A stretch of DNA of 64,000 nucleotides from Paraflavitalea pollutisoli (lineage in GTDB: Bacteria > Bacteroidota > Bacteroidia > Chitinophagales > Chitinophagaceae). The position numbers were made by a program, and so were the translations under genes. Each line of letters opens with the position of its first letter. The stretch's first letter is position 1. The stretch is from contig NZ_JARKMX010000008.1 in NCBI RefSeq assembly GCF_029360705.1, forward strand, positions 2,782,202-2,846,201. Reading direction: 5' to 3'. Below the pieces are notes generated by a model that was not told where the DNA came from, did not search any database, and saw only the letters and a list, made by a program, of their open reading frames with translations. Shown piece by piece: positions 1 to 64,000 of this stretch.

Positions 1-735
1 TACCGGATAACCCAACAGGATGGCCGGCCAGGGATATCCTTTATCGCTCGCCGGGTGAATGAGGTTCCAGTATTCAGGAGGTGCCTTGTGAAACAGCGCC
101 GATATACCACCCACTTTGTGAATACCAATGATGGTCAGCAACAGGGAAACGATGATCAGCAGGATCATCTGAAACACATTCACCTTGGCAATAGCTTTGA
201 GACCACCTGCAAAAGCAAACAAGCCGGCAAAGGACACCAGCACGATCACCGATTGCCACATGGGGATATTCAATATCTGCCGTACGAGGAAGCCACCGGC
301 AAACAGGCCGAGCGACAACCAGGAGATGAGTATTTTGATGAGGGCGTACCAGGCCAGCATGGTGCGCGTGGAATCGCCATAGCGGTTGCCCATGAACTCA
401 GGCATCGTGGTCACTTTGGCAGCGAGGTAACGCGGCGCAAAGACCATACAAAGCAAGAAGAGAAAAACGAATGCATACCACTCGAAATTGCCTGCTACGA
501 TACCGGTACTGTATCCGATACTGGCAAAGGCCAGCAGCATGGAAGGGCCTACATTGGTGCCCCACATATTGAATCCGATACTGGCCCATCCCAGCGAATT
601 ACCGGCCAGGAACAGCGTCTCATCTTCTTTACGTTTTCCAAAGCTGGCTTTGTAACCGATGACAAGCAGGATGAGCAAGTAAGCGCCCACGATCACGAAG
701 TCGATGGGCTGCAATTTATCCAGGATGGTATTCAT
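1..735 (-). CDS. SSS-family sodium:solute symporter, C-terminus cut off by the window edge
   Basis: Reading the minus strand from the ATG at 735 gives 245 uninterrupted codons down to base 1, so the gene continues beyond the window. The protein starts MNTILDKLQPIDFVIVGAYL and has several hydrophobic helices, a typical SSS stretch around GNSLGWASIGFNMWGTNVGPS and the MPEFMGNRYG motif seen in SglT-like transporters. Family members use sodium gradients to bring sugars or other small solutes through the inner membrane. It lies 62 bases after a Gfo/Idh/MocA gene at the end of the pectin enzyme series, so a released sugar or uronic acid is the likely cargo. The substrate cannot be read from the sequence. 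Confidence 0.88.
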   Translation of the reverse strand, partial: MNTILDKLQPIDFVIVGAYLLILLVIGYKASFGKRKEDETLFLAGNSLGWASIGFNMWGTNVGPSMLLAFASIGYSTGIVAGNFEWYAFVFLFLLCMVFAPRYLAAKVTTMPEFMGNRYGDSTRTMLAWYALIKILISWLSLGLFAGGFLVRQILNIPMWQSVIVLVSFAGLFAFAGGLKAIAKVNVFQMILLIIVSLLLTIIGIHKVGGISALFHKAPPEYWNLIHPASDKGYPWPAILLGYPV

Positions 736-797
736 ATGGTCAATGCGTTAGTAGGTTGGGGCTTTCGGGACCAGCTGCGGCGATGGCCGCTCTTTCG

Positions 798-1847
798 TTA
801 TGGCCAGACCTCTGCGATCTTTACCGGGCGGCCGGTTTCCAGCGATCGCTCCATCGCTTTCAATACAGCGATCGTACCTATGCCTTCAGACAGATCGGGA
901 TAGGCCGTAAAGCCCTGTTCGATCGAGTCGGCAAAGTACTCGAGGTAATTCTGGTATTCACCCGCATGATGGCTTTTGCCTTCAAAGCGGAAGTAATGTT
1001 TTAGTTTATGTTCCCAGGTTACGATACGTTCTTCGCCCGTTCTATCGGTGATCGCGTAGCGCAGGTCCATGTAATCGCCCTGACTGCACCCTTCCGTACC
1101 CCGCAGAATACAACTCATTTCACTGTCACGATCCACCGGCTGTACCGGTCCGCTGTACACCCCACTCACACGGGCGATACGTCCGTCCTTTGCCTTGAAG
1201 ATGAAATGCATGGTGTCTTCATTTTGCAGGCCACCCGCTTTTCCATTAGGACTCAGCATACCATACCCCATCACTTCTTCTATCTCTGGCAGGTACCAGC
1301 GGATGAAATCAACCGGATGACTCAGTCCGCCGTATAACCATTTAAAGGCTTTCTCCAGCGACCAGCCCTTACCGAGAAACCAGCGGTGGTCGGCATGGTA
1401 GTAAGATTCTACCGTTACCAGCTCCCCTATCAGGCCCGCCTCGTAATCGGTCCGTTGCCGCTTCATGGGCTCGAAGAAACGGGAGCTTTGCCCCACAAAC
1501 ACTTTTTTACCGGTTTGCCGTTGCAAGGCCAGCAACTCCTCCGCCCTAGACAGGTCGTCGATCAGGGGTTTGGTACACACTACATGTTTATTGTGCTGCA
1601 AGGCCAGTTTGATATGGTCGGCATGGAATTTATCAGGCGTATAGATGGCGATCACGTCAATGTCCGGATCGTTGAGCATGTCTTCATAGTGCAGCGTGTA
1701 GTGATGAAAATCAAATTCCTTACCACGCTGCAGGCATAACTCCTCCTTTACGTCGCAGATCGTCTTCAGGTTCCACTTACTGCTTTGCAGGGCAGCCGAC
1801 ATGGTACTGCGCCCTTCACCCAAACCGAGAATACCGAGGTTCAACAT
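798..1847 (-). CDS. Gfo/Idh/MocA family NAD(P)-dependent oxidoreductase
   Basis: This 349-residue protein opens directly with a Rossmann nucleotide-binding motif (GILGLGEG, residues 5-12) and has no signal peptide, so it should be cytoplasmic. The conserved lysine-proline segment appears as VVCTKPLID near residue 90; the usual glutamate of the EKP motif is threonine here. The C-terminal half has the beta-sheet pattern of the family. Members oxidise or reduce sugar hydroxyls with NAD(P). It sits between the beta-helix/mutarotase gene and a sodium symporter, suggesting that it acts on a sugar imported after pectin breakdown. Length is normal. The specific reaction is not determinable. Confidence 0.88.
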   Translation of the reverse strand: MLNLGILGLGEGRSTMSAALQSSKWNLKTICDVKEELCLQRGKEFDFHHYTLHYEDMLNDPDIDVIAIYTPDKFHADHIKLALQHNKHVVCTKPLIDDLSRAEELLALQRQTGKKVFVGQSSRFFEPMKRQRTDYEAGLIGELVTVESYYHADHRWFLGKGWSLEKAFKWLYGGLSHPVDFIRWYLPEIEEVMGYGMLSPNGKAGGLQNEDTMHFIFKAKDGRIARVSGVYSGPVQPVDRDSEMSCILRGTEGCSQGDYMDLRYAITDRTGEERIVTWEHKLKHYFRFEGKSHHAGEYQNYLEYFADSIEQGFTAYPDLSEGIGTIAVLKAMERSLETGRPVKIAEVWP

Positions 1848-1917
1848 GATCTATTATATGATTAATGACTACAAATAAACACACAGGAAGGTGTACCACT
1901 GTTATGCACCTGCATGG

Positions 1918-1953
1918 CTCGCCCTCGTTGCCTTTGCGCCTCGATGCCTAGTT
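1918..1953. repeat. 8-bp-period junction repeat (GCCTCGTT/GCCTCGAT), copy 1
   Basis: CTCGCCCTCGTTGCC is followed by TTTGCGCCTCGATGCC and TAGTTGCC, overlapping the last codons and stop of the beta-helix/mutarotase gene. The array is degenerate but shares the core GCCTCGTTGCC/GCCTCGATGCC with the two other junction arrays. Confidence 0.55.
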
Positions 1954-4473
1954 GCCATTCTGCAAAAACACCCATACCTCACCCGGTGCGGTACCCGGAA
2001 TTCCTTCCTGGTATTTTTTCATCAGCGCATTCCATTGGTCTACGCGAGGATTGTTTTCGGTCGTCTTAGGATTCAGCTGATCCAGACTTGCGCCCTTAGG
2101 TATACTGATCACCAACAACAATTGCTGTTCTTTCCTGAACAGCAGCAATTGCTGAAATTGCGCATTACAGAATCCTTTTGCCACCTCAGGCCATTTTGCA
2201 AACTGTGTCGCATGGTATTGCAGGTATTCCTGCTGAAGCTGTTCATCGGCCACCAGATTGGCCGTCAGCAACACATGATCCCACTGGGTAGCCGTTGTAA
2301 CATCGGCGCACTTACTACGGTCATATACATAAAAAGGCTCGTCGTACACTTTCACCGTTGCGCCCGGGAAAATAGCCCCCACCGCCTTCGACAATTCCTT
2401 GGGATCCTGGATGGCGCCAAAGATAACCGTATGGTCTTTCCACTGATAGTACGATGCTTCTGATAATTGATGATCTTTTAGCAATTTCTGCAAGGAACTT
2501 GTGGATAAAGCTGTCCCCGCCGGCGACACGATCTCTACACCGGCATACGGCTTGCGCATCGCGGCCACATTGATCGGCTGCTGACTGCGCACCGGCTTTA
2601 CGCGATGGACCAAGTGCTGCCAGGCAGCTTGAAGTCCTGCCGCCTGCTTAATGCTATCTGCCACCTGCGGTCCGTTATTCATCCACACATTATTGGGGCC
2701 ATTGGCATTCTGCAGGAATTTCTCTGCCGGACACCAGTTGTCTTTTACCATGTAGTAAGCCGTGCCCTCATCGGTATACAGGTAAAACCAATGCGTGGGG
2801 ATATGCGCATAAGGTGCTTTATAGATGCTATCGATGCGGTTGCCCGTAATGGATGAGCCTGGCTGGGCCGACAAAGTGTACACCCCCGACACATCGTACA
2901 TATGCTTCGCATAGTGATGGATATAGTTCTGCTCGATCCGGTTGTTGCGCAGGGCGTTGATGGTCTTCGTCCAACCCCACCCTACTGATATACCTGAATA
3001 TGGCAATTCGCGCAGCTCATTGTGATGGATCCTGATGCCCTGCACATAACCCGCACTGATACCCAGGCAACCCCAATCTTCATTGGCCACATCCTGCACG
3101 AGGTTATTGCCAATCGTCAGATTACGGCACAATACCCGTTCATCGGCGGGATTGTACGGCAGGTGCGTTTCAAAAGCTTCTTCAGAGAACATACCTGCCT
3201 GAATAGCCGTACCGCTGATATTGGTAAACACACAACCTGTGATAGAATCAGTGTAGGTGCCTTGTACATAATCGATACCGGTAGCGCCGAGCTGTTCAAA
3301 CCGGCAACCCGTAAAACTGGTATGGTTCACAAAACCCAACTGTACCGCTGCCGGTTGTCTTCCAATCCACGCCTGGTTTTCCAATCCGCGTTTATCGGAC
3401 GTTCCGGGCACCTTCAGCTTATAGGCATCCAATATAAACATGCCCGCCTGCAAGGGCACGTGGCCTTGCTGCGAAGGACGCAGCCAGGTGCTGTGCTGAA
3501 AGGCGAGGTCTTTGACGTACACATGAGCGACCGGGTTTTCTGCGGTGCCTTGTATGCGTAACAGGTTTTCGAGATAGGGAACCGTCACAGCGGCGGTCGC
3601 CATCTCTTCTCCCGGCAGCGGCCAGTAGTATAATTTGCGTTGTTGCTTATCGAGGAACCATTCACCCGGTGCATCGAGCAATTGAATCGCATTGGTGAGG
3701 TAAAAGGAGGAATTGCCAGACTCTTTCGATATCCAGGGAGCGGGCCAGGGATGTTCGCTTTGTACCCGGCCTTCGGGTTGGTAAAAACTCAGGCGGGTAC
3801 TATCGCCTTGTACTTCCACCCGCTTGATACGGAGTACCGCAATAGCCCACCATTGGTGAATAAGCATTTCAAGTCCTGCAGCATTAAGCAACGAAGGACT
3901 CTTGGGCGTTGGTATCCAGCATTGTTCGTTGACCTTATCCCAGAAAAGGATGCGGTTCATGCTATCGCCATTGCGGTCACGTGCCCGTACCGCTTTCGAC
4001 CCATTCACATACAACTGGCGGAAATCGATCACTGCGTCACCCACTACTGGCGCATCGGTCACCCACAGTTTCCCTTTAGCAACAGCCGGCAACCCAGTCA
4101 GTGAAGTGGTCAACTTCTTCCATCCTGTCACTGGAATCCCGCCACTCAATACCGGTTGTTCACCGGCTGCTGCTTCGATATACAAGGGACTGGCCGTCGT
4201 ACCGGCATCTTCCGGACGGATGAAAACTGGTTCCTTCAATGGGTATACTCCCCCCTTTAAGGTGATATGAATTCCTTGCGCAACAGCTGGATCATTAAGC
4301 CGGCGAAGTTCCCGCGCCTGGCGTAGCGCTGCGTGTAAGGTAGCTTTCGGCTGCGCTGCCGTGCCCGGGTTCTTATCAGAGCCATTCGGCGCAACAATAA
4401 TTTGCTGCGCCGCTGCCAGCATTGGCAGCAACACCATACAAACGCAATATGCTAAATGCTTAACGCCTTTCAT
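1948..4473 (-). CDS. Secreted right-handed beta-helix protein fused to an L-rhamnose mutarotase domain
   Basis: I place the start at the ATG at 4473 because it opens a clear signal peptide (MKGVKHLAYCVCMVLLPM...AAAQQ); the open frame extends 11 codons further upstream. The 841-residue product has a long parallel beta-helix region, roughly residues 25-640, with many short N/G-rich repeats as in pectate-lyase-fold proteins. The last 110 or so residues resemble RhaM/DUF718 L-rhamnose mutarotases: the YLQYHATQFAKWPEV segment carries the conserved His, and the WNALMKKYQ and PGEVWVFLQN blocks match the family end. Mutarotases are normally small cytoplasmic enzymes that interconvert rhamnose anomers, so a secreted fusion is unusual. 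It shares its operon with a GH78 rhamnosidase. The activity of the helix (lyase or hydrolase) is unassigned. Confidence 0.85.
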   Translation of the reverse strand: MKGVKHLAYCVCMVLLPMLAAAQQIIVAPNGSDKNPGTAAQPKATLHAALRQARELRRLNDPAVAQGIHITLKGGVYPLKEPVFIRPEDAGTTASPLYIEAAAGEQPVLSGGIPVTGWKKLTTSLTGLPAVAKGKLWVTDAPVVGDAVIDFRQLYVNGSKAVRARDRNGDSMNRILFWDKVNEQCWIPTPKSPSLLNAAGLEMLIHQWWAIAVLRIKRVEVQGDSTRLSFYQPEGRVQSEHPWPAPWISKESGNSSFYLTNAIQLLDAPGEWFLDKQQRKLYYWPLPGEEMATAAVTVPYLENLLRIQGTAENPVAHVYVKDLAFQHSTWLRPSQQGHVPLQAGMFILDAYKLKVPGTSDKRGLENQAWIGRQPAAVQLGFVNHTSFTGCRFEQLGATGIDYVQGTYTDSITGCVFTNISGTAIQAGMFSEEAFETHLPYNPADERVLCRNLTIGNNLVQDVANEDWGCLGISAGYVQGIRIHHNELRELPYSGISVGWGWTKTINALRNNRIEQNYIHHYAKHMYDVSGVYTLSAQPGSSITGNRIDSIYKAPYAHIPTHWFYLYTDEGTAYYMVKDNWCPAEKFLQNANGPNNVWMNNGPQVADSIKQAAGLQAAWQHLVHRVKPVRSQQPINVAAMRKPYAGVEIVSPAGTALSTSSLQKLLKDHQLSEASYYQWKDHTVIFGAIQDPKELSKAVGAIFPGATVKVYDEPFYVYDRSKCADVTTATQWDHVLLTANLVADEQLQQEYLQYHATQFAKWPEVAKGFCNAQFQQLLLFRKEQQLLLVISIPKGASLDQLNPKTTENNPRVDQWNALMKKYQEGIPGTAPGEVWVFLQNGN

Positions 4474-4504
4474 GTTATTGTCTTTTCGGACATCCATGCT
4501 TGAC

Positions 4505-4553
4505 ACTCGTTGCCTCGATGTCCCGACGCAAGTCGGGATTGCCTCGTTGCCTC
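4505..4553. repeat. 8-bp-period junction repeat, copy 2
   Basis: ACTCGTTGCCTCGATG and TTGCCTCGTTGCCTCAAT flank the 18-bp palindrome at 4521-4538. The array lies between two operon genes and is non-coding. Confidence 0.6.
4521..4538. other. Perfect 7-bp hairpin with GCAA loop inside a short repeat array
   Basis: TCCCGAC-GCAA-GTCGGGA stands between two copies of the GCCTCGTT/GCCTCGAT repeat, in the 90-base gap between the isomerase-like gene and the beta-helix/mutarotase gene. It reads like a small palindrome inserted in the array. No U-run follows. Confidence 0.6.
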
Positions 4554-4564
4554 AATCCCTTTCC

Positions 4565-5431
4565 TCACTGAAACACCGACTTCAAATACTTCGTATTCGC
4601 CCCGTAGTTCACTTTCACATTGGTTGGCTGCTTCGCGTCGCGACTACGCTCTACGACCAGCCAGCCTTTCCACTTCATTTTATCAAGCGTCTTTTTGATG
4701 GCTGGCATATCAACCTGCGGATCGTTTTCGAGCCATACGCCGTCCTTGTTGGTGATGTGTATCTGGCAGATATTTTTTCTCCCAAGCGTTTTCAGCTCAC
4801 TCGTCACGTCACGACCTGCACCGATCGCATCTGCCACATTGAAATAGATCCTGATAGCGGGTGACCCGATCTCCCTGAGCAACTTCAACTGCTCAGCAGC
4901 CGACAAGGGCGTCTCGATACCGATCACCACCTTCGCTGCTTCTGCCATCTTACCCGCTTCACGCAGCCGCTCTACCACTTTGGCGCGTAGCTCCGGGTGC
5001 TTAACGAGGTCACACTGTACACCCATCGGTAAGAAGGCGATCTTTACATCCATCAACTGCATTGTCTTGATGCAATCTGCTATGCTTTGCTGGTACTCTT
5101 CCCGCTCGCAGAATGACTGCGCATAATAACCCGTCATCGCCAGCGAAGGGATCTCGATATGCAGGTCTCTGATCTTATTCAAATATTGCTGTCGAACGGT
5201 GTCATTCAACAATTGGTTGTCGAAAGTTGGGCGCTTGCCCAATCCACCCATATCCACCTCTACTCCATCGGCGCCCAGGTCTTTGGTCAATTGCAAGGCG
5301 CCCAATTTCTGGCGCTTCAGCAACATCAGGTCGATCAGGGCAATCTTGTATCGCTGGGCTGATAACAGGAGCGGAGCAGCTACCAGCATCAATAACAGGC
5401 TGGCGATATAGAACGGCTTTCTAGTCATCAC
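4565..5431 (-). CDS. Secreted sugar phosphate isomerase/epimerase-like TIM barrel protein
   Basis: The 288-residue protein has an N-terminal signal peptide (about residues 1-26, ending LLLSAQ) and then an AP-endonuclease-2/xylose-isomerase-like barrel. Typical family elements are GADGVEVDMG near residue 54, VVIGIETPLS with a probable metal-binding Glu, the FNVADAIG strand, CQIHITNKDG with a probable metal-binding His, and a final Glu in LVVERSRD. The start overlaps the end of the GH78 gene by 11 bases, indicating translational coupling. Secreted versions are common in Bacteroidota sugar-use operons, but their reactions are mostly unproven. Isomerisation or epimerisation of a released sugar is an inference. 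Confidence 0.85.
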   Translation of the reverse strand: MMTRKPFYIASLLLMLVAAPLLLSAQRYKIALIDLMLLKRQKLGALQLTKDLGADGVEVDMGGLGKRPTFDNQLLNDTVRQQYLNKIRDLHIEIPSLAMTGYYAQSFCEREEYQQSIADCIKTMQLMDVKIAFLPMGVQCDLVKHPELRAKVVERLREAGKMAEAAKVVIGIETPLSAAEQLKLLREIGSPAIRIYFNVADAIGAGRDVTSELKTLGRKNICQIHITNKDGVWLENDPQVDMPAIKKTLDKMKWKGWLVVERSRDAKQPTNVKVNYGANTKYLKSVFQ

Positions 5432-8400
5432 TGGGTTTCAGTTGTGCAGCACTAGCCCCGGGCCAGCTGCCGTTTACAATAGGTTTCAGTTCGAGTTTCG
5501 AAGGATCTACCTTCACGTATTTCATGCGTTCCCGGCGCCAGGTGTACATAATATGTACCATGCCGTCGGGCGTTTGTATCACGGAGGGATAAGAATACTG
5601 ACTTACCGGAGAATCTTCGAGCACCAGGGCAGCCGACCAGTTCTTACCATCTTGGGAGATGGCCACATTCAACGGTGTTCGCGCGCCTTTTGCCTCTTTG
5701 CCCGGCGGCAGCACATGGTTGTAGACCAATAGCTGACGGCCATCTTTCAACGTCACGGCATCCGTACCGGAGTTGTTATTGGGCAGGCTGGTAGGCACCA
5801 CGGGCGACCAGGTCTTGCCTCCATCTGTTGACCAGCTTTCTACCACGGCGCGATTGCGACTGCGGCACAACACCTGCAGGCGTCCATCGGCATAGGTGAG
5901 GATACTGGGCTGAATGGCATTAATGGTTTTGCCATCATTGATAGGACCGATCTTTCTCCAGTTTTTGCCCCAGTCGGTGGTGATCTCAAAATGAACCTTC
6001 CAGCCACTGCCTTCCGTACTCGACGCACAATAGAGTTCGTTACCAAGCAGCAATGGTTTATTCTTAACCGGCCCCAGGAAACCGTCGGGCAGGTTTTCTC
6101 TCGGCCCCCAGGTAAGACCATTATCCTTCGACCGCTTCATGTATCCTTTCCAGGTGGCGACACGCGAACCGATCTTGTAAAACAGTAGCAAATCGCCATT
6201 GGGCACCTGGTACAAAACGGGGTTGTAGCAGGGCCAGCGGGTTGTATCATCCAGTATGCCATCTGCCACCATCTCGGGTTTGGTCCATTGCCCATTCACC
6301 TGCCGGCTGGTATAGATACAAACATCTTTGTTGCCTTCTTTCGTACCCCCAAACCAGGAGGCGATCAACCCTTTCGGTGTCAACGCTATTGTAGAGGCAT
6401 GACTTTCCGGAAAAGGGGAACGATCAAAGATGAATTCATCTACAACAATGCCCTTCCGGAAGCGGTATTGTGTGGTGAAATCATAACTGCCGGACCCAAT
6501 GGACAATACCTGGTAGCGTCCTTCTGTACGCAGGTATTTTACGTCCTCCAGTTTTGCGATTGCCTTCCCACCTTCCAGCACCTCCTCCTGCGCATCAGCA
6601 GGCATATACACTTCGGCGGTTGTATTGGCCGGAATAGTCAGGCGCCAGCGGAAACCAGCCCGGGCAGCGCCCACCACCCAATGGCTCGACACCGCTCCAT
6701 AAGGCGTACGATACGTCGCCCGAACTGAATCCAGTCCATCGATGCGCGCGGGCTTCATGATGATCTTTTTAAACGCTACCGCCGAGTCATCGCTGCGAAT
6801 GCCAGCCAGGTCTTGGTAGAACCAGGTCAGCAGATCGCCCAGCAACATCACATGGTTCTGGGAATTCATCTGCGGGTTGGCCGTATTGCCATTCCATAAC
6901 TCCCAGATGGTGGTAGCACCATTGGCTGCCATATAGCCCCAACTAGGATAGGTGTTGTTGGAAGCCAAGGTATACGCAATATCAGCCCGGTCAAATGCCG
7001 CCAGTCCGCGCATCAGGTACTGCGTACCGATCACGCCGGTACTGATGTGCATATGGTTATCGATCTTGATCTTATTGTAAATATTGTTGAACACCGCTTC
7101 TCGCGCACTATCGGGCGTGATACCAAAATGCAGGGGAAGCAGGTTGGCCGTCACCGTATTGTTGTCGTACCACTTTGTTTTGGCATTGTAGAATTTCTGC
7201 TGAAAGGCAGCAGCGATCCTGCCAGCCAATGCCTCATATTCCTGCACATCACCTGTTTTTCCCTGCAGGCTGGCAAAGTTTTTCATCAGCTGCAACAGGC
7301 GGTAGTAATAAGCGGTAGCGATCAGGTCACCGCGGGTAGTGCGGGTACTATCCTGCGACTTGATCAGTTCCAGCGACTCGGGCGGCACACACCAGTCGCC
7401 ATATTTGTCTTTGGTGAGAATATCGTTCTTCAGGTACTTGCCCTGCATATAACCCAGCCATTTCTTCATGGAAGGATAGTGCTTTACGATCGATTGCTGG
7501 TCGCCGTATTGGCGATACAACATATCTGCCACCAGGATGTACACCCCGGGCCAGGTTACATTGTCGCTATAATAGTTCCAAAAAGCGGGTGCCACATCCG
7601 GGATAGCTCCCTCCGCCGTTTGTGACTGTTGAATATCATCCAGCCACTTGGCATAGAGTGCCGCATTGTCGAAGAGAAAACTTTCGCCCAACGCACCAGC
7701 AGCCCGATCACCCAACCAGGGCTGGCGCTCGTTGCGTTGCGGACAATCGACCGGCATTCCTTTGTAATTGGAAGCGATCCCTCTCCAGGCATTGGCATAA
7801 ATGCGGTTGATCGTTTCGTTGGAAGATTTGAAGCTACCGATGGTAGCCACATTATCGTAGATCAGCTGCCCTTCAAAATCATTTACCGTTGGCACTCCCG
7901 GAAATCCTGTCACCTCCACATACCGGAAACCGTGATACACAAAACTGGGATGCCAGGTTTCGGCCGTTCCACCTTTCAAGGTATAGATATCAGTTACTTT
8001 AGCATCACGCAGGTTGGCGATATACAGTTCCCCGTTCGGCTGCAAACTTTCCGCGAAGCGCAGTTGGACCTGCTGCCCGCGCTGTCCTTTTACCGTCATT
8101 TGCAGCCAGCCGGCAAAGTTCACCCCCATATCCAGTATATAGCGTCCGCCCGCCCCCTTTTTCACCGACACTGGTTTAAAGCGATCCATCACCTGCATGG
8201 GTTCATTCGACTGCGCCACGATCCTTCCTTCGGGCGCCACCACCAACTGTGGTGATATCCAACCAGCATCATTGAACCCAACCTTGTTCCAGCCTGGCCA
8301 CTCTTTGGTGGCATTGTATTCCTCCCCATCGTATTCATTGTTGGTCCGTATAGGTCCGTCGAGGTTCAGCTTCCAGCTCTCATCACTGACAATCGATTGC

Positions 8401-9230
8401 TTTGCCCCATTGGCATATTCGATATCCAGCTGCAGCAACATTTTAGGAAACCCAAAGGTGTTTATCTTGGCCGGTTTGAAGTTTTGCCGCATGGTAAAAA
8501 AGCGACCATTGCCCAATACGGCGGCCACCACATTTTCACCTTGCTGCAGGTCTTTTGTCACTTCAAAACTATTGGAAAACACCGTTTTCCGGTAATCGGT
8601 CGGGTTGGGTGCCAGCACCTGATCGCCTATCTTTTTACCGTTGATGTACAACTCATATAACCCCAGCCCCACGATATGCACCGTTGCTTTTTTGATGGCG
8701 CTTTTTGCCAGAAAGCCTTTGCGGAGGTAACGCGCAGAAAGCCGTGAGAACTGCGTTACACTGTCCCAGGCAGAGGGGGTATCGTATCCGATCCATTTGC
8801 CTGTCCAGCCGTTGGCCTGCAACAACGACATCGACCAACTGGCGGGCGCACTCCAGGTACTTGCCCCTTTGTTGGTATATACTTTTACTTTCCAGTAATA
8901 ATGACCGCCACTGGTCAGGGTCTTACCACCGAAAGGCACCAGCAGGGATTGTGCAGTGGTTATTTTGCCACTGCTCCACACATCGCCTTTATTGGCCGCC
9001 AGCAGTTGTGGGGTGGAAGCCACCAGCAATTCATAACCTGTTTGTACTACCTGGCGTTGTGTGGCCTGGATCTGCCAGCTCAGGCGGGGTTGAGCGGCAT
9101 CGATACCCCGGGGTTCAGTACGCTGCTCTGTCTGCAGCGCCGCCACCCGGATCATTTGCGCGGATAAGGTGGTACTGATCGTTTGAAACAAGATCAGTAA
9201 CAGGACAAGATATCGTGGGGTCATAATCAT
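5421..9230 (-). CDS. GH78 alpha-L-rhamnosidase fused to a sialidase-like (BNR) beta-propeller
   Basis: This 1269-residue secreted enzyme has a signal peptide (residues 1-24), then GH78 beta-sandwich domains and an (alpha/alpha)6 barrel to about residue 920. The diagnostic GH78 acidic block DCPQRNERQPWLGD is at residues 495-508 (E501 is the likely general acid), and the later IWELW segment supplies the likely base. Residues 927-1265 form a second unit with Asp-box motifs (SKDNGLTW, STDGGKTW and weaker copies) typical of BNR/sialidase propellers; I do not see the FRIP motif of classical GH33. GH78 cleaves terminal alpha-L-rhamnose from rhamnogalacturonan and similar glycans. The gene starts within a TAATG overlap with the upstream GH2. 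The fused propeller may be a second hydrolase or a binding module. Confidence 0.9.
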   Translation of the reverse strand: MIMTPRYLVLLLILFQTISTTLSAQMIRVAALQTEQRTEPRGIDAAQPRLSWQIQATQRQVVQTGYELLVASTPQLLAANKGDVWSSGKITTAQSLLVPFGGKTLTSGGHYYWKVKVYTNKGASTWSAPASWSMSLLQANGWTGKWIGYDTPSAWDSVTQFSRLSARYLRKGFLAKSAIKKATVHIVGLGLYELYINGKKIGDQVLAPNPTDYRKTVFSNSFEVTKDLQQGENVVAAVLGNGRFFTMRQNFKPAKINTFGFPKMLLQLDIEYANGAKQSIVSDESWKLNLDGPIRTNNEYDGEEYNATKEWPGWNKVGFNDAGWISPQLVVAPEGRIVAQSNEPMQVMDRFKPVSVKKGAGGRYILDMGVNFAGWLQMTVKGQRGQQVQLRFAESLQPNGELYIANLRDAKVTDIYTLKGGTAETWHPSFVYHGFRYVEVTGFPGVPTVNDFEGQLIYDNVATIGSFKSSNETINRIYANAWRGIASNYKGMPVDCPQRNERQPWLGDRAAGALGESFLFDNAALYAKWLDDIQQSQTAEGAIPDVAPAFWNYYSDNVTWPGVYILVADMLYRQYGDQQSIVKHYPSMKKWLGYMQGKYLKNDILTKDKYGDWCVPPESLELIKSQDSTRTTRGDLIATAYYYRLLQLMKNFASLQGKTGDVQEYEALAGRIAAAFQQKFYNAKTKWYDNNTVTANLLPLHFGITPDSAREAVFNNIYNKIKIDNHMHISTGVIGTQYLMRGLAAFDRADIAYTLASNNTYPSWGYMAANGATTIWELWNGNTANPQMNSQNHVMLLGDLLTWFYQDLAGIRSDDSAVAFKKIIMKPARIDGLDSVRATYRTPYGAVSSHWVVGAARAGFRWRLTIPANTTAEVYMPADAQEEVLEGGKAIAKLEDVKYLRTEGRYQVLSIGSGSYDFTTQYRFRKGIVVDEFIFDRSPFPESHASTIALTPKGLIASWFGGTKEGNKDVCIYTSRQVNGQWTKPEMVADGILDDTTRWPCYNPVLYQVPNGDLLLFYKIGSRVATWKGYMKRSKDNGLTWGPRENLPDGFLGPVKNKPLLLGNELYCASSTEGSGWKVHFEITTDWGKNWRKIGPINDGKTINAIQPSILTYADGRLQVLCRSRNRAVVESWSTDGGKTWSPVVPTSLPNNNSGTDAVTLKDGRQLLVYNHVLPPGKEAKGARTPLNVAISQDGKNWSAALVLEDSPVSQYSYPSVIQTPDGMVHIMYTWRRERMKYVKVDPSKLELKPIVNGSWPGASAAQLKPSDD

Positions 9231-11998
9231 TATTGAGCAACATTGAAATTGAAGTACAATACCAATTCCTTCGCACGGGACCTGTCCTTCTCGTAATCGT
9301 AAAAGATATTCTTAAAGCCCATGGGGCCGGTTGTTTCGTTGCGTTGCGTTTTTGAACCAATACTGGCAATACCTTGCATAAAGGAAATATCACCCGTAGG
9401 GAAATACAGCATATAGTTTTTCCATTGATCTTCTTTCCAAGCAGGTGTAAACAAGCGCAGGAAAGTATCTTCATTGACTGCGACTACGGTAAAAGGCTGA
9501 CTATCGGTAATGAAACGACACCAATACAGGTTGGCATGATAACCCTTGAACTCCGGATATACCCAGTTCTCCCCCGTCTCCGTCGCATTGTAGTCTTTGT
9601 GCCAGACACCAAACTGGTTTCCCTTCAGCCGGTTCTTCCAAACCCGGTAAGGACCGGCCCCCATGTACTCCACGGCTTTGATACGACTTTCAGGAAATGA
9701 AAAGTTCACACCCACAAAGTTGGTAAAGTACGCTTCGGGAAAATAACTCACGTGCAGCTTGACCCAGCCGGAAGGATAGATCGTCCACTCCATCACATTG
9801 AAGCTGCTCTTGCGGTCAAAGGCCGAACGAATCACCAGGTTCTTCCCCTCCATCTGGTGCGAAAAACCACTGAAGTTATTGACCCCTTCCTGCAATACCG
9901 GACCATTGTTGAAAGGCAACTCGCCTTTGGTATTCCGTACATTGGTCAACAGTCCGGTACGCTGATGAATGGCCACTTCTACACCGTTAGCCTTGATCTG
10001 ATAGAGAGAATCACCAAGGAACATGGTAACGGCACCTGCTCCCGTTGTATCTACCAACCGCGCTGCCACCGTTGCAGGCCGTATGATGGGAAAACTCCAG
10101 GTAAAGAGCTCGCGGCCATACCGGTCTTTCGCGGTCACATACAGTGCTTCATACGATAACCAGTTTGCCGGCAGGTTCAACGCTAATTCCCCTTTTGCCC
10201 CAGGCGCCACCGAAGGTGCTTTGGCTGCCCCTTTCAGGTTTTGCCGTTTTTCCTGTACCCATTTGGACAAGTTCCAGCTGAAAGTACATTCATTGATATT
10301 TGTATAGTGGTACCGGTTTTCCAGTTTGAGTATACCATCAAAATCAGGAGCAATCTCCCGGTGCTCGAAATAGACCGGACTCCATACTTCTTTGATGGTA
10401 AAGTAACTACCCTCCTTTTCATGGTAAGGCCCAACGATGCCATCGGCACCGCGGTTCTTATCCGTATCCAGTATACCGTTCTTGTCTGTACGTACAACAC
10501 CCTGGTCGGCAAAATCCCAGAGAAAACCACCGGCCGACAAGGGATCGTGCCACATGGTTTCCCAGTAATCCTGTAGGCCGGCGCCATGGCCCCCATCAAA
10601 CCAACCATGGAGGAACTCAGTGGGCATCACGATCTCTCGACCATTGTTGTAATTGCCAATGCCATAATTAAACTCCCGGTAGTGTTGCGTTTCAATGCCA
10701 CCAAACAATTGCCAGGGATGCACAACAGGACGTTGTTGAATATCGTGTTGTGTAAACAAAGCATCAAGATCGAAGTTGTGTCCCCCTTCGTTGCCATTGG
10801 CCCAGATCACGATCGAGGGATGATTGACATCATGCGCGATCATCTCGGCCACCCGCAACGAACCCGTGGGTGTATCATAATGTCCGTGCCAGCCGGCGAG
10901 TTCGTCCATGACAAACAAGCCCAGCGAATCGCAGACATCGAGGAAATGATCGTCGGGTGGATAATGGCTCATGCGCACCGCATTCATGTTCATATCCTTC
11001 ATCAGCTGCACATCCTGGATACTGATGGCTTTGCTGGTCGTACGGCCCGAGCTGGGCCAGAATGAATGGCGATTTACTCCTTTCATCTTCACCTTCACCC
11101 CATTCACATAGATGCCATCGCGCTGCTTGACCTCAAGTGTCCTAAAACCAATACGCTCCTGTACCGTGTGTAACAGCTTACCGTTGCGCACCAGGGAGAA
11201 ACCCACCTGGTACAGATTGGGATACTCCGGCGACCAAGGTTTGATGGCAGCAAACTGTGCCTTCACGGCCGTCGTGTTGCCCGCCCCTACCGCTACGGTC
11301 TTTGGCGTTCCCAGCTTTTTACCATCGATCGTATACAACTGCGTGATGAGTTGATCCCCAGGCCGGGCAGCGGTAGACCCTACCTGCGCGGTCAACTGAC
11401 CATTGGCTTTCGCATCTACAGCCACCCGCCCGATGTATTGTTGCGGATACGCTTCCAGGTACACGGGCCGGAAGATGCCACCAAAGATCCAGAAGTCTGC
11501 TTTGCGCTCCGCTTCATTCACAGAGGCATTGGCCGAATGCTTGGCTACTGTCACCTCGAGTATATTATCAGCACCTTGCTTCAATAAGCGGGTAATATCG
11601 TACCGGAAGGCATAGAAAGCGCCTTCATGCACCGGCCCGGCGAGCTGTCCGTTGACCTTGACTTCCGCATCGGTCATCGCCCCTTCAAAAACGATCTTAA
11701 TGACTTTATCTTTCCAGGCTGCCGGCACTTTAAAGTTATAACGGTACAATCCCTTCTCTTTACCCCTCACACTGTCCTTATCAAACCCGTAATTGTATTT
11801 TCCAAAACCCTGCAGTTCCCAACACGAGGGTACGGGAATGGAGGTCCACCGACCACTGTTACGGCCTTCGGTGCAAAAGAAATCCCAGTTCACCGTCTGG
11901 TCATTGCCTTTGCCCGACAGGTACAGCTTTTCCGTTTGCTGCGCAATCACAGCGAAAGGAATAACCAGTAGAAAACAATATATCAATCGCTTAAACAT
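9230..11998 (-). CDS. GH2 beta-galactosidase-like glycoside hydrolase
   Basis: This 922-residue protein has a signal peptide (residues 1-19) and the full GH2 layout: N-terminal jelly roll, immunoglobulin-like domain, TIM barrel and a large C-terminal beta-sandwich resembling the LacZ small-chain region. The acid/base Glu is in WANGNEGG (E404) and the nucleophile is probably E461 in MPTEFLHG; KMKGVNRHSFWP is the expected substrate-pocket strand. Family members remove beta-linked galactose or related sugars. It is translationally coupled to the GH78 gene (TAATG). The target is probably beta-galactan or galactose side chains of rhamnogalacturonan I. Exact specificity is uncertain because GH2 also includes glucuronidases and arabinosidases. 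Confidence 0.9.
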   Translation of the reverse strand: MFKRLIYCFLLVIPFAVIAQQTEKLYLSGKGNDQTVNWDFFCTEGRNSGRWTSIPVPSCWELQGFGKYNYGFDKDSVRGKEKGLYRYNFKVPAAWKDKVIKIVFEGAMTDAEVKVNGQLAGPVHEGAFYAFRYDITRLLKQGADNILEVTVAKHSANASVNEAERKADFWIFGGIFRPVYLEAYPQQYIGRVAVDAKANGQLTAQVGSTAARPGDQLITQLYTIDGKKLGTPKTVAVGAGNTTAVKAQFAAIKPWSPEYPNLYQVGFSLVRNGKLLHTVQERIGFRTLEVKQRDGIYVNGVKVKMKGVNRHSFWPSSGRTTSKAISIQDVQLMKDMNMNAVRMSHYPPDDHFLDVCDSLGLFVMDELAGWHGHYDTPTGSLRVAEMIAHDVNHPSIVIWANGNEGGHNFDLDALFTQHDIQQRPVVHPWQLFGGIETQHYREFNYGIGNYNNGREIVMPTEFLHGWFDGGHGAGLQDYWETMWHDPLSAGGFLWDFADQGVVRTDKNGILDTDKNRGADGIVGPYHEKEGSYFTIKEVWSPVYFEHREIAPDFDGILKLENRYHYTNINECTFSWNLSKWVQEKRQNLKGAAKAPSVAPGAKGELALNLPANWLSYEALYVTAKDRYGRELFTWSFPIIRPATVAARLVDTTGAGAVTMFLGDSLYQIKANGVEVAIHQRTGLLTNVRNTKGELPFNNGPVLQEGVNNFSGFSHQMEGKNLVIRSAFDRKSSFNVMEWTIYPSGWVKLHVSYFPEAYFTNFVGVNFSFPESRIKAVEYMGAGPYRVWKNRLKGNQFGVWHKDYNATETGENWVYPEFKGYHANLYWCRFITDSQPFTVVAVNEDTFLRLFTPAWKEDQWKNYMLYFPTGDISFMQGIASIGSKTQRNETTGPMGFKNIFYDYEKDRSRAKELVLYFNFNVAQ

Positions 11999-12065
11999 GT
12001 GCTATATTTGATGATCGCCCCGAATGATGCTGCTGACAAACAGACGAATATAGATTCGAGTCCCA

Positions 12066-12074
12066 GGGGGGGGG
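12066..12074. repeat. Run of nine G (minus strand: nine C) before a GH2 gene
   Basis: The run lies in the 92-bp gap between the (alpha/alpha)6 lipoprotein gene and the GH2 beta-galactosidase-like gene, about 68 bases ahead of the GH2 start. Such tracts can change length by slippage. Confidence 0.7.
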
Positions 12075-12090
12075 CACCCATCATTAACCA

Positions 12091-13641
12091 TTAATCGACA
12101 ACGATCCGCTCCAATTGCGCTGCACTCCCCTTCTTCACACCATTCACCCATACACTCAATCCCTTCCCACGGTTGTATTTACTCCCCTCCTTGTCCCAGA
12201 TGATCGTCACGATCTTGCCGCGGTACAACACATTGTCCAGGCAGAACCAATCCCACTGTCCGGCGGGCAACAACGGATGCACCTCGATCTTTTCATCGGC
12301 CCGTGGGCGCAAACCCACCAGCCCGGTAATGATCAGGTCGTTGAACGTGGAATGGTTGTAATAGCGGCTCCGCTCTTCATCTCCCTTGAGCCAGTAACCC
12401 GTCTTCTCATCGAGGTATTCGCCAATATAAGGACGCCCCCGGTAATATTGTGATTCTACATATCGATTCAGTTGTTTGTACCAGTCTGCGTTGGTGACGG
12501 CCGTTTGATCATAATTGTTCAGCACATTGGCGAGGGCCGTCAATGTTTGCGATGTAGCAAAAGGCCATACGGCCCCATCCCACTCACACTTGCAACAGCC
12601 GTGGGTGCGAAAGGCCGGGTGACTACGATCCGCCGTCGTCAGTCCGAATGGAGCACAAAAGGTCTTTTCGTCATTCATCGTCTTCCAAGCTGCTTCATAG
12701 CCCTTATCCGGCAAGTTGAAGTACCAGGGAATGAACCCGATCGCCTCTTTCACGTTTGCCAGGGTATCGGCTTCCTTGCGTACTTCGAAGAAGTGCCGGT
12801 CATTGTCCCATAACTTTTGCTGTACAAGGCGTTTTATGGTATCAGCTTTGCGTTGAAAGAGACTGGCCGTAGCGGCATCCCCTTTCAGGGTCGCGATGGC
12901 CGACAGCGCTTTGGCATTGCCATACATATAGCTATTGATCGTAGGGCGGGCATTCTTTTCGCGACGGCCACCACTGATCGTTTCTTCCATACCGTCTTTC
13001 ACATCAGATTGCCAAAACAGGCCACTGGGTAAGCGCTTTTCCGTTTCCCATACACTGTAGTCATTGGCGAGGTCGGTCAGCATATCTACCGCGTATGGGC
13101 GATCACCATTGACGAGGTAGCGGTTGTAGACGGCATCAGCCGCCCAGCTACTAAAACCATGGAGCTTTTTCATCGGCTTGCCACTATCGCCCCTGAACCA
13201 GACATGCAGGTATTGATCGAGGTATTGCTGATCGTGCAACCAACGGCCTTCATACACATGGTGCCCCAGGGCGCAGGCGATGAGGTTGTATTTGTCGGCA
13301 TAGGAACGGTTGACCAGGAATTCGGTAAAGGCGTATCCTACCGGCGTTTGCTTGATGTGCTTCCGCATCGTCCACCAACGGTAATAATAGATCTCCTGCA
13401 CATTGGCCTGCGGACATTCAAACAGCGGAATATTCCGTTGCATCCACTGCCAGGCACTATCATTGGGAATGGCCTGCACAATGTTCTCCTCCTCCATCGT
13501 ATTGAAATAATCGACATAGTGCTTAAAGCTATTCGCCTTGAGCACCGTGCCGCCTGCATCCCCTCTCGATGACCGCTGCGCCACGCAGCCGGCCAGGATG
13601 GCCAGCACGGGAACCATAATATATAAACCGGATCGTTTCAT
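12091..13641 (-). CDS. Lipoprotein with (alpha/alpha)6-barrel glycosidase fold (MGH1/GH63-like)
   Basis: The 516-residue protein begins with a lipoprotein signal (lipobox LAGC, acylated Cys about residue 19), so it should be anchored to a membrane. The rest is rich in aromatic helices typical of (alpha/alpha)6 glycosidases. WWTMRKHI, GFSSWAADAV, EETISGGRR, INSYMYGNA, CKCEWDGAVWPFATSQTL and YNHSTFNDLIITGLVG resemble the acidic clusters of the MGH1-like/GH63/GH37 group. Such enzymes are inverting exo-glycosidases. It lies between the apiosidase fusion and a GH2 in the pectin operon. I cannot name the family with certainty, and the substrate is unknown. Confidence 0.7.
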   Translation of the reverse strand: MKRSGLYIMVPVLAILAGCVAQRSSRGDAGGTVLKANSFKHYVDYFNTMEEENIVQAIPNDSAWQWMQRNIPLFECPQANVQEIYYYRWWTMRKHIKQTPVGYAFTEFLVNRSYADKYNLIACALGHHVYEGRWLHDQQYLDQYLHVWFRGDSGKPMKKLHGFSSWAADAVYNRYLVNGDRPYAVDMLTDLANDYSVWETEKRLPSGLFWQSDVKDGMEETISGGRREKNARPTINSYMYGNAKALSAIATLKGDAATASLFQRKADTIKRLVQQKLWDNDRHFFEVRKEADTLANVKEAIGFIPWYFNLPDKGYEAAWKTMNDEKTFCAPFGLTTADRSHPAFRTHGCCKCEWDGAVWPFATSQTLTALANVLNNYDQTAVTNADWYKQLNRYVESQYYRGRPYIGEYLDEKTGYWLKGDEERSRYYNHSTFNDLIITGLVGLRPRADEKIEVHPLLPAGQWDWFCLDNVLYRGKIVTIIWDKEGSKYNRGKGLSVWVNGVKKGSAAQLERIVVD

Positions 13642-13686
13642 TGAAATGTCATTTAAGCGACCTATCTGCCTCTTGCCTTTCCTGGG

Positions 13687-13722
13687 TGCCTTGCTGCCTC
13701 GTTGCCTCGATGCCTTATTGCG
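13687..13722. repeat. 8-bp-period junction repeat, copy 3
   Basis: TGCCTTGC, TGCCTCGT, TGCCTCGA, TGCCTTAT and TGCG follow one another at exact 8-base spacing. The array overlaps the stop codon and last residues of the apiosidase fusion gene. Confidence 0.7.
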
Positions 13723-16700
13723 TCTTCACCTTCAGATACCCAACCGAATACACCGCTTCTTTGATCTGCTTGCCGGCATCGGGCAGGTCGGCAAAATTAT
13801 CTGCCGGCGTATCGGGCGTCGGAAAGGTTCTAACGCCACCTGTCCGTAATACGATCCGCTCCACCGCGGGCAGGGGCGCAAACAGGATCTGCGCACCATA
13901 CGCCTTGCCATTGATGTTCATCGTGTACATCCTGGCCGCTGTATTAATATCAACTTTGATATGATAGGTAGTACCAGCTTCGTATTTCAGCAATGTCTTG
14001 TAGCGCGCACCTGATTTGGAAACCAGTTGACTGTCGGGGCCAAACGTAAAACGCACACCCGCTGCACCAACGGAATCCGTCAGCTCGATATCCAGCTGGC
14101 CATGATCGGCCTGCGCCGGTGTTACGGAGAACTCCAGGTGCATGTTGCCGGCTGCCGGCAGCAGTCGTTCTGCTTTGGCATAGTCATGCGCATCTTTGTC
14201 TTTTAGTACCAGGGCACCATCGATGATATTCACCGGTGCCCACACCGGACTATACGTATTCCAATATTGTAACGCGGTAGCGGCCGGCAACTTACTGAAG
14301 TCCTCCTCGATGGGGCCAACAGCCTTGTTGGTGACTGGAACCGGAATAGAAGCCACCCAGATATCTTCTTTGTTCATGCTATAGCTTACCCAAGCCTTGC
14401 CATCGGGCGGAATGCCGTCACCTTCCTGGATGCCCCGCACATACTGCGGGCCATAAGACTTGTAGTTGCCGCCATATCTCATCGGCGTGATCTCGCCATT
14501 CACCAGCAACAGGTTTTGGTAATTCAACCCATCCTCACTGATCGACAAGGCCAGTGGCCAACGGAATTCAGAAGGATTGTATACGGTCAGGTAACGACCA
14601 TCGGTCGTACGCTGTCCCCAGATCTTCGCGTTGCTGTTGACAAAACCTGGAGCACGCATCGGGTTGTACAACCAGCTCTTGCCCTCATCGGTCGAGATGG
14701 ATGTCAGCGCGTGTTTCCAAAGGCCCACCGTACGGCCATCAGGCAGGTGGTAGAAGTTGAAAGCCTTGTATTCTTTTTTCACCGGGATTAAAGGATCGTC
14801 GCGATCCGCTTCTTCATTCCATTGCTGCATCATCAGTGGTTTCGACAACAGTTCCTCACAGGCTGCTACAAAAGCTACATCCTTGCTGCTCTTGTAAAAG
14901 GGGAAATTGCTATTCTTCTCGTTGAAGTCGTGGTTGTAGCGGATAAAATAGATAGGACCAAAGCTTCCATCTGCCTTGATTTCCCGTACGACGCGCCCTA
15001 CCCCATTGCCGTCATTGGGATCATCTTTGCTGTCCATCGCTATTCCATAATAGGCCAGGGCCAGTAGCTTTTTGTTGGCGGCGGCATAAAATCCCATCCG
15101 CTGGTGCATCACGGCCACCAGGTTGCTGGCAACACCGGGACGGTCTGCCTTCTTAAACCCGTCAGGCACTTTATACGGCGGGAAGAGCACTACCGGCTCA
15201 CCCCAATCGTAACCATCCTTCGATTGTACCAGCAGGGTTTGCCCCGGCGGCACATGTTCACCCACCGGGTTACTCAGGTATTCGAGGTAGAACGTATTGT
15301 TCCAATAAGCCAGCATGGGCGCATGGTTGTAGGTCCAGCCAAAGCTATGGGCAGCATCCTTCAAGTCACGGTGTGCACGTACCACTTGTACATTGTGTAC
15401 GCCCATGGCCAGGGGCAACCGGCCATCGTGGTAGTCCACATTCACCAGCGTCTTACCCGTGTAGTGTACCGTATCCTGGTTCAGCAAGCCAGTCAGGATA
15501 TCCGTCGATACCGAAAAGATGGTTCCATGTTTATGGCCTTCCGGCACGCCGATGGCCGTGTCCAGCCGGGTGAAGGTTTGGAAGTTGCTTGTTTTAACTG
15601 CACCATATTTTTTCTCCCGGTAGGCATCGAAATACACCAACCAGTCATTACCTGTCTTCACCACGGAAGGTCCTTCCGTGAAATTATCCGTGAACGCAGC
15701 TGTAACACCGGTATAAGGACCGAGCGCAGTTTTACCATAGGCCACTTTGATATTCCGGTTGGGACGTGTATTGTCTTTCAACACCAGTACATAATCCTGC
15801 GAGCCACGACGCACGATGGTAGCATCGATCACACTGAAACCGGGATCAAGGAATAATTTCGTCGGCGTAAAGGTCTTGAAGTCGGCGGTGGTCGTTACAT
15901 ACATCCGGTGGTTGTTGTTATCGTCTTCTATCCCCCGCTCGAAACGACCGGGAATCGCAGAAGCCCAGATGATGATGAACTGTTTGGTTTCCTCATCATA
16001 AAAGATTTCCGGCGCCCATACATTCACCACTTCTTTTTCGTGCTCCATCACCGGCAGCAGCCGCTGCTCGCTCCAATGGATCAGGTCTTTGGAAGAGGCG
16101 TATCCAAACCCTTTGTCGCCCCGCCAGCTACTGGTCCACACCAGGTGGAAGGTGCCATCCGGCCCCTGGGCAATGGAGGGATCACGCATCACGCGCTGAT
16201 TGCCCACCGCAGGTGTCAGAAAGGTTTTATTGACATCATTCCAATGATAACCATCGTAACTGTACAGTAAGCGCAGACCATCGGTAGCCGGCTCATGGAA
16301 GGAGCTGAACAAATAAGCAGTGGTTGGCGTGGTGGTACTGCTTTCCAGCACCAACACCCAGTCGTTACCGGGCTGTGTGGCTCCGGGCGCATCGAAGTGC
16401 TGATAACCTTTATTGGCCACCAGTCCGATAGTTTCGGTACTACCATTACGGGGATTGAACCACGAAGCTTTGACGACGTCACCAGGGATCATCCCCATCG
16501 CCACCGTAAAAGGTTTGCCGGTATACGTATACAACCAGGCATAGGCTGCACCACGGAATGCTACTACCCGCTCATACCGTTGTCCGTTATCGATGATCAT
16601 CGACTGGTCGGGCACGCCCTCCTGAAAAGGTTTGGACCTGACCAATTGCGAAACATATTTCATTTGTTCGGCACCGGGCGCATGCATCGCCGGCTGCCAG

Positions 16701-17719
16701 TATACCTTAGCACCGTAGGCGCGATCCTCATCTTTCGCACGATAGAACTGCATTACGGCACTGTGACCATAGGTATAACCCGCACCGCCCGACAAAGTAT
16801 TCCAATAAGCATAGCGTCGCACGTCGGCATCATTCCAGAATCGCTCAGTAGTATCGTGTAATCCCTCCGGAATACCTTCATAAGATGGCTCTCCGTCCAT
16901 AGTTGGCTTGACAGGCTGCAACTTCCAGTCTTCCTGTATGTATTTCCAATTGTCTTCTCCATAATGCGTTTCGCCCTTACTGGTATCCTGTGCATAATTA
17001 CGGTGGCCACTTTGAAACATGTTGAAGTCGAGCCAGGATTCGTTGTGAAACCAGCGGGAAGAAGTCGTTCTGCCACGCGGATGGAAAGTCATCAAATGAT
17101 TTTTATCGATCGAGCGGATCGTACGGCCGATCTGATTCCAGGTAGGCAAGGAATCGCTGCCGGGAATATCGCCACCATTGAGCCAGATGATATTCGATTT
17201 GTTCTTGTAGCGGTTCGCCAGGAATTGCGCATAGGTCCTGGCCGATGATTCCGTCACCCAGCCACTCTTTACATTGGTACCCCATACCGGCACCAGGGCC
17301 ATATAGATACCCCGTTGCGCTGCCTGATCGATGATATAATCCACATGGTCCCAGAAATCGTATTGAGCAGGGTCGTTGGGATTGTTGCCCTTGGTGATGG
17401 CCGGACGCGCTACATCACGATTCACAATGGCAGAGTCACCATATACATTCACCGCTTTACGCACATCGTGCAATACCATTACCTGCACCACATTGAATCC
17501 TTGCTGCTTGCGTTGTTCCAGGTACTGTACCGCTTCCTCCCGGGTCGTTTTGATAAACAGCAACCAGCCGGTATCGCCCAGCCACCAGAATGGCTGACCG
17601 CTCTGTGTAACAAAATACCGACCATTGGGTGCGACCTTTAGTTTAGGTAAAGGCTTTACCTGCGCTTCCAATTGAACGACCAATAACAGGAGAGAACATA
17701 TACTCGCTAAAAACTTCAT
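13715..17719 (-). CDS. Multidomain pectinase: GH140 apiosidase, GH43-like propeller, second propeller and lectin-like domain
   Basis: At 1334 residues this is the largest protein here. After a signal peptide (about 1-19), residues 25-460 are a DUF4038/GH140 barrel plus C-terminal sandwich; D184 in LNGGD and E277 in DGEPSYEG correspond to the acid pair of characterised apiosidases. Residues 467-745 form a GH43-type five-bladed propeller with a complete candidate triad: D513 in MRDPS, D632 in IDAT and E682 in TEGPS. Residues about 760-1145 look like a further propeller of the sialidase/BNR kind. The end, about 1150-1330, is a concanavalin/LamG-like sandwich. GH140 removes apiose-linked side chains of rhamnogalacturonan II, and GH43 usually cleaves arabinose, xylose or galactose. 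The substrates of parts two and three are inferred only. Confidence 0.85.
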   Translation of the reverse strand: MKFLASICSLLLLVVQLEAQVKPLPKLKVAPNGRYFVTQSGQPFWWLGDTGWLLFIKTTREEAVQYLEQRKQQGFNVVQVMVLHDVRKAVNVYGDSAIVNRDVARPAITKGNNPNDPAQYDFWDHVDYIIDQAAQRGIYMALVPVWGTNVKSGWVTESSARTYAQFLANRYKNKSNIIWLNGGDIPGSDSLPTWNQIGRTIRSIDKNHLMTFHPRGRTTSSRWFHNESWLDFNMFQSGHRNYAQDTSKGETHYGEDNWKYIQEDWKLQPVKPTMDGEPSYEGIPEGLHDTTERFWNDADVRRYAYWNTLSGGAGYTYGHSAVMQFYRAKDEDRAYGAKVYWQPAMHAPGAEQMKYVSQLVRSKPFQEGVPDQSMIIDNGQRYERVVAFRGAAYAWLYTYTGKPFTVAMGMIPGDVVKASWFNPRNGSTETIGLVANKGYQHFDAPGATQPGNDWVLVLESSTTTPTTAYLFSSFHEPATDGLRLLYSYDGYHWNDVNKTFLTPAVGNQRVMRDPSIAQGPDGTFHLVWTSSWRGDKGFGYASSKDLIHWSEQRLLPVMEHEKEVVNVWAPEIFYDEETKQFIIIWASAIPGRFERGIEDDNNNHRMYVTTTADFKTFTPTKLFLDPGFSVIDATIVRRGSQDYVLVLKDNTRPNRNIKVAYGKTALGPYTGVTAAFTDNFTEGPSVVKTGNDWLVYFDAYREKKYGAVKTSNFQTFTRLDTAIGVPEGHKHGTIFSVSTDILTGLLNQDTVHYTGKTLVNVDYHDGRLPLAMGVHNVQVVRAHRDLKDAAHSFGWTYNHAPMLAYWNNTFYLEYLSNPVGEHVPPGQTLLVQSKDGYDWGEPVVLFPPYKVPDGFKKADRPGVASNLVAVMHQRMGFYAAANKKLLALAYYGIAMDSKDDPNDGNGVGRVVREIKADGSFGPIYFIRYNHDFNEKNSNFPFYKSSKDVAFVAACEELLSKPLMMQQWNEEADRDDPLIPVKKEYKAFNFYHLPDGRTVGLWKHALTSISTDEGKSWLYNPMRAPGFVNSNAKIWGQRTTDGRYLTVYNPSEFRWPLALSISEDGLNYQNLLLVNGEITPMRYGGNYKSYGPQYVRGIQEGDGIPPDGKAWVSYSMNKEDIWVASIPVPVTNKAVGPIEEDFSKLPAATALQYWNTYSPVWAPVNIIDGALVLKDKDAHDYAKAERLLPAAGNMHLEFSVTPAQADHGQLDIELTDSVGAAGVRFTFGPDSQLVSKSGARYKTLLKYEAGTTYHIKVDINTAARMYTMNINGKAYGAQILFAPLPAVERIVLRTGGVRTFPTPDTPADNFADLPDAGKQIKEAVYSVGYLKVKTQ

Positions 17720-17726
17720 GCGTGCT

Positions 17727-20700
17727 TTATTTTTTCTTCAACCACAAGACCCAGTTACCGCGGTCAGGTTTGGTGATACTGATTGATTTTCCACCTTTCA
17801 CGGTATCCTTTGTCCGCTTTACCTCGCCATTCAATGCGTTGATCCAGTTTACGGTGTAGCTACCTGCTTCGGGCACCAGCTCCACGCTACCTTTGTCTTT
17901 GGCCAGGTCCTGCACCACATATCCGGTTTGCTGGTTGAACAGCATCCATTGCCTGGCAGGTTGTTGTGTTGCTGTCACCGGCTGCATGGTCGTTATGGCC
18001 TGCAAGGCTTCTTTATCCTCCAGCACCAGGGCAGGCATGGAGCCACCGGCCATCAAAACAGCCCAGGCATTACGATCATAGGCATCGCCTGAATAGACCA
18101 CCGCTTTGTTGGGATATTTAGTTCGATACTCCAGTACTGCGCGGTAAACCTGTTCGGGTGAGGTGGCCTTGGGCTTCAGCAAACGGGCATGTTGCCGTGG
18201 GGCGAGTTGTTGGCCACCCTGTGGTGCATACGCCGAACCATCTGCCTGGTAATGCCAGTAGCAGATATCGATCAAATCTACCACGGCTGCCCTGATCGGA
18301 TCGGCGAGGATGGCATCCTGCACATCTTTGGTCGTACTCAAACTGATCAACGGATGTTTACCGGTTTCCCGCTCCCAGGCAGCAATCTCATCCAGCCAGA
18401 ACTGCACAAAATGCAAAGGGCCGGTATACTCCGCACTGATCTGGTGGATGACGCCACTGTTATTGGCAAAATTGTTCAGGCTCTGTCGGATAAATGCTTT
18501 GTGTAAAGCGCGGCGAACAGGGTGCGTGGTGTCGTAGAACTGCTCGGCCATAAAGATGCGTTTATCGCCCGCATAAGGCACCGGCTCGGGAAAACCAGTG
18601 TTGTTTATATTATTAGCAGGGCGCCAGGGGAAATCGGCATAGTGAGCCCCTGCTTCGATAATGTTGTGCTGGAAATAATGTTGTTGTACCAATACCAATC
18701 CTTTCTGATCGGCCAGCCTGGCAAACTGCTGCAGGCGATTCCAGTACCAGGGATTGTATTTGGTGAGATCGTATTTGCTGAGACCGTCCCAGGCCGTTTC
18801 GTTGCCGCCGCTGCGGGCAAAAGGCAACTCATAGTAAGGCGCCCATACATCGCCGTCCATACGGCGAATGCGCTCATGGTCATCACGACGACGCTCATAC
18901 CACAAACCATAATTGTGATCGAAGACCAATACATGCGCTAGCTTCATCGAATCGGTCATCTGGTCGAGATCATCGGTAAGGCCCAATCCGGTTTTACCCG
19001 GTACATAGCGGCTGATGGCGGGTTTCATTTTCCCCAGTGCATAGCGGCGCGCACTGCCATTCCACCAGGGTTGTTCGTTACGAAGGCCAGCCACCAATCT
19101 TTCTCCCCGCACCAGCTTTCCCTGGCGTACTACCAGCGGATCGTAGTAAGTGATTGTAGGGGTATGGGCCGTACGCAGCTCATTGACATTTATAACACCA
19201 GCAGTGGTAACCGCCAATGGTTGCCTGGCCGCTGCCTCGCTGATAAAGGCAGACAAAGTTCTGGCAGGCGCCACTGACTGTTGCGTTAATTGCTGAGCAA
19301 CTGCTACCGTTGGACTACTGGAAGCCTCCGACTCTACCGGCATCACCTGCACGCGGGCGTCCACGGCGGCACCGATACGTCGCTTCAGCTGTCCGTAATA
19401 CAAACTCCTGGGTTGAATACTATTGTTCGACTCGCCCCAATAGCCATCACCGGCAAACTGGCTCCAGGACCCCAGCGCCCAGTTATTGGCAGTCGGCGGT
19501 TTATAACAATCGATCCGGGCCGCACTGCAATTCCACAGTACCCCATTGGCGACATTCCAGCCGGCGCCCTGGCCATCCTGGCCACGGTTGAGGTAACTGA
19601 TCGCCTGTCCGTCTACATTCACCACATCAAACAATACACCGGCTGCCCAACTATCGATGCCACCACTGAAACTATAAGGCAATTTGGATTCACATTGCAC
19701 AAAAGCGGTGGGGCCTGCAGCGCAAAACCCCGTCGCAAAGTCATGCATACCGTATTCGGCATAGCAACGTTGGAACAGCACTTGCTGACCAGTGGTAAAA
19801 AAAGTATTGCGCCGTTCGCCACCGATCTCCGATACGGGTTGCAGCGACTGGCAGTCTTCCACCGTAATCCGCGAGGCACCATCATACACCGCTACGGCCG
19901 ATCCGGCAAAATGTTTGAACACTACCTGGCGTACCCAGGCATCCTGTACATCGTCGAGGGTGATGGCCATCCAGCGATGCGCCTCATCCTTTACATTGTT
20001 TTTATCATAATCGGAAATGAGTTGTATGCCTTCCACGCCACATTGCGTGATGCGATTGGGCCAGGTAAAGGAAGCCACGGTGGCGCCTCCATACTGTTGA
20101 TCCAGGGCGGTGGTCAATGGCGCGTCGAACTCCAAAACATCTCCCTTCACCGACACTACCTTACGGTACCATTGCAGGTCACGCTGGCCGGGCTTCCAGC
20201 CCAGTGAAGTGATACCGCCCCCAAAATGATCGGTCCCCAACACATCGATCCAGGCAGCTGTACTGGGTCGGGTGATCATCACCTCATCGCCCGCTTTGAA
20301 ACCATGTCCAGCAGCCACCTGCAGGGTTCTTGCATTCACAGGCACATAACGATCGGTAACATTCACCGCCGCCTTCATCGCCAGGTCATGCTGCCCTTGT
20401 ATGCGTATCAGGGTGTGACGATCGAGGCCCGCTCCCACCAGCTTCGTACCCTCCTCACCGAAACCCTGTCCGCGCAATACCACACCAGAAACGTTCAACA
20501 CCAGGGAGCCACTTACAGAATAAGTGCCTTTTTCCAGCAGCACCGCCCCACGCAGGCCATCCTTACCCATGGGCAAGCGGCTTACATAGTTGATCGCCGA
20601 CTGGATACGGCCGGTAGCATCGCCATCGCTGACCGGCACCACCACCTTAACGGCAGCCATCGGTATCACCTGCTCTCCGGCAGCATAACCACAATAAGAA

Positions 20701-20864
20701 AAATCAGGAATACGGTTACCCAGCGAGTCAGGCGTATACTGCAACTGACCATTGCTGGTGAAGATGGGCGCCGGAGGAGGTTTCACGCCTTTCTGCGCAT
20801 AGGCAGCGGATTGTGAGCATACACAAGCACCAGACAGGAATATTTGCCAAACTATCTTACTCAA
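17727..20864 (-). CDS. Secreted beta-helix protein with C-terminal TIM-barrel-like domain (DUF6298 type)
   Basis: The 1045-residue protein has a signal peptide (about residues 1-24). Residues about 60-480 form a right-handed beta-helix like pectate-lyase-fold proteins (the VVLRGQGFGEEGTKLVG start is typical). After a short linker, residues about 560-1045 resemble a clan-A-like barrel ending in a small beta-sandwich; SAEYTGPLHF and ISLSTTKDV are plausible active-site strands. I believe this C-terminal half is the uncharacterised DUF6298 family, though that label is from memory. The gene stops 7 bases before the apiosidase fusion starts. It is the first gene after a hairpin terminator. A dual-activity pectinase is likely, but no activity can be named. 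Confidence 0.7.
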   Translation of the reverse strand: MSKIVWQIFLSGACVCSQSAAYAQKGVKPPPAPIFTSNGQLQYTPDSLGNRIPDFSYCGYAAGEQVIPMAAVKVVVPVSDGDATGRIQSAINYVSRLPMGKDGLRGAVLLEKGTYSVSGSLVLNVSGVVLRGQGFGEEGTKLVGAGLDRHTLIRIQGQHDLAMKAAVNVTDRYVPVNARTLQVAAGHGFKAGDEVMITRPSTAAWIDVLGTDHFGGGITSLGWKPGQRDLQWYRKVVSVKGDVLEFDAPLTTALDQQYGGATVASFTWPNRITQCGVEGIQLISDYDKNNVKDEAHRWMAITLDDVQDAWVRQVVFKHFAGSAVAVYDGASRITVEDCQSLQPVSEIGGERRNTFFTTGQQVLFQRCYAEYGMHDFATGFCAAGPTAFVQCESKLPYSFSGGIDSWAAGVLFDVVNVDGQAISYLNRGQDGQGAGWNVANGVLWNCSAARIDCYKPPTANNWALGSWSQFAGDGYWGESNNSIQPRSLYYGQLKRRIGAAVDARVQVMPVESEASSSPTVAVAQQLTQQSVAPARTLSAFISEAAARQPLAVTTAGVINVNELRTAHTPTITYYDPLVVRQGKLVRGERLVAGLRNEQPWWNGSARRYALGKMKPAISRYVPGKTGLGLTDDLDQMTDSMKLAHVLVFDHNYGLWYERRRDDHERIRRMDGDVWAPYYELPFARSGGNETAWDGLSKYDLTKYNPWYWNRLQQFARLADQKGLVLVQQHYFQHNIIEAGAHYADFPWRPANNINNTGFPEPVPYAGDKRIFMAEQFYDTTHPVRRALHKAFIRQSLNNFANNSGVIHQISAEYTGPLHFVQFWLDEIAAWERETGKHPLISLSTTKDVQDAILADPIRAAVVDLIDICYWHYQADGSAYAPQGGQQLAPRQHARLLKPKATSPEQVYRAVLEYRTKYPNKAVVYSGDAYDRNAWAVLMAGGSMPALVLEDKEALQAITTMQPVTATQQPARQWMLFNQQTGYVVQDLAKDKGSVELVPEAGSYTVNWINALNGEVKRTKDTVKGGKSISITKPDRGNWVLWLKKK

Positions 20865-20920
20865 GGCAATCGTTGTTTTAGATCCGAATTTAAGTAAGTC
20901 TTCAGGGTTGCTGTAAAAGA

Positions 20921-20952
20921 CTTTGCCCCCATCCTACATCGCAGGGGCAAAG
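20921..20952 (-). terminator. Rho-independent terminator after the SusC/SusD/pectate lyase block
   Basis: A 9-bp perfect stem (CTTTGCCCC / GGGGCAAAG) with a 14-base loop is followed on the minus strand by TCTTTT. It lies about 85 bases beyond the pectate lyase stop codon and 57 bases ahead of the next gene. It should end or attenuate the SusC-SusD-lyase transcript before the large enzyme genes. Confidence 0.75.
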
Positions 20953-21037
20953 CTTTAGCAAATATCTATTGATCAGCAGGGCTTATCCGATAAGTCCCCA
21001 CCAGTTCATCCTGCTGCAACAGCAGGACGAGCTCTTA

Positions 21038-22702
21038 TTAGAATCCTTTCTTCGTAGCAGCCACTACCGGTTGCACATTTTTCGCCAACACGAGGCTGTT
21101 CAGGTATTCTTCAATATTGGTGTAACCAGATTTATTTTTAGCATACTGGGCAGCATCGACCGCATTGTTGGGGTTCAGGCCATGGGCCTTTTCCCAATCA
21201 TCAGGAATACCGTCGTTGTCGCTGTCCTTGTAAGGCGTGCCCTTGTATTCGGGATAACCACCTACCTGTACCGGATCGGTGATGATGCCAATCTTGTAAG
21301 AATCGATGGGCATGCGGCGGTGCTTGAACTGCGTTTCGGGCAATGGCACGCCTTCTTTGTACGTGATCTTACCCGTCTTCACCTGCTCGGCAATACGCAC
21401 ATCTACCGGATCGCGCTTTGGCAGCGTTGCGCCTGCATTCACCAGCACGAACTCACGTGCCTGTTTGGCATCCGTAGTGGTGACCGGCGCCATGGGTAAC
21501 GGCTGGTTCCACTTCATATACGGTGTCCACTCCCCTGCATCTTTAAAATCTTCTACCTGCACACCACCGGCCCAGTTGTCTTTGGTGATGGCATCGTACC
21601 CTTCCATAACATTACCGTTCACATAAGCACGGCCATAGGTTTTGTACTTGAGTTTGCTGCGACCGCTCTCGGGCTTGATGATACGGTGACCTACATTGCC
21701 GTCCTTCGGTGTAGCAGGGCCGGGTTGAAAATAGTTGTTGATGATATTGAACTGACCGCGATAGTCGCTGCCGTCCATAGAACGGTGTACCCAGTTAAAC
21801 ACCACGTTGTTGACAAAGTTGAAAGCACCGTACCAACCGATGGACGGGTTGCGGCCTGTATTGTTGGCCCAGAGATTACGTACAAACGTACAGTTCTCTC
21901 CCCCTAACGTACTACCAAAGGAATGGTTCCAGGTGTCCAGTGCTTCGGCGAAGATGGAGTTCTGGATGGTGATATTGACGGTGGGTAACTTCTGTTCGAT
22001 TGCGCCGGTACTGTCGTTGTACATATGACGGTACATACTCATGTTCTCGTCGAGACCCCAGCTGGCCGATACGTGATCGATCATGATATTACCAATGGGG
22101 TTGCCGCCGATGGCATCGTCCCTTCTGCCTACCCAGGTTTCACCACGGCGGAAACGCATATAACGGATCAGCACATCGTGGGTATTGATCCACACGGTTT
22201 CGCCGGCGATGCACACACCGTCACCAGGCGCTGATTGGCCGGCAATGGTAATATAGGGAGCACGAATGATCAACGGTGTTTTCAGCCGGATGATACCTGC
22301 CACATTGAAGACTACCACACGGGCACCACCCTGCTCACAAGCCCAGCGCAAACTGCCCGGACCATCATCGTTGAGGTTGGTCACTACGAGCACCTGTCCG
22401 CCACGGCCACCAAACGTAAACTTACCGCCACCTTCTGCGCCGGGAAAAGCGGGTATGCTTGCCTGCGGCAGATCATCGGCTTTACCAGCCCAGGGAATAT
22501 AGGGCTTGCCATTACGGGCATCTGCCTGGATAATGGGCCATGCTTTGGCCCAGGCCTCATCCGAGCGGATACGGCCGGCCGTCAACATCGAGTCGGAAGC
22601 CTTTTGAACGTCTGGCGGGATCTGTGGGTATTGCGCTTTTGCCTGGAAACAAAGGGTAGCCAATCCAAAAGCTGATACGGTTTTTACAATCGTCCTTTTC
22701 AT
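21038..22702 (-). CDS. Pectate lyase, polysaccharide lyase family 1
   Basis: The 554-residue protein has a signal peptide (about residues 1-23) and a parallel beta-helix with PL1 landmarks: AFPGAEGGGKFTFGGRGG at the start, VVFNVAGIIRL, the conserved IDHVSASWGLDE block with its Ca-binding acids, and FVNNVVFNW. Near the C-terminus there is a thrombospondin-3-like calcium site, DSDNDGIPDDWE. PL1 enzymes cleave polygalacturonan by beta-elimination with calcium. It follows SusD by 20 bases, so the surface lyase and the glycan uptake pair are co-transcribed. A terminator follows. This is a standard PL1 of Bacteroidota pectin loci. Confidence 0.92.
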   Translation of the reverse strand: MKRTIVKTVSAFGLATLCFQAKAQYPQIPPDVQKASDSMLTAGRIRSDEAWAKAWPIIQADARNGKPYIPWAGKADDLPQASIPAFPGAEGGGKFTFGGRGGQVLVVTNLNDDGPGSLRWACEQGGARVVVFNVAGIIRLKTPLIIRAPYITIAGQSAPGDGVCIAGETVWINTHDVLIRYMRFRRGETWVGRRDDAIGGNPIGNIMIDHVSASWGLDENMSMYRHMYNDSTGAIEQKLPTVNITIQNSIFAEALDTWNHSFGSTLGGENCTFVRNLWANNTGRNPSIGWYGAFNFVNNVVFNWVHRSMDGSDYRGQFNIINNYFQPGPATPKDGNVGHRIIKPESGRSKLKYKTYGRAYVNGNVMEGYDAITKDNWAGGVQVEDFKDAGEWTPYMKWNQPLPMAPVTTTDAKQAREFVLVNAGATLPKRDPVDVRIAEQVKTGKITYKEGVPLPETQFKHRRMPIDSYKIGIITDPVQVGGYPEYKGTPYKDSDNDGIPDDWEKAHGLNPNNAVDAAQYAKNKSGYTNIEEYLNSLVLAKNVQPVVAATKKGF

Positions 22703-22722
22703 TGATAATACCTTTTTAATAG

Positions 22723-24537
22723 CTATTCAGTAGGTTTAAAACTACCTCCCGGCCAACCCTCCGTCTGCAACATATTCGGGTTCTTGGTGATATTGGTCGT
22801 AGGTATCGCATAGAAATAATAGTTCGTGGGGAAGTTGATCGGCAGGTCTGTACCCATCGTCTTCACACTGGCCGTAAAATACTTCACATAATCGGGCACC
22901 ACTGTGCCGCCTTGCGTGGTAGAATCCTCAATGTTTAGCTTATCGCGTAAGGGAACGCCATTGGCATCTTTCGTTTCCAGGATGGCCACGGTATAAGGAG
23001 CCTTTGGTGACACTTCCAGCATCTGCCGGATGCTGCCATTCAACAAATGGAAGCGACGCGTGCGGCGCAGGTCATCGTATCTTTTTCCTTCAAAGGCCAG
23101 TTCGATCCGGCGTTCATTGAAGATCACGTCATCCAGTTGCGCGATGGTAGCTGTAGCCGGTACACCATAATTGTTATCACCACCAGCCGTAATGCCTGCA
23201 CGTTGACGGATGAGGCGCAACATATCGTAGGCCTCCGATTGACGGTTGGTTCTGTTGGCACTCTCAGCAAGATTCAGCATAACTTCTGCTAAACGCATCT
23301 CAGTCCAGTTCTGCGCGCCCTGGGCAGTGTTGGCCGCCAGCATCGCCGGTACTGTATTCTTTTTGGTATAGAAGCCGGTAGCAGAAGGACGCGTTCTGTC
23401 GTCGGTAATGCCTTTATAGATCCATTGTTTACGACCTGCCTTACCGCTTAATGCCCACACAGCACCGTTGTACACGATGGTGGCATCGAAACGAGGGTCC
23501 CTGCCTTTCCAATAGTAGGTAGCGTTATAACCCGAAGCCGGATCTGTGATCGGCAATCCATTCTTCATCGGGAAAGCCTGCACCAGGTTCCAGGTAGGCT
23601 GGTTTTGTCCACCACCCGAGCCGGCACTTTCCGAATAAGGACGTGTTACGTTCTCATAGTTGGTAGCCGAGTTGGCAGGATCGAGGGCGCCATTGTACAC
23701 CCGCACAATGATGGGCTCCCGGTTATCAGCCGATTTGGAATTGATGTCGGCAAAATTCGCCTGCAACTTATAGCCATCGAGCACCAGCGTATCGTAAGCA
23801 GCACGATTGGCTTTATAGGCACGCTCCCACCGGTCTGCATTGTTGTCGGGATTGAATTGCGGACTGGCCCAGTACAAAAGGATGCGGGCCTTCAGTGCCA
23901 GCGCAGCCCCCCGTGTAATACGGCCATAATCTCCGTCAGGCCATTTGGCGGGCAATACCGAACATTTATTCAGGTCATTGACCAACGAGTCGATGAGTGC
24001 GGAAGAGGCAGTTCTCGGCACCAGCACATCTTCTGTCTGCCAGTCTTGCGGATGCGTGATATATGGCACACCGCCATACAACTTCACCAGGTTGAAGTAG
24101 ATCCAGGTACGGAGGAAATAAGTTTGAGCTTTCAGCTGGGCCTTGGCCGATGCTTCGATCGGTCCCCCATCGATCTGCGTCAACAGGATATTGCATTTAC
24201 GGATATAGCCATACGCATTGTTGGGATTACCCGTCGCATAGAAATCCGTGATCTGCTCTGCTGTCAATGTCCCTTGCAGGATCTTCAGGTCACCATTGTT
24301 CTGGTCATCCGACGTATTGTGGATCGAAGAAGGTATGGTAGTACCGCCCGCAGTAGAAGGCCAGATAGGCATCATCAGGTTATACAGGGTATTCACATAC
24401 AAGCCTGCCGTGCCCTCGGTTTCCCAGGTCTTATCGGCCGGGATACCATTAAAGTCTGTACGCTCCAGTATCTTGTTGCAACCTGTGGCGCCGAGGCCCA
24501 GGGCTGCGATGGATATATAAAAGATTGACTTTTTCAT
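22723..24537 (-). CDS. SusD/RagB-family surface glycan-binding lipoprotein (pair 1)
   Basis: I start this gene at 24537 (MKKSIFYISIAALGLGATGC) because that gives a lipoprotein signal with lipobox GATGC; the open frame reaches 17 codons upstream into the SusC end. The 604-residue protein shows the SusD/RagB pattern: N-terminal TPR-like helices (INYLVKLYGGVPY-type segment, here FNLVKLYGGVPYITHP), ALALKARILLYWASPQ, and the C-terminal block LDDVIFNERRIELAFEGKRYDDLRR that marks the family. It begins 20 bases after SusC. It should cap the SusC barrel and bind pectic oligosaccharides released by the co-encoded PL1. Confidence 0.95.
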   Translation of the reverse strand: MKKSIFYISIAALGLGATGCNKILERTDFNGIPADKTWETEGTAGLYVNTLYNLMMPIWPSTAGGTTIPSSIHNTSDDQNNGDLKILQGTLTAEQITDFYATGNPNNAYGYIRKCNILLTQIDGGPIEASAKAQLKAQTYFLRTWIYFNLVKLYGGVPYITHPQDWQTEDVLVPRTASSALIDSLVNDLNKCSVLPAKWPDGDYGRITRGAALALKARILLYWASPQFNPDNNADRWERAYKANRAAYDTLVLDGYKLQANFADINSKSADNREPIIVRVYNGALDPANSATNYENVTRPYSESAGSGGGQNQPTWNLVQAFPMKNGLPITDPASGYNATYYWKGRDPRFDATIVYNGAVWALSGKAGRKQWIYKGITDDRTRPSATGFYTKKNTVPAMLAANTAQGAQNWTEMRLAEVMLNLAESANRTNRQSEAYDMLRLIRQRAGITAGGDNNYGVPATATIAQLDDVIFNERRIELAFEGKRYDDLRRTRRFHLLNGSIRQMLEVSPKAPYTVAILETKDANGVPLRDKLNIEDSTTQGGTVVPDYVKYFTASVKTMGTDLPINFPTNYYFYAIPTTNITKNPNMLQTEGWPGGSFKPTE

Positions 24538-24557
24538 GGGTGATGCTTTAGCAATTG

Positions 24558-27500
24558 TTACAGTGAAATGTTTAATCCGAATGTCCATGACCGCAGGATG
24601 GGATAATCTGTGATGTCATTGGTAGCCTCATCCTTGTACGGCGTAGGGTTGATGATGTTCCACAGATTCACCCCCGTAACATAGGCCCTTACCTCGGGCA
24701 GCCTGAACTTGTCGGAGAAGCTTTTCGGTACCACATAAGCCAGCGTCAGGTTATTGACCCGCAGCGTGGTGGCATTTACCATCCAGAATGTTGAAGCCGT
24801 ATTCACCTGCGGTGAATAAGTAACCGGGTATCTGGCATTCGGATTCTGTTCTGTCCACGAATCCTTCCACAGTGATAAAGCTGAAATATCTCTGGTTGGC
24901 GGCGTCAGGTCGTTCTTTCTCCAATAGGTTTTGCCGCCTACACTTAAACTGATGTTCGTGCTCAGTTTGAGCCCTTTCCAGGAAACACCGAGGTTGAACC
25001 CTAGTCCAAACAGTGGGTTGGCCCGGTTGGCAATTCGTCCCAGGTCCTTGTCATCGATGAGACCGTCTCCATTGATATCTTCGAAGATCAGGTAGCCCAC
25101 CCGGAGGGTATCACCGAAATAGTTCTTCTTCACACCACCAAAGGCTTTGTACCAGTCGTCGACATCCTGTTGCGTACGCGCAATGCCTTTGGCGATATAA
25201 CCTTCCAGTCCCCTGTCGGTACGTACGCCGATCGGATTTTTATAACCTGTATCGGTACCGGCATTGAAATATTTATTCAGCACCTTGTTATCGGCCCAGC
25301 CAAAGTTCAAGCCGAGATTGAATTTAAGGTCACGGTTGATAGAACCGGTGTAGCCGATCATCGCTTCCACACCCCAGGCATTCATCTCGCCATGGTTCAC
25401 CTGTGCGATGTTGATACCAAAAGTATTGGGCATGGTCGCTGTAGGTGCTTCCAGCATATCGTACGTATTGCGGTGGTAGAAGTCCAGGCTGAAATTCATC
25501 TTTCTGCGCCAGAAAGCACCATCGATGCCCACCGATTTGTACAATGATTTTTCCCAGGTGATATTGGGATTGGGGATATCGGTATTATTCAGGCCGGATG
25601 TTCTGCCGGGAGAGGTGCCGAAGATAGCCCCATTGGTGGGCGTAAAGCGCTCCGTCCAACGGAAGGTGCCCACCGCATCATTGCCCGTTAAGCCAACATT
25701 CACCCGCACTTTCAATTCATCGATAAAGCTCACGTTATCCCGGAAGAAGTTCTCTTCGGAAAGTCTCCAGCCCACAGAGCCCGACGGGAAAAAACCCCAT
25801 TGGTGTTCGGGTGCGAAGTTGGGAGAGGCGTCGTTACGGAAAGCAAACTCCAGCAGATACCTGCTTTTGTAATTGTAACTCAAACGACCCAGGTAACTCA
25901 CGCGGCCACCATAAGAGCTTTGACCTACCGAAGTCAGATTGTTGACATTGTTATCATTGCTGAAACCCCACAATTGGTCTATCCCGGGGATCACCTGTAC
26001 TTCCTTGCTGACGTTGAAGGCGTCCCCTTCTGTCTGGTTCTGCTCGGCCGACAGCAGGATATTGATGCTGTGATCACCAAAATCACGGGCATAAGTAACT
26101 GATTCGTTCAGCTGCCAGTTGGTCGACATGTCCGAGCTTTCCTGGATCGAGTTACCGTTCTTGATACTGCGTACCCCCTGGGTGGGCGCCAGTTGATTGG
26201 TGAAGATCACATTTTGTGTCGCGGAGGTCCTGTCGGAAGGTCCCTGACGTACAAAATCATACAGGTTGTAAGTAGCGTAGTATTGCTTGCCGAAATTATT
26301 ACGCGTATTGCGGCCGTACTGCACACGGAAGGATAGGCCTTTAACAGCAGGCACCACATAGGTCAAGGCCGCATTTACCGAATACCCCTGCGATTGGGTG
26401 CGGGCATAAGAACCGGAATTCTGCAATTCGAACGGATGCCAGTTGGGCACAGTGGAAAATACCGGACGGCCGTCGATGAACATCGGTATCCATTGTGGCA
26501 TCCGCAACAGGCTACCCACCGTGGCGTTCATCTGGTCGGTTTGCTCGGCAGTAGTTGTTCCTTTGGGAGCCGGACGGTTCATATCCGTATTATCGGTACT
26601 GATCGACACATCGGCCGTCAGGTTATCACCGATCTTTGCATTGGCACCCAGGCGCAAACCAAACTTCTTGGAATACAGGTCACGGAGGTTACCGGTTTCG
26701 TCGTAATAGTTGGCCCCTGCGAAATAGGTGATCTTATCCGTACCACCGCTCACGTTGAGGGTATGGCGCTGCAACCACGAATCCTGCCAGGTCTCGTCGA
26801 ACCAATTGTAATTATGTGTCTTTAAGTAGTCCAATTCTTCGTTGCTATAGAGATCGGCCGGCTTGATATTGCCGGGAACTTTCTTGTTGACCTGGTTTAG
26901 CAGTACTGCATGATCATAGGCATTCAGGAACTCAGGCTTCTTGGAGATCGAAGAAACACCTGCTGAACCGGTGTAGCTGATCTTGGGTTTGCCGGGCTTA
27001 CCCCGTTTGGTGGTCACCAGCACTACCCCGTTAGCACCCCGTGCGCCGTATATAGTAGCTGCCGCGTCTTTCAGGAAAGTGATGCTTTCGATCTGCGAGG
27101 CATCCAGGTTTTCAAAAGAGACTTTACCGGTAGGATCGTCTTTGTTCATTTCCACAAATCCATCGATCACGAACAAAGGTCCCGTTTGCCCACCGGCACC
27201 TACGAAGCTTGTCGCCTGGCGGATATTGATCTGAGTAGTAGACCCAGGCTTACCGGAAGTTTGCGCCACACTCACACCGGGCACCCGGTTTTTCAACGCC
27301 GTACTGAGGTTGGCTACCGGCAGGTCTTCAATGTCTTTCGCCTGCACCGTAGCAACAGAACCCAGTACATTGCTTTTCTTCTGGGTGCCATATCCCACCA
27401 CGACAACATCTTCCATGGCCTTATCCGCTTTGAACAGCGTAACTTTTATAGCACCGTTGCTACCGGCAGCGATGTCTTTACCAAGGTAGCCAATGTAGGA

Positions 27501-27731
27501 AACAGACAATATGGCGTCGTTGCCGGGCACCGTGATCGTAAACTTGCCTTCCGCATCGGTCGTAACTGATTTGGTGGCTCCTTTTACCGTGACGCTGACA
27601 CCGGGTAGCGGATTGCCATCGTCGCTCACCACAGTGCCGGTCAATGTACGCTCCTGGGCCAGCGCCACTACGAAACTGCAGCAAAGGATGAATGAAAGGA
27701 GGGAGTACTTAGCAGCTCTTACATACTTCAT
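24558..27731 (-). CDS. SusC/RagA-family TonB-linked outer membrane receptor (pair 1)
   Basis: The 1057-residue protein has a signal peptide (residues 1-25) and a carboxypeptidase-regulatory-like domain (LTGTVVSDDGNPLPGVSVTV). A TonB-box/plug region follows (VVVGYGTQKKSNVLGSVATV, then LKDAAATIYGARGANGVVLV), and the rest is a long beta-barrel ending in a terminal aromatic-rich strand (ILRSWTFGLNISL). It has no N-terminal STN domain, so it is unlikely to signal to an ECF sigma factor. With the adjacent SusD it should import oligosaccharides across the outer membrane using TonB energy. The gene order lyase-SusD-SusC-DUF3826-GH2 supports rhamnogalacturonan or galacturonan fragments. Confidence 0.95.
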   Translation of the reverse strand: MKYVRAAKYSLLSFILCCSFVVALAQERTLTGTVVSDDGNPLPGVSVTVKGATKSVTTDAEGKFTITVPGNDAILSVSYIGYLGKDIAAGSNGAIKVTLFKADKAMEDVVVVGYGTQKKSNVLGSVATVQAKDIEDLPVANLSTALKNRVPGVSVAQTSGKPGSTTQINIRQATSFVGAGGQTGPLFVIDGFVEMNKDDPTGKVSFENLDASQIESITFLKDAAATIYGARGANGVVLVTTKRGKPGKPKISYTGSAGVSSISKKPEFLNAYDHAVLLNQVNKKVPGNIKPADLYSNEELDYLKTHNYNWFDETWQDSWLQRHTLNVSGGTDKITYFAGANYYDETGNLRDLYSKKFGLRLGANAKIGDNLTADVSISTDNTDMNRPAPKGTTTAEQTDQMNATVGSLLRMPQWIPMFIDGRPVFSTVPNWHPFELQNSGSYARTQSQGYSVNAALTYVVPAVKGLSFRVQYGRNTRNNFGKQYYATYNLYDFVRQGPSDRTSATQNVIFTNQLAPTQGVRSIKNGNSIQESSDMSTNWQLNESVTYARDFGDHSINILLSAEQNQTEGDAFNVSKEVQVIPGIDQLWGFSNDNNVNNLTSVGQSSYGGRVSYLGRLSYNYKSRYLLEFAFRNDASPNFAPEHQWGFFPSGSVGWRLSEENFFRDNVSFIDELKVRVNVGLTGNDAVGTFRWTERFTPTNGAIFGTSPGRTSGLNNTDIPNPNITWEKSLYKSVGIDGAFWRRKMNFSLDFYHRNTYDMLEAPTATMPNTFGINIAQVNHGEMNAWGVEAMIGYTGSINRDLKFNLGLNFGWADNKVLNKYFNAGTDTGYKNPIGVRTDRGLEGYIAKGIARTQQDVDDWYKAFGGVKKNYFGDTLRVGYLIFEDINGDGLIDDKDLGRIANRANPLFGLGFNLGVSWKGLKLSTNISLSVGGKTYWRKNDLTPPTRDISALSLWKDSWTEQNPNARYPVTYSPQVNTASTFWMVNATTLRVNNLTLAYVVPKSFSDKFRLPEVRAYVTGVNLWNIINPTPYKDEATNDITDYPILRSWTFGLNISL

Positions 27732-27849
27732 ATGGCATCTAGTTTATGGAATTACGCTTCCTGCAAACCAGGAAATAGCTAGTTGTTAAAATATCTAGTT
27801 ATAGGAACACCCGGCATATAGCGGTCTACCAGGCTTATAGCAAACAAAA

Positions 27850-28578
27850 TTACTTATCGGCTTTCTCTTTTTTCCTGATCTCCCAGCCTTCGCGTTCTTT
27901 TTTGAGGTCATACCCCTGCGCAGCCAGGTAATTGTTGATCCGGCCTTTGTATTTGCCAAACCACCAATGTTTTTTATCGGAAGACTCAGCGTCCATGGCG
28001 TGGTCGCGCGCTTCGATCAACCAGGCATAGATCTGCTTTTTCTGCTCATCCGTCAACGAAGGGATCATGTCGAGGTGCGCTTCATAGGTAATGGGCAACA
28101 CGCGGTAGGTCATACCATCCTTCACTTTCTCTACCTGCTCTGCTGTCAGTGATGACTGCAACTGTTTAACATATACCGCGTGCAGCTGACCCAGTTTTTG
28201 TTCTTTGGCGGTTTCCTCCTGCTGCAGGGCAGCTGTACGTGCATCCTTGCTCAGCGACGAATCCTGCTTCAGCTTTGCCGCTGTCAGTTTGCTGGCTTCA
28301 TGGATCTGGTTGAGGTTACGGTACTGGCGGGCAATAATGTCCTGCACCTCCTGATACTTTTTTTGATCGGTGATGCCCAGCACAGCCACGATCTTGCCCG
28401 CACGCTCGTTGACGACACGGATATAAGCAGTGTCCTCGGCAACAACGTTTGATTGTTGAGCCTGTACACTGCCAGCATTTATAACCAGGAGACTAATAAA
28501 AACCGTTTTGACGATCGGAAGAAGTATGGGGAAGGGCTTCGCGGAAGCCGTTTTGATGACAAGCACATACCGTTTCAT
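27850..28578 (-). CDS. DUF3826 family secreted protein
   Basis: The 242-residue protein, started at 28578 (MKRYVLVIK) in preference to an in-frame Met 18 codons upstream, has an N-terminal hydrophobic segment ending VQAQQ and is then highly charged and helical. AYIRVVNERAGKIV, ITDQKKYQEVQDIIARQYRNLN and the closing WFGKYKGRINNYLAAQGYDLKKE are hallmarks of DUF3826. This family is repeatedly encoded in Bacteroidota pectin and rhamnogalacturonan loci, but its role is unknown to me. No catalytic motif stands out. It sits between a GH2 and SusC in the same orientation and is presumably periplasmic. Confidence 0.82.
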   Translation of the reverse strand: MKRYVLVIKTASAKPFPILLPIVKTVFISLLVINAGSVQAQQSNVVAEDTAYIRVVNERAGKIVAVLGITDQKKYQEVQDIIARQYRNLNQIHEASKLTAAKLKQDSSLSKDARTAALQQEETAKEQKLGQLHAVYVKQLQSSLTAEQVEKVKDGMTYRVLPITYEAHLDMIPSLTDEQKKQIYAWLIEARDHAMDAESSDKKHWWFGKYKGRINNYLAAQGYDLKKEREGWEIRKKEKADK

Positions 28579-28743
28579 GAATGTTCGTTTTTGATCGTTA
28601 GGCGCGAATAATGGCAACAAAAAGAATACCACTCAAGCATGCTAAAGGTACTGGTGGCCCCTACCGGAAACAATGTAAGGTTTGACTATAATGATGGAAT
28701 ATTTTACTACAAGGTTGCTTGTAGCGCGGTAACAAACAAGGAG

Positions 28744-31176
28744 TTATTTTCCGGCAGAACGGATGGTCACCGACGCGCCCTGCAAACCGGGCGAACTGGC
28801 CTCGATGGTGATCGGACCGGCGAACTCATCCGACTGGATCACCGCCAGGCACAATCCGTTGTAAGCCTTACGTGGATTGGCTTTAAAAGAGTCCAGATCG
28901 GCCTGATAACCATTGTCCATGGCCACCAGCCTGCCCCGGTTGCCGACTTTTATACGAATAGAAGGATTGGCATCCTGTACTATACTGCCCTTTTCGTCCA
29001 ATACCCGGATCGTAACAAAGCAGAGGTCTTTTCCGTCGGCATGGATAATTTTCCTATCTGGCACCAATTCTAACCGGTAGGGCGCGCCGGCCGTTTTCAC
29101 CTCCCGGCTCAACACCATTTTGCCCTCTTTTCTGGATACCGCTTTCAATGTTCCTGCTTCAAAAGGTACACGCCATTGCACATGAAGATCGTCGCCCGTT
29201 TTCTTTTTCACGCCCAGCGATCTACCGTTGAGAAATAGCTCCACCTCATCGGCCTGGTTGTAGTAAGCCCAGATATCGACTTGTTGTCCCGGCTGCCAGT
29301 TCCAATGTGGAAACACGTGTAACACCGGCTTATTGGTCCACTCACTTTGATACATGTAGTATACATCCTTGGGAAAACCTGCCAGGTCGACGATGCCGTA
29401 GTAACTGCTTCTTGCCGGCCAGGGATAGGGCACCGGTTCTCCCAGGTAATCGAATCCCGTCCATACGAACAGGCCCGACAGGAATGGATGTTTTTTAATG
29501 ATCTTCCACGTCGTTTCGTGTGTCGAGCCCCAATAGGCAGCTACCTGGTCGTAAGCAGAGACCGTAAAGTCCGCATTCCCGCCCTCCACATACTTCATCG
29601 GTGACTTTTGCGGCCAGAACTTCATGGTATCCGAAGGCAGGTCATAATGGCCCCTGGTAGCCAGGGCCGACATGTTCTCTGCCCCGAGAAAGGCCTTACC
29701 GGGATAGTGCTTTTGAAAGTCTTCATACACTTCGTGGTGGTAATTGAGCCCAACCACCTCGAACTCGCCCGACTTGTACATGAAATTCTTCTTCGGATCC
29801 CATTCGCTGAGGGCGGCGATCACCGGCCGGGTGGTATCCAATGCTTTTACGAGGCCGACCAGCTCCCTGGTCAGGGTGATGCCCGTACTATCGAATTGCT
29901 CGCGGATCTCGTTGCCGATGCTCCACAGAAACACGGAAGGGTGATTTCGGTCGCGCTTTACCTGGTCTTCCAGGTCGCGGCGGTGCCAGGTGGGAAAGTT
30001 GGAGAAGTAATCGAATTTGTTCTTCTTTTTGGCCCACATATCGAAAGCCTCGTCGATGACGAGAAAACCCATTTTATCGCAGAGATCCAGCAACTCCGGA
30101 GCGGGTGGATTGTGTGCGGTACGGATGGCATTGGCCCCCATGGCTTTCATGATCTCCAATTGGCGCTCCATGGCCCGTACATTGACAGCTGCCCCCAGGG
30201 CGCCGAGATCATGGTGCATACAAACACCCAATATTTTCAATGGCTGTCCATTGAGGAAAAAGCCCTGATCGGCATCGAACCGGAATGAACGGATGCCGAA
30301 AGGGGTGGTATACTTGTCAATCTCCCTTCCGTTCTGCAATATCCTCGTCACTGCTTTGTAGAGATAGGGGCTAGCTGTTGACCACAATTGGGGCTGCTTC
30401 ACCTCCAATCGCTGTTGCAACGCATTCAGCGTATCGCCCAGGACTGTATTGTCGGACGTGGTTGTTGACACTACCTTGCCCCGCTGATCGATCACCTGCG
30501 TTTGCACCTGTACTGTTTGCGGGGCCTCCCCTGCCCTTTTTACCTGCAGGGCCAGCATCACCATGGCAGCTTCTGAATTGATCACCGGTGTCGTTACAAA
30601 ACTACCCCAGGGTGCCACCGATACTTTGTTGGTGAATACGAGCCGCACGTTGCGGTAAATACCAGAACCGGTATACCAGCGCGAATTGGGCTGCTGACTA
30701 TTATCGACCCGCACCACCAACGCATTGCGACCAAAGCCAAACTTAAGGTAGGGCGTAATATCATACGAGAAAGAAATATAACCATTGGGGCGCTTGCCCA
30801 GGTAATGACCATTGACCCACACTTCAGCGTTGCGGTACACACCATCGAACTCTACACACACCTGTTTATCCTTCCAATCCCGGTACAAGCCGAAATCGTT
30901 GCGGTACCAGCCAATACCTCCGGGCAGGGAACCACCCTGGTTGGTGGCCGGGTTCTTTTCGTCGAAGCTGCCTTCAATGCTCCAATCGTGGGGAAAGCTG
31001 GGCAGGAAACGCCAGGTGGCGGTATGGTTAAACGCCGGGTCAATGGCCGAACTGTCATCGCCCAAATGAAAATACCAATCATTTGTCAAGGTGGATTCGA
31101 TGCGCGACTGCGCCATCACCGTCATTAAGCCGACGCTTAACAAAAAAGACAAACCGTATTGTTTCATTCGCAACAT
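28744..31176 (-). CDS. GH2 beta-galactosidase-like glycoside hydrolase with C-terminal DUF4982-type domain
   Basis: The 810-residue protein has a short signal peptide (about 1-22); Met4 is an equally possible start. The GH2 jelly roll (SFPHDWSIEG, WYRNDF, FDGVYRNAEVWVNG), sandwich and barrel are all present. Catalytic residues are E423 in LWSIGNEI and E500 in FLGAENMSA. After the barrel there is a typical YHMYQSEW-like region (YYMYQSEWTNKPVLHVFPHWNW), and the VEVELFLNGRSLG-type sandwich follows. Such enzymes are beta-galactosidases or beta-glucuronidases working from the non-reducing end. It precedes DUF3826 and SusC, so it belongs to the core of the pectin locus. Substrate specificity is uncertain. 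Confidence 0.9.
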   Translation of the reverse strand: MLRMKQYGLSFLLSVGLMTVMAQSRIESTLTNDWYFHLGDDSSAIDPAFNHTATWRFLPSFPHDWSIEGSFDEKNPATNQGGSLPGGIGWYRNDFGLYRDWKDKQVCVEFDGVYRNAEVWVNGHYLGKRPNGYISFSYDITPYLKFGFGRNALVVRVDNSQQPNSRWYTGSGIYRNVRLVFTNKVSVAPWGSFVTTPVINSEAAMVMLALQVKRAGEAPQTVQVQTQVIDQRGKVVSTTTSDNTVLGDTLNALQQRLEVKQPQLWSTASPYLYKAVTRILQNGREIDKYTTPFGIRSFRFDADQGFFLNGQPLKILGVCMHHDLGALGAAVNVRAMERQLEIMKAMGANAIRTAHNPPAPELLDLCDKMGFLVIDEAFDMWAKKKNKFDYFSNFPTWHRRDLEDQVKRDRNHPSVFLWSIGNEIREQFDSTGITLTRELVGLVKALDTTRPVIAALSEWDPKKNFMYKSGEFEVVGLNYHHEVYEDFQKHYPGKAFLGAENMSALATRGHYDLPSDTMKFWPQKSPMKYVEGGNADFTVSAYDQVAAYWGSTHETTWKIIKKHPFLSGLFVWTGFDYLGEPVPYPWPARSSYYGIVDLAGFPKDVYYMYQSEWTNKPVLHVFPHWNWQPGQQVDIWAYYNQADEVELFLNGRSLGVKKKTGDDLHVQWRVPFEAGTLKAVSRKEGKMVLSREVKTAGAPYRLELVPDRKIIHADGKDLCFVTIRVLDEKGSIVQDANPSIRIKVGNRGRLVAMDNGYQADLDSFKANPRKAYNGLCLAVIQSDEFAGPITIEASSPGLQGASVTIRSAGK

Positions 31177-31227
31177 GGAGATAAAGTTGAATCGTGAAAA
31201 CTACAAAAACCGGGGTCATTCAATTCC

Positions 31228-31247
31228 CGCGTGGTAGCTGCCACGCG
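31228..31247 (-). other. Perfect 7-bp intercistronic hairpin
   Basis: CGCGTGG and CCACGCG face each other around a 6-base loop, three bases beyond the stop codon of the 366-residue propeller gene and 51 bases ahead of the GH2 start. No U-rich tail follows on the minus strand, so an mRNA-stabilising or processing hairpin is more likely than a terminator. Confidence 0.5.
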
Positions 31248-31250
31248 ATC

Positions 31251-32351
31251 TTACTGCGCCACAAACCGTACAGGGCTCTTGCCTTTGTCGACAGAGGTAG
31301 CTACCGCAATGCCGCGCTGGTCCTTCTTGCTTACGGCGCAATAGAAATGGTAGACCACCCCATCGTGCTTCACCACAAATGATTTGTGGGCAAAACGTTC
31401 ATCGTAGGGCTCGGTGCTGATGATGAGGTCATCGCCCGTCCAATCGGTCCAGTGTACCAGGTCGTACGAACAGGCAAAGCGGTTGAACGCATCGTTGCGG
31501 CCTGTCCAAAAAGCACCAAAGTAGAACATGACGTACACCTCGCCCATCTGCTGTATCACGGCATCGCCGGTAATACCCACCGGATGGTGCATGACCGGCT
31601 CTGTCTCAAAGCGCTTCCAGTGTACCATATCATTCGATACGGCCATGCCAATGCGCTCGAACCATCGGGTCTTGATATTATTGATGGCCGAATCACCATT
31701 CGCGTTGTAATACATCACAAAGGGATAGCCGGTCAGTTTTTTTTCATCACGTATCACCGAGCTCTTGAATTGCTTTTTATTCTCCCACCAGCGAACATCC
31801 GGATCTTTGGAACTCAACACGGGCTGTGGCAGCCGCTGCCATTCCACGACTTTCTCCGCCGACTTAGTAGAATAAGCCATCCCGATCGACAGCAGGCCCG
31901 CCTCATAGCCCCGCTCCCTGCCACCGAAATAAGACATCCAGTATTTGCCTTTGTAAGGTCGCAGTTGATAGCTGCCACCCCAGGTAAGGTCTTGCAAAGC
32001 GGGATAGCCAGCCTTCTGGCTGCCGTCCCACTGGGTAGTATCGGTAAAGGAGAGCAGTTTCCCTTTGGTGGTCCATTGCAACAGGTCGTCACTTTCCGCC
32101 AGCCAGGTCTCATACCCCCGGCCATCGAATACGAGATAGGACATGAACCATTTATTACCCTTGCGGAACACCGTAGGGCAATCGATCTTTTTATCAGCAC
32201 TTTCCGGCACTACCACCAATCCATATTTGTGGGGTGTCTTTACTTCCTGGTAAACACGCTGCATAACCGTATCCGGCACGGACCGTTGAGCCAGCAACAC
32301 TCCGCCTATCCAGCATCCCATCACCGTAAGCAATAGTTTTCTGTGTAACAT
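31251..32351 (-). CDS. Secreted five-bladed beta-propeller glycosidase (GH43/GH117-like)
   Basis: The 366-residue protein has a signal peptide (about 1-21) and repeating propeller blades: CPTVFRKGNKWFMSYLVFDG, YWMSYFGGRERGYEAG, YPFVMYYNANGD, GDAVIQQMGEVYVMFYFGAF and SFVVKHDGVVYHFYCAV. These blades have the W-x-M-x-Y/F pattern of the GH32/43/62/117/130 superfamily. The aspartate after the first Cys-Pro strand (KKIDCPTV) is a candidate base. It starts 8 bases after the large GH2/malectin gene. I cannot place it in a numbered family from sequence alone. Arabinose, galactose or anhydro-sugar removal from pectin are possibilities. Confidence 0.72.
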   Translation of the reverse strand: MLHRKLLLTVMGCWIGGVLLAQRSVPDTVMQRVYQEVKTPHKYGLVVVPESADKKIDCPTVFRKGNKWFMSYLVFDGRGYETWLAESDDLLQWTTKGKLLSFTDTTQWDGSQKAGYPALQDLTWGGSYQLRPYKGKYWMSYFGGRERGYEAGLLSIGMAYSTKSAEKVVEWQRLPQPVLSSKDPDVRWWENKKQFKSSVIRDEKKLTGYPFVMYYNANGDSAINNIKTRWFERIGMAVSNDMVHWKRFETEPVMHHPVGITGDAVIQQMGEVYVMFYFGAFWTGRNDAFNRFACSYDLVHWTDWTGDDLIISTEPYDERFAHKSFVVKHDGVVYHFYCAVSKKDQRGIAVATSVDKGKSPVRFVAQ

Positions 32352-32359
32352 AGTTCTCG

Positions 32360-35300
32360 TTATTGAACATCGGCTCCTCCTACCGCCAGCCCCTTGGCTG
32401 CCTGCGTCGTAAAGCGGATGATATAATGTCCTGCATTGATCATACTACCCGTCGTGGTGGAAATATAATTCCATTTGCCGGCACGGGTGTTCAGCAGGTT
32501 TACCTTTTCTTTTTTTAGCAGCGTGCCATCTGCCTGCAGTAAGGATAATTCACCGGTAATCGCCTGCGCGCCTGGCCAGTTGTATTTGAAGTTGACGGAA
32601 TACTCGTCTGCAGCACCGATCGTCATCTTCAGATCGACCACGCCCTCGGCATCCGTGGCGAACACCACCTGTTCTTTCCCATTGACCGCTACCTGCTTTA
32701 CCGCAGCGCCGCTTAACAGGCCTTCTGCGGCCTTATGGCTCGCAACAGGCTTCAGGTCGTACGCCGGCTCGATCGATGAAGCTTCATTGACAAATACCCC
32801 ATACATGGGCAGTTCCTCACTATAGGACGGCTTATCGAGTACAACTGTTGCACCCGCGGTAAACCGTTTTCTGTATAACACCTGTTGGTCCAGGGCTGTT
32901 TTCATATCCTCGTACCCTTCCATCCAGGATGGAGTTGCCACACCAGCCGGGTACGCAATGTACACATCGCTGGTTACCGGCACCTTGAAAGATGATATGG
33001 CAGCCGGCTGGCGGCTACCGCGCGTACGCAGCCATTCGGCGCCGTACAACATAGACGGCAAACGGGTAAAAGCAGTCGACCGGTCTGTATACATGACATC
33101 ACCTATATTCAACCATTGACGCGGTTGCCAATAACCGGTGTCGCCTTCCAATTGCCCGATCAGTGCCGGGGAAGGCGGTGCCGGTCGAATGTCTTTTTGC
33201 TTCGTTCCAATAGCCATGGCCGACAGGATGGCCTGTCCCACTTTTACCTGTGGGAAATGGATTACCAATTCGCCTCCTGTGACCTTCACCGCAACTGTTT
33301 TCCTGAGTGCGGCATCATGCCCCACCGCTTTCCAGATATCAAGGTCATGGATCACCGTTTGGTCATTCACCGCCACATCAAATAGCCTGTAACCCGTGCA
33401 ATCCATCCCGCCGCCTGTACCCCACCAGGGCTCTGCAAAATATAATTCGACCAGGTACTCCCCATCTGGTACCGGGAACGTATAGCTCAATTTATCGCGA
33501 CCATAGCGGAAGGTTTGAAAGAGCGGCCAGTCTTTGGTGTTTTTGATCGGATCATAGGTTTGGCGCTGACTGGCAAAGAATGCCGGCATGTCGGCGAATT
33601 GATCCGTCCACGAACCCGATCCCCAGGTACCTGGCTCACGCAGCTTGCGATCGGCCAGCCAGGTATTTCCATGGCTGTCTTTATAATCGCCGCCACCTGC
33701 ATTTACGCGATACAGGTACTGGTAGCCGGCGCGTGGTTGCAGCAGTGCAGGATCATCTTGTATGAGTGCCTTAAAATGTGGTGCCTCGGGCAGGTTATGC
33801 AAGATGACCTGGTCTTGCGCCACGGGTTTACCATTTTTATAACCCACCGCGTACAACACATTGTAGTGGATATCTACCTCATCCCACTGAAAATGCGTGC
33901 CTATACCGGCGCGTTTTCTTTTGCCCAAAGAGGTATGGTTGACGTCATTGAACAACTCTACCTCATCGCAATTAGAGTACACGATAAGCCCATCCTTTTT
34001 ACCGGGCGATGTAAAACGTTGTGGCCATGTATGCGATACGATATAAACCATCGGCGCGCTGGCATAATTGGAACGGAACATATGGAACACATCGAGCGGC
34101 TCTTCCCAGGGAGTCAATAACCCTTTATAATTGACCGGACCAATACGATCCAGTTCACGCAGGCCCTCACCGCCTTGTACGCGTCCCGGATTATCGTGCG
34201 AAGTATATAACCAGAAGAAATGACCGCTGCTGCTGTCTTTGACCGACTCAGCCAGGCGGATCTTTTGCTCCATCAATAGCGTCATCCGGTCTTCGCTGTA
34301 CGGTGCGTTTTGTACAAAGCCACCTTCAGCATGCAGGTCGAGGGTGCGCCAGGCGCCGTACTCGCCAATCAGTACCTGCCGTTTCACATCTTCGTGATAG
34401 GTGGCGGGATTACCCCCATAGGTGCCCGTCCAGTTTTGGGGTACATCCCAATCAGTGCCTTCACCACCATTGCAGGTGGTCACCAGGCGTTGCTGCGAAG
34501 CCGTAGGATCGAGCGATCGCACGAGTTCCGTACATTCCCGCGCGAAATCTGCCGGCAGCTTGCTTTCATTCTGCAGGCCCCACAATACGACAGAAGGGCA
34601 GCTTCTTCTTTCAATGACCCATTCCTTCAACAGTTGTTTGAACTGCTCGCGGAATCGTGGCGTATCGAACCATACATGGGCCGACAACTGCGTCCACCAC
34701 AAGATGCCGAGTGAATCCCAGTACTGCTGGTAACGCAGGTTATGCGGCTGATGCGCGTCGCGGAAGGCATTGAAACCAACGGCTTTCATTTGCAGGGCCC
34801 TTGCACGCACTTGCACTTCGGAAAAAGCATGGCTGTTGCCCAACAGGTGTTCATATTCGGCAATGCCATTGATGAACACCGGTTGGCCATTCAGGAAAAA
34901 CTGATTAGTACTGCCAGAATTTACCACACTCCAACGGATCCAACGAATGCCATAAGGCATGGATACGCTATCGATCACCTTACCCTTTTCTTTGATCAGG
35001 GTCACGATGGAATACAAGTAAGGATCTTCCAGCGACCAGAGGTGCACATTGTTTTGCAAAGCCAATTGTTGGGGCAATACCAGTTCACTGCCTGCCTGAA
35101 CAAGGGCGGGTGTTGCCACCTGGGTAACCAGCTTACCCGCTGCATTAAGCAGGCGCTGGACCACCTGCACCTGGCGGCTGTACTTATCGTAATTCTTGAT
35201 CGTTGTCTGCAGTTGTATCGTCGCTTGCTTAGTGGTTACCGTGGTATCGTTCCAGGCATGCACCCCAAAAGGTTGCACCCGCAGATCGTTGGTAATGACC

Positions 35301-35881
35301 AGCGATACAGGCCGGAAGATGCCCATGGGCTGAGAGCCTTCCGAAAAACCTCTTTCGGGCGAACAGCCACCGCATACCCAGGGCAGGTCGGTGATCCCTG
35401 TGGGGTGATCAGCACGCACGGCCAGCACGTTGGCCTGGCCAGCTTTGATAACAGTAGTTACATCCAGCGTAAAACTGGTACGGCCGCCGGCATGGATCCC
35501 TGCCTGCCGACCATTCAACCAAACGGTGGCATAAGAGCCAACGCCTTCAAAATAGAGAAAGTAGCGCTTACCCGGTTCTTTGCGCAAGAGGGGAAATGAT
35601 TTCCGGTACCAGGCATAGCCATGGTGGTTGCCATGCAGCTTACGCCGGTAGCCTTCGTAGGCATCCCAGTTGTGGGGCACCTGTACGGTTTGCCAGCCCG
35701 TAGGCAGGAAGTCAGTCTTTTCGAATCCCTCCATAGAAGGCATCAATGAATCCTGCGCCATCGTATACCAGTCCTTATTGAGCGCAATGAGGGTACGGGC
35801 CGCCGGCTGGGCGGCTATCTGGCCAGCATACAATAGGACCAACCAAATCATCCATTGATATCGGGAACTGCTAAACCTCAT
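32360..35881 (-). CDS. GH2 glycoside hydrolase with malectin-like carbohydrate-binding domain and C-terminal modules
   Basis: The 1173-residue secreted protein (signal peptide about 1-25) has a GH2 core to about residue 610 with E439 in LWGLQNES as acid/base and E507 in LIGEYG as probable nucleophile. A DUF4982-like sandwich (DGLIVYSNCDEVELFND) follows. Residues about 725-890 match a malectin domain (YRVNAGGGDYKDSHGNTW and YLVELYFAEPWWG), a carbohydrate-binding fold. The last 280 residues look like one or two further beta-sandwich modules ending VGGADVQ. Its start overlaps the GH28 stop by ATGA, indicating tight coupling to the polygalacturonase. Beta-galactosidase or beta-glucuronidase activity on pectin side chains is likely. 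Confidence 0.88.
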   Translation of the reverse strand: MRFSSSRYQWMIWLVLLYAGQIAAQPAARTLIALNKDWYTMAQDSLMPSMEGFEKTDFLPTGWQTVQVPHNWDAYEGYRRKLHGNHHGYAWYRKSFPLLRKEPGKRYFLYFEGVGSYATVWLNGRQAGIHAGGRTSFTLDVTTVIKAGQANVLAVRADHPTGITDLPWVCGGCSPERGFSEGSQPMGIFRPVSLVITNDLRVQPFGVHAWNDTTVTTKQATIQLQTTIKNYDKYSRQVQVVQRLLNAAGKLVTQVATPALVQAGSELVLPQQLALQNNVHLWSLEDPYLYSIVTLIKEKGKVIDSVSMPYGIRWIRWSVVNSGSTNQFFLNGQPVFINGIAEYEHLLGNSHAFSEVQVRARALQMKAVGFNAFRDAHQPHNLRYQQYWDSLGILWWTQLSAHVWFDTPRFREQFKQLLKEWVIERRSCPSVVLWGLQNESKLPADFARECTELVRSLDPTASQQRLVTTCNGGEGTDWDVPQNWTGTYGGNPATYHEDVKRQVLIGEYGAWRTLDLHAEGGFVQNAPYSEDRMTLLMEQKIRLAESVKDSSSGHFFWLYTSHDNPGRVQGGEGLRELDRIGPVNYKGLLTPWEEPLDVFHMFRSNYASAPMVYIVSHTWPQRFTSPGKKDGLIVYSNCDEVELFNDVNHTSLGKRKRAGIGTHFQWDEVDIHYNVLYAVGYKNGKPVAQDQVILHNLPEAPHFKALIQDDPALLQPRAGYQYLYRVNAGGGDYKDSHGNTWLADRKLREPGTWGSGSWTDQFADMPAFFASQRQTYDPIKNTKDWPLFQTFRYGRDKLSYTFPVPDGEYLVELYFAEPWWGTGGGMDCTGYRLFDVAVNDQTVIHDLDIWKAVGHDAALRKTVAVKVTGGELVIHFPQVKVGQAILSAMAIGTKQKDIRPAPPSPALIGQLEGDTGYWQPRQWLNIGDVMYTDRSTAFTRLPSMLYGAEWLRTRGSRQPAAISSFKVPVTSDVYIAYPAGVATPSWMEGYEDMKTALDQQVLYRKRFTAGATVVLDKPSYSEELPMYGVFVNEASSIEPAYDLKPVASHKAAEGLLSGAAVKQVAVNGKEQVVFATDAEGVVDLKMTIGAADEYSVNFKYNWPGAQAITGELSLLQADGTLLKKEKVNLLNTRAGKWNYISTTTGSMINAGHYIIRFTTQAAKGLAVGGADVQ

Positions 35882-37239
35882 TTGGTGCCACTGGTAAATC
35901 CGTTCACAGACAGTTGTTGTACGTTTTCGGTCACGAGCGGACTGCCCTTTTTTACATTGATGCGTACTTTATTCAACTCGATGTCCTTGGCTTTGCGGAT
36001 GGTGATGCCTTGCTCTGCTTCAAAATAAACATCGTTCAGGCTGATCTCCTGTATAGGCATCTCTTCGAGGCCATTGATGTACAGGGCCGTCTTGGTATAG
36101 GCAGTGATATTGCTCAGTCGGATATTGCGGAATTTCGGGGTGCGCTCACTGACCGGCTCAAGGGGAAGCCCCTTGGCATATTCCATATCCAGTACAATCG
36201 CCTGGTCGCGGATATTTTTCATGACGATATTATCTACCCGGATATCTTCCACGACGCCACCGCGGCCGCGGGCTGTTTTGATGCGGATGCCCCGGTCGGT
36301 GCCATCGAAGATGCAATTGCTGATGGTGATGTTCTTCACATCGCCACTCATTTCGCTGCCGATCACTACGCCACCATGACCACTGAGCATGGTACAGTTG
36401 GTGATGGTATAATTCTGCGCCGGTGCCGCCTTCGTGCGGCCGGGAATATCTTTTCCCGCCTTGATGGTGATACAGTCATCGCCTACGCTGATATGACAAT
36501 TGCTGATGTGTACGTATTTGCAGGACTCGGGATTGATACCGTCTGTATTGGGTGATGGCGGATTATTGATGGTCACCCCGTTCACGGTGACGTTTTCACA
36601 AAACTCAGGATTGACCGTCCAGAATGGTGAATTCCGGATCGTAATGCCTTCGATCTGTACATTCTTGCAATACATGGGCTGAATAAAGGGCGGACGGAGA
36701 AAACCGCGTTTCATTTGACGGGGATCATCGGGCAACAGGATGTTCTTATTGAGACTGTCAAAGATCACTTGCCATTTGCTGCGCTCCTGCCCTTCCTGAT
36801 AGCCCTCTACAAAATGCCACCATTTTTTTCCGTGGCCATCGATGATGCCGCGTCCCTTGATGGCGATGTTCTCCGCTTCGTAGGCGTAGAACAGGGGCGA
36901 AAAACTGGTGACGTCTACCCCTTCATAACGACTCTTCACCATGGGCAGGTAATCGTCGAAATCATCACTAAAGTGCAGCTCGGCGCCGGCATCGATCAAA
37001 ACGGTGATATTGCTTTTGAGATGGATGGGACCGGTCAGGTATTTACCAGCCGGGAAATAGACCGTCCCCCCGCCTGCTTTGGAAGCCGCTGCGATGGCTT
37101 TAGCGATAGCCGTGGTGGCTTTGCGGCTGCTATCGTTGCGCGCGCCGTACTTGAGCACATTGTAATACTGTTGAGCGAAGAGATGACCGGAGAAGGTCAA
37201 TAAGGTCAGGAAAGCTACCGCTTGCAGGATCTTTTTCAT
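35878..37239 (-). CDS. GH28 polygalacturonase
   Basis: The 453-residue protein has a signal peptide (about 1-22) and all GH28 landmarks in order: NTDG (D233), GDDC (D254/D255), GHGG (H288) and the substrate-binding RIK (R319-K321). The N-terminal AIAKAIAAASKAGGGTVYFPAGKYLTGPIHLKSN block is also typical. GH28 hydrolyses alpha-1,4-galacturonan or, in exo and rhamnogalacturonan forms, related pectic bonds by inversion. It is the first gene of the minus-strand series, directly after about 0.95 kb without minus-strand genes. The promoter of the enzyme operon should therefore lie just above 37240. Confidence 0.95.
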   Translation of the reverse strand: MKKILQAVAFLTLLTFSGHLFAQQYYNVLKYGARNDSSRKATTAIAKAIAAASKAGGGTVYFPAGKYLTGPIHLKSNITVLIDAGAELHFSDDFDDYLPMVKSRYEGVDVTSFSPLFYAYEAENIAIKGRGIIDGHGKKWWHFVEGYQEGQERSKWQVIFDSLNKNILLPDDPRQMKRGFLRPPFIQPMYCKNVQIEGITIRNSPFWTVNPEFCENVTVNGVTINNPPSPNTDGINPESCKYVHISNCHISVGDDCITIKAGKDIPGRTKAAPAQNYTITNCTMLSGHGGVVIGSEMSGDVKNITISNCIFDGTDRGIRIKTARGRGGVVEDIRVDNIVMKNIRDQAIVLDMEYAKGLPLEPVSERTPKFRNIRLSNITAYTKTALYINGLEEMPIQEISLNDVYFEAEQGITIRKAKDIELNKVRINVKKGSPLVTENVQQLSVNGFTSGTK

Positions 37240-37513
37240 ATGGCAATAATAGTAAATAGATATCGTTCAGATCAAGGGATAACAGCATGGTATCCAGTGA
37301 ATTCGCCTTAAAGGTAGTCGACAGCCATCCCCGGGCAATGCCACTAATGGCTAAAATGATGGATTATCTTACTATTCACGCGGCTGTTAGCCATCCGAAA
37401 TGAGGGCGATGCGTCGAAAAACGCTGTTTTAGCAAAACGGTTGACGCAGTTACAGCCCAAAACTGCACACTTATCGGTCAAATCGACACGGATAATAGTT
37501 TGTGCTTTTGCGT

Positions 37514-37639
37514 ATGATGCGATTAGACGACCTTCAAACCTTCATCGCCTTTTTTCCTTTAAACTCCTTACTCCTAAACCTTGGAAAAACTGATAGCAAC
37601 ACTCCGAAAGAGGGACCGCAAGGTCCCTTTTTCTATTGA
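37514..37639 (+). ncRNA. Candidate small transcript (or 41-codon peptide) ending at an orphan terminator
   Basis: A convincing terminator at 37611 has no annotated plus-strand gene in front of it, so something short should be transcribed here. A 41-codon frame (MMRLDDLQTFIAFF at the start, ending GPQGPFFY) runs from 37514 through the hairpin to a stop at 37639, but a coding frame passing through a terminator is more likely chance. The weak motif TAGTTTG at 37496-37502 is one base short of the Bacteroidota -7 consensus. A small RNA is my preferred reading; its 5' end is not defined. Confidence 0.3.
37611..37633 (+). terminator. Orphan rho-independent terminator
   Basis: AGGGACC, a GCAA tetraloop and GGTCCCT are followed by TTTTTCT on the plus strand. 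The 7-bp perfect stem and U-run make it a strong intrinsic terminator. The minus strand has no comparable U-run, so it serves a plus-strand transcript. Confidence 0.72.
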
Positions 37640-38194
37640 ACCCTACGGGCAGGCCTGGCCTCCCTTTCATTTACTGGTTTACCCTTAGGACAATCAGGCT
37701 GGCAACTACATATTCTTGCGAACAACAGCATCTCCTTAAAATTTCGATAAAATCTTAAGGGTTCTTGGCAAAAAATACTCCACCTGGTAGCCTGTAGAAA
37801 ATACTCCCGATATCTCTTATTCATTTATACATGTTTACACTGAGGTGAACAGCCAAACTGCGGTAGCGTTTACTCAATAATGTCATACGAAGAACCCTTT
37901 CAAAAACTTTGCCACCTACGATCAATCGTAAACAAGCCGTTACAGCGGAAGTAAAATCTTTTTCGGGTTTGATTTTTGTCTACATTAGTTACTGGAATTT
38001 ACTCAGCGCAGATCACTCCTCAACATTCGAACTTCAAGGCATCCGTTCTCAAAAAAGAACCGTTAGGGCTACTGTCCTGACAGATTACAGGTTGCGCAAT
38101 GACCTGGTCATTACATAATCAATACGCGAAAGCACTTTTACCGGGTGATTCATAATCAACCACCGCGGGCTATTAGATAACAAACAACGTACAA

Positions 38195-38599
38195 ATGAAA
38201 AGAACCTTATCCGACAATGATCTCCTGCGCGTTCAGGACGCTGCTGCCATTATTGAAGCCAATCTCCAGCAACACCTCAAGATTCCCGAGCTGGGGGAGA
38301 AAGTGTACCTCAACAGTTTCAAACTAAAGACAGGATTCAAACAGGTATATGGCGTAGGACCGTATACGTATCTTCAACACATGCGCATGGAGTTTGCCAA
38401 ACAAATGCTACGGGAGGGCGCCACGCTGCGGCATATTGCTGTTTCCATCGGCTTTCGGGGAGCGCAGGCCGAATCCAATTTTATCAAGGCCTTCAAGAAA
38501 TATGAAAAGATACCACCGGGTTTATGGCGTCAGGTGCATGTACAACAGAAGGCGGTATCGTTGTATCCGGTATACAAAGTGGATATCAGCAACAATTGA
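38195..38599 (+). CDS. AraC-type transcription regulator consisting only of the DNA-binding domain
   Basis: The 134-residue protein is almost entirely an AraC/XylS HTH pair. The first helix-turn-helix is around residues 28-55 (IPELGEKVYLNSFKLKTGFKQVYG), with the linking helix YTYLQHMRMEFAKQML. The second HTH is LRHIAVSIGFRGAQAESNFIKAFKKYEKIPP, close to the family signature. There is no sensory domain in front, whereas typical AraC regulators have about 150 more residues. It is transcribed away from the pectin operon and is the only conventional DNA-binding regulator next to it. Control of that operon is plausible but inferred. Confidence 0.88.
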   Translation: MKRTLSDNDLLRVQDAAAIIEANLQQHLKIPELGEKVYLNSFKLKTGFKQVYGVGPYTYLQHMRMEFAKQMLREGATLRHIAVSIGFRGAQAESNFIKAFKKYEKIPPGLWRQVHVQQKAVSLYPVYKVDISNN

Positions 38600-38852
38600 C
38601 AATGCATGAAAGTGCCACCTGGAATAGTAGTTATACCGATCGAAACAAAAAGGCACTTTACTTTTACATCGTCAATACAACGACATCCACCCACAACCCA
38701 CATACATTCCTTGCTATCAGCAGGCCCCGATAGAAAAACCAAACATGAAACAAGCAGTCTAACCAGCTAACCAATTTAACAACAAGCGGCATTTGCCTTC
38801 AGCACTTCAAAGAGGTGCCAGAGAAAGCTTTGCCCAAACAAATACTTATACC

Positions 38853-39341
38853 ATGAACCGATCCACGGTTGTTGGGCAGGAATCTATTCGCCCAAAATCC
38901 AAGATATCCCTACGATCGCTGACCAGTAAAGCAGCGATACTGGAAGTATGCTGTTTCTTAATAACGCTCTTATTCATCTATGCAGCGATCTCCAAATTAA
39001 GAGACTTTAGCACCTTTCAGTTGCAGCTGGGGCAGTCGCCTTTCATCACCGACTATGCTGTCCCCCTCTCCTACATGGTCCCTATCGGAGAGATACTGCT
39101 GGCCCTGATGCTGATCTATAAGCCACTGCGGTTGATTGGCCTGTATGGATCGCTGTTTACGATGGCGCTGTTCACGGCCTATATTTATTCGATGTTGAAC
39201 TTCAGCTACTATGTACCCTGTAGTTGTGGCGGCATACTGAACTCACTGAGTTGGGAAGCACATCTCTGGTTCAATATCGGGTTTGTGGTCATTGCACTCG
39301 CCGGCATTTTCATCCAGGTACATTTCAAAAACAAAGCATGA
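38853..39341 (+). CDS. MauE/DoxX-family redox-associated integral membrane protein
   Basis: I start at 38853 (MNRSTVVGQ), giving 162 residues; the open frame begins 20 codons earlier. The protein has four likely membrane helices (about residues 29-47, 72-90, 95-115 and 133-155), the AAISKLRDF segment after helix one and a CSC motif (C123/C125 in VPCSCGG), as in MauE-type proteins where a Cys pair takes part in disulfide formation. A further Cys pair, C33/C34, lies within helix one. It overlaps the next gene by ATGA. The cassette context with Cys-pair secreted proteins suggests a role in their oxidation. Confidence 0.8.
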   Translation: MNRSTVVGQESIRPKSKISLRSLTSKAAILEVCCFLITLLFIYAAISKLRDFSTFQLQLGQSPFITDYAVPLSYMVPIGEILLALMLIYKPLRLIGLYGSLFTMALFTAYIYSMLNFSYYVPCSCGGILNSLSWEAHLWFNIGFVVIALAGIFIQVHFKNKA

Positions 39342-40396
39342 GCATCTACAGTAAACATATTGTGCTATCTCTGTCGACGATCACCATCGCCGTGGGCGTG
39401 GTAGCCTTCCTGGCCAATAAAAGTGCGGGAATGATGGAGGAAGAAACAAAGTTCGACCGGAAGATGACGAACATAAACCTTATCCTATCTTCTGTTACTC
39501 CGCGCTCTTTGATGATGACTGCCGTAGCTGGCGTAAAAGACAATAGACTCTATTTTCAGACGGTGTATCCCAACAAGGTACTGGTCACAGACTTTGACTT
39601 TAAGAACCATGTAGAGAAAACGCTGAATGTACCTTCGGATGACACAACGGCTTCGATGTTTACCCTGCTCCTGAAAGACAATGGTCTGACCATCGCCGCC
39701 AGCAATACGCCGGCCCTATTCGCGGCTGATGAAGGTTCGGCCTCTACACGGATGTACCATTTTCCACAAAGATCCTTCACCAGGGTAGTCATGATTGCTC
39801 CAGACTCTTATGTTTTCCGCGGACGGGACACGGCCGTTAAAACAAAAGACCAGACATTTTTTAAAGGGAGCCCGGCAGCAGGCATTACCGGGAGGGAAGA
39901 CAATGTATCGAAAAAGGTGGGCGACTACGGCATGTCGACCGACGGCATACTCGATTACGACAAGACCTCAAACCTGATCGTATACGTACCATTTTATGGC
40001 AACCAATTCATTTGCCTGGACACAAACCTTCATAAAAAATACGAAGTAACGACGGTGAATGACAAAAGCAAGGAGATCAACAGCATTGGTGTTACCGATG
40101 CACAAGGCCAAAAAATGGTCACCAATGTGGGTCCTAAGAGATTATTGAATACTTACTCGAACGTGCATGATGGAACCTTATACATCAAATCGGACGCCCG
40201 TTCGCAGCTACAGCCAGCAGCCACCTTTGCCAATAACTCGACCATCGACATGTACGACATAGCATCCGGCCGGTACAAAGGCAGCTTTTACATACCCGAC
40301 CATCAAGGAGAAAAGCCATTTTCTTTCCGGGTCACCGACCAATCTGTCATTGCCTTATACAAATCATCTGCCGTCAACTGGCATATAAATAACTAA
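39338..40396 (+). CDS. Membrane-anchored propeller-like protein of unknown function
   Basis: Starting at the ATGA overlap (39338) gives 352 residues with one N-terminal membrane segment (HIVLSLSTITIAVGVVAFLA) and an extracytoplasmic remainder. That remainder has repeated beta-strand runs (RLYFQTVYPNKVLVTDFDF, NLIVYVPFYGNQFICLDTNL, GTLYIKSDA, STIDMYDIASGRYKGSFYIPD) like a six- or seven-bladed WD/TolB-type propeller. No lipobox and only one Cys are present, and no catalytic motif is evident. It is coupled to the MauE-like gene and followed by two small secreted proteins. It may be a scaffold or receptor for them; this is inference. Confidence 0.75.
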   Translation: MSIYSKHIVLSLSTITIAVGVVAFLANKSAGMMEEETKFDRKMTNINLILSSVTPRSLMMTAVAGVKDNRLYFQTVYPNKVLVTDFDFKNHVEKTLNVPSDDTTASMFTLLLKDNGLTIAASNTPALFAADEGSASTRMYHFPQRSFTRVVMIAPDSYVFRGRDTAVKTKDQTFFKGSPAAGITGREDNVSKKVGDYGMSTDGILDYDKTSNLIVYVPFYGNQFICLDTNLHKKYEVTTVNDKSKEINSIGVTDAQGQKMVTNVGPKRLLNTYSNVHDGTLYIKSDARSQLQPAATFANNSTIDMYDIASGRYKGSFYIPDHQGEKPFSFRVTDQSVIALYKSSAVNWHINN

Positions 40397-40479
40397 ACGC
40401 TTTGCGCGCAAAAAAGGGGAACGCCGAAAACCTATAAAAGAGTAGGCGATTTAATGACCATTTCTTTAATTATTATTTT

Positions 40480-40809
40480 ATGAAAAAAGTATCAATCAGC
40501 GGCGCTGCTTTGCTTGCCGTCGTTATTGCCGTAGCCAGTGCATTTACAACAGCTAAACCAACGATCACAGAAGGCTGGTACCTGGCTCAACCTGGTACAG
40601 CGCTTGGCACACCTCCTGCCAATCCTCCTGGTTACACTTATACTGCTACAGCGTTCCCGATCTACCATGGCCTGACTTCTCCCAACGTAGCAGTAGGTCA
40701 GTGCGCGAGCAATCCTACTCAACTGTGTTCGGCATATTTCAATGCTACGCCAGTTAATGTACGGGACCCTCAAGAAACCATCTTCTACAAAGCTGGTGGT
40801 CGTCAATAA
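40480..40809 (+). CDS. Small secreted protein A (DUF6520-like) with a C-x7-C pair
   Basis: The 109-residue product has an N-terminal export segment (residues 1-24, ending ASAFTT), then a 55-residue Pro/Gly/Tyr/Thr-rich middle (GTPPANPPGYTY). Two Cys, C75 and C83, stand in QCASNPTQLC, and the tail is VNVRDPQETIFYKAGGRQ. The size, the AFTT signal end and the paired Cys resemble the Bacteroidota DUF6520 family, which I assign only tentatively. It closely resembles protein B encoded next to it. It follows the propeller gene by 83 bases and precedes a strong hairpin. Function unknown; the paired Cys beside a MauE-type oxidase suggest a disulfide. Confidence 0.78.
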   Translation: MKKVSISGAALLAVVIAVASAFTTAKPTITEGWYLAQPGTALGTPPANPPGYTYTATAFPIYHGLTSPNVAVGQCASNPTQLCSAYFNATPVNVRDPQETIFYKAGGRQ

Positions 40810-40821
40810 GCATTTTGCAAC

Positions 40822-40847
40822 AAACGGCAGCGAAATCGCTGCCGTTT
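40822..40847 (+). terminator. 11-bp perfect hairpin between the twin small-protein genes
   Basis: AAACGGCAGCG and CGCTGCCGTTT pair perfectly around an AAAT loop, 12 bases after the stop codon of protein A. The following sequence (GCTATTG) has no U-run, so it may act as a partial terminator, mRNA stabiliser or processing site that sets the ratio of A to B. Confidence 0.5.
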
Positions 40848-40908
40848 GCTATTGATTATGACTATAAGCTGAACCAATTTATCCAATCACCAATCATCAC
40901 CATTTTAG

Positions 40909-41232
40909 ATGAAAAAATCATCTTACAGCCACCTATCATTGCTTGCAGGCATCCTCGCTTTGACAAGTGCGTTTACAACGCTACGAATTACGGAAGGGTG
41001 GTATTTAGCTGTTGGTGGCACACCATTAGGCACTCCACCTGCCAATCCTCCAGGATATACTTACGGTCCAGCCGGTTTTCCGACCTATTTTGGATTGACC
41101 TCTCCGACAGTGGCAGTCGGCCAGTGCGCGAGCAATCCTTCACAAACATGCGCTGCCTATTTTAACAGCAGCGGCGTCAACGTCAGAGATCCGCAAGAGA
41201 GCATCTTTTACAAAGCTGGTGGCCGACAGTAA
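40909..41232 (+). CDS. Small secreted protein B (DUF6520-like), paralogue of A
   Basis: The 107-residue product shares with protein A the segments ITEGWYLA, GTPPANPPGYTY, GLTSP, VAVGQCASNP, the second Cys (C73 and C81, again C-x7-C) and the tail NVRDPQESIFYKAGGRQ. The signal segments differ (SYSHLSLLAGILALTSAFTT here), so the mature parts are the conserved portion. This implies a tandem duplication under selection for the mature sequence. It ends 13 bases from the end of the convergent TlpA-like gene. No function is known to me; a secreted structural or signalling peptide is possible. Confidence 0.78.
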   Translation: MKKSSYSHLSLLAGILALTSAFTTLRITEGWYLAVGGTPLGTPPANPPGYTYGPAGFPTYFGLTSPTVAVGQCASNPSQTCAAYFNSSGVNVRDPQESIFYKAGGRQ

Positions 41233-41245
41233 AGATACTACCGTA

Positions 41246-42583
41246 TTACTTCCTATCCCTGATCACCAGCATCTCAACATCCGCTTCTTCGATCACAAGG
41301 TCTAGCCCATACTTCTGCAGCTCTTTCCTGAAAGCATGGTAGTCCCTGAAATCACCCGTAATATCCAGGTCCATAAACCCTTCATAGCCCGATGAATTAA
41401 CAAACGGATAATGATGCTTCCAACCCTGCCCGTATTGTATCAGGTCCATCATAAAAGTCACCATCGGCACATGATCATACTTGAGATTATAGACCGTATA
41501 CTCTCTATCCGCTTCACCTTCTGGCTGTTGGCTCACGAATTTCCTTGAATTACCTAGTTTCACGAGGTTATAGCAGATCTTCTTTCTTTTTTCCACATTG
41601 GCCGTCAATGGAAACCACTTCTCCAGGTCTTTTTGCATGATCTTGTACAACCTGGCCGTATCTGCCATTGGCACCATCAGATCGTAACATACACCATGGT
41701 TTTTCAACCAGTCTATATAGCGCTGATCTGTCCATTCGGGCCCATGCCCCACTGTATACAACAACGAATCTTTCGTTTCCAGCATGATCCTTGATTCTTC
41801 CAGGAATAAAGAGCCGGTCAACTCCAGCGCATAGGCCACTCCAAACAAAAACACCGGCGTTTCGTTCGTGATCATTATCTTGTACTGCCCTTTACCGATT
41901 TCATTGCCTGGACCACCTCCAACTGCCATCGACAGTTGTGGCATATACCTTGTCACCATACTATATGCCACCAAATTATCCTCATTGATCAGCGTATTGT
42001 GCTGCGTAAACATAGGTTTGGCATAACTCATCTTTACAGACTCTACAACATCCGTTTTTGTTGCAGCGACGATTTGCTGTCCTCCCAAAAAACGGTTCAA
42101 GTTATCTTCATTTAATGCGTAATTATCCGTGATCCCTTTTACCACCCCATCCCTACCGATCCATACATAATGTGGCAATATCTTATGCGGGAACAGCTTG
42201 CTCAATACCTCATCGTTGACCACCGTGCGCACTTTCACGCCCGTCGCCTTTTTGATCCTTGTCAGCAGGGACTGTACCTTTTCCGGACTCTCGGCTGTTA
42301 CAGGTATGATTTCCAGTTTATCTTTGTACGCTTTTTGAATGGAATCGTTTTTGGGCAGATCAGACACACAAGGCTTGCACCAGGTGGCCCAAAAATCAAG
42401 AATGATCGCTTTTCCTTTCAGGTCCGCGAGATTATCGATCGCCATATCGCTGTTAAACAACTGTAGCGCTACATCGGGCACGTCATCGCCCGCATTTAAA
42501 GAACGTATATTGTCCTGCGCCAACAACACGCCACAGTACAGGAGTGCAGGAATCAATGCTTTTATCCTTTTACCAGTAATCAT
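41246..42583 (-). CDS. TlpA-type thioredoxin-fold protein with C-terminal DUF3738-like domain
   Basis: Started at 42583 (MITGKRIKALIPALL), which gives a signal peptide; the open frame extends 44 codons upstream over the SusD end. The 445-residue protein has a thioredoxin fold at about residues 30-160 with the redox motif WATWCKPC (C69/C72) and the cis-Pro region KILPHYVWI. The C-terminal part ends in a DUF3738-like block (LQKYGLDLVIEEADVEMLVIRD). TlpA proteins reduce disulfides outside the cytoplasm. It follows SusD by 34 bases in an STN-SusC/SusD operon and converges on the small-protein cassette, so its substrates may include imported or secreted Cys proteins. Confidence 0.87.
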   Translation of the reverse strand: MITGKRIKALIPALLYCGVLLAQDNIRSLNAGDDVPDVALQLFNSDMAIDNLADLKGKAIILDFWATWCKPCVSDLPKNDSIQKAYKDKLEIIPVTAESPEKVQSLLTRIKKATGVKVRTVVNDEVLSKLFPHKILPHYVWIGRDGVVKGITDNYALNEDNLNRFLGGQQIVAATKTDVVESVKMSYAKPMFTQHNTLINEDNLVAYSMVTRYMPQLSMAVGGGPGNEIGKGQYKIMITNETPVFLFGVAYALELTGSLFLEESRIMLETKDSLLYTVGHGPEWTDQRYIDWLKNHGVCYDLMVPMADTARLYKIMQKDLEKWFPLTANVEKRKKICYNLVKLGNSRKFVSQQPEGEADREYTVYNLKYDHVPMVTFMMDLIQYGQGWKHHYPFVNSSGYEGFMDLDITGDFRDYHAFRKELQKYGLDLVIEEADVEMLVIRDRK

Positions 42584-42617
42584 AGAGCTTTTTTTAATGT
42601 TGAATGATTGACATCCT

Positions 42618-43979
42618 TTATCTTGGATTTTGTGGAATTCCACTTGCCAGCACTTCACTCGGCGGTATGATCCATGCATATTTTTTATCGCCAGGCGCCA
42701 GCACGACCGTTTCATTATTGGCGAATCGCTTGACTGTCACTGCGGACGCTGGCTGCTTACTGAAACGCCGTAGATCGGCCCATCGAAGACCACGGAAAGC
42801 AGTTTCTTTTCTGCGCTCTTGTAAAATGACCTGCAAGGCTTCGGCAGCAGAAGCCGCCGTAGCCGGAACAAAGTGCGCTGCCGAAAATCGCTTTACCAGT
42901 AATTTATTCAGCAATTCCAATGCTGGCGTCGTCTCCCCTTTGCGGGCGTACACTTCGGCAAGGATCAGGTATAATTCGCTCGCAGCAATACCCCCAAACA
43001 ATTGCGACACATTGCCCGAATAACTACCGGCCCATACTATGCGGCCTCCATTATCACGGAAGAAGTGCAACTTACGCAGATCATTGGCATCGTAACTTTT
43101 ATACAAACTGGAATCTACTGTAGCGGCATACTGGTATAAAGTAGGCGCTGTTAGCATGGGCGTATAAAAGATCACCTCGGGGTTATCGTAGTATTGTGGA
43201 AGGGAAAATTGGTCGTTATACGTCAGGGTATTAAAGTCGAGTAATTGATCATATAATGACAGGGCCAGTTGGCTGTATTTCCGGGCACTGTCGTATTGAT
43301 CTATTGACAAATAAACGCGGCTCAGCAATCCATAAGCCGCTGTCCGCACTGGCCTTGTCCTGTACCTCGCTGTGGCAGGCAACAAACCGGCCGACTGACC
43401 CAGGTCGGCGATGATCTGGTTGTATACTGTTTGTATCGATACCCTCCCCTGCTGCTCATTGATATTGGAAGACAGCCGCAATGGAACTCCCTGGTCGGTA
43501 TCGGCGGTGGCAGCATTGTATACGTTGGCGAACTGCTCGATCAAACCAGCATACGCCAGCGCCCGGAAAAAATAGGCATTACCGGCCACCTCGTTCCATT
43601 TTCCAGGATTCAGTTCCTTCACCCCTTTCTTTGCAAGACCTTCCAATACCAGGTTCGACACCAGTATGCCCTGATAGGGAAATTCCCATTCATACAAGGT
43701 AGGATAAGACCATCCATTTTTTGACCATAGGTAAAAATCAAGTCCATATTGACCCAGAGAAGATATCACCGATTGATCGACGTAATAGTTATCCGATCCC
43801 GCCTCACCAAGCCCAGGATATTGGTGTATATTGGGGTTATCCAATAATGCCTGAAAATCTTCCAGGTCCGACGGTACAGCGATCGATGCTTCAGGCTTTG
43901 CATCCAACCAGTCCTTGCTGCAACCTGTGCAGGCCAACAGCACCATCGCGACAATCATTGTAGGTATTCTTGCATTCAT
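42618..43979 (-). CDS. SusD/RagB-family lipoprotein (pair 2)
   Basis: Started at 43979 (MNARIPTMIVAMVLLACTGC) for its lipobox ACTGC. The 453-residue protein is short for the family but shows SusD order: FQALLDNPN near the N-terminus, NAYFFRALAYAGLIEQFANVYNAATADTDQGVPLRL, the TAAYGLLSRVYLSIDQYDSARKYS TPR and the closing LQVILQERRKETAFRGLRWADLRRFSK. It follows the STN-type SusC by 22 bases. This short SusD class goes with SusC/ECF-FecR systems that also encode thioredoxins or peptidases, so the ligand may be a peptide or glycoprotein rather than pectin. Confidence 0.92.
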   Translation of the reverse strand: MNARIPTMIVAMVLLACTGCSKDWLDAKPEASIAVPSDLEDFQALLDNPNIHQYPGLGEAGSDNYYVDQSVISSLGQYGLDFYLWSKNGWSYPTLYEWEFPYQGILVSNLVLEGLAKKGVKELNPGKWNEVAGNAYFFRALAYAGLIEQFANVYNAATADTDQGVPLRLSSNINEQQGRVSIQTVYNQIIADLGQSAGLLPATARYRTRPVRTAAYGLLSRVYLSIDQYDSARKYSQLALSLYDQLLDFNTLTYNDQFSLPQYYDNPEVIFYTPMLTAPTLYQYAATVDSSLYKSYDANDLRKLHFFRDNGGRIVWAGSYSGNVSQLFGGIAASELYLILAEVYARKGETTPALELLNKLLVKRFSAAHFVPATAASAAEALQVILQERRKETAFRGLRWADLRRFSKQPASAVTVKRFANNETVVLAPGDKKYAWIIPPSEVLASGIPQNPR

Positions 43980-44001
43980 AATTAGGTCGTTTGAGTTGAT
44001 C

Positions 44002-47000
44002 TTAAAATCCGGCTTTAACGCCAAAGGCATAACTTCTTACAGGCCTGAACACTACCTGCGCATCGGGGTCGATACCGTAGTTATTCGCCCGCCACAAGAT
44101 GCCGGCATTTTGCACATAGAAATTGAACTGGAGGTAGTCTATCACTTTCGACTGCTGCTTTTTAAAGCTCCAGTCATACGTCAGGGAGATATCCTGCAGC
44201 CGGATATGATCGCCTCGCTCAACCGTTACTGAAGACCCCGCGTAAAATTGATCCGCTGAGAAATTGGCTACGGCTGGCATAGCAGGAACATCAGTTACCT
44301 GCTCATCACCAGGCTTTTTCCAGCGCCGCGAAAAATCCACATTACCCGAAAGCAAATTGTATAACCCAAAGTAGCTGATGGTGGATCTTCGAAAATAATA
44401 GCCCATTTTATAAGCGATATTGAATGAAAGTGCCAATGAACCATACGCCAGCGTGTTGCGCAGGGCACCAAAGTAGACAGGCACGGCCGAGCCATTGTAT
44501 ACCTGCTGTTTCCTGGAGCTATTTAATAGGGCTGCATAGTCCTGGGTAGGCGTTTTACTGGTATCACTCAAATATCCTAAAGGCGCTCCGCTGGCGGGAT
44601 CGAGGCCAGCCCAATAATAACTGTAAATACCCTGCACGGGTCTACCTTCCACAAATAAAGCCCCATACTCATTGCCATCGTATCGGGTAACCCGATCCCT
44701 GGCATAGCTAAATAAAAAAGCTGTAGTCCATTTGAACCTTCCATCGATGTTTCTGGTGGTGATCGCAACATCAACGCCATGCCCTTTGATGGCCGCGTAA
44801 TTCTTGGTAGCAGTCGTAAAACCTGTACTGGAAGGAATGACCTGCGCAGCAATCATATCACGGCCTTTTTTCCAAAAAGCTTCCACGCTGCCAGACAATT
44901 TTCCCTGCAGTGCGCTAAACTCTACGCCAATATTGGAAATACCGATCTTCTCCCATTTCAGTTCGGGATTGCCGGGAGAAACCAGGGTAGCGAAAATTGG
45001 CTGTATGGCAGTTTGTATGTTGGAATACACAGCCGTCGTATACGCGGTGGCATTCACCAGTGTATTACCATTGAAACCATAGCTGGCCTTTACCAGCAGG
45101 TTGGACAACCAGGGAATGTTGAAAAACGCTTCGTTGCTCACGATCCATTTGGCGCCAGCCGACCACAACGGGGTTGATTTGTTGTTGTAACTAAGTCCGA
45201 ATAAATTGCCCTGATCGATACGACCACTTACCGAAGCTATATAACGGGCACGAAAGGTATAGGAAGCATTGGCAAAGGCCGACCGGTACCGTTGCAACGA
45301 TCCCCGGATACTATTATAGTTGACAATGGTGGCTGCCCCTTGCGGATAGGTATTGAAATACGTGCTGTAGTCTACTTCCTGAAACGAGCTATTCCTCTCG
45401 TTGTAACCGTAATAGCCAGCACTATTACCGGCCCCTTCTACTTCCCGAACCTCCACCCCGGCAAGCGCCGACACCTGGTGATCGCCCGCCGTATAATTAT
45501 ATGTAAGACCCAGCCGCCCATTGTGTGCAGTATATTCGTCCCGGTTATTACGAAGAATACCTCCCAACGGAACTTTGTAGGTGATTGGATCGGTGGTTAG
45601 GTCTGTGAATCGGTTGATAACATCCCGTGCAAAATAAGTGTCAGGGCTATAGTAGATTCGACCGTTTGTAGTGCCCTTCGAGTATTGATACTTGACATCC
45701 ACACTCAACCCACGGAGAAGATTGTATTTGATCCCTGCGGTGAGACGCAGGTCAGTCAGTCTGGTAACATTATCCGATAGCGACTGCTCCTGCAGCGGAT
45801 TGAAACGCCAATTCAACAAGCGGCCACCACCAGCCGTATCAGCCCAGGCAGGGATAAAATCCTTGGTAACAGGCATAGGATTACCGGCATCGTCGGTAAA
45901 CCTGGTATAGGGATACAGAGCGATCCCACTGGGCCCGCCAACCACGAGGTTTTGAATGACGGAGTTATTGAATGTTTCACTTTGCACATAGTTGATGCCC
46001 CCGGAAAACTCCAGCCCCCGTAAGGGTGTTATATTCATGGCGGAATTGATCGTTAAACGATTATTGGCATTCCCCACCTCTTGCTGCAAATTTCTGTCGT
46101 ACCCGACAGAAAGCGCGTAATTGGCATTATCGCTGCCGCCCGATAATCCGATACTGTATTGCTGATTGACCGCCCTCCGGTAAAAATACTTCGACAAGCC
46201 ATCACGCACATCGATCGAGCGCAGCGAATCCAGGGAGCGATTGGCTTGGTCAGCCGTGATTAACCCCTGCTGCTGTTTGTAGTATAAGGAAGCCCCCGGC
46301 GGCGCAAATGTATAAGGCCAGTCATTGGGGTTCTCGAGATACCAGGTATAAAAACTATTATCGTACAGGTACTTTTCTACTTCCAGCAAATCGCCCGAGC
46401 TGAGGTAATTCCTGTTGTACCCCATATCGGGCTTCTCCGCCACCGTCACATTGGCCGCAAACAGTACTTTTGCTTTCTGGTTATACTTTCCTTTTTTCGT
46501 AGTGATCACGATCACGCCATTGCCCGCCCGCGCCCCCCAGATACTGGCAGCGGCAGCATCTTTCAACACGGTTAAATTTTCTACATCGTTTGGGTTGATG
46601 TTGTTAATATCACCATCGTAGGGGAAATTATCGACCACCACCAGCGGACTTTCATTCGCAATGATCGTACTTCGACCGCGGATGCTGATTGACCGGGTGC
46701 CGTCCGCCGCACCTGCATTAAACACCAAGCCACTGGTTATACCATCCAACCGGCTCAGCACATCGGTCGTGATCCGCTTGGACATCATCTCCCGGTCGGG
46801 CTGCGAAAATGAACCCGTTGCACGCTCTGGAGAGATATTTTGGTAACCGGTATTTAACGTCACCGTCACCTCTTTCAGGTCAACCGTTTTTATACTGAGT
46901 TGCACAGCCACAAAGTCGCGGCTGCCGATAGCTACTTCCTTCGTTTCGTACTGCACACTCGTAATCAACAGCTGATCATCATCATCCACATCGTTTAGCG

Positions 47001-47448
47001 AAAACTCCCCCTTGCTATCGGTAGCAGTAGAATTAGCCGGACGTGCCTTCACCAGGATACTGGCCCCCACTACCGGCTCGCCATCCTGATTAGTAACCTT
47101 GCCCTTCACGATGCGTCCCTCGATCGACAAGGTCACCACCGGCTTCGACTTTTCCCGCTTCTTGAAAATAAAGATCGTACCCCCACCCTTCACCTCGTAT
47201 TCCAATCCCTGCCCCTCCAGCGCTTTGTCGAGCACCAGCTGGTAGCTGGCCTTTGTAAAACTCAGGCTCACTTTCCTGGCTCCTTTCAAATCCTCCCAAT
47301 TGAACACGACGGTCATACCCGTTTGCTTCTCGATCTCGCTGAACACGCGATCGAGGGTAGCATCCTTCAGCGACACCGTTACCTGGGCAACTGCACCCGC
47401 ACTTACCTGCAGGCAAAAGATGGTCAAAAAGATAGTGAGCAGTTTCAT
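44002..47448 (-). CDS. SusC/RagA-family TonB-linked receptor with N-terminal STN signalling domain (pair 2)
   Basis: Started at 47448 (MKLLTIFLTIFCLQVSAGAVAQ), a good signal peptide; the open frame runs 37 codons further upstream. The 1148-residue protein has an STN domain at about residues 23-90 (VSLKDATLDRVFSEIEKQTGMTVVF), a carboxypeptidase-like domain (VKGKVTNQDGEPVVGASILV), a plug (LKDAAAASIWGARAGNGVIVI) and a barrel ending VRSYAFGVKAGF. STN domains contact a FecR-type anti-sigma factor, and FecR and an ECF sigma gene lie just upstream. This receptor should thus both import and signal. The ligand is unknown. Confidence 0.95.
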   Translation of the reverse strand: MKLLTIFLTIFCLQVSAGAVAQVTVSLKDATLDRVFSEIEKQTGMTVVFNWEDLKGARKVSLSFTKASYQLVLDKALEGQGLEYEVKGGGTIFIFKKREKSKPVVTLSIEGRIVKGKVTNQDGEPVVGASILVKARPANSTATDSKGEFSLNDVDDDDQLLITSVQYETKEVAIGSRDFVAVQLSIKTVDLKEVTVTLNTGYQNISPERATGSFSQPDREMMSKRITTDVLSRLDGITSGLVFNAGAADGTRSISIRGRSTIIANESPLVVVDNFPYDGDINNINPNDVENLTVLKDAAAASIWGARAGNGVIVITTKKGKYNQKAKVLFAANVTVAEKPDMGYNRNYLSSGDLLEVEKYLYDNSFYTWYLENPNDWPYTFAPPGASLYYKQQQGLITADQANRSLDSLRSIDVRDGLSKYFYRRAVNQQYSIGLSGGSDNANYALSVGYDRNLQQEVGNANNRLTINSAMNITPLRGLEFSGGINYVQSETFNNSVIQNLVVGGPSGIALYPYTRFTDDAGNPMPVTKDFIPAWADTAGGGRLLNWRFNPLQEQSLSDNVTRLTDLRLTAGIKYNLLRGLSVDVKYQYSKGTTNGRIYYSPDTYFARDVINRFTDLTTDPITYKVPLGGILRNNRDEYTAHNGRLGLTYNYTAGDHQVSALAGVEVREVEGAGNSAGYYGYNERNSSFQEVDYSTYFNTYPQGAATIVNYNSIRGSLQRYRSAFANASYTFRARYIASVSGRIDQGNLFGLSYNNKSTPLWSAGAKWIVSNEAFFNIPWLSNLLVKASYGFNGNTLVNATAYTTAVYSNIQTAIQPIFATLVSPGNPELKWEKIGISNIGVEFSALQGKLSGSVEAFWKKGRDMIAAQVIPSSTGFTTATKNYAAIKGHGVDVAITTRNIDGRFKWTTAFLFSYARDRVTRYDGNEYGALFVEGRPVQGIYSYYWAGLDPASGAPLGYLSDTSKTPTQDYAALLNSSRKQQVYNGSAVPVYFGALRNTLAYGSLALSFNIAYKMGYYFRRSTISYFGLYNLLSGNVDFSRRWKKPGDEQVTDVPAMPAVANFSADQFYAGSSVTVERGDHIRLQDISLTYDWSFKKQQSKVIDYLQFNFYVQNAGILWRANNYGIDPDAQVVFRPVRSYAFGVKAGF

Positions 47449-48093
47449 GATTCTTATCCAGTGTTTTCCCGACCCCACCATCGCCACGCTGCGGCTACAG
47501 GAGGTTTCAGGCCTTCGGGACACAGCACATGCCCGCAAGCCATGAACAATTAATTTCATACCTTACATAAGTTTTGGGTGACATTATCTCGAACAGCGCG
47601 ATAGTAAAGCTCATAACAAGCCCGTCAACACGGGTATCGCCGGAAGTGGTTGCAACACTTTCGGCTTTTTGTTACAGCCATACACAGGATCGATCGAGTT
47701 ACCGATCTTTTTTTTCAAGGGACAAGTGTTTAAATTTCGGTAGGATAAGCGTGCAAATTGATCGCGGTGGAGTGTAGATCAACGTTGTTGCATAAAAAGA
47801 AGTAAGGTATTGGAAAAGACGGGATTGATCAGTGTATTGCTTGTAGACATATATGTAGGTTTTGGTTGCGTGCAGGAAAAAGGAACAAAAAAGAAAGCCC
47901 CGGGTTGAAAATAGTATTCCTTCTCGTAGACACGAAAACGGAACTTCGGGGCCCTCCTCACTTCGGTACCTCCTTTTGTTTATCGGTTAGTCAGTGCCGG
48001 CACCAGGCCGGCCATCGGTAAGCATCTTTTCATAGTCAAGGTCAATGGTCAGGTATCAGTGTTAAGGCGTAAGCTCGTTGAGCCATTCATCTA
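47449..48093. other. Intergenic region between FecR and the STN-type SusC
   Basis: This gap of about 650 bases should hold the promoter of the receptor operon, presumably read by the adjacent ECF sigma factor. A candidate terminator for the sigma/FecR transcript lies at about 47885-47953. Short open frames (one of 60 codons on the minus strand at 47779-47961) look like chance. No recognisable operator or repeat was found. Confidence 0.55.
47885..47953 (-). terminator. Candidate terminator of the sigma/FecR operon
   Basis: On the minus strand CGGGGC/GCCCCG arms (47897-47902 and 47947-47952) enclose a 44-base loop that itself contains a small TCGT-GTCT-ACGA hairpin. They are followed by CTTTCTTTTTTG. 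The U-rich tail is good, but the short outer stem and large loop make this only a moderate call. Confidence 0.4.
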
Positions 48094-49296
48094 TCACTGG
48101 TCACCGGTAGTTTTCACCACCAGTTTCCTTCCTTCCAGTATAAATTCAACAGATTCATCGTATCGTTTCAGAATGGTCAGCAATTCACGGAGCGGTATGT
48201 CACGGCTGAACGCCCCTTGCAGTTGCCAGGATTTGCCCGGATTATCCGGCATCACGACTTCTACATCGTACCATCGAGCCAGCTGGCGCATGATCTCCGG
48301 AAGACTTGCCCGGTTGAAGCTGAACTGTCCCCGCATCCAGCGCGTAGACGCTTCCACCGGAGCTTGACCCACCGACAAGGCACCGGTCGACCTGGCCCAG
48401 ACAGCCTGCCTACCTGCCGTCAGTTGCTTTACCTGCTTACCAGCGGTAACGATCACCGAACCTTCTATCAGCGACGTGCGTTCGGCAGGCTCATTGCCGT
48501 AGGCATTGACATTGAATTTGGTACCGGTTACCCGTATCTCATGCCCACGCTCCGTGGTGACGATAAACGGCTGGCGGCTGTTCTTCGCCACTTCAAAATA
48601 GGCCTCGCCCGTAAGCTCTACACGACGTTCTGTACCGGCAAACACGGCCGGAAAGCGCAGACTGGAACCGGCATTGACCCAGCAGCGACTACCATCTGCC
48701 AGTTGCAACGCATAGTAGCCGCCGTTGGGCACCTGCAAGGTTTGCAGACCGGCATCTTTGTAATCACCGCCTGGCTTGTAGTGCACAGAACCATCGGACA
48801 GTTTTTCGATGGTAGCACTACCCTGCTGACCGATCACACCGGTGCCGGTGCCGTCGAGATCGATGCGCGACTGATCGCTCAACACGAGTACGGCCCGTTT
48901 GCTACCGGGTGGAAGGTCTGTGGTATTGGATTGGACTAAGACGGATTGGTCGGGAATGACTGTTTGGTTGGGCAGGTAATAATAAACGATGCTGGCACCC
49001 AGTAATAATAGCAGCACGGCAGCCGCCGTGAGGTACCAGGCGCGGTAGTTGACAGCTTTGCGCATGGGTACTACCGGGGTCAGTTGTAATTCTTCCCCCT
49101 GCCACACCTTATCGGCCGCTTCATAGTCAGTAAAAATGGATTGAATACCAGCATTAGTAGTAAGTCGATCAACCAGCGCTGCATTGGCCACGGAGATCTG
49201 TGAGAACTCTTCCAGTTCCCTTTGTTCTTCCGCCGAGATGGTTCCTGTGAGCTGCTTGTAGGCAAGCACACGAATCGTTTTGGCCTTGTCCAGCAT
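48094..49296 (-). CDS. fecR: FecR-family anti-sigma factor
   Basis: I choose the ATG at 49296 (MLDKAKTIRVLAYKQL), 13 codons inside the open frame, because AAGAGGA lies 4 bases upstream. The 400-residue protein has an N-terminal cytoplasmic helical part for sigma binding and one transmembrane helix (AWYLTAAAVLLLLLGASIVYYYLP, about residues 76-99). A periplasmic FecR domain follows (GSKRAVLVLSDQSRIDLDGTGTG, VPNGGYYALQLADGSRCWVN, VELTGEAYFEVAKNSRQPFIV), and the end is an STN-like DUF4974 (FNRASLPEIMRQLARWYDVEVV). It should hold the upstream sigma factor until the SusC STN domain relays substrate binding. Gene order is sigma-fecR-SusC-SusD. Confidence 0.95.
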   Translation of the reverse strand: MLDKAKTIRVLAYKQLTGTISAEEQRELEEFSQISVANAALVDRLTTNAGIQSIFTDYEAADKVWQGEELQLTPVVPMRKAVNYRAWYLTAAAVLLLLLGASIVYYYLPNQTVIPDQSVLVQSNTTDLPPGSKRAVLVLSDQSRIDLDGTGTGVIGQQGSATIEKLSDGSVHYKPGGDYKDAGLQTLQVPNGGYYALQLADGSRCWVNAGSSLRFPAVFAGTERRVELTGEAYFEVAKNSRQPFIVTTERGHEIRVTGTKFNVNAYGNEPAERTSLIEGSVIVTAGKQVKQLTAGRQAVWARSTGALSVGQAPVEASTRWMRGQFSFNRASLPEIMRQLARWYDVEVVMPDNPGKSWQLQGAFSRDIPLRELLTILKRYDESVEFILEGRKLVVKTTGDQ

Positions 49297-49300
49297 TTGT

Positions 49301-49307
49301 TCCTCTT
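49301..49307 (-). promoter_or_regulatory. Ribosome binding site that decides the fecR start
   Basis: On the minus strand AAGAGGA precedes the ATG at 49296 by 4 bases (ACAA). The upstream in-frame Met at 49335 has no comparable purine run. Strong Shine-Dalgarno sequences are uncommon among the genes of this window, so it is informative here. Confidence 0.6.
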
Positions 49308-49428
49308 GTTTAATTAAAGGTCCTACTGAAGGCATTTGCTGCCCCCATTGCTACTAAACAAGTAACCGCCAAAAACATATACCCGAAAACGAATTATTTT
49401 TCGATTTTCTGTAAAATAGTACCAGTGC

Positions 49429-50049
49429 CTATAACATATTGTCTCTTTCTGCCAGAAAAACCAGCAGGAGAGACAAGAAAAATGAATCCTTTAATAAGGT
49501 ACGCAACTGGGCCAGCGCCTTCGATTTCACCGTCCGTACCAGCTCCCGGCTCATCTCCAGCTTTACAGCCGCCTCTTCTACCGAATAGCCCTCGATAAAC
49601 AGCAGCTGAATCACGTTGCGCCGTTGCTCGGGCAGCTGCTGCAGCACCACCCGCAGCTCGCGGGTATACTCCCGCAGGATGATATCTCGTAGGATGGGGC
49701 TATTGGTCGTGTCCTCCGTCAGAAAGGCGCGTACTTCCTCCAACGCCACTTCCTTTTTGCTCTTGAAACCACTTCCGTATTTCAGGTAATTGTACGCCTT
49801 GTTGCGGCAGGTTATGTACATGTAGCTATGAATATCATTCATCGTCTTGAAGTTGCCCCGCAATTGCCAGCAGGTCAGGTAGGTATCTGAAACGATGTCC
49901 TTGGCCACTTCCACGTCCCGCACCAACTGGTTAGTAAACTGGAAAAATAGGGTACGGTATTCATGATAGTATAATCGAAATGCCTCCTCGGCCCCCGAAT
50001 TGATCCGGTTGGCTAGTTGATCGTCGATCTCATGATGCTGTTGCGACAT
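49429..50049 (-). CDS. ECF-type RNA polymerase sigma-70 factor
   Basis: The 206-residue protein has region 2 at about residues 20-95 (EAFRLYYHEYRTLFFQFTNQLVRDVEVAKDIVSDTYLTCWQ, then SYMYITCRNKAYNYLK) and region 4 at about 135-195 (LPEQRRNVIQLLFIEGYSVEEAAVKLEMSRELVRTVKSKALAQLR). Length fits the ECF group. The last 15 residues are hydrophobic (FFLSLLLVFLAERD), a common feature of Bacteroidota ECF factors paired with FecR. It precedes fecR by about 130 bases. It should direct transcription of the STN-SusC/SusD/TlpA operon when the receptor is occupied. Confidence 0.95.
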   Translation of the reverse strand: MSQQHHEIDDQLANRINSGAEEAFRLYYHEYRTLFFQFTNQLVRDVEVAKDIVSDTYLTCWQLRGNFKTMNDIHSYMYITCRNKAYNYLKYGSGFKSKKEVALEEVRAFLTEDTTNSPILRDIILREYTRELRVVLQQLPEQRRNVIQLLFIEGYSVEEAAVKLEMSRELVRTVKSKALAQLRTLLKDSFFLSLLLVFLAERDNML

Positions 50050-50321
50050 TGATGATGTTGTTATGTACGAAAAAAACCCGGGGAGCGATTTCTACATGAC
50101 CGTAAAATTGGAATTATGCTAAAATACTGGCGGTAACGGCCTAACGCTAACGGTATGACAGGCTTATATCGTCGAATGAGTGGAAAATACGCCGAAGTGT
50201 ATCGCATATCCTTACCGTTCATCATCAATATCTGATCGTCTCGCCCCTGTAACTGCCACAAAATCGCCTGGACGGTGTAAAGCCTGCCACGGACGATGTT
50301 TGCTGGGGAGCTCCTTTAGAT

Positions 50322-50376
50322 CAAACGCGCACCAAACGCACACTAAACGCGGACCAAACGCACACCAAACGCGGAC
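50322..50376. repeat. Tandem array 1: five 11-bp units (CAAACGCRSAC)
   Basis: Five consecutive 11-mers read CAAACGCGCAC, CAAACGCACAC, TAAACGCGGAC, CAAACGCACAC and CAAACGCGGAC. The units alternate between two variants at positions 8-9. About 15 bases further on, GGGTTTGGTGTTCG partly inverts the unit. The array is non-coding. Confidence 0.85.
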
Positions 50377-50536
50377 TTGCACGGGTTTGGTGTTCGTTTT
50401 GCCCGAATTTGGACCGCCATTGGTGCGGCTTTGTACCGACTCAGGTCCGGTGAAGTATACCGACTGGTCGCCCGCTCCTTCGCAACACCCCATTCACACC
50501 AGAGTTTCACCATAGATACAGCGCCTCTATATAATG

Positions 50537-50591
50537 CCGCTGTATCACCGCTCTATGTCCGCTGCATCTCCGCTGTATCTCCGCTGCATCC
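50537..50591. repeat. Tandem array 2: five 11-bp units (CCGCTGYATCT)
   Basis: Five consecutive 11-mers read CCGCTGTATCA, CCGCTCTATGT, CCGCTGCATCT, CCGCTGTATCT and CCGCTGCATCC, with a decayed partial copy following. Period and copy number equal those of the unrelated array about 160 bases away. It is non-coding. Confidence 0.85.
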
Positions 50592-50703
50592 TCCTGTACA
50601 ACTAACATTATCAATGCTTTAGCGGAGAACCGGGCGAGCAGTGGCCGAAATAACCCCTAACTTATTGTTAATCAAATCCTTTGCCAGTCCGCAACAATAA
50701 CAA

Positions 50704-50727
50704 GGGGCCGCCCAAAAGGACAGCCCC
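50704..50727 (-). terminator. Probable terminator of the third SusC/SusD operon
   Basis: On the minus strand GGGGC-T-GTCC, a TTTT loop and GGGC-G-GCCCC form a nearly continuous hairpin (one G-T pair, one internal mismatch). It is followed by TTGTTATTGTTG and lies 35 bases after the SusD stop codon. Confidence 0.55.
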
Positions 50728-50761
50728 GACTTAAAAACTAACAGAGAAGAGGGAACCTCGA

Positions 50762-52252
50762 TTAATAATCTGGATTTTGTGCCGCATTCACGTTTGCATT
50801 ACGAACGGATTCGGGTATTGGGAGCGTCCACTCACGGTCACCCGGCTCCAACCGGCAGTCGCCGGTTGGCGAGACGGCCGTATTCCCACAGGTGCTGCCG
50901 CGCACGATCAAACGTGTCGTCCTTTTCAGGTCGAAGAAGCGATGCCCCTCGCCCACCAGCTCGCGCCGACGTTCATTTGCTATTGCTTCCAGCAGTTGCG
51001 CACCGGTAACACCGCTCACCGGTGTATAGCCATTGATACGGGCCGCCCGCAGGGTATTCAGGTCTTGCAGGGCCAGCCCTTCCTGCGAATTCCTTGCCCG
51101 TGCCTCTGCCCGGATCAGGAACATCTCGCCGGTGCGGAACACCGGGAAGTTCATATTGCCATCCGACAGGGCATTCTTGCCTTTAAACTTGGTGAGGGCC
51201 AGTTCACCGCTCGCGGCTGTAAAAAAGGCCGTATATCGGATATCGGTATTTTGAATCAAACCACTGGTGCCTGCTGCCGTCGCAATTTCCAGGGCAGGGC
51301 GGAAATAACTACGGCCATTGGTGGCGAAATAAGCCACGAAGGTGGGTCCGCTTTCGCCCGATTCAAACTGCACATTCCAGATGATCTCACCCCGGTTAGT
51401 TTGGTTGTACATGCCCGAGTAAGCATTCTGGTCCAGGTTGACCAGCGGACGTGCATCGATCACTTTAGTCGCTGCGGTGATCGCCTCAGGCCACATACCC
51501 GCATACAAATACAACCTGGCCAGGATGGCATTGACCACCGGCAGATCGATGAAAGGACGGGTAAGGCCGGTGGCAGCATTGATCGGCTTGTCTACATCTG
51601 CCAGCAAGGTTTCGGCCTTCGACAGATCACTGAACAGCGAATCGTAGTACTGCTTGTTCGACATGCGTACTGGCTTTACATTCGGCGACACAATAAACTG
51701 GGTGCTATAATTCAGCGCCAGCACCGTCGTACTGTTGCGCTCATAGGTGGCAGAGAAATAGCGCATCAGGTCAAAATGTGCCAACGCCCGGATGGCGTAG
51801 GCCTGCCCTTTGATCCGGTTGGCCAACTTACGGTTATCGGTTGTAGTAAACTTATCGATATCACGGAGTACGATATTTGCGTTGGCGATTACACCGTATG
51901 GCGCCGAATACAAAGAACTAACCTGCCCGGTATTAGGCTGGTACAACCAATCGGCCATCGTACGGCTATTGGCCAGCGTTTGTGTCGTTTCCCACAGGTT
52001 GTCACTCATCACATCGGGCATGATCGCCCATCCTGAGCCAGTACCGCTGCCTGATCCAAAATAATTACCATTCCTGAAATTGGCGTAGGCGCCCGTCAAC
52101 ACTTCCTCCACCTGCTTCATCGAAGAAGGATTAGAGATGGCGTCCAGGCTGAATTCCGGGTACAGATCAATGAGTTCCTTTTTTGTACAAGCCTGCAACC
52201 CCAGCACGGCCAGACTTGCATAGATGATTGAATGCTTTATATTTTTAAACAT
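50762..52252 (-). CDS. SusD/RagB-family lipoprotein (pair 3)
   Basis: The 496-residue protein has a lipoprotein signal (SLAVLGLQAC, Cys22) and SusD features: SMKQVEEVLTGAYANFRNGNYFG, AYAIRALAHFDLMRYF, the VVNAILARLYLYAGMWPEAI TPR and the closing LLEAIANERRRELVGEGHRFFDLKRT block. The final WTLPIPESVRNANVNAAQNPDY is the standard SusD end. It follows SusC by 43 bases and precedes a terminator. The upstream genes (unassigned glycosidase, RhaT, lactonase-like) suggest a deoxysugar-containing ligand, but there is no direct evidence of specificity. Confidence 0.94.
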   Translation of the reverse strand: MFKNIKHSIIYASLAVLGLQACTKKELIDLYPEFSLDAISNPSSMKQVEEVLTGAYANFRNGNYFGSGSGTGSGWAIMPDVMSDNLWETTQTLANSRTMADWLYQPNTGQVSSLYSAPYGVIANANIVLRDIDKFTTTDNRKLANRIKGQAYAIRALAHFDLMRYFSATYERNSTTVLALNYSTQFIVSPNVKPVRMSNKQYYDSLFSDLSKAETLLADVDKPINAATGLTRPFIDLPVVNAILARLYLYAGMWPEAITAATKVIDARPLVNLDQNAYSGMYNQTNRGEIIWNVQFESGESGPTFVAYFATNGRSYFRPALEIATAAGTSGLIQNTDIRYTAFFTAASGELALTKFKGKNALSDGNMNFPVFRTGEMFLIRAEARARNSQEGLALQDLNTLRAARINGYTPVSGVTGAQLLEAIANERRRELVGEGHRFFDLKRTTRLIVRGSTCGNTAVSPTGDCRLEPGDREWTLPIPESVRNANVNAAQNPDY

Positions 52253-52295
52253 ACTGATTTCGGTTTTTACGAATGAACAATGCTACAGACGCGAT

Positions 52296-55250
52296 TTAGA
52301 ACCCAAGGGACAATCCTACCGTCGTTTGCACCAACGCAGGATATTGTGCTCCTGTAAGTGAGGTACCAGTCATCTCCGGATCGAAGCTCTGGTAGTCGGT
52401 CTTCGTCCACCAGTTCTGTCCCTGCACATAAATACGGGCACTGCGCAATTTGGCAGCCGACAACCATTTCGCCGGCAATACATAACCGAGGGTTACGTTG
52501 CGCAAACGCCAGTAGCTGGCATCCTCCAGGAAACGGGTAGTCTGTGTCTGGTAAGCATTGCCACCAGTCGAAGTAGGCCGCGGCACATTGGTGATATCGC
52601 CGGGATTTTTCCATTCCGTCAACATACTCACGTGCATGTTGTCATAGAAATAAGTTGGATTGACGATATTGTTCATATCGTTGTTGTACATATACCGGTT
52701 GAGGAAGAACACCAGGTTGGCCGACAACTCAAATCCTTTATAAGAGATGGCTGTTGAAAGCCCGCCATACCAGGGAGCATCCGATGTACCCTTTATCACC
52801 TTATCGTTCACGCTGAAAGTTTGTGTGGTGCTCTTGTCACGTTTGGCGTACAAAGCATTGCCGTTGTCGGGGTTTACACCAGCATATTCTACCAGGTAGA
52901 AGCTATTGATGGGTTTACCTACCGCCAGGATCGTTGTACCCGAGATCGCAGAATCTGCCACCAGTGCCAACACCTGGTTCTTGTTGTAGGTAATGTTACC
53001 CTCGAGCACCCAGCGGAAATCCTTCGTTTCGATCACACTGCCACGCAGGCTGACTTCCACACCACGATTGCGCAGCTTATTCATATTACCGCTGATACTA
53101 CCACTTCCATTCAAGGAAGGATCAATACCAATGGGATAAAACAGGTCCTGTGTTTCGCGATCATAAAACTCCACCGTACCGGACAGGCGACGTTTCAACA
53201 TCGCGAAGTCGAAGCCCAGGTTGATCATGCGACTGGTTTCCCAGCGCAGGTCGAGGTTACCAGGGGTGGAGATCGCCCAGCCGCTTACGCCGGCATAGGA
53301 AGTACGACCAAACAAGGGGAAGGTATAGTTATTGTCTGAGTTGTTACCATTGGTACCAATACTGGCGCGCACCTTCAGCTCGTCGAGGAAACTGATGGTC
53401 TTGATGAAGTCTTCATTGGTCGCATTCCAGGTTAACCCTACGGAGCCAAAATTGGCAAACCGGTTGTTGAAACCGAAACGGGAAGATCCATCACGACGGC
53501 CTACTACGTTGACATAATATTTATTGTCGTAACCATAGCTACCCATGAAGAAGTAAGATTGCAGGCCACTCTCACCACCATTGCCCGTTACCACCGGGAT
53601 GTAGTTGGGATTGGTAACACTACCGGCGGTAATACCGGTCTCATTTTCAAATCCATTGGTAAAGCCATAGCCGGTAAAGCCAAAATTGCGGCCATTGTTC
53701 TTCACGAGCTCGAAGAAGGCGCCCGCTTCGATCTCATGTACGCCAAATTCTTTGCGATAGTTCAGCGACGTGGTTCCTGTATAACGCAGCGAACGGGAGA
53801 AAGTCCTGTTCAAAGCTCCATTGCGGGCTCGACCGGCCGATACACGTGGGCTGGTAAAGGCTTCACCTTCTGTTTGGGAATAATCGATACCCCAGTTGGT
53901 ACGGGCAAACAAACCAGGCAGGAATGGTGCATGGTATTCGAGGTAGGTAGTACCGATCCCTTTCAACTGTAAACTGTTGTTATGATTCAGGAACAACTCC
54001 ATCGCTCCATTGGGCTGGCCGGATGTAAGCTGACCGGTATTGGCACCACCGGTTTCCTGGTATTCGCCGGTGCGGGGGTTGATGTCACGCTCGTAAGGAT
54101 TACTCCAGCGTATCGCATTCAGCGGTGTAGAGATCGATGTATTGGCCTCGCCGGTATTGTTGCGTTTGGAATATCCGCCTTGTACACCAATACCAAAACG
54201 CCAGTTCTTGACATTGTTGTCGACATTCACGCGCACCGTGTAACGCTTAAGGCCGGTCGTTTGTACGATACCTTCCTGGTCGAGATAAGCCAGTGATCCG
54301 TAAAAACGGCTGGCCTGGTTACCACCACTGGCACTGACCTGGTGCTGCTGTGTCATACCGGTTTGAAACAGGGCATCTTGCCAGCTGAAGTTCACGGCAC
54401 GTAAACTATCTGCCTGGGCAGGGGTCCAACTGTACGGATTGCCACGCTGCAATTCATAATCTATTTTCTGGGCACTGTTCATCACGATCAGGCGGTCTTT
54501 GGGCATCTTGCTCCAACCTACCTGTCCGTCATAATTTAGTTGCAATTGACCGGCTTTACCACGACGGGTATTGATCACGATCACACCATTGGCACCGCGC
54601 GATCCATAGAGCGAAGTAGCCACAGCATCTTTCAACACTTCTACTCTTTCAAAATCACCCTGGTTGATCGAGGCAAAATCGGCGGCTGTGATCTCTACAC
54701 CATCCATAATATATAAAGGAACGTTGGCCCCATTCACTGAGCCGACGCCACGTATACGAACGACTGCGTTGGATCCTGGCTGACCACTATTGGCCACGAC
54801 CGATACGCCGGCCGCTGCCCCTTGCAGGGCCTGGTCGAAGGACGCCATGGGTTGACGACGTACCGATACCGGATCCACCACGGAGGAGGCGCCGGCAAAC
54901 TTTTTACGCGATACGGTAGAATATCCCGTTACCACCACCTCTTCAATGAGTGAGCTTTCTATTTCCATCTGCACGGTCAGCGTATTACCACGCACAGGCA
55001 CAGTGTTCTGTTTGTAACCGATGGTACTAATGACCAATCGTTTAATAGTTGAAGGAACGTCGATGGAGAAGTTGCCGCTTTCATCGGTGCGGGTTGCTAC
55101 TTTGGCATCTTCCGTGGTGACAGTTGCCCCGGGAATCGGAGCGCCGGTTTTGTTGTCGGTAACCCTTCCGGAAACCTTTTGGGATTGGGCGAAGGAGAAC
55201 TGCAGGAATAGCAATGACAATACAATGGTGAGCCCATAGCATTTTCGCAT
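52296..55250 (-). CDS. SusC/RagA-family TonB-linked outer membrane receptor (pair 3)
   Basis: Started at 55250 (MRKCYGLTIVLSLLFLQFSFAQ) for its signal peptide; 19 further codons are open upstream. The 984-residue protein has a carboxypeptidase-like domain (VSGRVTDNKTGAPIPGATVTT), a TonB box/plug (VVVTGYSTVSRKKFAGASSVV and LKDAVATSLYGSRGANGVIVI) and a barrel that ends YPALVQTTVGLSLGF. No STN domain is present, so control is not through the nearby ECF/FecR pair by the usual route. With SusD it should import an oligosaccharide. An AT-rich 380-bp gap upstream suggests its own promoter. Confidence 0.95.
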   Translation of the reverse strand: MRKCYGLTIVLSLLFLQFSFAQSQKVSGRVTDNKTGAPIPGATVTTEDAKVATRTDESGNFSIDVPSTIKRLVISTIGYKQNTVPVRGNTLTVQMEIESSLIEEVVVTGYSTVSRKKFAGASSVVDPVSVRRQPMASFDQALQGAAAGVSVVANSGQPGSNAVVRIRGVGSVNGANVPLYIMDGVEITAADFASINQGDFERVEVLKDAVATSLYGSRGANGVIVINTRRGKAGQLQLNYDGQVGWSKMPKDRLIVMNSAQKIDYELQRGNPYSWTPAQADSLRAVNFSWQDALFQTGMTQQHQVSASGGNQASRFYGSLAYLDQEGIVQTTGLKRYTVRVNVDNNVKNWRFGIGVQGGYSKRNNTGEANTSISTPLNAIRWSNPYERDINPRTGEYQETGGANTGQLTSGQPNGAMELFLNHNNSLQLKGIGTTYLEYHAPFLPGLFARTNWGIDYSQTEGEAFTSPRVSAGRARNGALNRTFSRSLRYTGTTSLNYRKEFGVHEIEAGAFFELVKNNGRNFGFTGYGFTNGFENETGITAGSVTNPNYIPVVTGNGGESGLQSYFFMGSYGYDNKYYVNVVGRRDGSSRFGFNNRFANFGSVGLTWNATNEDFIKTISFLDELKVRASIGTNGNNSDNNYTFPLFGRTSYAGVSGWAISTPGNLDLRWETSRMINLGFDFAMLKRRLSGTVEFYDRETQDLFYPIGIDPSLNGSGSISGNMNKLRNRGVEVSLRGSVIETKDFRWVLEGNITYNKNQVLALVADSAISGTTILAVGKPINSFYLVEYAGVNPDNGNALYAKRDKSTTQTFSVNDKVIKGTSDAPWYGGLSTAISYKGFELSANLVFFLNRYMYNNDMNNIVNPTYFYDNMHVSMLTEWKNPGDITNVPRPTSTGGNAYQTQTTRFLEDASYWRLRNVTLGYVLPAKWLSAAKLRSARIYVQGQNWWTKTDYQSFDPEMTGTSLTGAQYPALVQTTVGLSLGF

Positions 55251-55630
55251 GTGACAGTTAGTTTTGATTGTTAGTAATAAGTCGATGCACTTTTCCTGGC
55301 AGAACAATCGTCAGTAATTTTCATCGTACGTATATACTAAGATTACCTGCAAGCAGCAGCAGGCAAATGATTTGGTTCGAATTGGCTATACTAATAAAAG
55401 AGGCAATTCAATAAGAATATAGAAATAAAATAATATTACAGAGACAAGCACAGACTGAAGTTCAATAGATAAGGTCAGGGATATAAATTACATGTGATTC
55501 AGTAAATATATCACAATCCTGCCAAGTAAAAACAGGTCTGCCAGAATTCTTAGGAAATTCTAATAACCGCTCAATCAGATAATTAGACCAGTAATACCTT
55601 AATGGTTAACAATCAATTAACAAGACAATT
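55251..55630. other. AT-rich intergenic region upstream of the third SusC
   Basis: This 380-bp gap is visibly richer in A and T than its surroundings, with runs such as AATATAGAAATAAAATAATATTA. It should hold the SusC/SusD promoter. I did not find an exact CAAAnnTA (minus-strand TAnnTTTG) site, an obvious terminator or a small gene. Confidence 0.5.
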
Positions 55631-58393
55631 TCACTCAAAAATCCAGTCAACTTCTTTTTTTCCGCCATTTGATTGCAAACCGGCATCATAGGTCTTCAGC
55701 GGCGAATTGCCTGGCGTGAAACCGAGTAAAAGGCAAGCACCTTTTGCCAGGCGAAGCGTGTGGGTACCTGCTTTGAAAGTGTAGGTATGTATGTTGACTG
55801 GGGGCAATCCCTCCAGATAAACTGCGTTCGCCACTTTCACATCGGCCTGACCATAATCATTGGCCGCCGCATTGGTTTCCAATTCCGGTGCGGGTAATAG
55901 GCCAGGTTGTTTGCCGGCAAAAAATCCTACCAGCAGTTTTAGTGGTTGCTGGGTGGTGAATTGCACGACGGCTCCTTCCCGCATTTGTTGCGTAAAGCTG
56001 ACAGGAATAGCAGACAGCTGTTGCAACTCGGGGATGATACGCGTGATCGTGTAATTGCTATCCGTAAACGGACGGGCGCCCACCAGGGGGCGGTAGCTTG
56101 TAGCAGCAGGATTGGTGAGACGCACCGTCGCTGCCGGCAACACCGCATTCGTCGCGGTCATTGTATTGCCTGCCTTCCCCAATGAATCGATCCGCTTGTG
56201 TAATTGCTGTAGTTCTTTCTCAAACGCTGGCAACACCTCCCACCAGTTCTTGTACGTGGCATCGACACCGCGATAAGGGATCTTCCGTTGCGACGTCTGC
56301 ATACTGTTGGCATACCGGTAAGTCGCTTTGGTGAGATCGGTCAGCGTGCGGTACCATTGTATACTGGTGGCCAGGGGTGATGCGACCTGCTGCAGATCGG
56401 TCAACTGATGACTGTATTTGTACCGGAGCGCCTGCAAGGCTGCCTGCGCTTTGTAAGCATAGTGATTGGCCAGCGCCTGGTAGCTTAGCATATCATTGCG
56501 CAGGCGCATGAACGCTGATTTATTGCGCGTAACACCGGTCATAACAGCATCGATAGCTGCCACGGCCTTCGCACCATGCACTTTCACTTCCTCGATCACT
56601 TGTACCGGCGTTTCGCCGATATGGGGTTGCCCTTCCCAGGCTTTAGCGGCATATTCGATCAGCATCTCTCCTTCCGGTCCTTCGGAGTTATACAACAACG
56701 TAAATAGGCCAAACCGGTTGGGGTTTACCAATTGCGGCATGGTCATACCCAGCGTCAAGGTTTGCCGGTTGCCGTCGGTAATACCAAAGCGGCGCAATAA
56801 TTTCGGGGCAATCTCGCCGGACTCTTCATACGCTTCGAGTATCTTTTTGCCGTCTTCGCTGCTACAGCCATAATAGCTGGCCAGTTGCGCAGTCCAGTAG
56901 TTTATTTCCTGCTGCCGATTGCGGTTACCATTCCAGGCATAGCGGGCCCAGGTGGCATACCACATCCAGTCACGTTCTATTTGCAACAGCTTCTTACCAC
57001 CTGCCATGCTGTCGGCCGCATAGGGCCAATCCCAGTAAGAGGCTTGCGGATATAAGTGAAGACCATTCGCTTCGTAAACGTTGTGCATGGCCTGGATAGA
57101 CTTTTGTATAAAGTCGGGCGAGCCATACCGGAACGGCTCCAGGTTGGCCAGGATATGTACATTCTCGATCTGTACGGTTCCAATGCGGCTAAGGGTACGG
57201 TGCAGATCAGCCCATGGGCCACGGGGCGTATAGGTCGTCAATGCTTCCCCATTGAACTTGGCTTCCGTATACAGGTTTTTGTACAGGGGTAATGCTTCTT
57301 TCATGACGGCCGGCGCATCTGTATCGTGTGCCCGCAATACGATCGGCGGCTCATCGGTACGCCCGAGCGCTTTGAGTCCATCACGTACGCCGGGAATAAT
57401 GGTCTTCGTAAACCAATCGATGTCGTCCTGCCCCACGCCTTCCATGGCCTCCCCCAAACAAACCAATAACCCTACGTTTGGATACTTCTCAACGAAAGCG
57501 GCGATCGACTTGCGCGTGTAATCAGCCAGCAACGGGGTGATGGGACGTTCACGTTCTTGTGTTTTGATACCGTGCTTTTCTGCAAATGGTTTCGACACGA
57601 TGATGTTGTAAAACATTTGTATCACCCAGATACCCCGCCGGTCGGCCTGCTCTGTCAGCCAGGCGTACATGGCCTCATTCTTTTTGAAAGTATCGTCGTC
57701 AACTTCTACGGCATAAGGATAATCTTTCAGCCGCACCAGCGAAGCAAAGGGATGGCCATTCCAGAGGTACAATGAATTGTAGCGGTTGGCCGCTAAAGAA
57801 TCGAGGTATTGGATCCACAAGTCCTTATCATAAAACCAGGGGAAGTTTTCGGGTGTATAGGGATACTCGTACACAGTACGGCCCGGCAGGTAATAAGGTT
57901 TCTGAATACCGATACAGGTGCCGCGCAACACCATCTGTGGCTGGTCGCGCAAATCGATGTGCGCTGGCAAGGCTTTCTCCTGCCGGATGCGCAGTGCCAG
58001 TTCCAGGCATCCATACAATACGCCGGAAGCATCACGTCCGGCAACGACGATCCGTTTGCCCTGGCGTTTGATCACAAAGCCTTCTTTGCCCACCCCGGCC
58101 GTATCGATCTTCATGGTGCCGATCAGGTGACGGACAAAGGGATAATGAAAAGTGCCGACAATGATCTCCGGCATCACCGGTTTGGACCGGGGAGCAGTGC
58201 GAACACCATAACCACCCACCGTCTCCGTCAGGGCCTTACCCACCTGTTGGCCCCCGTAAAAAATACGTGGCACCGAACCATCCCGGATGATAGAAATGGT
58301 GGATCTCAATTGTGCACTGCCCGGCATTACCCACAACAATAAGCAGCAGCTGATCAATAAGCTGGCAATACTACACTTCTTCATGCGATCCAT
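55631..58393 (-). CDS. Large secreted glycosidase-like protein (GH67/GH20-type N-terminal domain plus barrel), family unassigned
   Basis: The 920-residue protein has a signal peptide (about 1-27; Met4 is an alternative start). An N-terminal domain resembling the GH67N/GH20b fold follows (MPEIIVGTFHYPFVRHLI, GFVIKRQGKRIVVAGRDASGVLYGCLELALRIRQ), and then a TIM barrel (VLRGTCIGIQKPYYL, NRYNSLYLWNGHPF, GIWVIQMFYNIIVSKPFAEKHG, LLVCLGEAMEGVGQDD). The Glu in CLGEAMEG is a candidate catalytic residue. The C-terminal 350 residues are helical and then beta-rich. Related architectures include alpha-glucuronidases, but I cannot assign a family. It is coupled by TAATG to an oxidoreductase gene. Confidence 0.68.
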   Translation of the reverse strand: MDRMKKCSIASLLISCCLLLWVMPGSAQLRSTISIIRDGSVPRIFYGGQQVGKALTETVGGYGVRTAPRSKPVMPEIIVGTFHYPFVRHLIGTMKIDTAGVGKEGFVIKRQGKRIVVAGRDASGVLYGCLELALRIRQEKALPAHIDLRDQPQMVLRGTCIGIQKPYYLPGRTVYEYPYTPENFPWFYDKDLWIQYLDSLAANRYNSLYLWNGHPFASLVRLKDYPYAVEVDDDTFKKNEAMYAWLTEQADRRGIWVIQMFYNIIVSKPFAEKHGIKTQERERPITPLLADYTRKSIAAFVEKYPNVGLLVCLGEAMEGVGQDDIDWFTKTIIPGVRDGLKALGRTDEPPIVLRAHDTDAPAVMKEALPLYKNLYTEAKFNGEALTTYTPRGPWADLHRTLSRIGTVQIENVHILANLEPFRYGSPDFIQKSIQAMHNVYEANGLHLYPQASYWDWPYAADSMAGGKKLLQIERDWMWYATWARYAWNGNRNRQQEINYWTAQLASYYGCSSEDGKKILEAYEESGEIAPKLLRRFGITDGNRQTLTLGMTMPQLVNPNRFGLFTLLYNSEGPEGEMLIEYAAKAWEGQPHIGETPVQVIEEVKVHGAKAVAAIDAVMTGVTRNKSAFMRLRNDMLSYQALANHYAYKAQAALQALRYKYSHQLTDLQQVASPLATSIQWYRTLTDLTKATYRYANSMQTSQRKIPYRGVDATYKNWWEVLPAFEKELQQLHKRIDSLGKAGNTMTATNAVLPAATVRLTNPAATSYRPLVGARPFTDSNYTITRIIPELQQLSAIPVSFTQQMREGAVVQFTTQQPLKLLVGFFAGKQPGLLPAPELETNAAANDYGQADVKVANAVYLEGLPPVNIHTYTFKAGTHTLRLAKGACLLLGFTPGNSPLKTYDAGLQSNGGKKEVDWIFE

Positions 58394-59442
58394 TATTGAA
58401 TGTCTGAAAAGGAAATACTTTGTTGTCCACCCGACCGGTATGCCGCTTCTACGCAGGCCATGGTAAGAATGGCATCTTCTACGGTATTATCCGGGTGCGG
58501 GCGCTTGCCGGCTACCACCTCCATCAGCTGCTGCATGCTACCGATAAAGGCATGCGGGAACCAGGTACCTTCCAGCGGCACGGTTTGCCACTGTGCTGGC
58601 TGCCCCTCCTGCAGGGTTACATATTCCAGCTTATCGGTTTGGCCATGGGGATAGTCCATCAGCACGCCCAGGTGGATACGGATGGCACCAAGGGTTCCTT
58701 CCAGTTTGATGAAAGAATGCTGGTGCCCCTGTCCGTAGATATGGCAATGATTGGTGAGAATATTGGCCCGTAGCCAGTCTCCATAATCCAGGACGATATT
58801 ACTGCGTACAGAGGCCAGTTCTTTCATCAGCGGATGCTTCACCGTTTTGGCAAACACCGCCCGGGGATTGCCGGCCAGCTGCCGGATGAGGTCGATATAA
58901 TGTATACTGTGGTACAGGATCTCTACGCGCGGCGATTCGTACAGGAATTTCCAGAGGTTCCAGGGCGTATGTACGTTTACATTGATCTCTATATCGCACA
59001 AATCGCCAATGGCCCCTGCCGCCATGAGCTGACGGGCCGCTTCAATAAAAGGTGCATAGCGCAGTTGAAAATTGACAGCTGCTACCAGCTGTTGGTCGCG
59101 CGTGATCGTCAGTATTTCCCGGGCCTGCTCATAATCCATGCCCATGGGTTTTTGCATCAACACATACGCCTTTTCCGGCAACACCCGCAATACAGCGGGC
59201 AGGTGGTTGGCCGGTACGGCGATATCAAAAATATCCTGTGGTCGTGCGGTGGCAATCAGGTCAGCGAGTGTGCCGTACACTGCGCAGATACCAAATTTTT
59301 CAGCAGTTGCCTGCGCTTTGGCGGCATCAATATCAAAGATACCGGCCACCGTATAACCTGCCAGCCGATAAGCCGGCAGGTGCGCATCGTTTACAATGCC
59401 ACCGGCGCCAATGATGTATATAGAAGGATCTCGCTTATCCAT
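58393..59442 (-). CDS. Gfo/Idh/MocA family oxidoreductase
   Basis: Started at 59442 (MDKRDPSIYIIGAGGIV), since the Rossmann motif GAGGIVNDAHLPAY follows directly; 16 further open codons upstream run into the permease end. The 349-residue protein has the conserved MQKPMGMDYEQA segment in place of EKP, and the C-terminal beta-sheet domain (VNVHTPWNLWKFLYESPRVEILYHSIHYIDLIRQL) with a His-rich likely substrate region. It starts 10 bases after the RhaT-like permease. NAD-dependent oxidation of an imported sugar, possibly to a lactone for the neighbouring lactonase-like enzyme, is a reasonable inference. Confidence 0.88.
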   Translation of the reverse strand: MDKRDPSIYIIGAGGIVNDAHLPAYRLAGYTVAGIFDIDAAKAQATAEKFGICAVYGTLADLIATARPQDIFDIAVPANHLPAVLRVLPEKAYVLMQKPMGMDYEQAREILTITRDQQLVAAVNFQLRYAPFIEAARQLMAAGAIGDLCDIEINVNVHTPWNLWKFLYESPRVEILYHSIHYIDLIRQLAGNPRAVFAKTVKHPLMKELASVRSNIVLDYGDWLRANILTNHCHIYGQGHQHSFIKLEGTLGAIRIHLGVLMDYPHGQTDKLEYVTLQEGQPAQWQTVPLEGTWFPHAFIGSMQQLMEVVAGKRPHPDNTVEDAILTMACVEAAYRSGGQQSISFSDIQ

Positions 59443-59452
59443 GTCTGCGTTT

Positions 59453-60511
59453 TTAATGCGTGCCCGCTTCTCCGCCCAGGTAGTTGCCATAGGTCAATAC
59501 GATCACGGCAATCGTCAGCACAGCCAGGGCAAGGCCCAGTTTCAGTTTGGTGGCTTTGCTGCTGGTACTCCATTCCCGCAACAGGATGCCTGCTACGGTG
59601 CTAAACAATACCAGCATGATCATATGAATGGCCCAACTACTGAACTTGTAATTACCCATGCGCACATGGCCCAGTCCGTAAAAGAAGAACTGCCCGTACC
59701 ATAATAAGCCTGTGAGCGCTGCCATGGCAAAGTTAAGGGGCAGCCCGGTCGCCTTCTCTCCGGCCGGCACCCTGCTATATTCTCCGAAAGTACCTTGTTT
59801 CTTATGTAGGTACAGGCAATACAGCAAGGTGGTGACGAAGGCGCCTGAATTGGAGAAAATATACACCACATTGCCCTGAAAACTGCCGGCGCCATAGCGG
59901 GCAGCAATATCGGCAATGGGTTTGCCCTGATCGAGCGAAAAGCCGTATACGGCCGACAGCACCCCCGCCAGCAAACAAAGCGGCAATCCTTTACGCAGCG
60001 AGAAACTGCTATTAACAGCATCGTTGCGTTCCAGGTCTTTTTCCTTGCTGCGGCCGGCGACACCACACACCGCGATACCAAGCGCACCGAGTGCGATGCC
60101 CGTCATCACCCAGCCAGCGCCAGTCTTGTCAAACACACTGCCCAATTCGCCCCTTACCAAGGGTGGTATCAATGTACCCAACACGCAGGAGATGCCGACA
60201 GAAATAGCATAAGTGAGCGAAAAGCCAACATACCGGATCGCCATACCAAAGGCTGTACCCCCTACACCGTAGGCCATGCCCAGCAGAAAGGTGCTCCCCA
60301 TCACGGCGGTGGGCGCTTCCCGAAGCACCTCTCCTAATTGTGGAATGGTCAACCAGGCAACGATCACCGGCAACAGCAGCCAGCAGACTGCAGCCTGTGC
60401 CAACCAATAGGTTTGCCAGGACCAGCCCAAAGCCTTTTTTTGTGGTGTATAACACAAGGCTGCACTGGAGGCTCCTACAGCATGATACATGACACCGGCA
60501 ATTACTTCCAT
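59453..60511 (-). CDS. L-rhamnose/proton symporter family permease (RhaT-like)
   Basis: The 352-residue protein has about ten hydrophobic helices and matches RhaT in many places: YHAVGASSAALCYTPQKKALGWSW near the N-terminus, FLLGMAYGVGGTAFGMAIRYVGFSLTYAIS, LRKGLPLCLLAGVLSAVYGFSLDQGKP, and LTGLLWYGQFFFYGLGHVRMG with SSWAIHMIMLVLFSTVAGILLREW near the end. E. coli RhaT imports L-rhamnose with protons. Here it is flanked by an oxidoreductase and a lactonase-like amidohydrolase. A broader 6-deoxysugar specificity cannot be excluded, so no symbol is given. Confidence 0.88.
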   Translation of the reverse strand: MEVIAGVMYHAVGASSAALCYTPQKKALGWSWQTYWLAQAAVCWLLLPVIVAWLTIPQLGEVLREAPTAVMGSTFLLGMAYGVGGTAFGMAIRYVGFSLTYAISVGISCVLGTLIPPLVRGELGSVFDKTGAGWVMTGIALGALGIAVCGVAGRSKEKDLERNDAVNSSFSLRKGLPLCLLAGVLSAVYGFSLDQGKPIADIAARYGAGSFQGNVVYIFSNSGAFVTTLLYCLYLHKKQGTFGEYSRVPAGEKATGLPLNFAMAALTGLLWYGQFFFYGLGHVRMGNYKFSSWAIHMIMLVLFSTVAGILLREWSTSSKATKLKLGLALAVLTIAVIVLTYGNYLGGEAGTH

Positions 60512-60538
60512 GATTCTTATCGGGGGTTTATAGACATA

Positions 60539-61393
60539 CTAAACTGAGAGCCTGTAGAAGGCAACAGCATTGGTGTAAAATACTTTTTCCAAAGCGCCTG
60601 CGTCCAATAAAGAGGTTAAAACCTCCTTATAATTCCGCCAGGCATGTTCATAACTGCCGGCCAGCAAACACACCGGCCAATCTCCACCACAACAAGCACG
60701 GTCTACCCCAAAGTGCTCCAATAAAAATGATACATAAGGCATGATATCGATAGCCGTCCATCGATCGCCTTTTTGTGCGGTAACACCCAGGCCCGATATC
60801 TTCACGTGCAGTTGTGGAAGCATAGCTGCGGCTTTCATCAGTTCACCCCAACGTCCATACAAGGCGGCCTGAGCGATGGGTGGCTGGTTGCAATGATCGA
60901 AGATCATCTGCAGCGTAGGCACTTGTTGTGCCACGGCCATTGCCGTTTCAATATGCTCTGGCTGTACGCCTACCAGATCATAACTGAGTTGATATTGCGC
61001 CAGTATCCGAAGGCTTTCGATCACCGCAGGCTGTAACAGCCAGCGTGGATCGGCCTCATCGTGTATGAGGTGGCGCACGCCTTTGAAATAAGGATTAGCG
61101 GCATAGGTACTACGCAATAAATTTTCGGTAAGAACCGGATCAGTAAGCGGTAACCAGCCCACTACACCCTTCAACCAGGGAGTAGCGGCAGCCGTATCGA
61201 GCATGTAGTCCGTATCTTCCAGGTTATTTGCCGCCTGCACCAATACACCTCCCGTAACACCAGCTGCGGTGCGGGCTTGTTCCAACTCCGCTATTTCATA
61301 ATCGCGGTTGAGCAATGACGTATTTCCTTCCAGCCACGTATAACGTGCCCTGGAAAAGTTCCAACTATGAATATGTGTATCGATGACATTCAT
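60539..61393 (-). CDS. Amidohydrolase-family lactonase (COG3618-like)
   Basis: Started at 61393 (MNVIDTHIHSW), which puts the metal-binding H-x-H at residues 7 and 9; 14 further codons are open upstream. The 284-residue TIM barrel has GVVGWLPLTDP, FKGVRHLIHDEADPRWL, LQMIFDHCNQPP with a metal-ligand His, HVKISGLG and CCGGDWPVC with the catalytic Asp. This is the pattern of L-fuconolactone or L-rhamnonolactone hydrolases and related carboxyl-lactonases. It lies 27 bases ahead of the RhaT-like gene. Opening of a rhamnono- or fucono-lactone made by the neighbouring dehydrogenase is the likely step. Confidence 0.85.
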   Translation of the reverse strand: MNVIDTHIHSWNFSRARYTWLEGNTSLLNRDYEIAELEQARTAAGVTGGVLVQAANNLEDTDYMLDTAAATPWLKGVVGWLPLTDPVLTENLLRSTYAANPYFKGVRHLIHDEADPRWLLQPAVIESLRILAQYQLSYDLVGVQPEHIETAMAVAQQVPTLQMIFDHCNQPPIAQAALYGRWGELMKAAAMLPQLHVKISGLGVTAQKGDRWTAIDIMPYVSFLLEHFGVDRACCGGDWPVCLLAGSYEHAWRNYKEVLTSLLDAGALEKVFYTNAVAFYRLSV

Positions 61394-61459
61394 ATGGCAA
61401 TATAAGGAATAAAGCGAGTAGCAGTTGATGGACAATCGTTTGCCGGAAATGAAAGCGCA

Positions 61460-62629
61460 TTATATACCGACGGCACTGTTGACAGACACCAGACCAAACT
61501 GGCGTTCGATCACTTCATTGTGCTCACCCAATACCGGTGCCCCTGTTTTGGACACCAGCAGGTGCCCATCTACGCGGATAGGGCAACGGGTGGTGGTAAT
61601 ATTCAACCCATTGCTCGTTTTTACCACCATTTCCATATTGAGTATTTTGTATCCTTCTTCCTGCATCAGCTCGTCGTAATTCAATACCCGCGCACACCAG
61701 ATATCCGCCGGCTCCAGTATAGACAACCAATATGCCGTAGACTGACCGGCGAGATGCGCCGCCAGAATCGTTTTGATCTCATCGCGGCGGGTGAACCAAT
61801 CGGCGGGCTGCGGGAAAGCTTCCAACGGCCGACAACCCAACAAGCTGGCTAGTGTAAGAATATTACCCATGGCCAACGACAGGTAACCGTCGGCCGTTTT
61901 ATACACCCCATAGGGAGCTGCGATGTAGGCGTGCGCCGCATTCACGGCACTGCGTACCGGCAACTGGCCACCGTCATTGAAATAAGCCGTCAGCACTTCA
62001 AACTGAAAGTCCAATATACTTTCCAGCATACTTACCTGCACCAGGGCGCCTTCGCCACTGATGGTGCGGCGGTACAAACAGGCCAGGATACCCTGGGCAA
62101 CATGTGTACCGGCAAAGATATCGACCACGGCCACGCCCATCGGTGTAGGGCCCTCCTGTTCGTTGTTGCTGAGCCACGTGAGTCCGGAGACGGCCTGCAA
62201 CAGCAGGTCTTGCCCGGGCAGGTGATTCCACGGTCCTTCCGTACCATACCCACTCACTTCGGCATACACGATCGATGGATTGATGCGCTTCACCGTATTA
62301 TAATCGAGCCCCAGTCTTTCCATCACCCCTGGTCTGAAATTGTGCATCATCACATCGGCCCGCGCTATCAACCGCTTGATCTTCTCCAGGTCTTCCGGTT
62401 GCTTCAGGTCGGCTGCATAACTCTGCTTATTGCGGTTGATGGCATGAAAGATCGTCGACTCGCCTTCGATCATCACATCCGATACATACAGGTATCGACA
62501 GATATCGCCGGTCTCCGGCTTCTCGATCTTGATGACTTGCGCTCCCATATCGGCCAGCCGCAATGCAGCGGAAGGTCCCGAGAGGAACTGGCTGAAATCA
62601 AGTACTATTATATCCTGCAATAATTGCAT
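61460..62629 (-). CDS. Class III (CaiB/BaiF) CoA-transferase, copy 1
   Basis: The 389-residue protein carries the family features: [31 protein letters not shown] near the N-terminus, [57 protein letters not shown] and the catalytic Asp (D170) in [18 protein letters not shown]. Class III enzymes move CoA between carboxylic acids through an aspartyl intermediate. It lies 3 bases after copy 2 and shares a near-identical layout, though the two sequences differ widely. Neither substrate is known. A CoA step is not part of the classical rhamnose routes. Confidence 0.92.
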
Positions 62630-62632
62630 GGC

Positions 62633-63781
62633 TCAGTTTTCGTTGAGTAATTGTTGGGTAATGTCCTCATTGTTGGCACCCAGCCCGGGCGCTGCTTTGC
62701 CGGAGGTGAGTATTCGTCCATTAATACGGATGGGGCAACGGGTGGTGCGGATCTCCTGGTGGTTGGCAGCATAAATGGTTTGCTCCATCCGCAGGTGTTC
62801 GTATCCGGCATGGGCCGTCAGCTTTTTCCAATCCAGTACTTCCATGGCCCACAGGTGGTGTTCGTGCAGCTTGGCCAGCCATACCTGCGAACTGTGTTGC
62901 TGCAGGTGGGCAGAGATGAGCTGCTTGATCTCATCGCGGCTGACAAAAGCATGCTCGGCGGTGTACCGATCCAGCGCTGTACAATGCAGGGCGGTAGCCA
63001 GGGTCGACAAGTCGCACATCGCGATGGCGATATAGCCATTGGCGGTGGCGTAGAGGCCGTATGGTGCACTCAATAAGGGATGCCCGTTGTTGATGCTGCT
63101 GCGCCGGGGCAGCGACCCGCCATTGTGATAGGTAGTCAATAATTCGAATTGAAAATCGAGCAGGGATTCCAGCAGGCTGATCTCGATCAGAGCGCCCTGG
63201 CCCGTCTTGTGCCGCCTGATCAACCCCGCCAGGATACCCTGTACGAGCTGTGCACCGCAGAGACTATCGGCGATGGACAATCCAAAGGGTACGGGATCGC
63301 TCCCGTCGTTACCGGTTGTATACATCAGGCCGGCCATGGATTGTACCAGCAGATCTTGCCCTGGTTTATCTTTCCAGGGACCTGTACTGCCATAACCGGA
63401 TATTTCTCCATATACGATTCGCGGGTTGATCTTTTGCACAGAAGCATAATCGAGCCCCTGCCGTTTCATCACACCGGGGCGGAAGTTATGCGTTACCACA
63501 TCTGCCTTAGCGATCAGTCGCTTCACCACTTCCAGCTCTTCCGGGTTGCGGAGGTCGGCGGTAAAGCTTTCTTTGTTGCGATTGATCGTATGAAAAAGCA
63601 TGGAGCTGTCATCGGCCCACAGGTTCTTGATCGACAATTTGCGGCCTGCATCTCCTACCTGGGGGCGTTCTATTTTGATGACCCGTGCTCCCAGATCAGC
63701 GAGTCGCAGGCCGGCAGACGGACCGGATAAATATTGGCTGAATTCCAGTACGATCAATCCCTCGAGGGGTAACAATTTCAT
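62633..63781 (-). CDS. Class III (CaiB/BaiF) CoA-transferase, copy 2
   Basis: The 382-residue protein has the same motifs as its downstream neighbour: [88 protein letters not shown] and a catalytic D172 in FGLSIADSLCGAQLVQGI. Both copies end with a TTRCPIR-type segment. Its ATG overlaps the preceding stop codon (ATGA), so translation is coupled to the upstream probable solute-binding protein. Two different transferases side by side may form a heteromer or act in sequence. Confidence 0.92.
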   Translation of the reverse strand: MKLLPLEGLIVLEFSQYLSGPSAGLRLADLGARVIKIERPQVGDAGRKLSIKNLWADDSSMLFHTINRNKESFTADLRNPEELEVVKRLIAKADVVTHNFRPGVMKRQGLDYASVQKINPRIVYGEISGYGSTGPWKDKPGQDLLVQSMAGLMYTTGNDGSDPVPFGLSIADSLCGAQLVQGILAGLIRRHKTGQGALIEISLLESLLDFQFELLTTYHNGGSLPRRSSINNGHPLLSAPYGLYATANGYIAIAMCDLSTLATALHCTALDRYTAEHAFVSRDEIKQLISAHLQQHSSQVWLAKLHEHHLWAMEVLDWKKLTAHAGYEHLRMEQTIYAANHQEIRTTRCPIRINGRILTSGKAAPGLGANNEDITQQLLNEN

Positions 63782-64000
63782 ATAGCCACAGTTTCTTTTT
63801 TAACCAGGCTTTGCCTGTAAAGTTTGTTCATCGCCTCCAGCACAGCACCGGGACTTCCCCCCTCACGGAGGTACTGGTGCAGCGGATCGCCGGCATGGTC
63901 CTGGAAGTATAGGTACCCATTGTACCTTGGTCGCATATAACCCCGCTCCATCGCCGGCAGTACATGGTGAAAATAGCGGTGGGTGATCCGGTTGGCTTCC
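63778..64000 (-). CDS. C-terminal end of a probable extracellular solute-binding protein
   Basis: Only the last 73 codons are inside the window; the gene runs on past base 64000. The visible end (MERGYMRPRYNGYLYFQDHAGD, then LEAMNKLYRQSLVKKETVAI) resembles the C-terminus of sugar ABC-transporter binding proteins, where an RPRYPGYIPFQ-like strand precedes a final helix with an LN-LYR motif. The stop codon overlaps the CoA-transferase start by ATGA. Assignment is tentative because so little is visible. Confidence 0.45.
   Translation of the reverse strand, partial: EANRITHRYFHHVLPAMERGYMRPRYNGYLYFQDHAGDPLHQYLREGGSPGAVLEAMNKLYRQSLVKKETVAI

Follow-up and report, generated by a model that had tools for sequence, protein, structure and literature searches.

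Convergent MauE and SusC/SusD gene modules around small secreted cysteine-pair proteins suggest a self-made protein partner for a SusC/SusD transporter in Bacteroidota

The region of the Paraflavitalea pollutisoli genome analysed here (the window; 64,000 nucleotides of contig NZ_JARKMX010000008.1, assembly GCF_029360705.1) contains a well-supported gene unit of two modules, namely a plus-strand cassette encoding a MauE/DoxX-type membrane protein, a beta-propeller protein and two small secreted proteins, and a convergent SusC/SusD operon. This unit seems to be centred on the small protein, and its arrangement suggests a system, so far undescribed, by which a bacterium would supply one of its own SusC/SusD transporters with a protein partner. 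SusC/SusD pairs are usually interpreted as transporters that bring in food molecules, and genomes of this kind carry dozens of them. If true, a phylum-wide subset of these pairs is tied to a self-made disulfide protein, which would change the annotation of the loci concerned; DUF6520 and an unnamed propeller family would obtain a function; MauE would have a defined substrate in a context other than methylamine metabolism; and for each of these transporters the ligand could be predicted from the adjoining gene. The literature search, in which subscription journals were thinly covered, returned no description of a system of small protein, MauE and SusC/SusD in the titles and abstract openings among the matches listed.

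In the window, the MauE/DoxX-type protein (38853..39341, plus strand; 162 amino acids) scored 112 bits against Pfam MauE (PF07291; cut-off 27 bits) and carries a PCSCGG motif (VPCSCGG; cysteines C123 and C125), of which P122, C123, C125, G126 and G127 were invariant in a 17-row MauE alignment. Its stop codon is overlapped by 4 bp by the ATG of the propeller gene (39338..40396, plus strand; 352 amino acids). The AlphaFold model of the latter protein (pLDDT 89.7) consists of a helix at residues 3-33, probably a membrane anchor, and a remainder that is nearly all beta, and its Foldseek matches were mainly beta-propellers; at E<=0.1, none of the Pfam families was found in two or more of 50 relatives, and no convincing match of the propeller profile to PDB sequences was found. 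The cassette continues with small secreted protein 1 (40480..40809, plus strand; 109 amino acids, with a signal-peptide-like N-terminus) and its tandem paralogue, small secreted protein 2 (40909..41232, plus strand; 107 amino acids). At a distance of 13 bp, a TlpA-type thioredoxin gene (41246..42583, minus strand; C-terminal region of about 300 amino acids) ends convergently; its product carries WATWCKPC and matched Redoxin (37.7 bits) and AhpC-TSA (37.3 bits), both over the cut-off. The minus-strand module further comprises a SusD-type protein (42618..44030; SusD-like_3, 108 bits), an STN-SusC TonB-dependent transporter/transducer (44002..47448; TIGR04056, 481 bits versus a cut-off of 368; STN, 51 bits), a FecR anti-sigma regulator (48094..49335; FecR, 60 bits) and an ECF sigma factor (49429..50049; Sigma70_r4, 42 bits). 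All marks of a SusC/SusD pair with surface signalling (SusC score, STN, FecR and ECF sigma) were found in the window, and Pfam detected no peptidase domain in the ten proteins scanned from 38195 to 50049. The reading frames of MauE, the propeller protein, both small proteins and TlpA were intact (5/5, with zero inner stops). The original prediction, which named a CSC-bearing MauE, an anchored propeller-like protein and twin C-x7-C proteins with TlpA 13 bp away on the opposite strand, was confirmed in these elements.

The two small proteins of the window are 73% identical to each other, their genes differing in 42 synonymous and 29 nonsynonymous codons out of 107. C75 and C83 are the sole cysteines of protein 1, as are C73 and C81 of protein 2. 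In a 36-row family alignment, most rows of which are 14-28% identical to the window small protein, only M1, C75 and C83 were invariant. The spacing of the pair was x7 in 43, x8 in 27, x6 in four and x9 in one of 75 cases, and among 110 small proteins two cysteines occurred in 22, four in 81, five in five, six in one and seven in one, none having three. Judged from the sequences, this conservation of the cysteine pair, together with the phylum-wide recurrence of the arrangement, is more than chance. The small proteins are highly variable, and tandem copies occur at several loci.

The window proteins are probably divergent relatives of DUF6520 (PF20130), a family of unknown function whose name was not found in the literature search; the sequence link is weak. 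Indeed, protein 1 scored 14.3 bits (E 0.053) and protein 2 gave no match, so that both miss the curated cut-off of 25.4 bits. An hhalign comparison of the two window proteins with 25 relatives, whose profile contained no window protein, gave a probability of 95.6 and an E-value of 1.2e-8, signal peptide included. Searched with the relatives' profile, the small proteins took the first two places among the 335 ORFs of the window (E 2.8e-5 and 1.3e-4), and they held these places with the mature part alone, at E-values of only 0.04 and 0.14. Furthermore, all but one of the 42 sequences in alignment A6 matched PF20130 at E<=0.1 (41/42), and a window protein is among these. DUF6520 members are likewise small proteins of the signal-peptide type with the same cysteine pair, a MauE neighbour and a convergent SusC/SusD; the window proteins show a pair spaced x6-x9, a signal-type N-terminus and a gene beside MauE and/or facing SusD, these being features found in the present analysis and not Pfam's definition of the family. 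However, the window proteins have one cysteine pair, whereas Flavobacterium members mostly have two. The structure of one Flavobacterium member is a five-strand beta domain (pLDDT about 80-91 over the last 55 residues), for which the PDB offered no matching fold (best E 4.1); similarly, no convincing match of the small-protein profile to PDB sequences was found. NVEALA (PF14055), considered as a sister case, matched in one of the 296 genomes at E<=1e-4.

The linkage of these genes is phylum-wide. Among 296 Bacteroidota genomes, 20 of the 22 DUF6520 matches over the cut-off lay behind MauE. In 80 named loci selected by MauE, the small cysteine-pair gene was present in 75, the remaining five ending at a contig edge, and a convergent SusC/SusD was found within 6.5 kb at 70 of the 72 loci whose downstream sequence extended for 6.5 kb or more (71/80 overall). 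At 51 of these 80 loci the propeller protein forms a fusion with MauE. Over 195 genomes of the window's own family, a two-sequence profile retrieved the window and four weak matches, and a 36-row profile gave 72 matches in 37 genomes. A survey of that family starting from the small gene (57 places) revealed both MauE and SusC/SusD at 36 places, SusC/SusD only at nine, MauE only at eight, of which three have just 0.2-4.9 kb downstream, and neither at four. MauE was present at 44 and convergent SusC/SusD at 45 of the 57 places, and small-protein homologues are therefore not found mostly without MauE, neither in this family nor in the phylum-wide survey. Two unrelated operons might have come to lie side by side by chance, as SusC/SusD operons are frequent (93 SusD-like_3 matches in the window's genome), but counts from seven genomes put the expected frequency of a SusD lying convergently within 6.5 kb at 0.9-3.9%, versus the 70/72, 45/57 and, in the comparison below, 41/44 observed; chance adjacency, refuted at the level of linkage, retains a practically negligible probability. 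The link between the modules, put forward in the original prediction as an inference, is supported by this conserved convergence across Bacteroidota.

The small gene takes the hub position in this arrangement. A convergent Sus operon was found at 41 of 44 MauE loci with a small gene versus 0 of 14 without an adjacent one, a comparison in which the classes were assigned by hand (L089 by its PF20130 match) and the loci were counted with the first MauE and propeller HMMs, which were mixed by natural fusions and later rebuilt. Conversely, the convergent SusD persists where a small gene has no MauE beside it, at 15 bp in L077 and at nine MauE-less places of the family survey (six at 28-57 bp, three at 238-1634 bp). 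Both observations point to the small protein as the central element. Four of the 14 loci lacking the small gene carry another MauE type (DCGCFG/S). Furthermore, a sigma-FecR-SusC-SusD operon lies behind MauE in the same direction in L008 and L071 and divergent from it in L075, in each case without a small gene, indicating that MauE can adjoin SusC/SusD without the small protein. Divergence is concerted across all genes of the unit, and this holds for paralogous units within a genome as well, the correlation of distances with those of the small protein being 0.73 for the propeller protein, 0.71 for S9, 0.70 for SusC and 0.66 for SusD; the two bootstrap differences tested between correlations include zero, and SusC/SusD is not singled out.

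Within the facing operon, SusC/SusD, not TlpA, is the more constant partner. TlpA occurred in the convergent module at 25 of 51 well-flanked places of the family survey, behind SusC in four of the 25. At the 80 named loci, the nearest on the facing strand among S9, TlpA and SusD was of the S9 type in 53, TlpA in 13 and SusD in eight, with none of the three in view in six; S9 stands here for a phmmer match (E<=1e-10) with the L091 S9 protein, Pfam having been run on two such proteins. The facing operons of relatives hold TlpA, S9, a DUF4953/5117 Met-zincin or S8, which argues for a proteinaceous substrate. It had been proposed that the two modules could form a redox pair, to be checked by co-occurrence of the small proteins with MauE as well as with TlpA and SusC; the linkage to MauE and SusC/SusD held, but TlpA as the reducing half was weakened by its counts and by the S9-type genes in its place. 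Accordingly, the standing of TlpA as an obligatory redox partner was lowered. A loop with MauE as oxidant and TlpA as reductant of the small proteins, which would serve as redox sensors or diffusible redox carriers, SusC/SusD being a mere operon neighbour of TlpA, would agree with the invariant cysteine pair, the redox type of both enzymes and the 25 places with convergent TlpA. However, TlpA is missing at the other 26 and SusC/SusD is the more constant gene, making such a loop quite improbable. The peptidases of three families in facing operons, together with a small disulfide-type beta domain of a size known among inhibitors, could also mean that the small proteins are never transported and act on the facing peptidase or SusC/SusD as inhibitors, chaperone-like adaptors or accessory subunits. 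Since the part mapped shows only TlpA or SusD at many loci, inhibition is excluded as a general function; a role as accessory subunit is possible, and this group of roles as a whole is considered rather unlikely.

The explanation preferred as a whole, to which slightly less than an even chance is given, is that a small protein of the cell's own making is oxidised by MauE, serves the facing SusC/SusD as cargo or ligand and is undone by TlpA or a peptidase. The two convergent modules would be one functional unit centred on the small protein, which would be exported by Sec and receive a disulfide in its invariant cysteine pair from MauE, with the propeller protein on the periplasmic side where present. 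The matured protein would be handled by the facing SusC/SusD, which most likely recognises and (re)imports it as a cargo or ligand made by the cell itself. The SusC/SusD operon would also provide a periplasmic undoing enzyme, which may be TlpA, by disulfide reduction, in the window and at about half of the well-flanked family places, and in other lineages a peptidase of the S9, Met-zincin or S8 type. Where STN-SusC is accompanied by FecR and an ECF sigma factor, engagement of the receptor may also be signalled to the genome. That the small proteins are substrates or ligands of the receptor, as originally suggested, appears to be the most economical reading. Against the explanation speak the eight of 57 places with MauE and no convergent SusC/SusD seen, the four with neither, the loci where MauE adjoins SusC/SusD in the absence of a small gene, the distance correlations, the weak sequence link to DUF6520 and the lack of a recognised route for export across the outer membrane. 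Alternatively, SusC/SusD may act as an exporter or surface-display gate for a disulfide-bonded toxin, pheromone or surface factor, with TlpA or the peptidase in quality control. The gene linkage would be identical, and the Sec-type signal, the variability and tandem copies of the small proteins and the failure to recognise an outer-membrane export route beside the genes, for which no dedicated search was made, are in line with export. However, SusC/SusD pairs of known function (RagAB, glycan SusC/SusD) are importers, and a reductase or peptidase dedicated within the operon fits breakdown after import better, so export is judged unlikely. A more specific form of the preferred import model, plausible at a clearly lower level, is that of private ligands, a large, fast-diverging family with one gene-encoded, MauE-matured, disulfide-locked protein per SusC/SusD of this type. 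Each protein would be released from the cell, and only the matching pair would take it up again or sense it, as a protein-based scavenger or kin signal unlocked by TlpA or a dedicated peptidase.

The mau operon contains the same four types of parts (MauE, a thioredoxin-like protein, a propeller and a small cysteine protein), and the small subunit of methylamine dehydrogenase has two conserved tryptophans for its cofactor. The unit might accordingly encode a similar enzyme, with the propeller protein as large subunit, the small protein as cofactor-bearing small subunit and MauE/TlpA as MauE/MauD. However, the invariant columns of the small protein are M1 and two cysteines only and therefore offer no conserved tryptophans for a quinone cofactor, the one tryptophan of each window protein not being invariant in the family. 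In addition, the propeller protein was recognised at only seven of the 44 MauE-bearing family places, and the constant neighbour is a SusC/SusD operon. An enzyme of this kind was rejected for lack of the tryptophans and is highly improbable, even though disulfide formation by MauE in a small secreted partner, the small subunit, is put forward as speculation in the available text of PMC7794033. That text also describes candidate decRiPPter families of Streptomyces with mauE/mauD homologues beside small precursor-like genes; these are actinobacterial, predicted RiPP clusters for which it does not mention SusC/SusD, whereas the present unit belongs to Bacteroidota and includes SusC/SusD. Ferredoxin uptake (Fus) and other protease-associated import systems couple a TonB-dependent transporter to a protease of the periplasm, by which the small protein is processed after import (Grinter et al. 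2019, PMC6793856), SusC being named once in the available text, as a distant comparison. The proposed unit would resemble Fus in coupling a transporter to a periplasmic processing enzyme for a small protein, but the cargo of Fus is a host protein, whereas the candidate cargo here is encoded beside the transporter. The M16 protease in the Fus transporter cluster has no counterpart in the window, where TlpA is the candidate processing enzyme, relatives carrying S9, Met-zincin or S8, and the transporter here is SusC/SusD. Methanobactin systems involve MbnB/MbnC modification enzymes and copper binding, and sigma/anti-sigma genes adjoin their transporter. Methanobactin, according to the available text of PMC9601215 and PMC3621798, is a secreted ribosomal peptide re-internalised by a specific TonB-dependent transporter. 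A secreted product with a dedicated transporter and adjoining sigma/anti-sigma genes would be common to both, but methanobactin is a peptide, whereas in the present unit the secreted partner resembles a folded protein with a disulfide.

Lastly, a gene for a short AraC-type HTH protein (38195..38599, plus strand; 134 amino acids; Pfam HTH_18, 52.7 bits), a possible regulator of the cassette, lies outside the stretch covered by the original prediction, resulting in the plus-strand order AraC-type HTH, MauE, propeller and two small proteins. An AraC-type ORF was present within 1 kb upstream of MauE at 35 of the 80 named loci.

The genes on which the original prediction was built are real and intact. 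The plus strand carries a short AraC-type HTH gene (38195-38599) upstream of the gene for MauE (38853-39341; 112 bits, profile cut-off 27), whose stop is overlapped by the start of a gene for a propeller-like protein (39338-40396), followed by two tandem genes for secreted-type small proteins of 109 and 107 amino acids. A gap of 13 bp separates the second of these from the end of the convergent minus-strand TlpA gene (WCKPC; Redoxin/AhpC-TSA above cut-off), which is followed in one operon by the genes for SusD, STN-SusC (TIGR04056, 481 bits, cut-off 368; STN, 51 bits, cut-off 28), FecR and an ECF sigma factor. The approximately 300 residues C-terminal to the thioredoxin domain of TlpA (42130-41246, minus strand) were without Pfam match. 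The Pfam search assigned no family above cut-off to the propeller-like protein, no Pfam family matched more than a single one of 50 relatives, and a PDB sequence search gave no convincing match; its AlphaFold model (pLDDT 89.7) has a helix (residues 3-33) and a nearly all-beta remainder, and the structural matches of this model are mainly beta-propellers. Two neighbouring long ORFs elsewhere in the window (32360-37239, minus strand; 1173 and 453 amino acids) presumably resemble GH2-type and pectinase-type glycoside hydrolases.

The two small proteins, 73% identical to each other, are divergent relatives of DUF6520 (Pfam PF20130), given their cysteine pair, gene position, weak sequence similarity and profile ranking. 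In the Pfam search, the first scored 14.3 bits, under the cut-off of 25.4, and the second had no DUF6520 match. Profile comparison of the window proteins with 25 relatives (window excluded) gave a probability of 95.6, and the 25-relative profile put them in the top two ranks of 335 window ORFs; they kept these ranks after removal of the signal peptide, but the scores were then weak (E 0.04 and 0.14). Their sole cysteines are C75/C83 and C73/C81, respectively, and only M1, C75 and C83 are invariant columns in an alignment of 36 small proteins. Past residue 22, 110 small proteins contained two (22 proteins), four (81), five (5), six (1) or seven (1) cysteines and never three, in a set whose members were mostly selected for at least one pair (three being still possible), with many close relatives and a few second ORFs at a locus that are perhaps chance. 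Cysteine-pair spacing at 75 loci, from the best 80 of 573 MauE-selected loci in named genomes, was x7 (43), x8 (27), x6 (4) or x9 (1). Such invariant, paired cysteines would fit disulfides in the small protein. At five Niastella and Longitalea loci (L119, L131, L141, L145 and L169), the order is MauE, small protein, propeller, and the small proteins are very short (65-71 amino acids), with a CC motif.

A link between the MauE module and the facing receptor module had been predicted, and it was conserved in phylum, genus and named-genome surveys as well as in one starting from the small protein. In 296 Bacteroidota genomes, searched for PF20130 and in parallel for MauE, 28 PF20130 rows were retrieved from 23 genomes, 22 of them above cut-off. 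MauE was directly upstream in 20 of these 22 and in 23 of all 28, the two exceptions above cut-off being in genomes G481 (internal stop) and G440. Of 24 regions around PF20130 matches, 22 contained MauE, all with convergent SusD/SusC behind (L079-L100); neither was present in L101 and L102, where the two exceptions lie. At the genus level, MauE adjoined seven of ten PF20130 rows (five genomes). The named-genome scan, with a MauE alignment as query, yielded loci (best 80 of 573) from many Flavobacterium and from Niastella, Chitinophaga, Pedobacter, Muricauda, Sinomicrobium, Christiangramia, Galbibacter, Chryseobacterium, Aequorivita and others. Among these best 80 of 573, a small Cys-pair gene was downstream in 75, the remaining five offering less than 200 bp of further sequence. 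Convergent SusD/SusC occurred within 6.5 kb in 71, or in 70 of the 72 whose downstream sequence reached 6.5 kb or more (absent in L133 and L176). MauE and propeller were fused into one protein in 51 of the same best 80 of 573, a propeller frequency biased upwards by a propeller-bearing query; many of the loci are closely related. In the window's own family, the 36-row small-protein profile gave 72 matches in 37 of 195 genomes. With tandem matches merged and seven known places excluded, the 57 newly examined places had both MauE and convergent SusCD (36), SusCD only (9), MauE only (8) or neither (4); the 51 well-flanked places (upstream flank of 2.5 kb or more, downstream flank of 4 kb or more) had 33, 8, 6 and 4, respectively. 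One SusCD-only place (L217) begins at a contig edge, no C-x-C-G/A-G motif was found in upstream ORFs above 90 amino acids of the other eight, and L213 has MauE beyond its FecR, on the far side. Small Cys-pair genes without MauE, facing SusD at 15-35 bp, were observed in L077 (9843-10106, minus strand), L212, L216, L218 and L221; in the last two, the start of the upstream gene presumably resembles a Ku-type protein.

Based on the SusD genes per genome, a randomly picked gene has a 0.9-3.9% chance of a convergent SusD no more than 6.5 kb downstream. Among 58 MauE loci, convergent Sus genes occurred within this distance in 41 of 44 with an adjacent small gene versus 0 of 14 without (Fisher p 7e-11), and in 19 of 22 versus 0 of 14 when the 22 PF20130-chosen loci were left out (p 2e-7). 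The three outside the 41 were L066 (no Sus seen), L103 (7.8 kb) and L118 (10 kb). Several loci caution against too simple a reading of the 0 of 14. Four of these (L110-L112 and L114) carry another MauE type (DCGCFG or DCGCFS), leaving ten of the same type. L008 (6051-14001) and L071 (2906-11053), one from the genome of the window and the other from a second genome in that genus, have AraC, MauE, sigma, FecR, SusC and SusD in a single direction, with no recognised small gene, and L075 has MauE without small gene, divergent from sigma-FecR-SusC-SusD. Other small secreted-type Cys proteins lie some kb away in L061, L068 and L075, which lack an adjacent small gene. The three Cys-rich ones of L061 (14254-18277, plus strand), approximately 4-8 kb from a PCSCGG-type MauE, match the small-protein profile weakly (E 5e-4 to 4e-3) and are possibly another MauE client family. 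In L069 and L074 (two genomes), MauE is followed by ORFs of approximately 750 and 272 amino acids, without adjacent small gene or SusCD.

The enzymes of the facing operon vary. Among the best 80 of 573 named loci, the nearest of S9, TlpA and SusD on the facing strand was S9 in 53 (as phmmer match to the L091 protein), TlpA in 13 and SusD in eight, with none in view in six; S9 and TlpA never occurred together, and FecR/sigma was downstream in 11. Pfam identified S9 in L083 and L091, a DUF4953/DUF5117 Met-zincin in L079 and an S8 subtilase in L096. TlpA was present in the facing module of 25 of the 51 well-flanked places, behind SusC in four. The parts that vary least are therefore the small protein, SusCD and MauE, and TlpA is one of several endings (25 of 51 well-flanked places; 13 of the best 80 of 573 named loci). 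At L073, a locus with three tandem small genes, an alpha-L-arabinofuranosidase gene (12711-14300, minus strand) lies between TlpA and SusD.

The unit is a TonB-dependent SusCD system with, in all probability short of certainty, a self-encoded protein partner. Since the facing operon carries a peptidase or a disulfide reductase, a protein or peptide cargo passing SusCD is pointed to, and since the small gene tracks convergent SusCD with or without MauE, the small protein is the best candidate for what SusCD handles; it may be imported, exported, sensed or a subunit. The best candidate for the enzyme that would form the disulfide of the small protein is MauE, fused to or beside a propeller whose membrane anchor is putative; such a role has been speculated on for MauE in methylamine dehydrogenase maturation (PMC7794033). 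Closest in working is protease-associated import (Fus; PMC6793856), although its mark, an M16 protease, is absent here. Secreted-and-retaken peptides of the methanobactin type may also be alike in working to this unit. In the literature searched, neither a mention of DUF6520 nor a description of MauE together with SusD was found. The parts of the unit diverge together, as shown by distance correlations with the small protein over 37 non-redundant loci (propeller 0.73, S9 0.71, SusC 0.70, SusD 0.66, MauE part 0.32), two bootstrap comparisons of which gave no significant partner preference. In eight pairs of paralogous units from six genomes, MauE, SusC and SusD are 45-68% identical and the small protein 18-44%.
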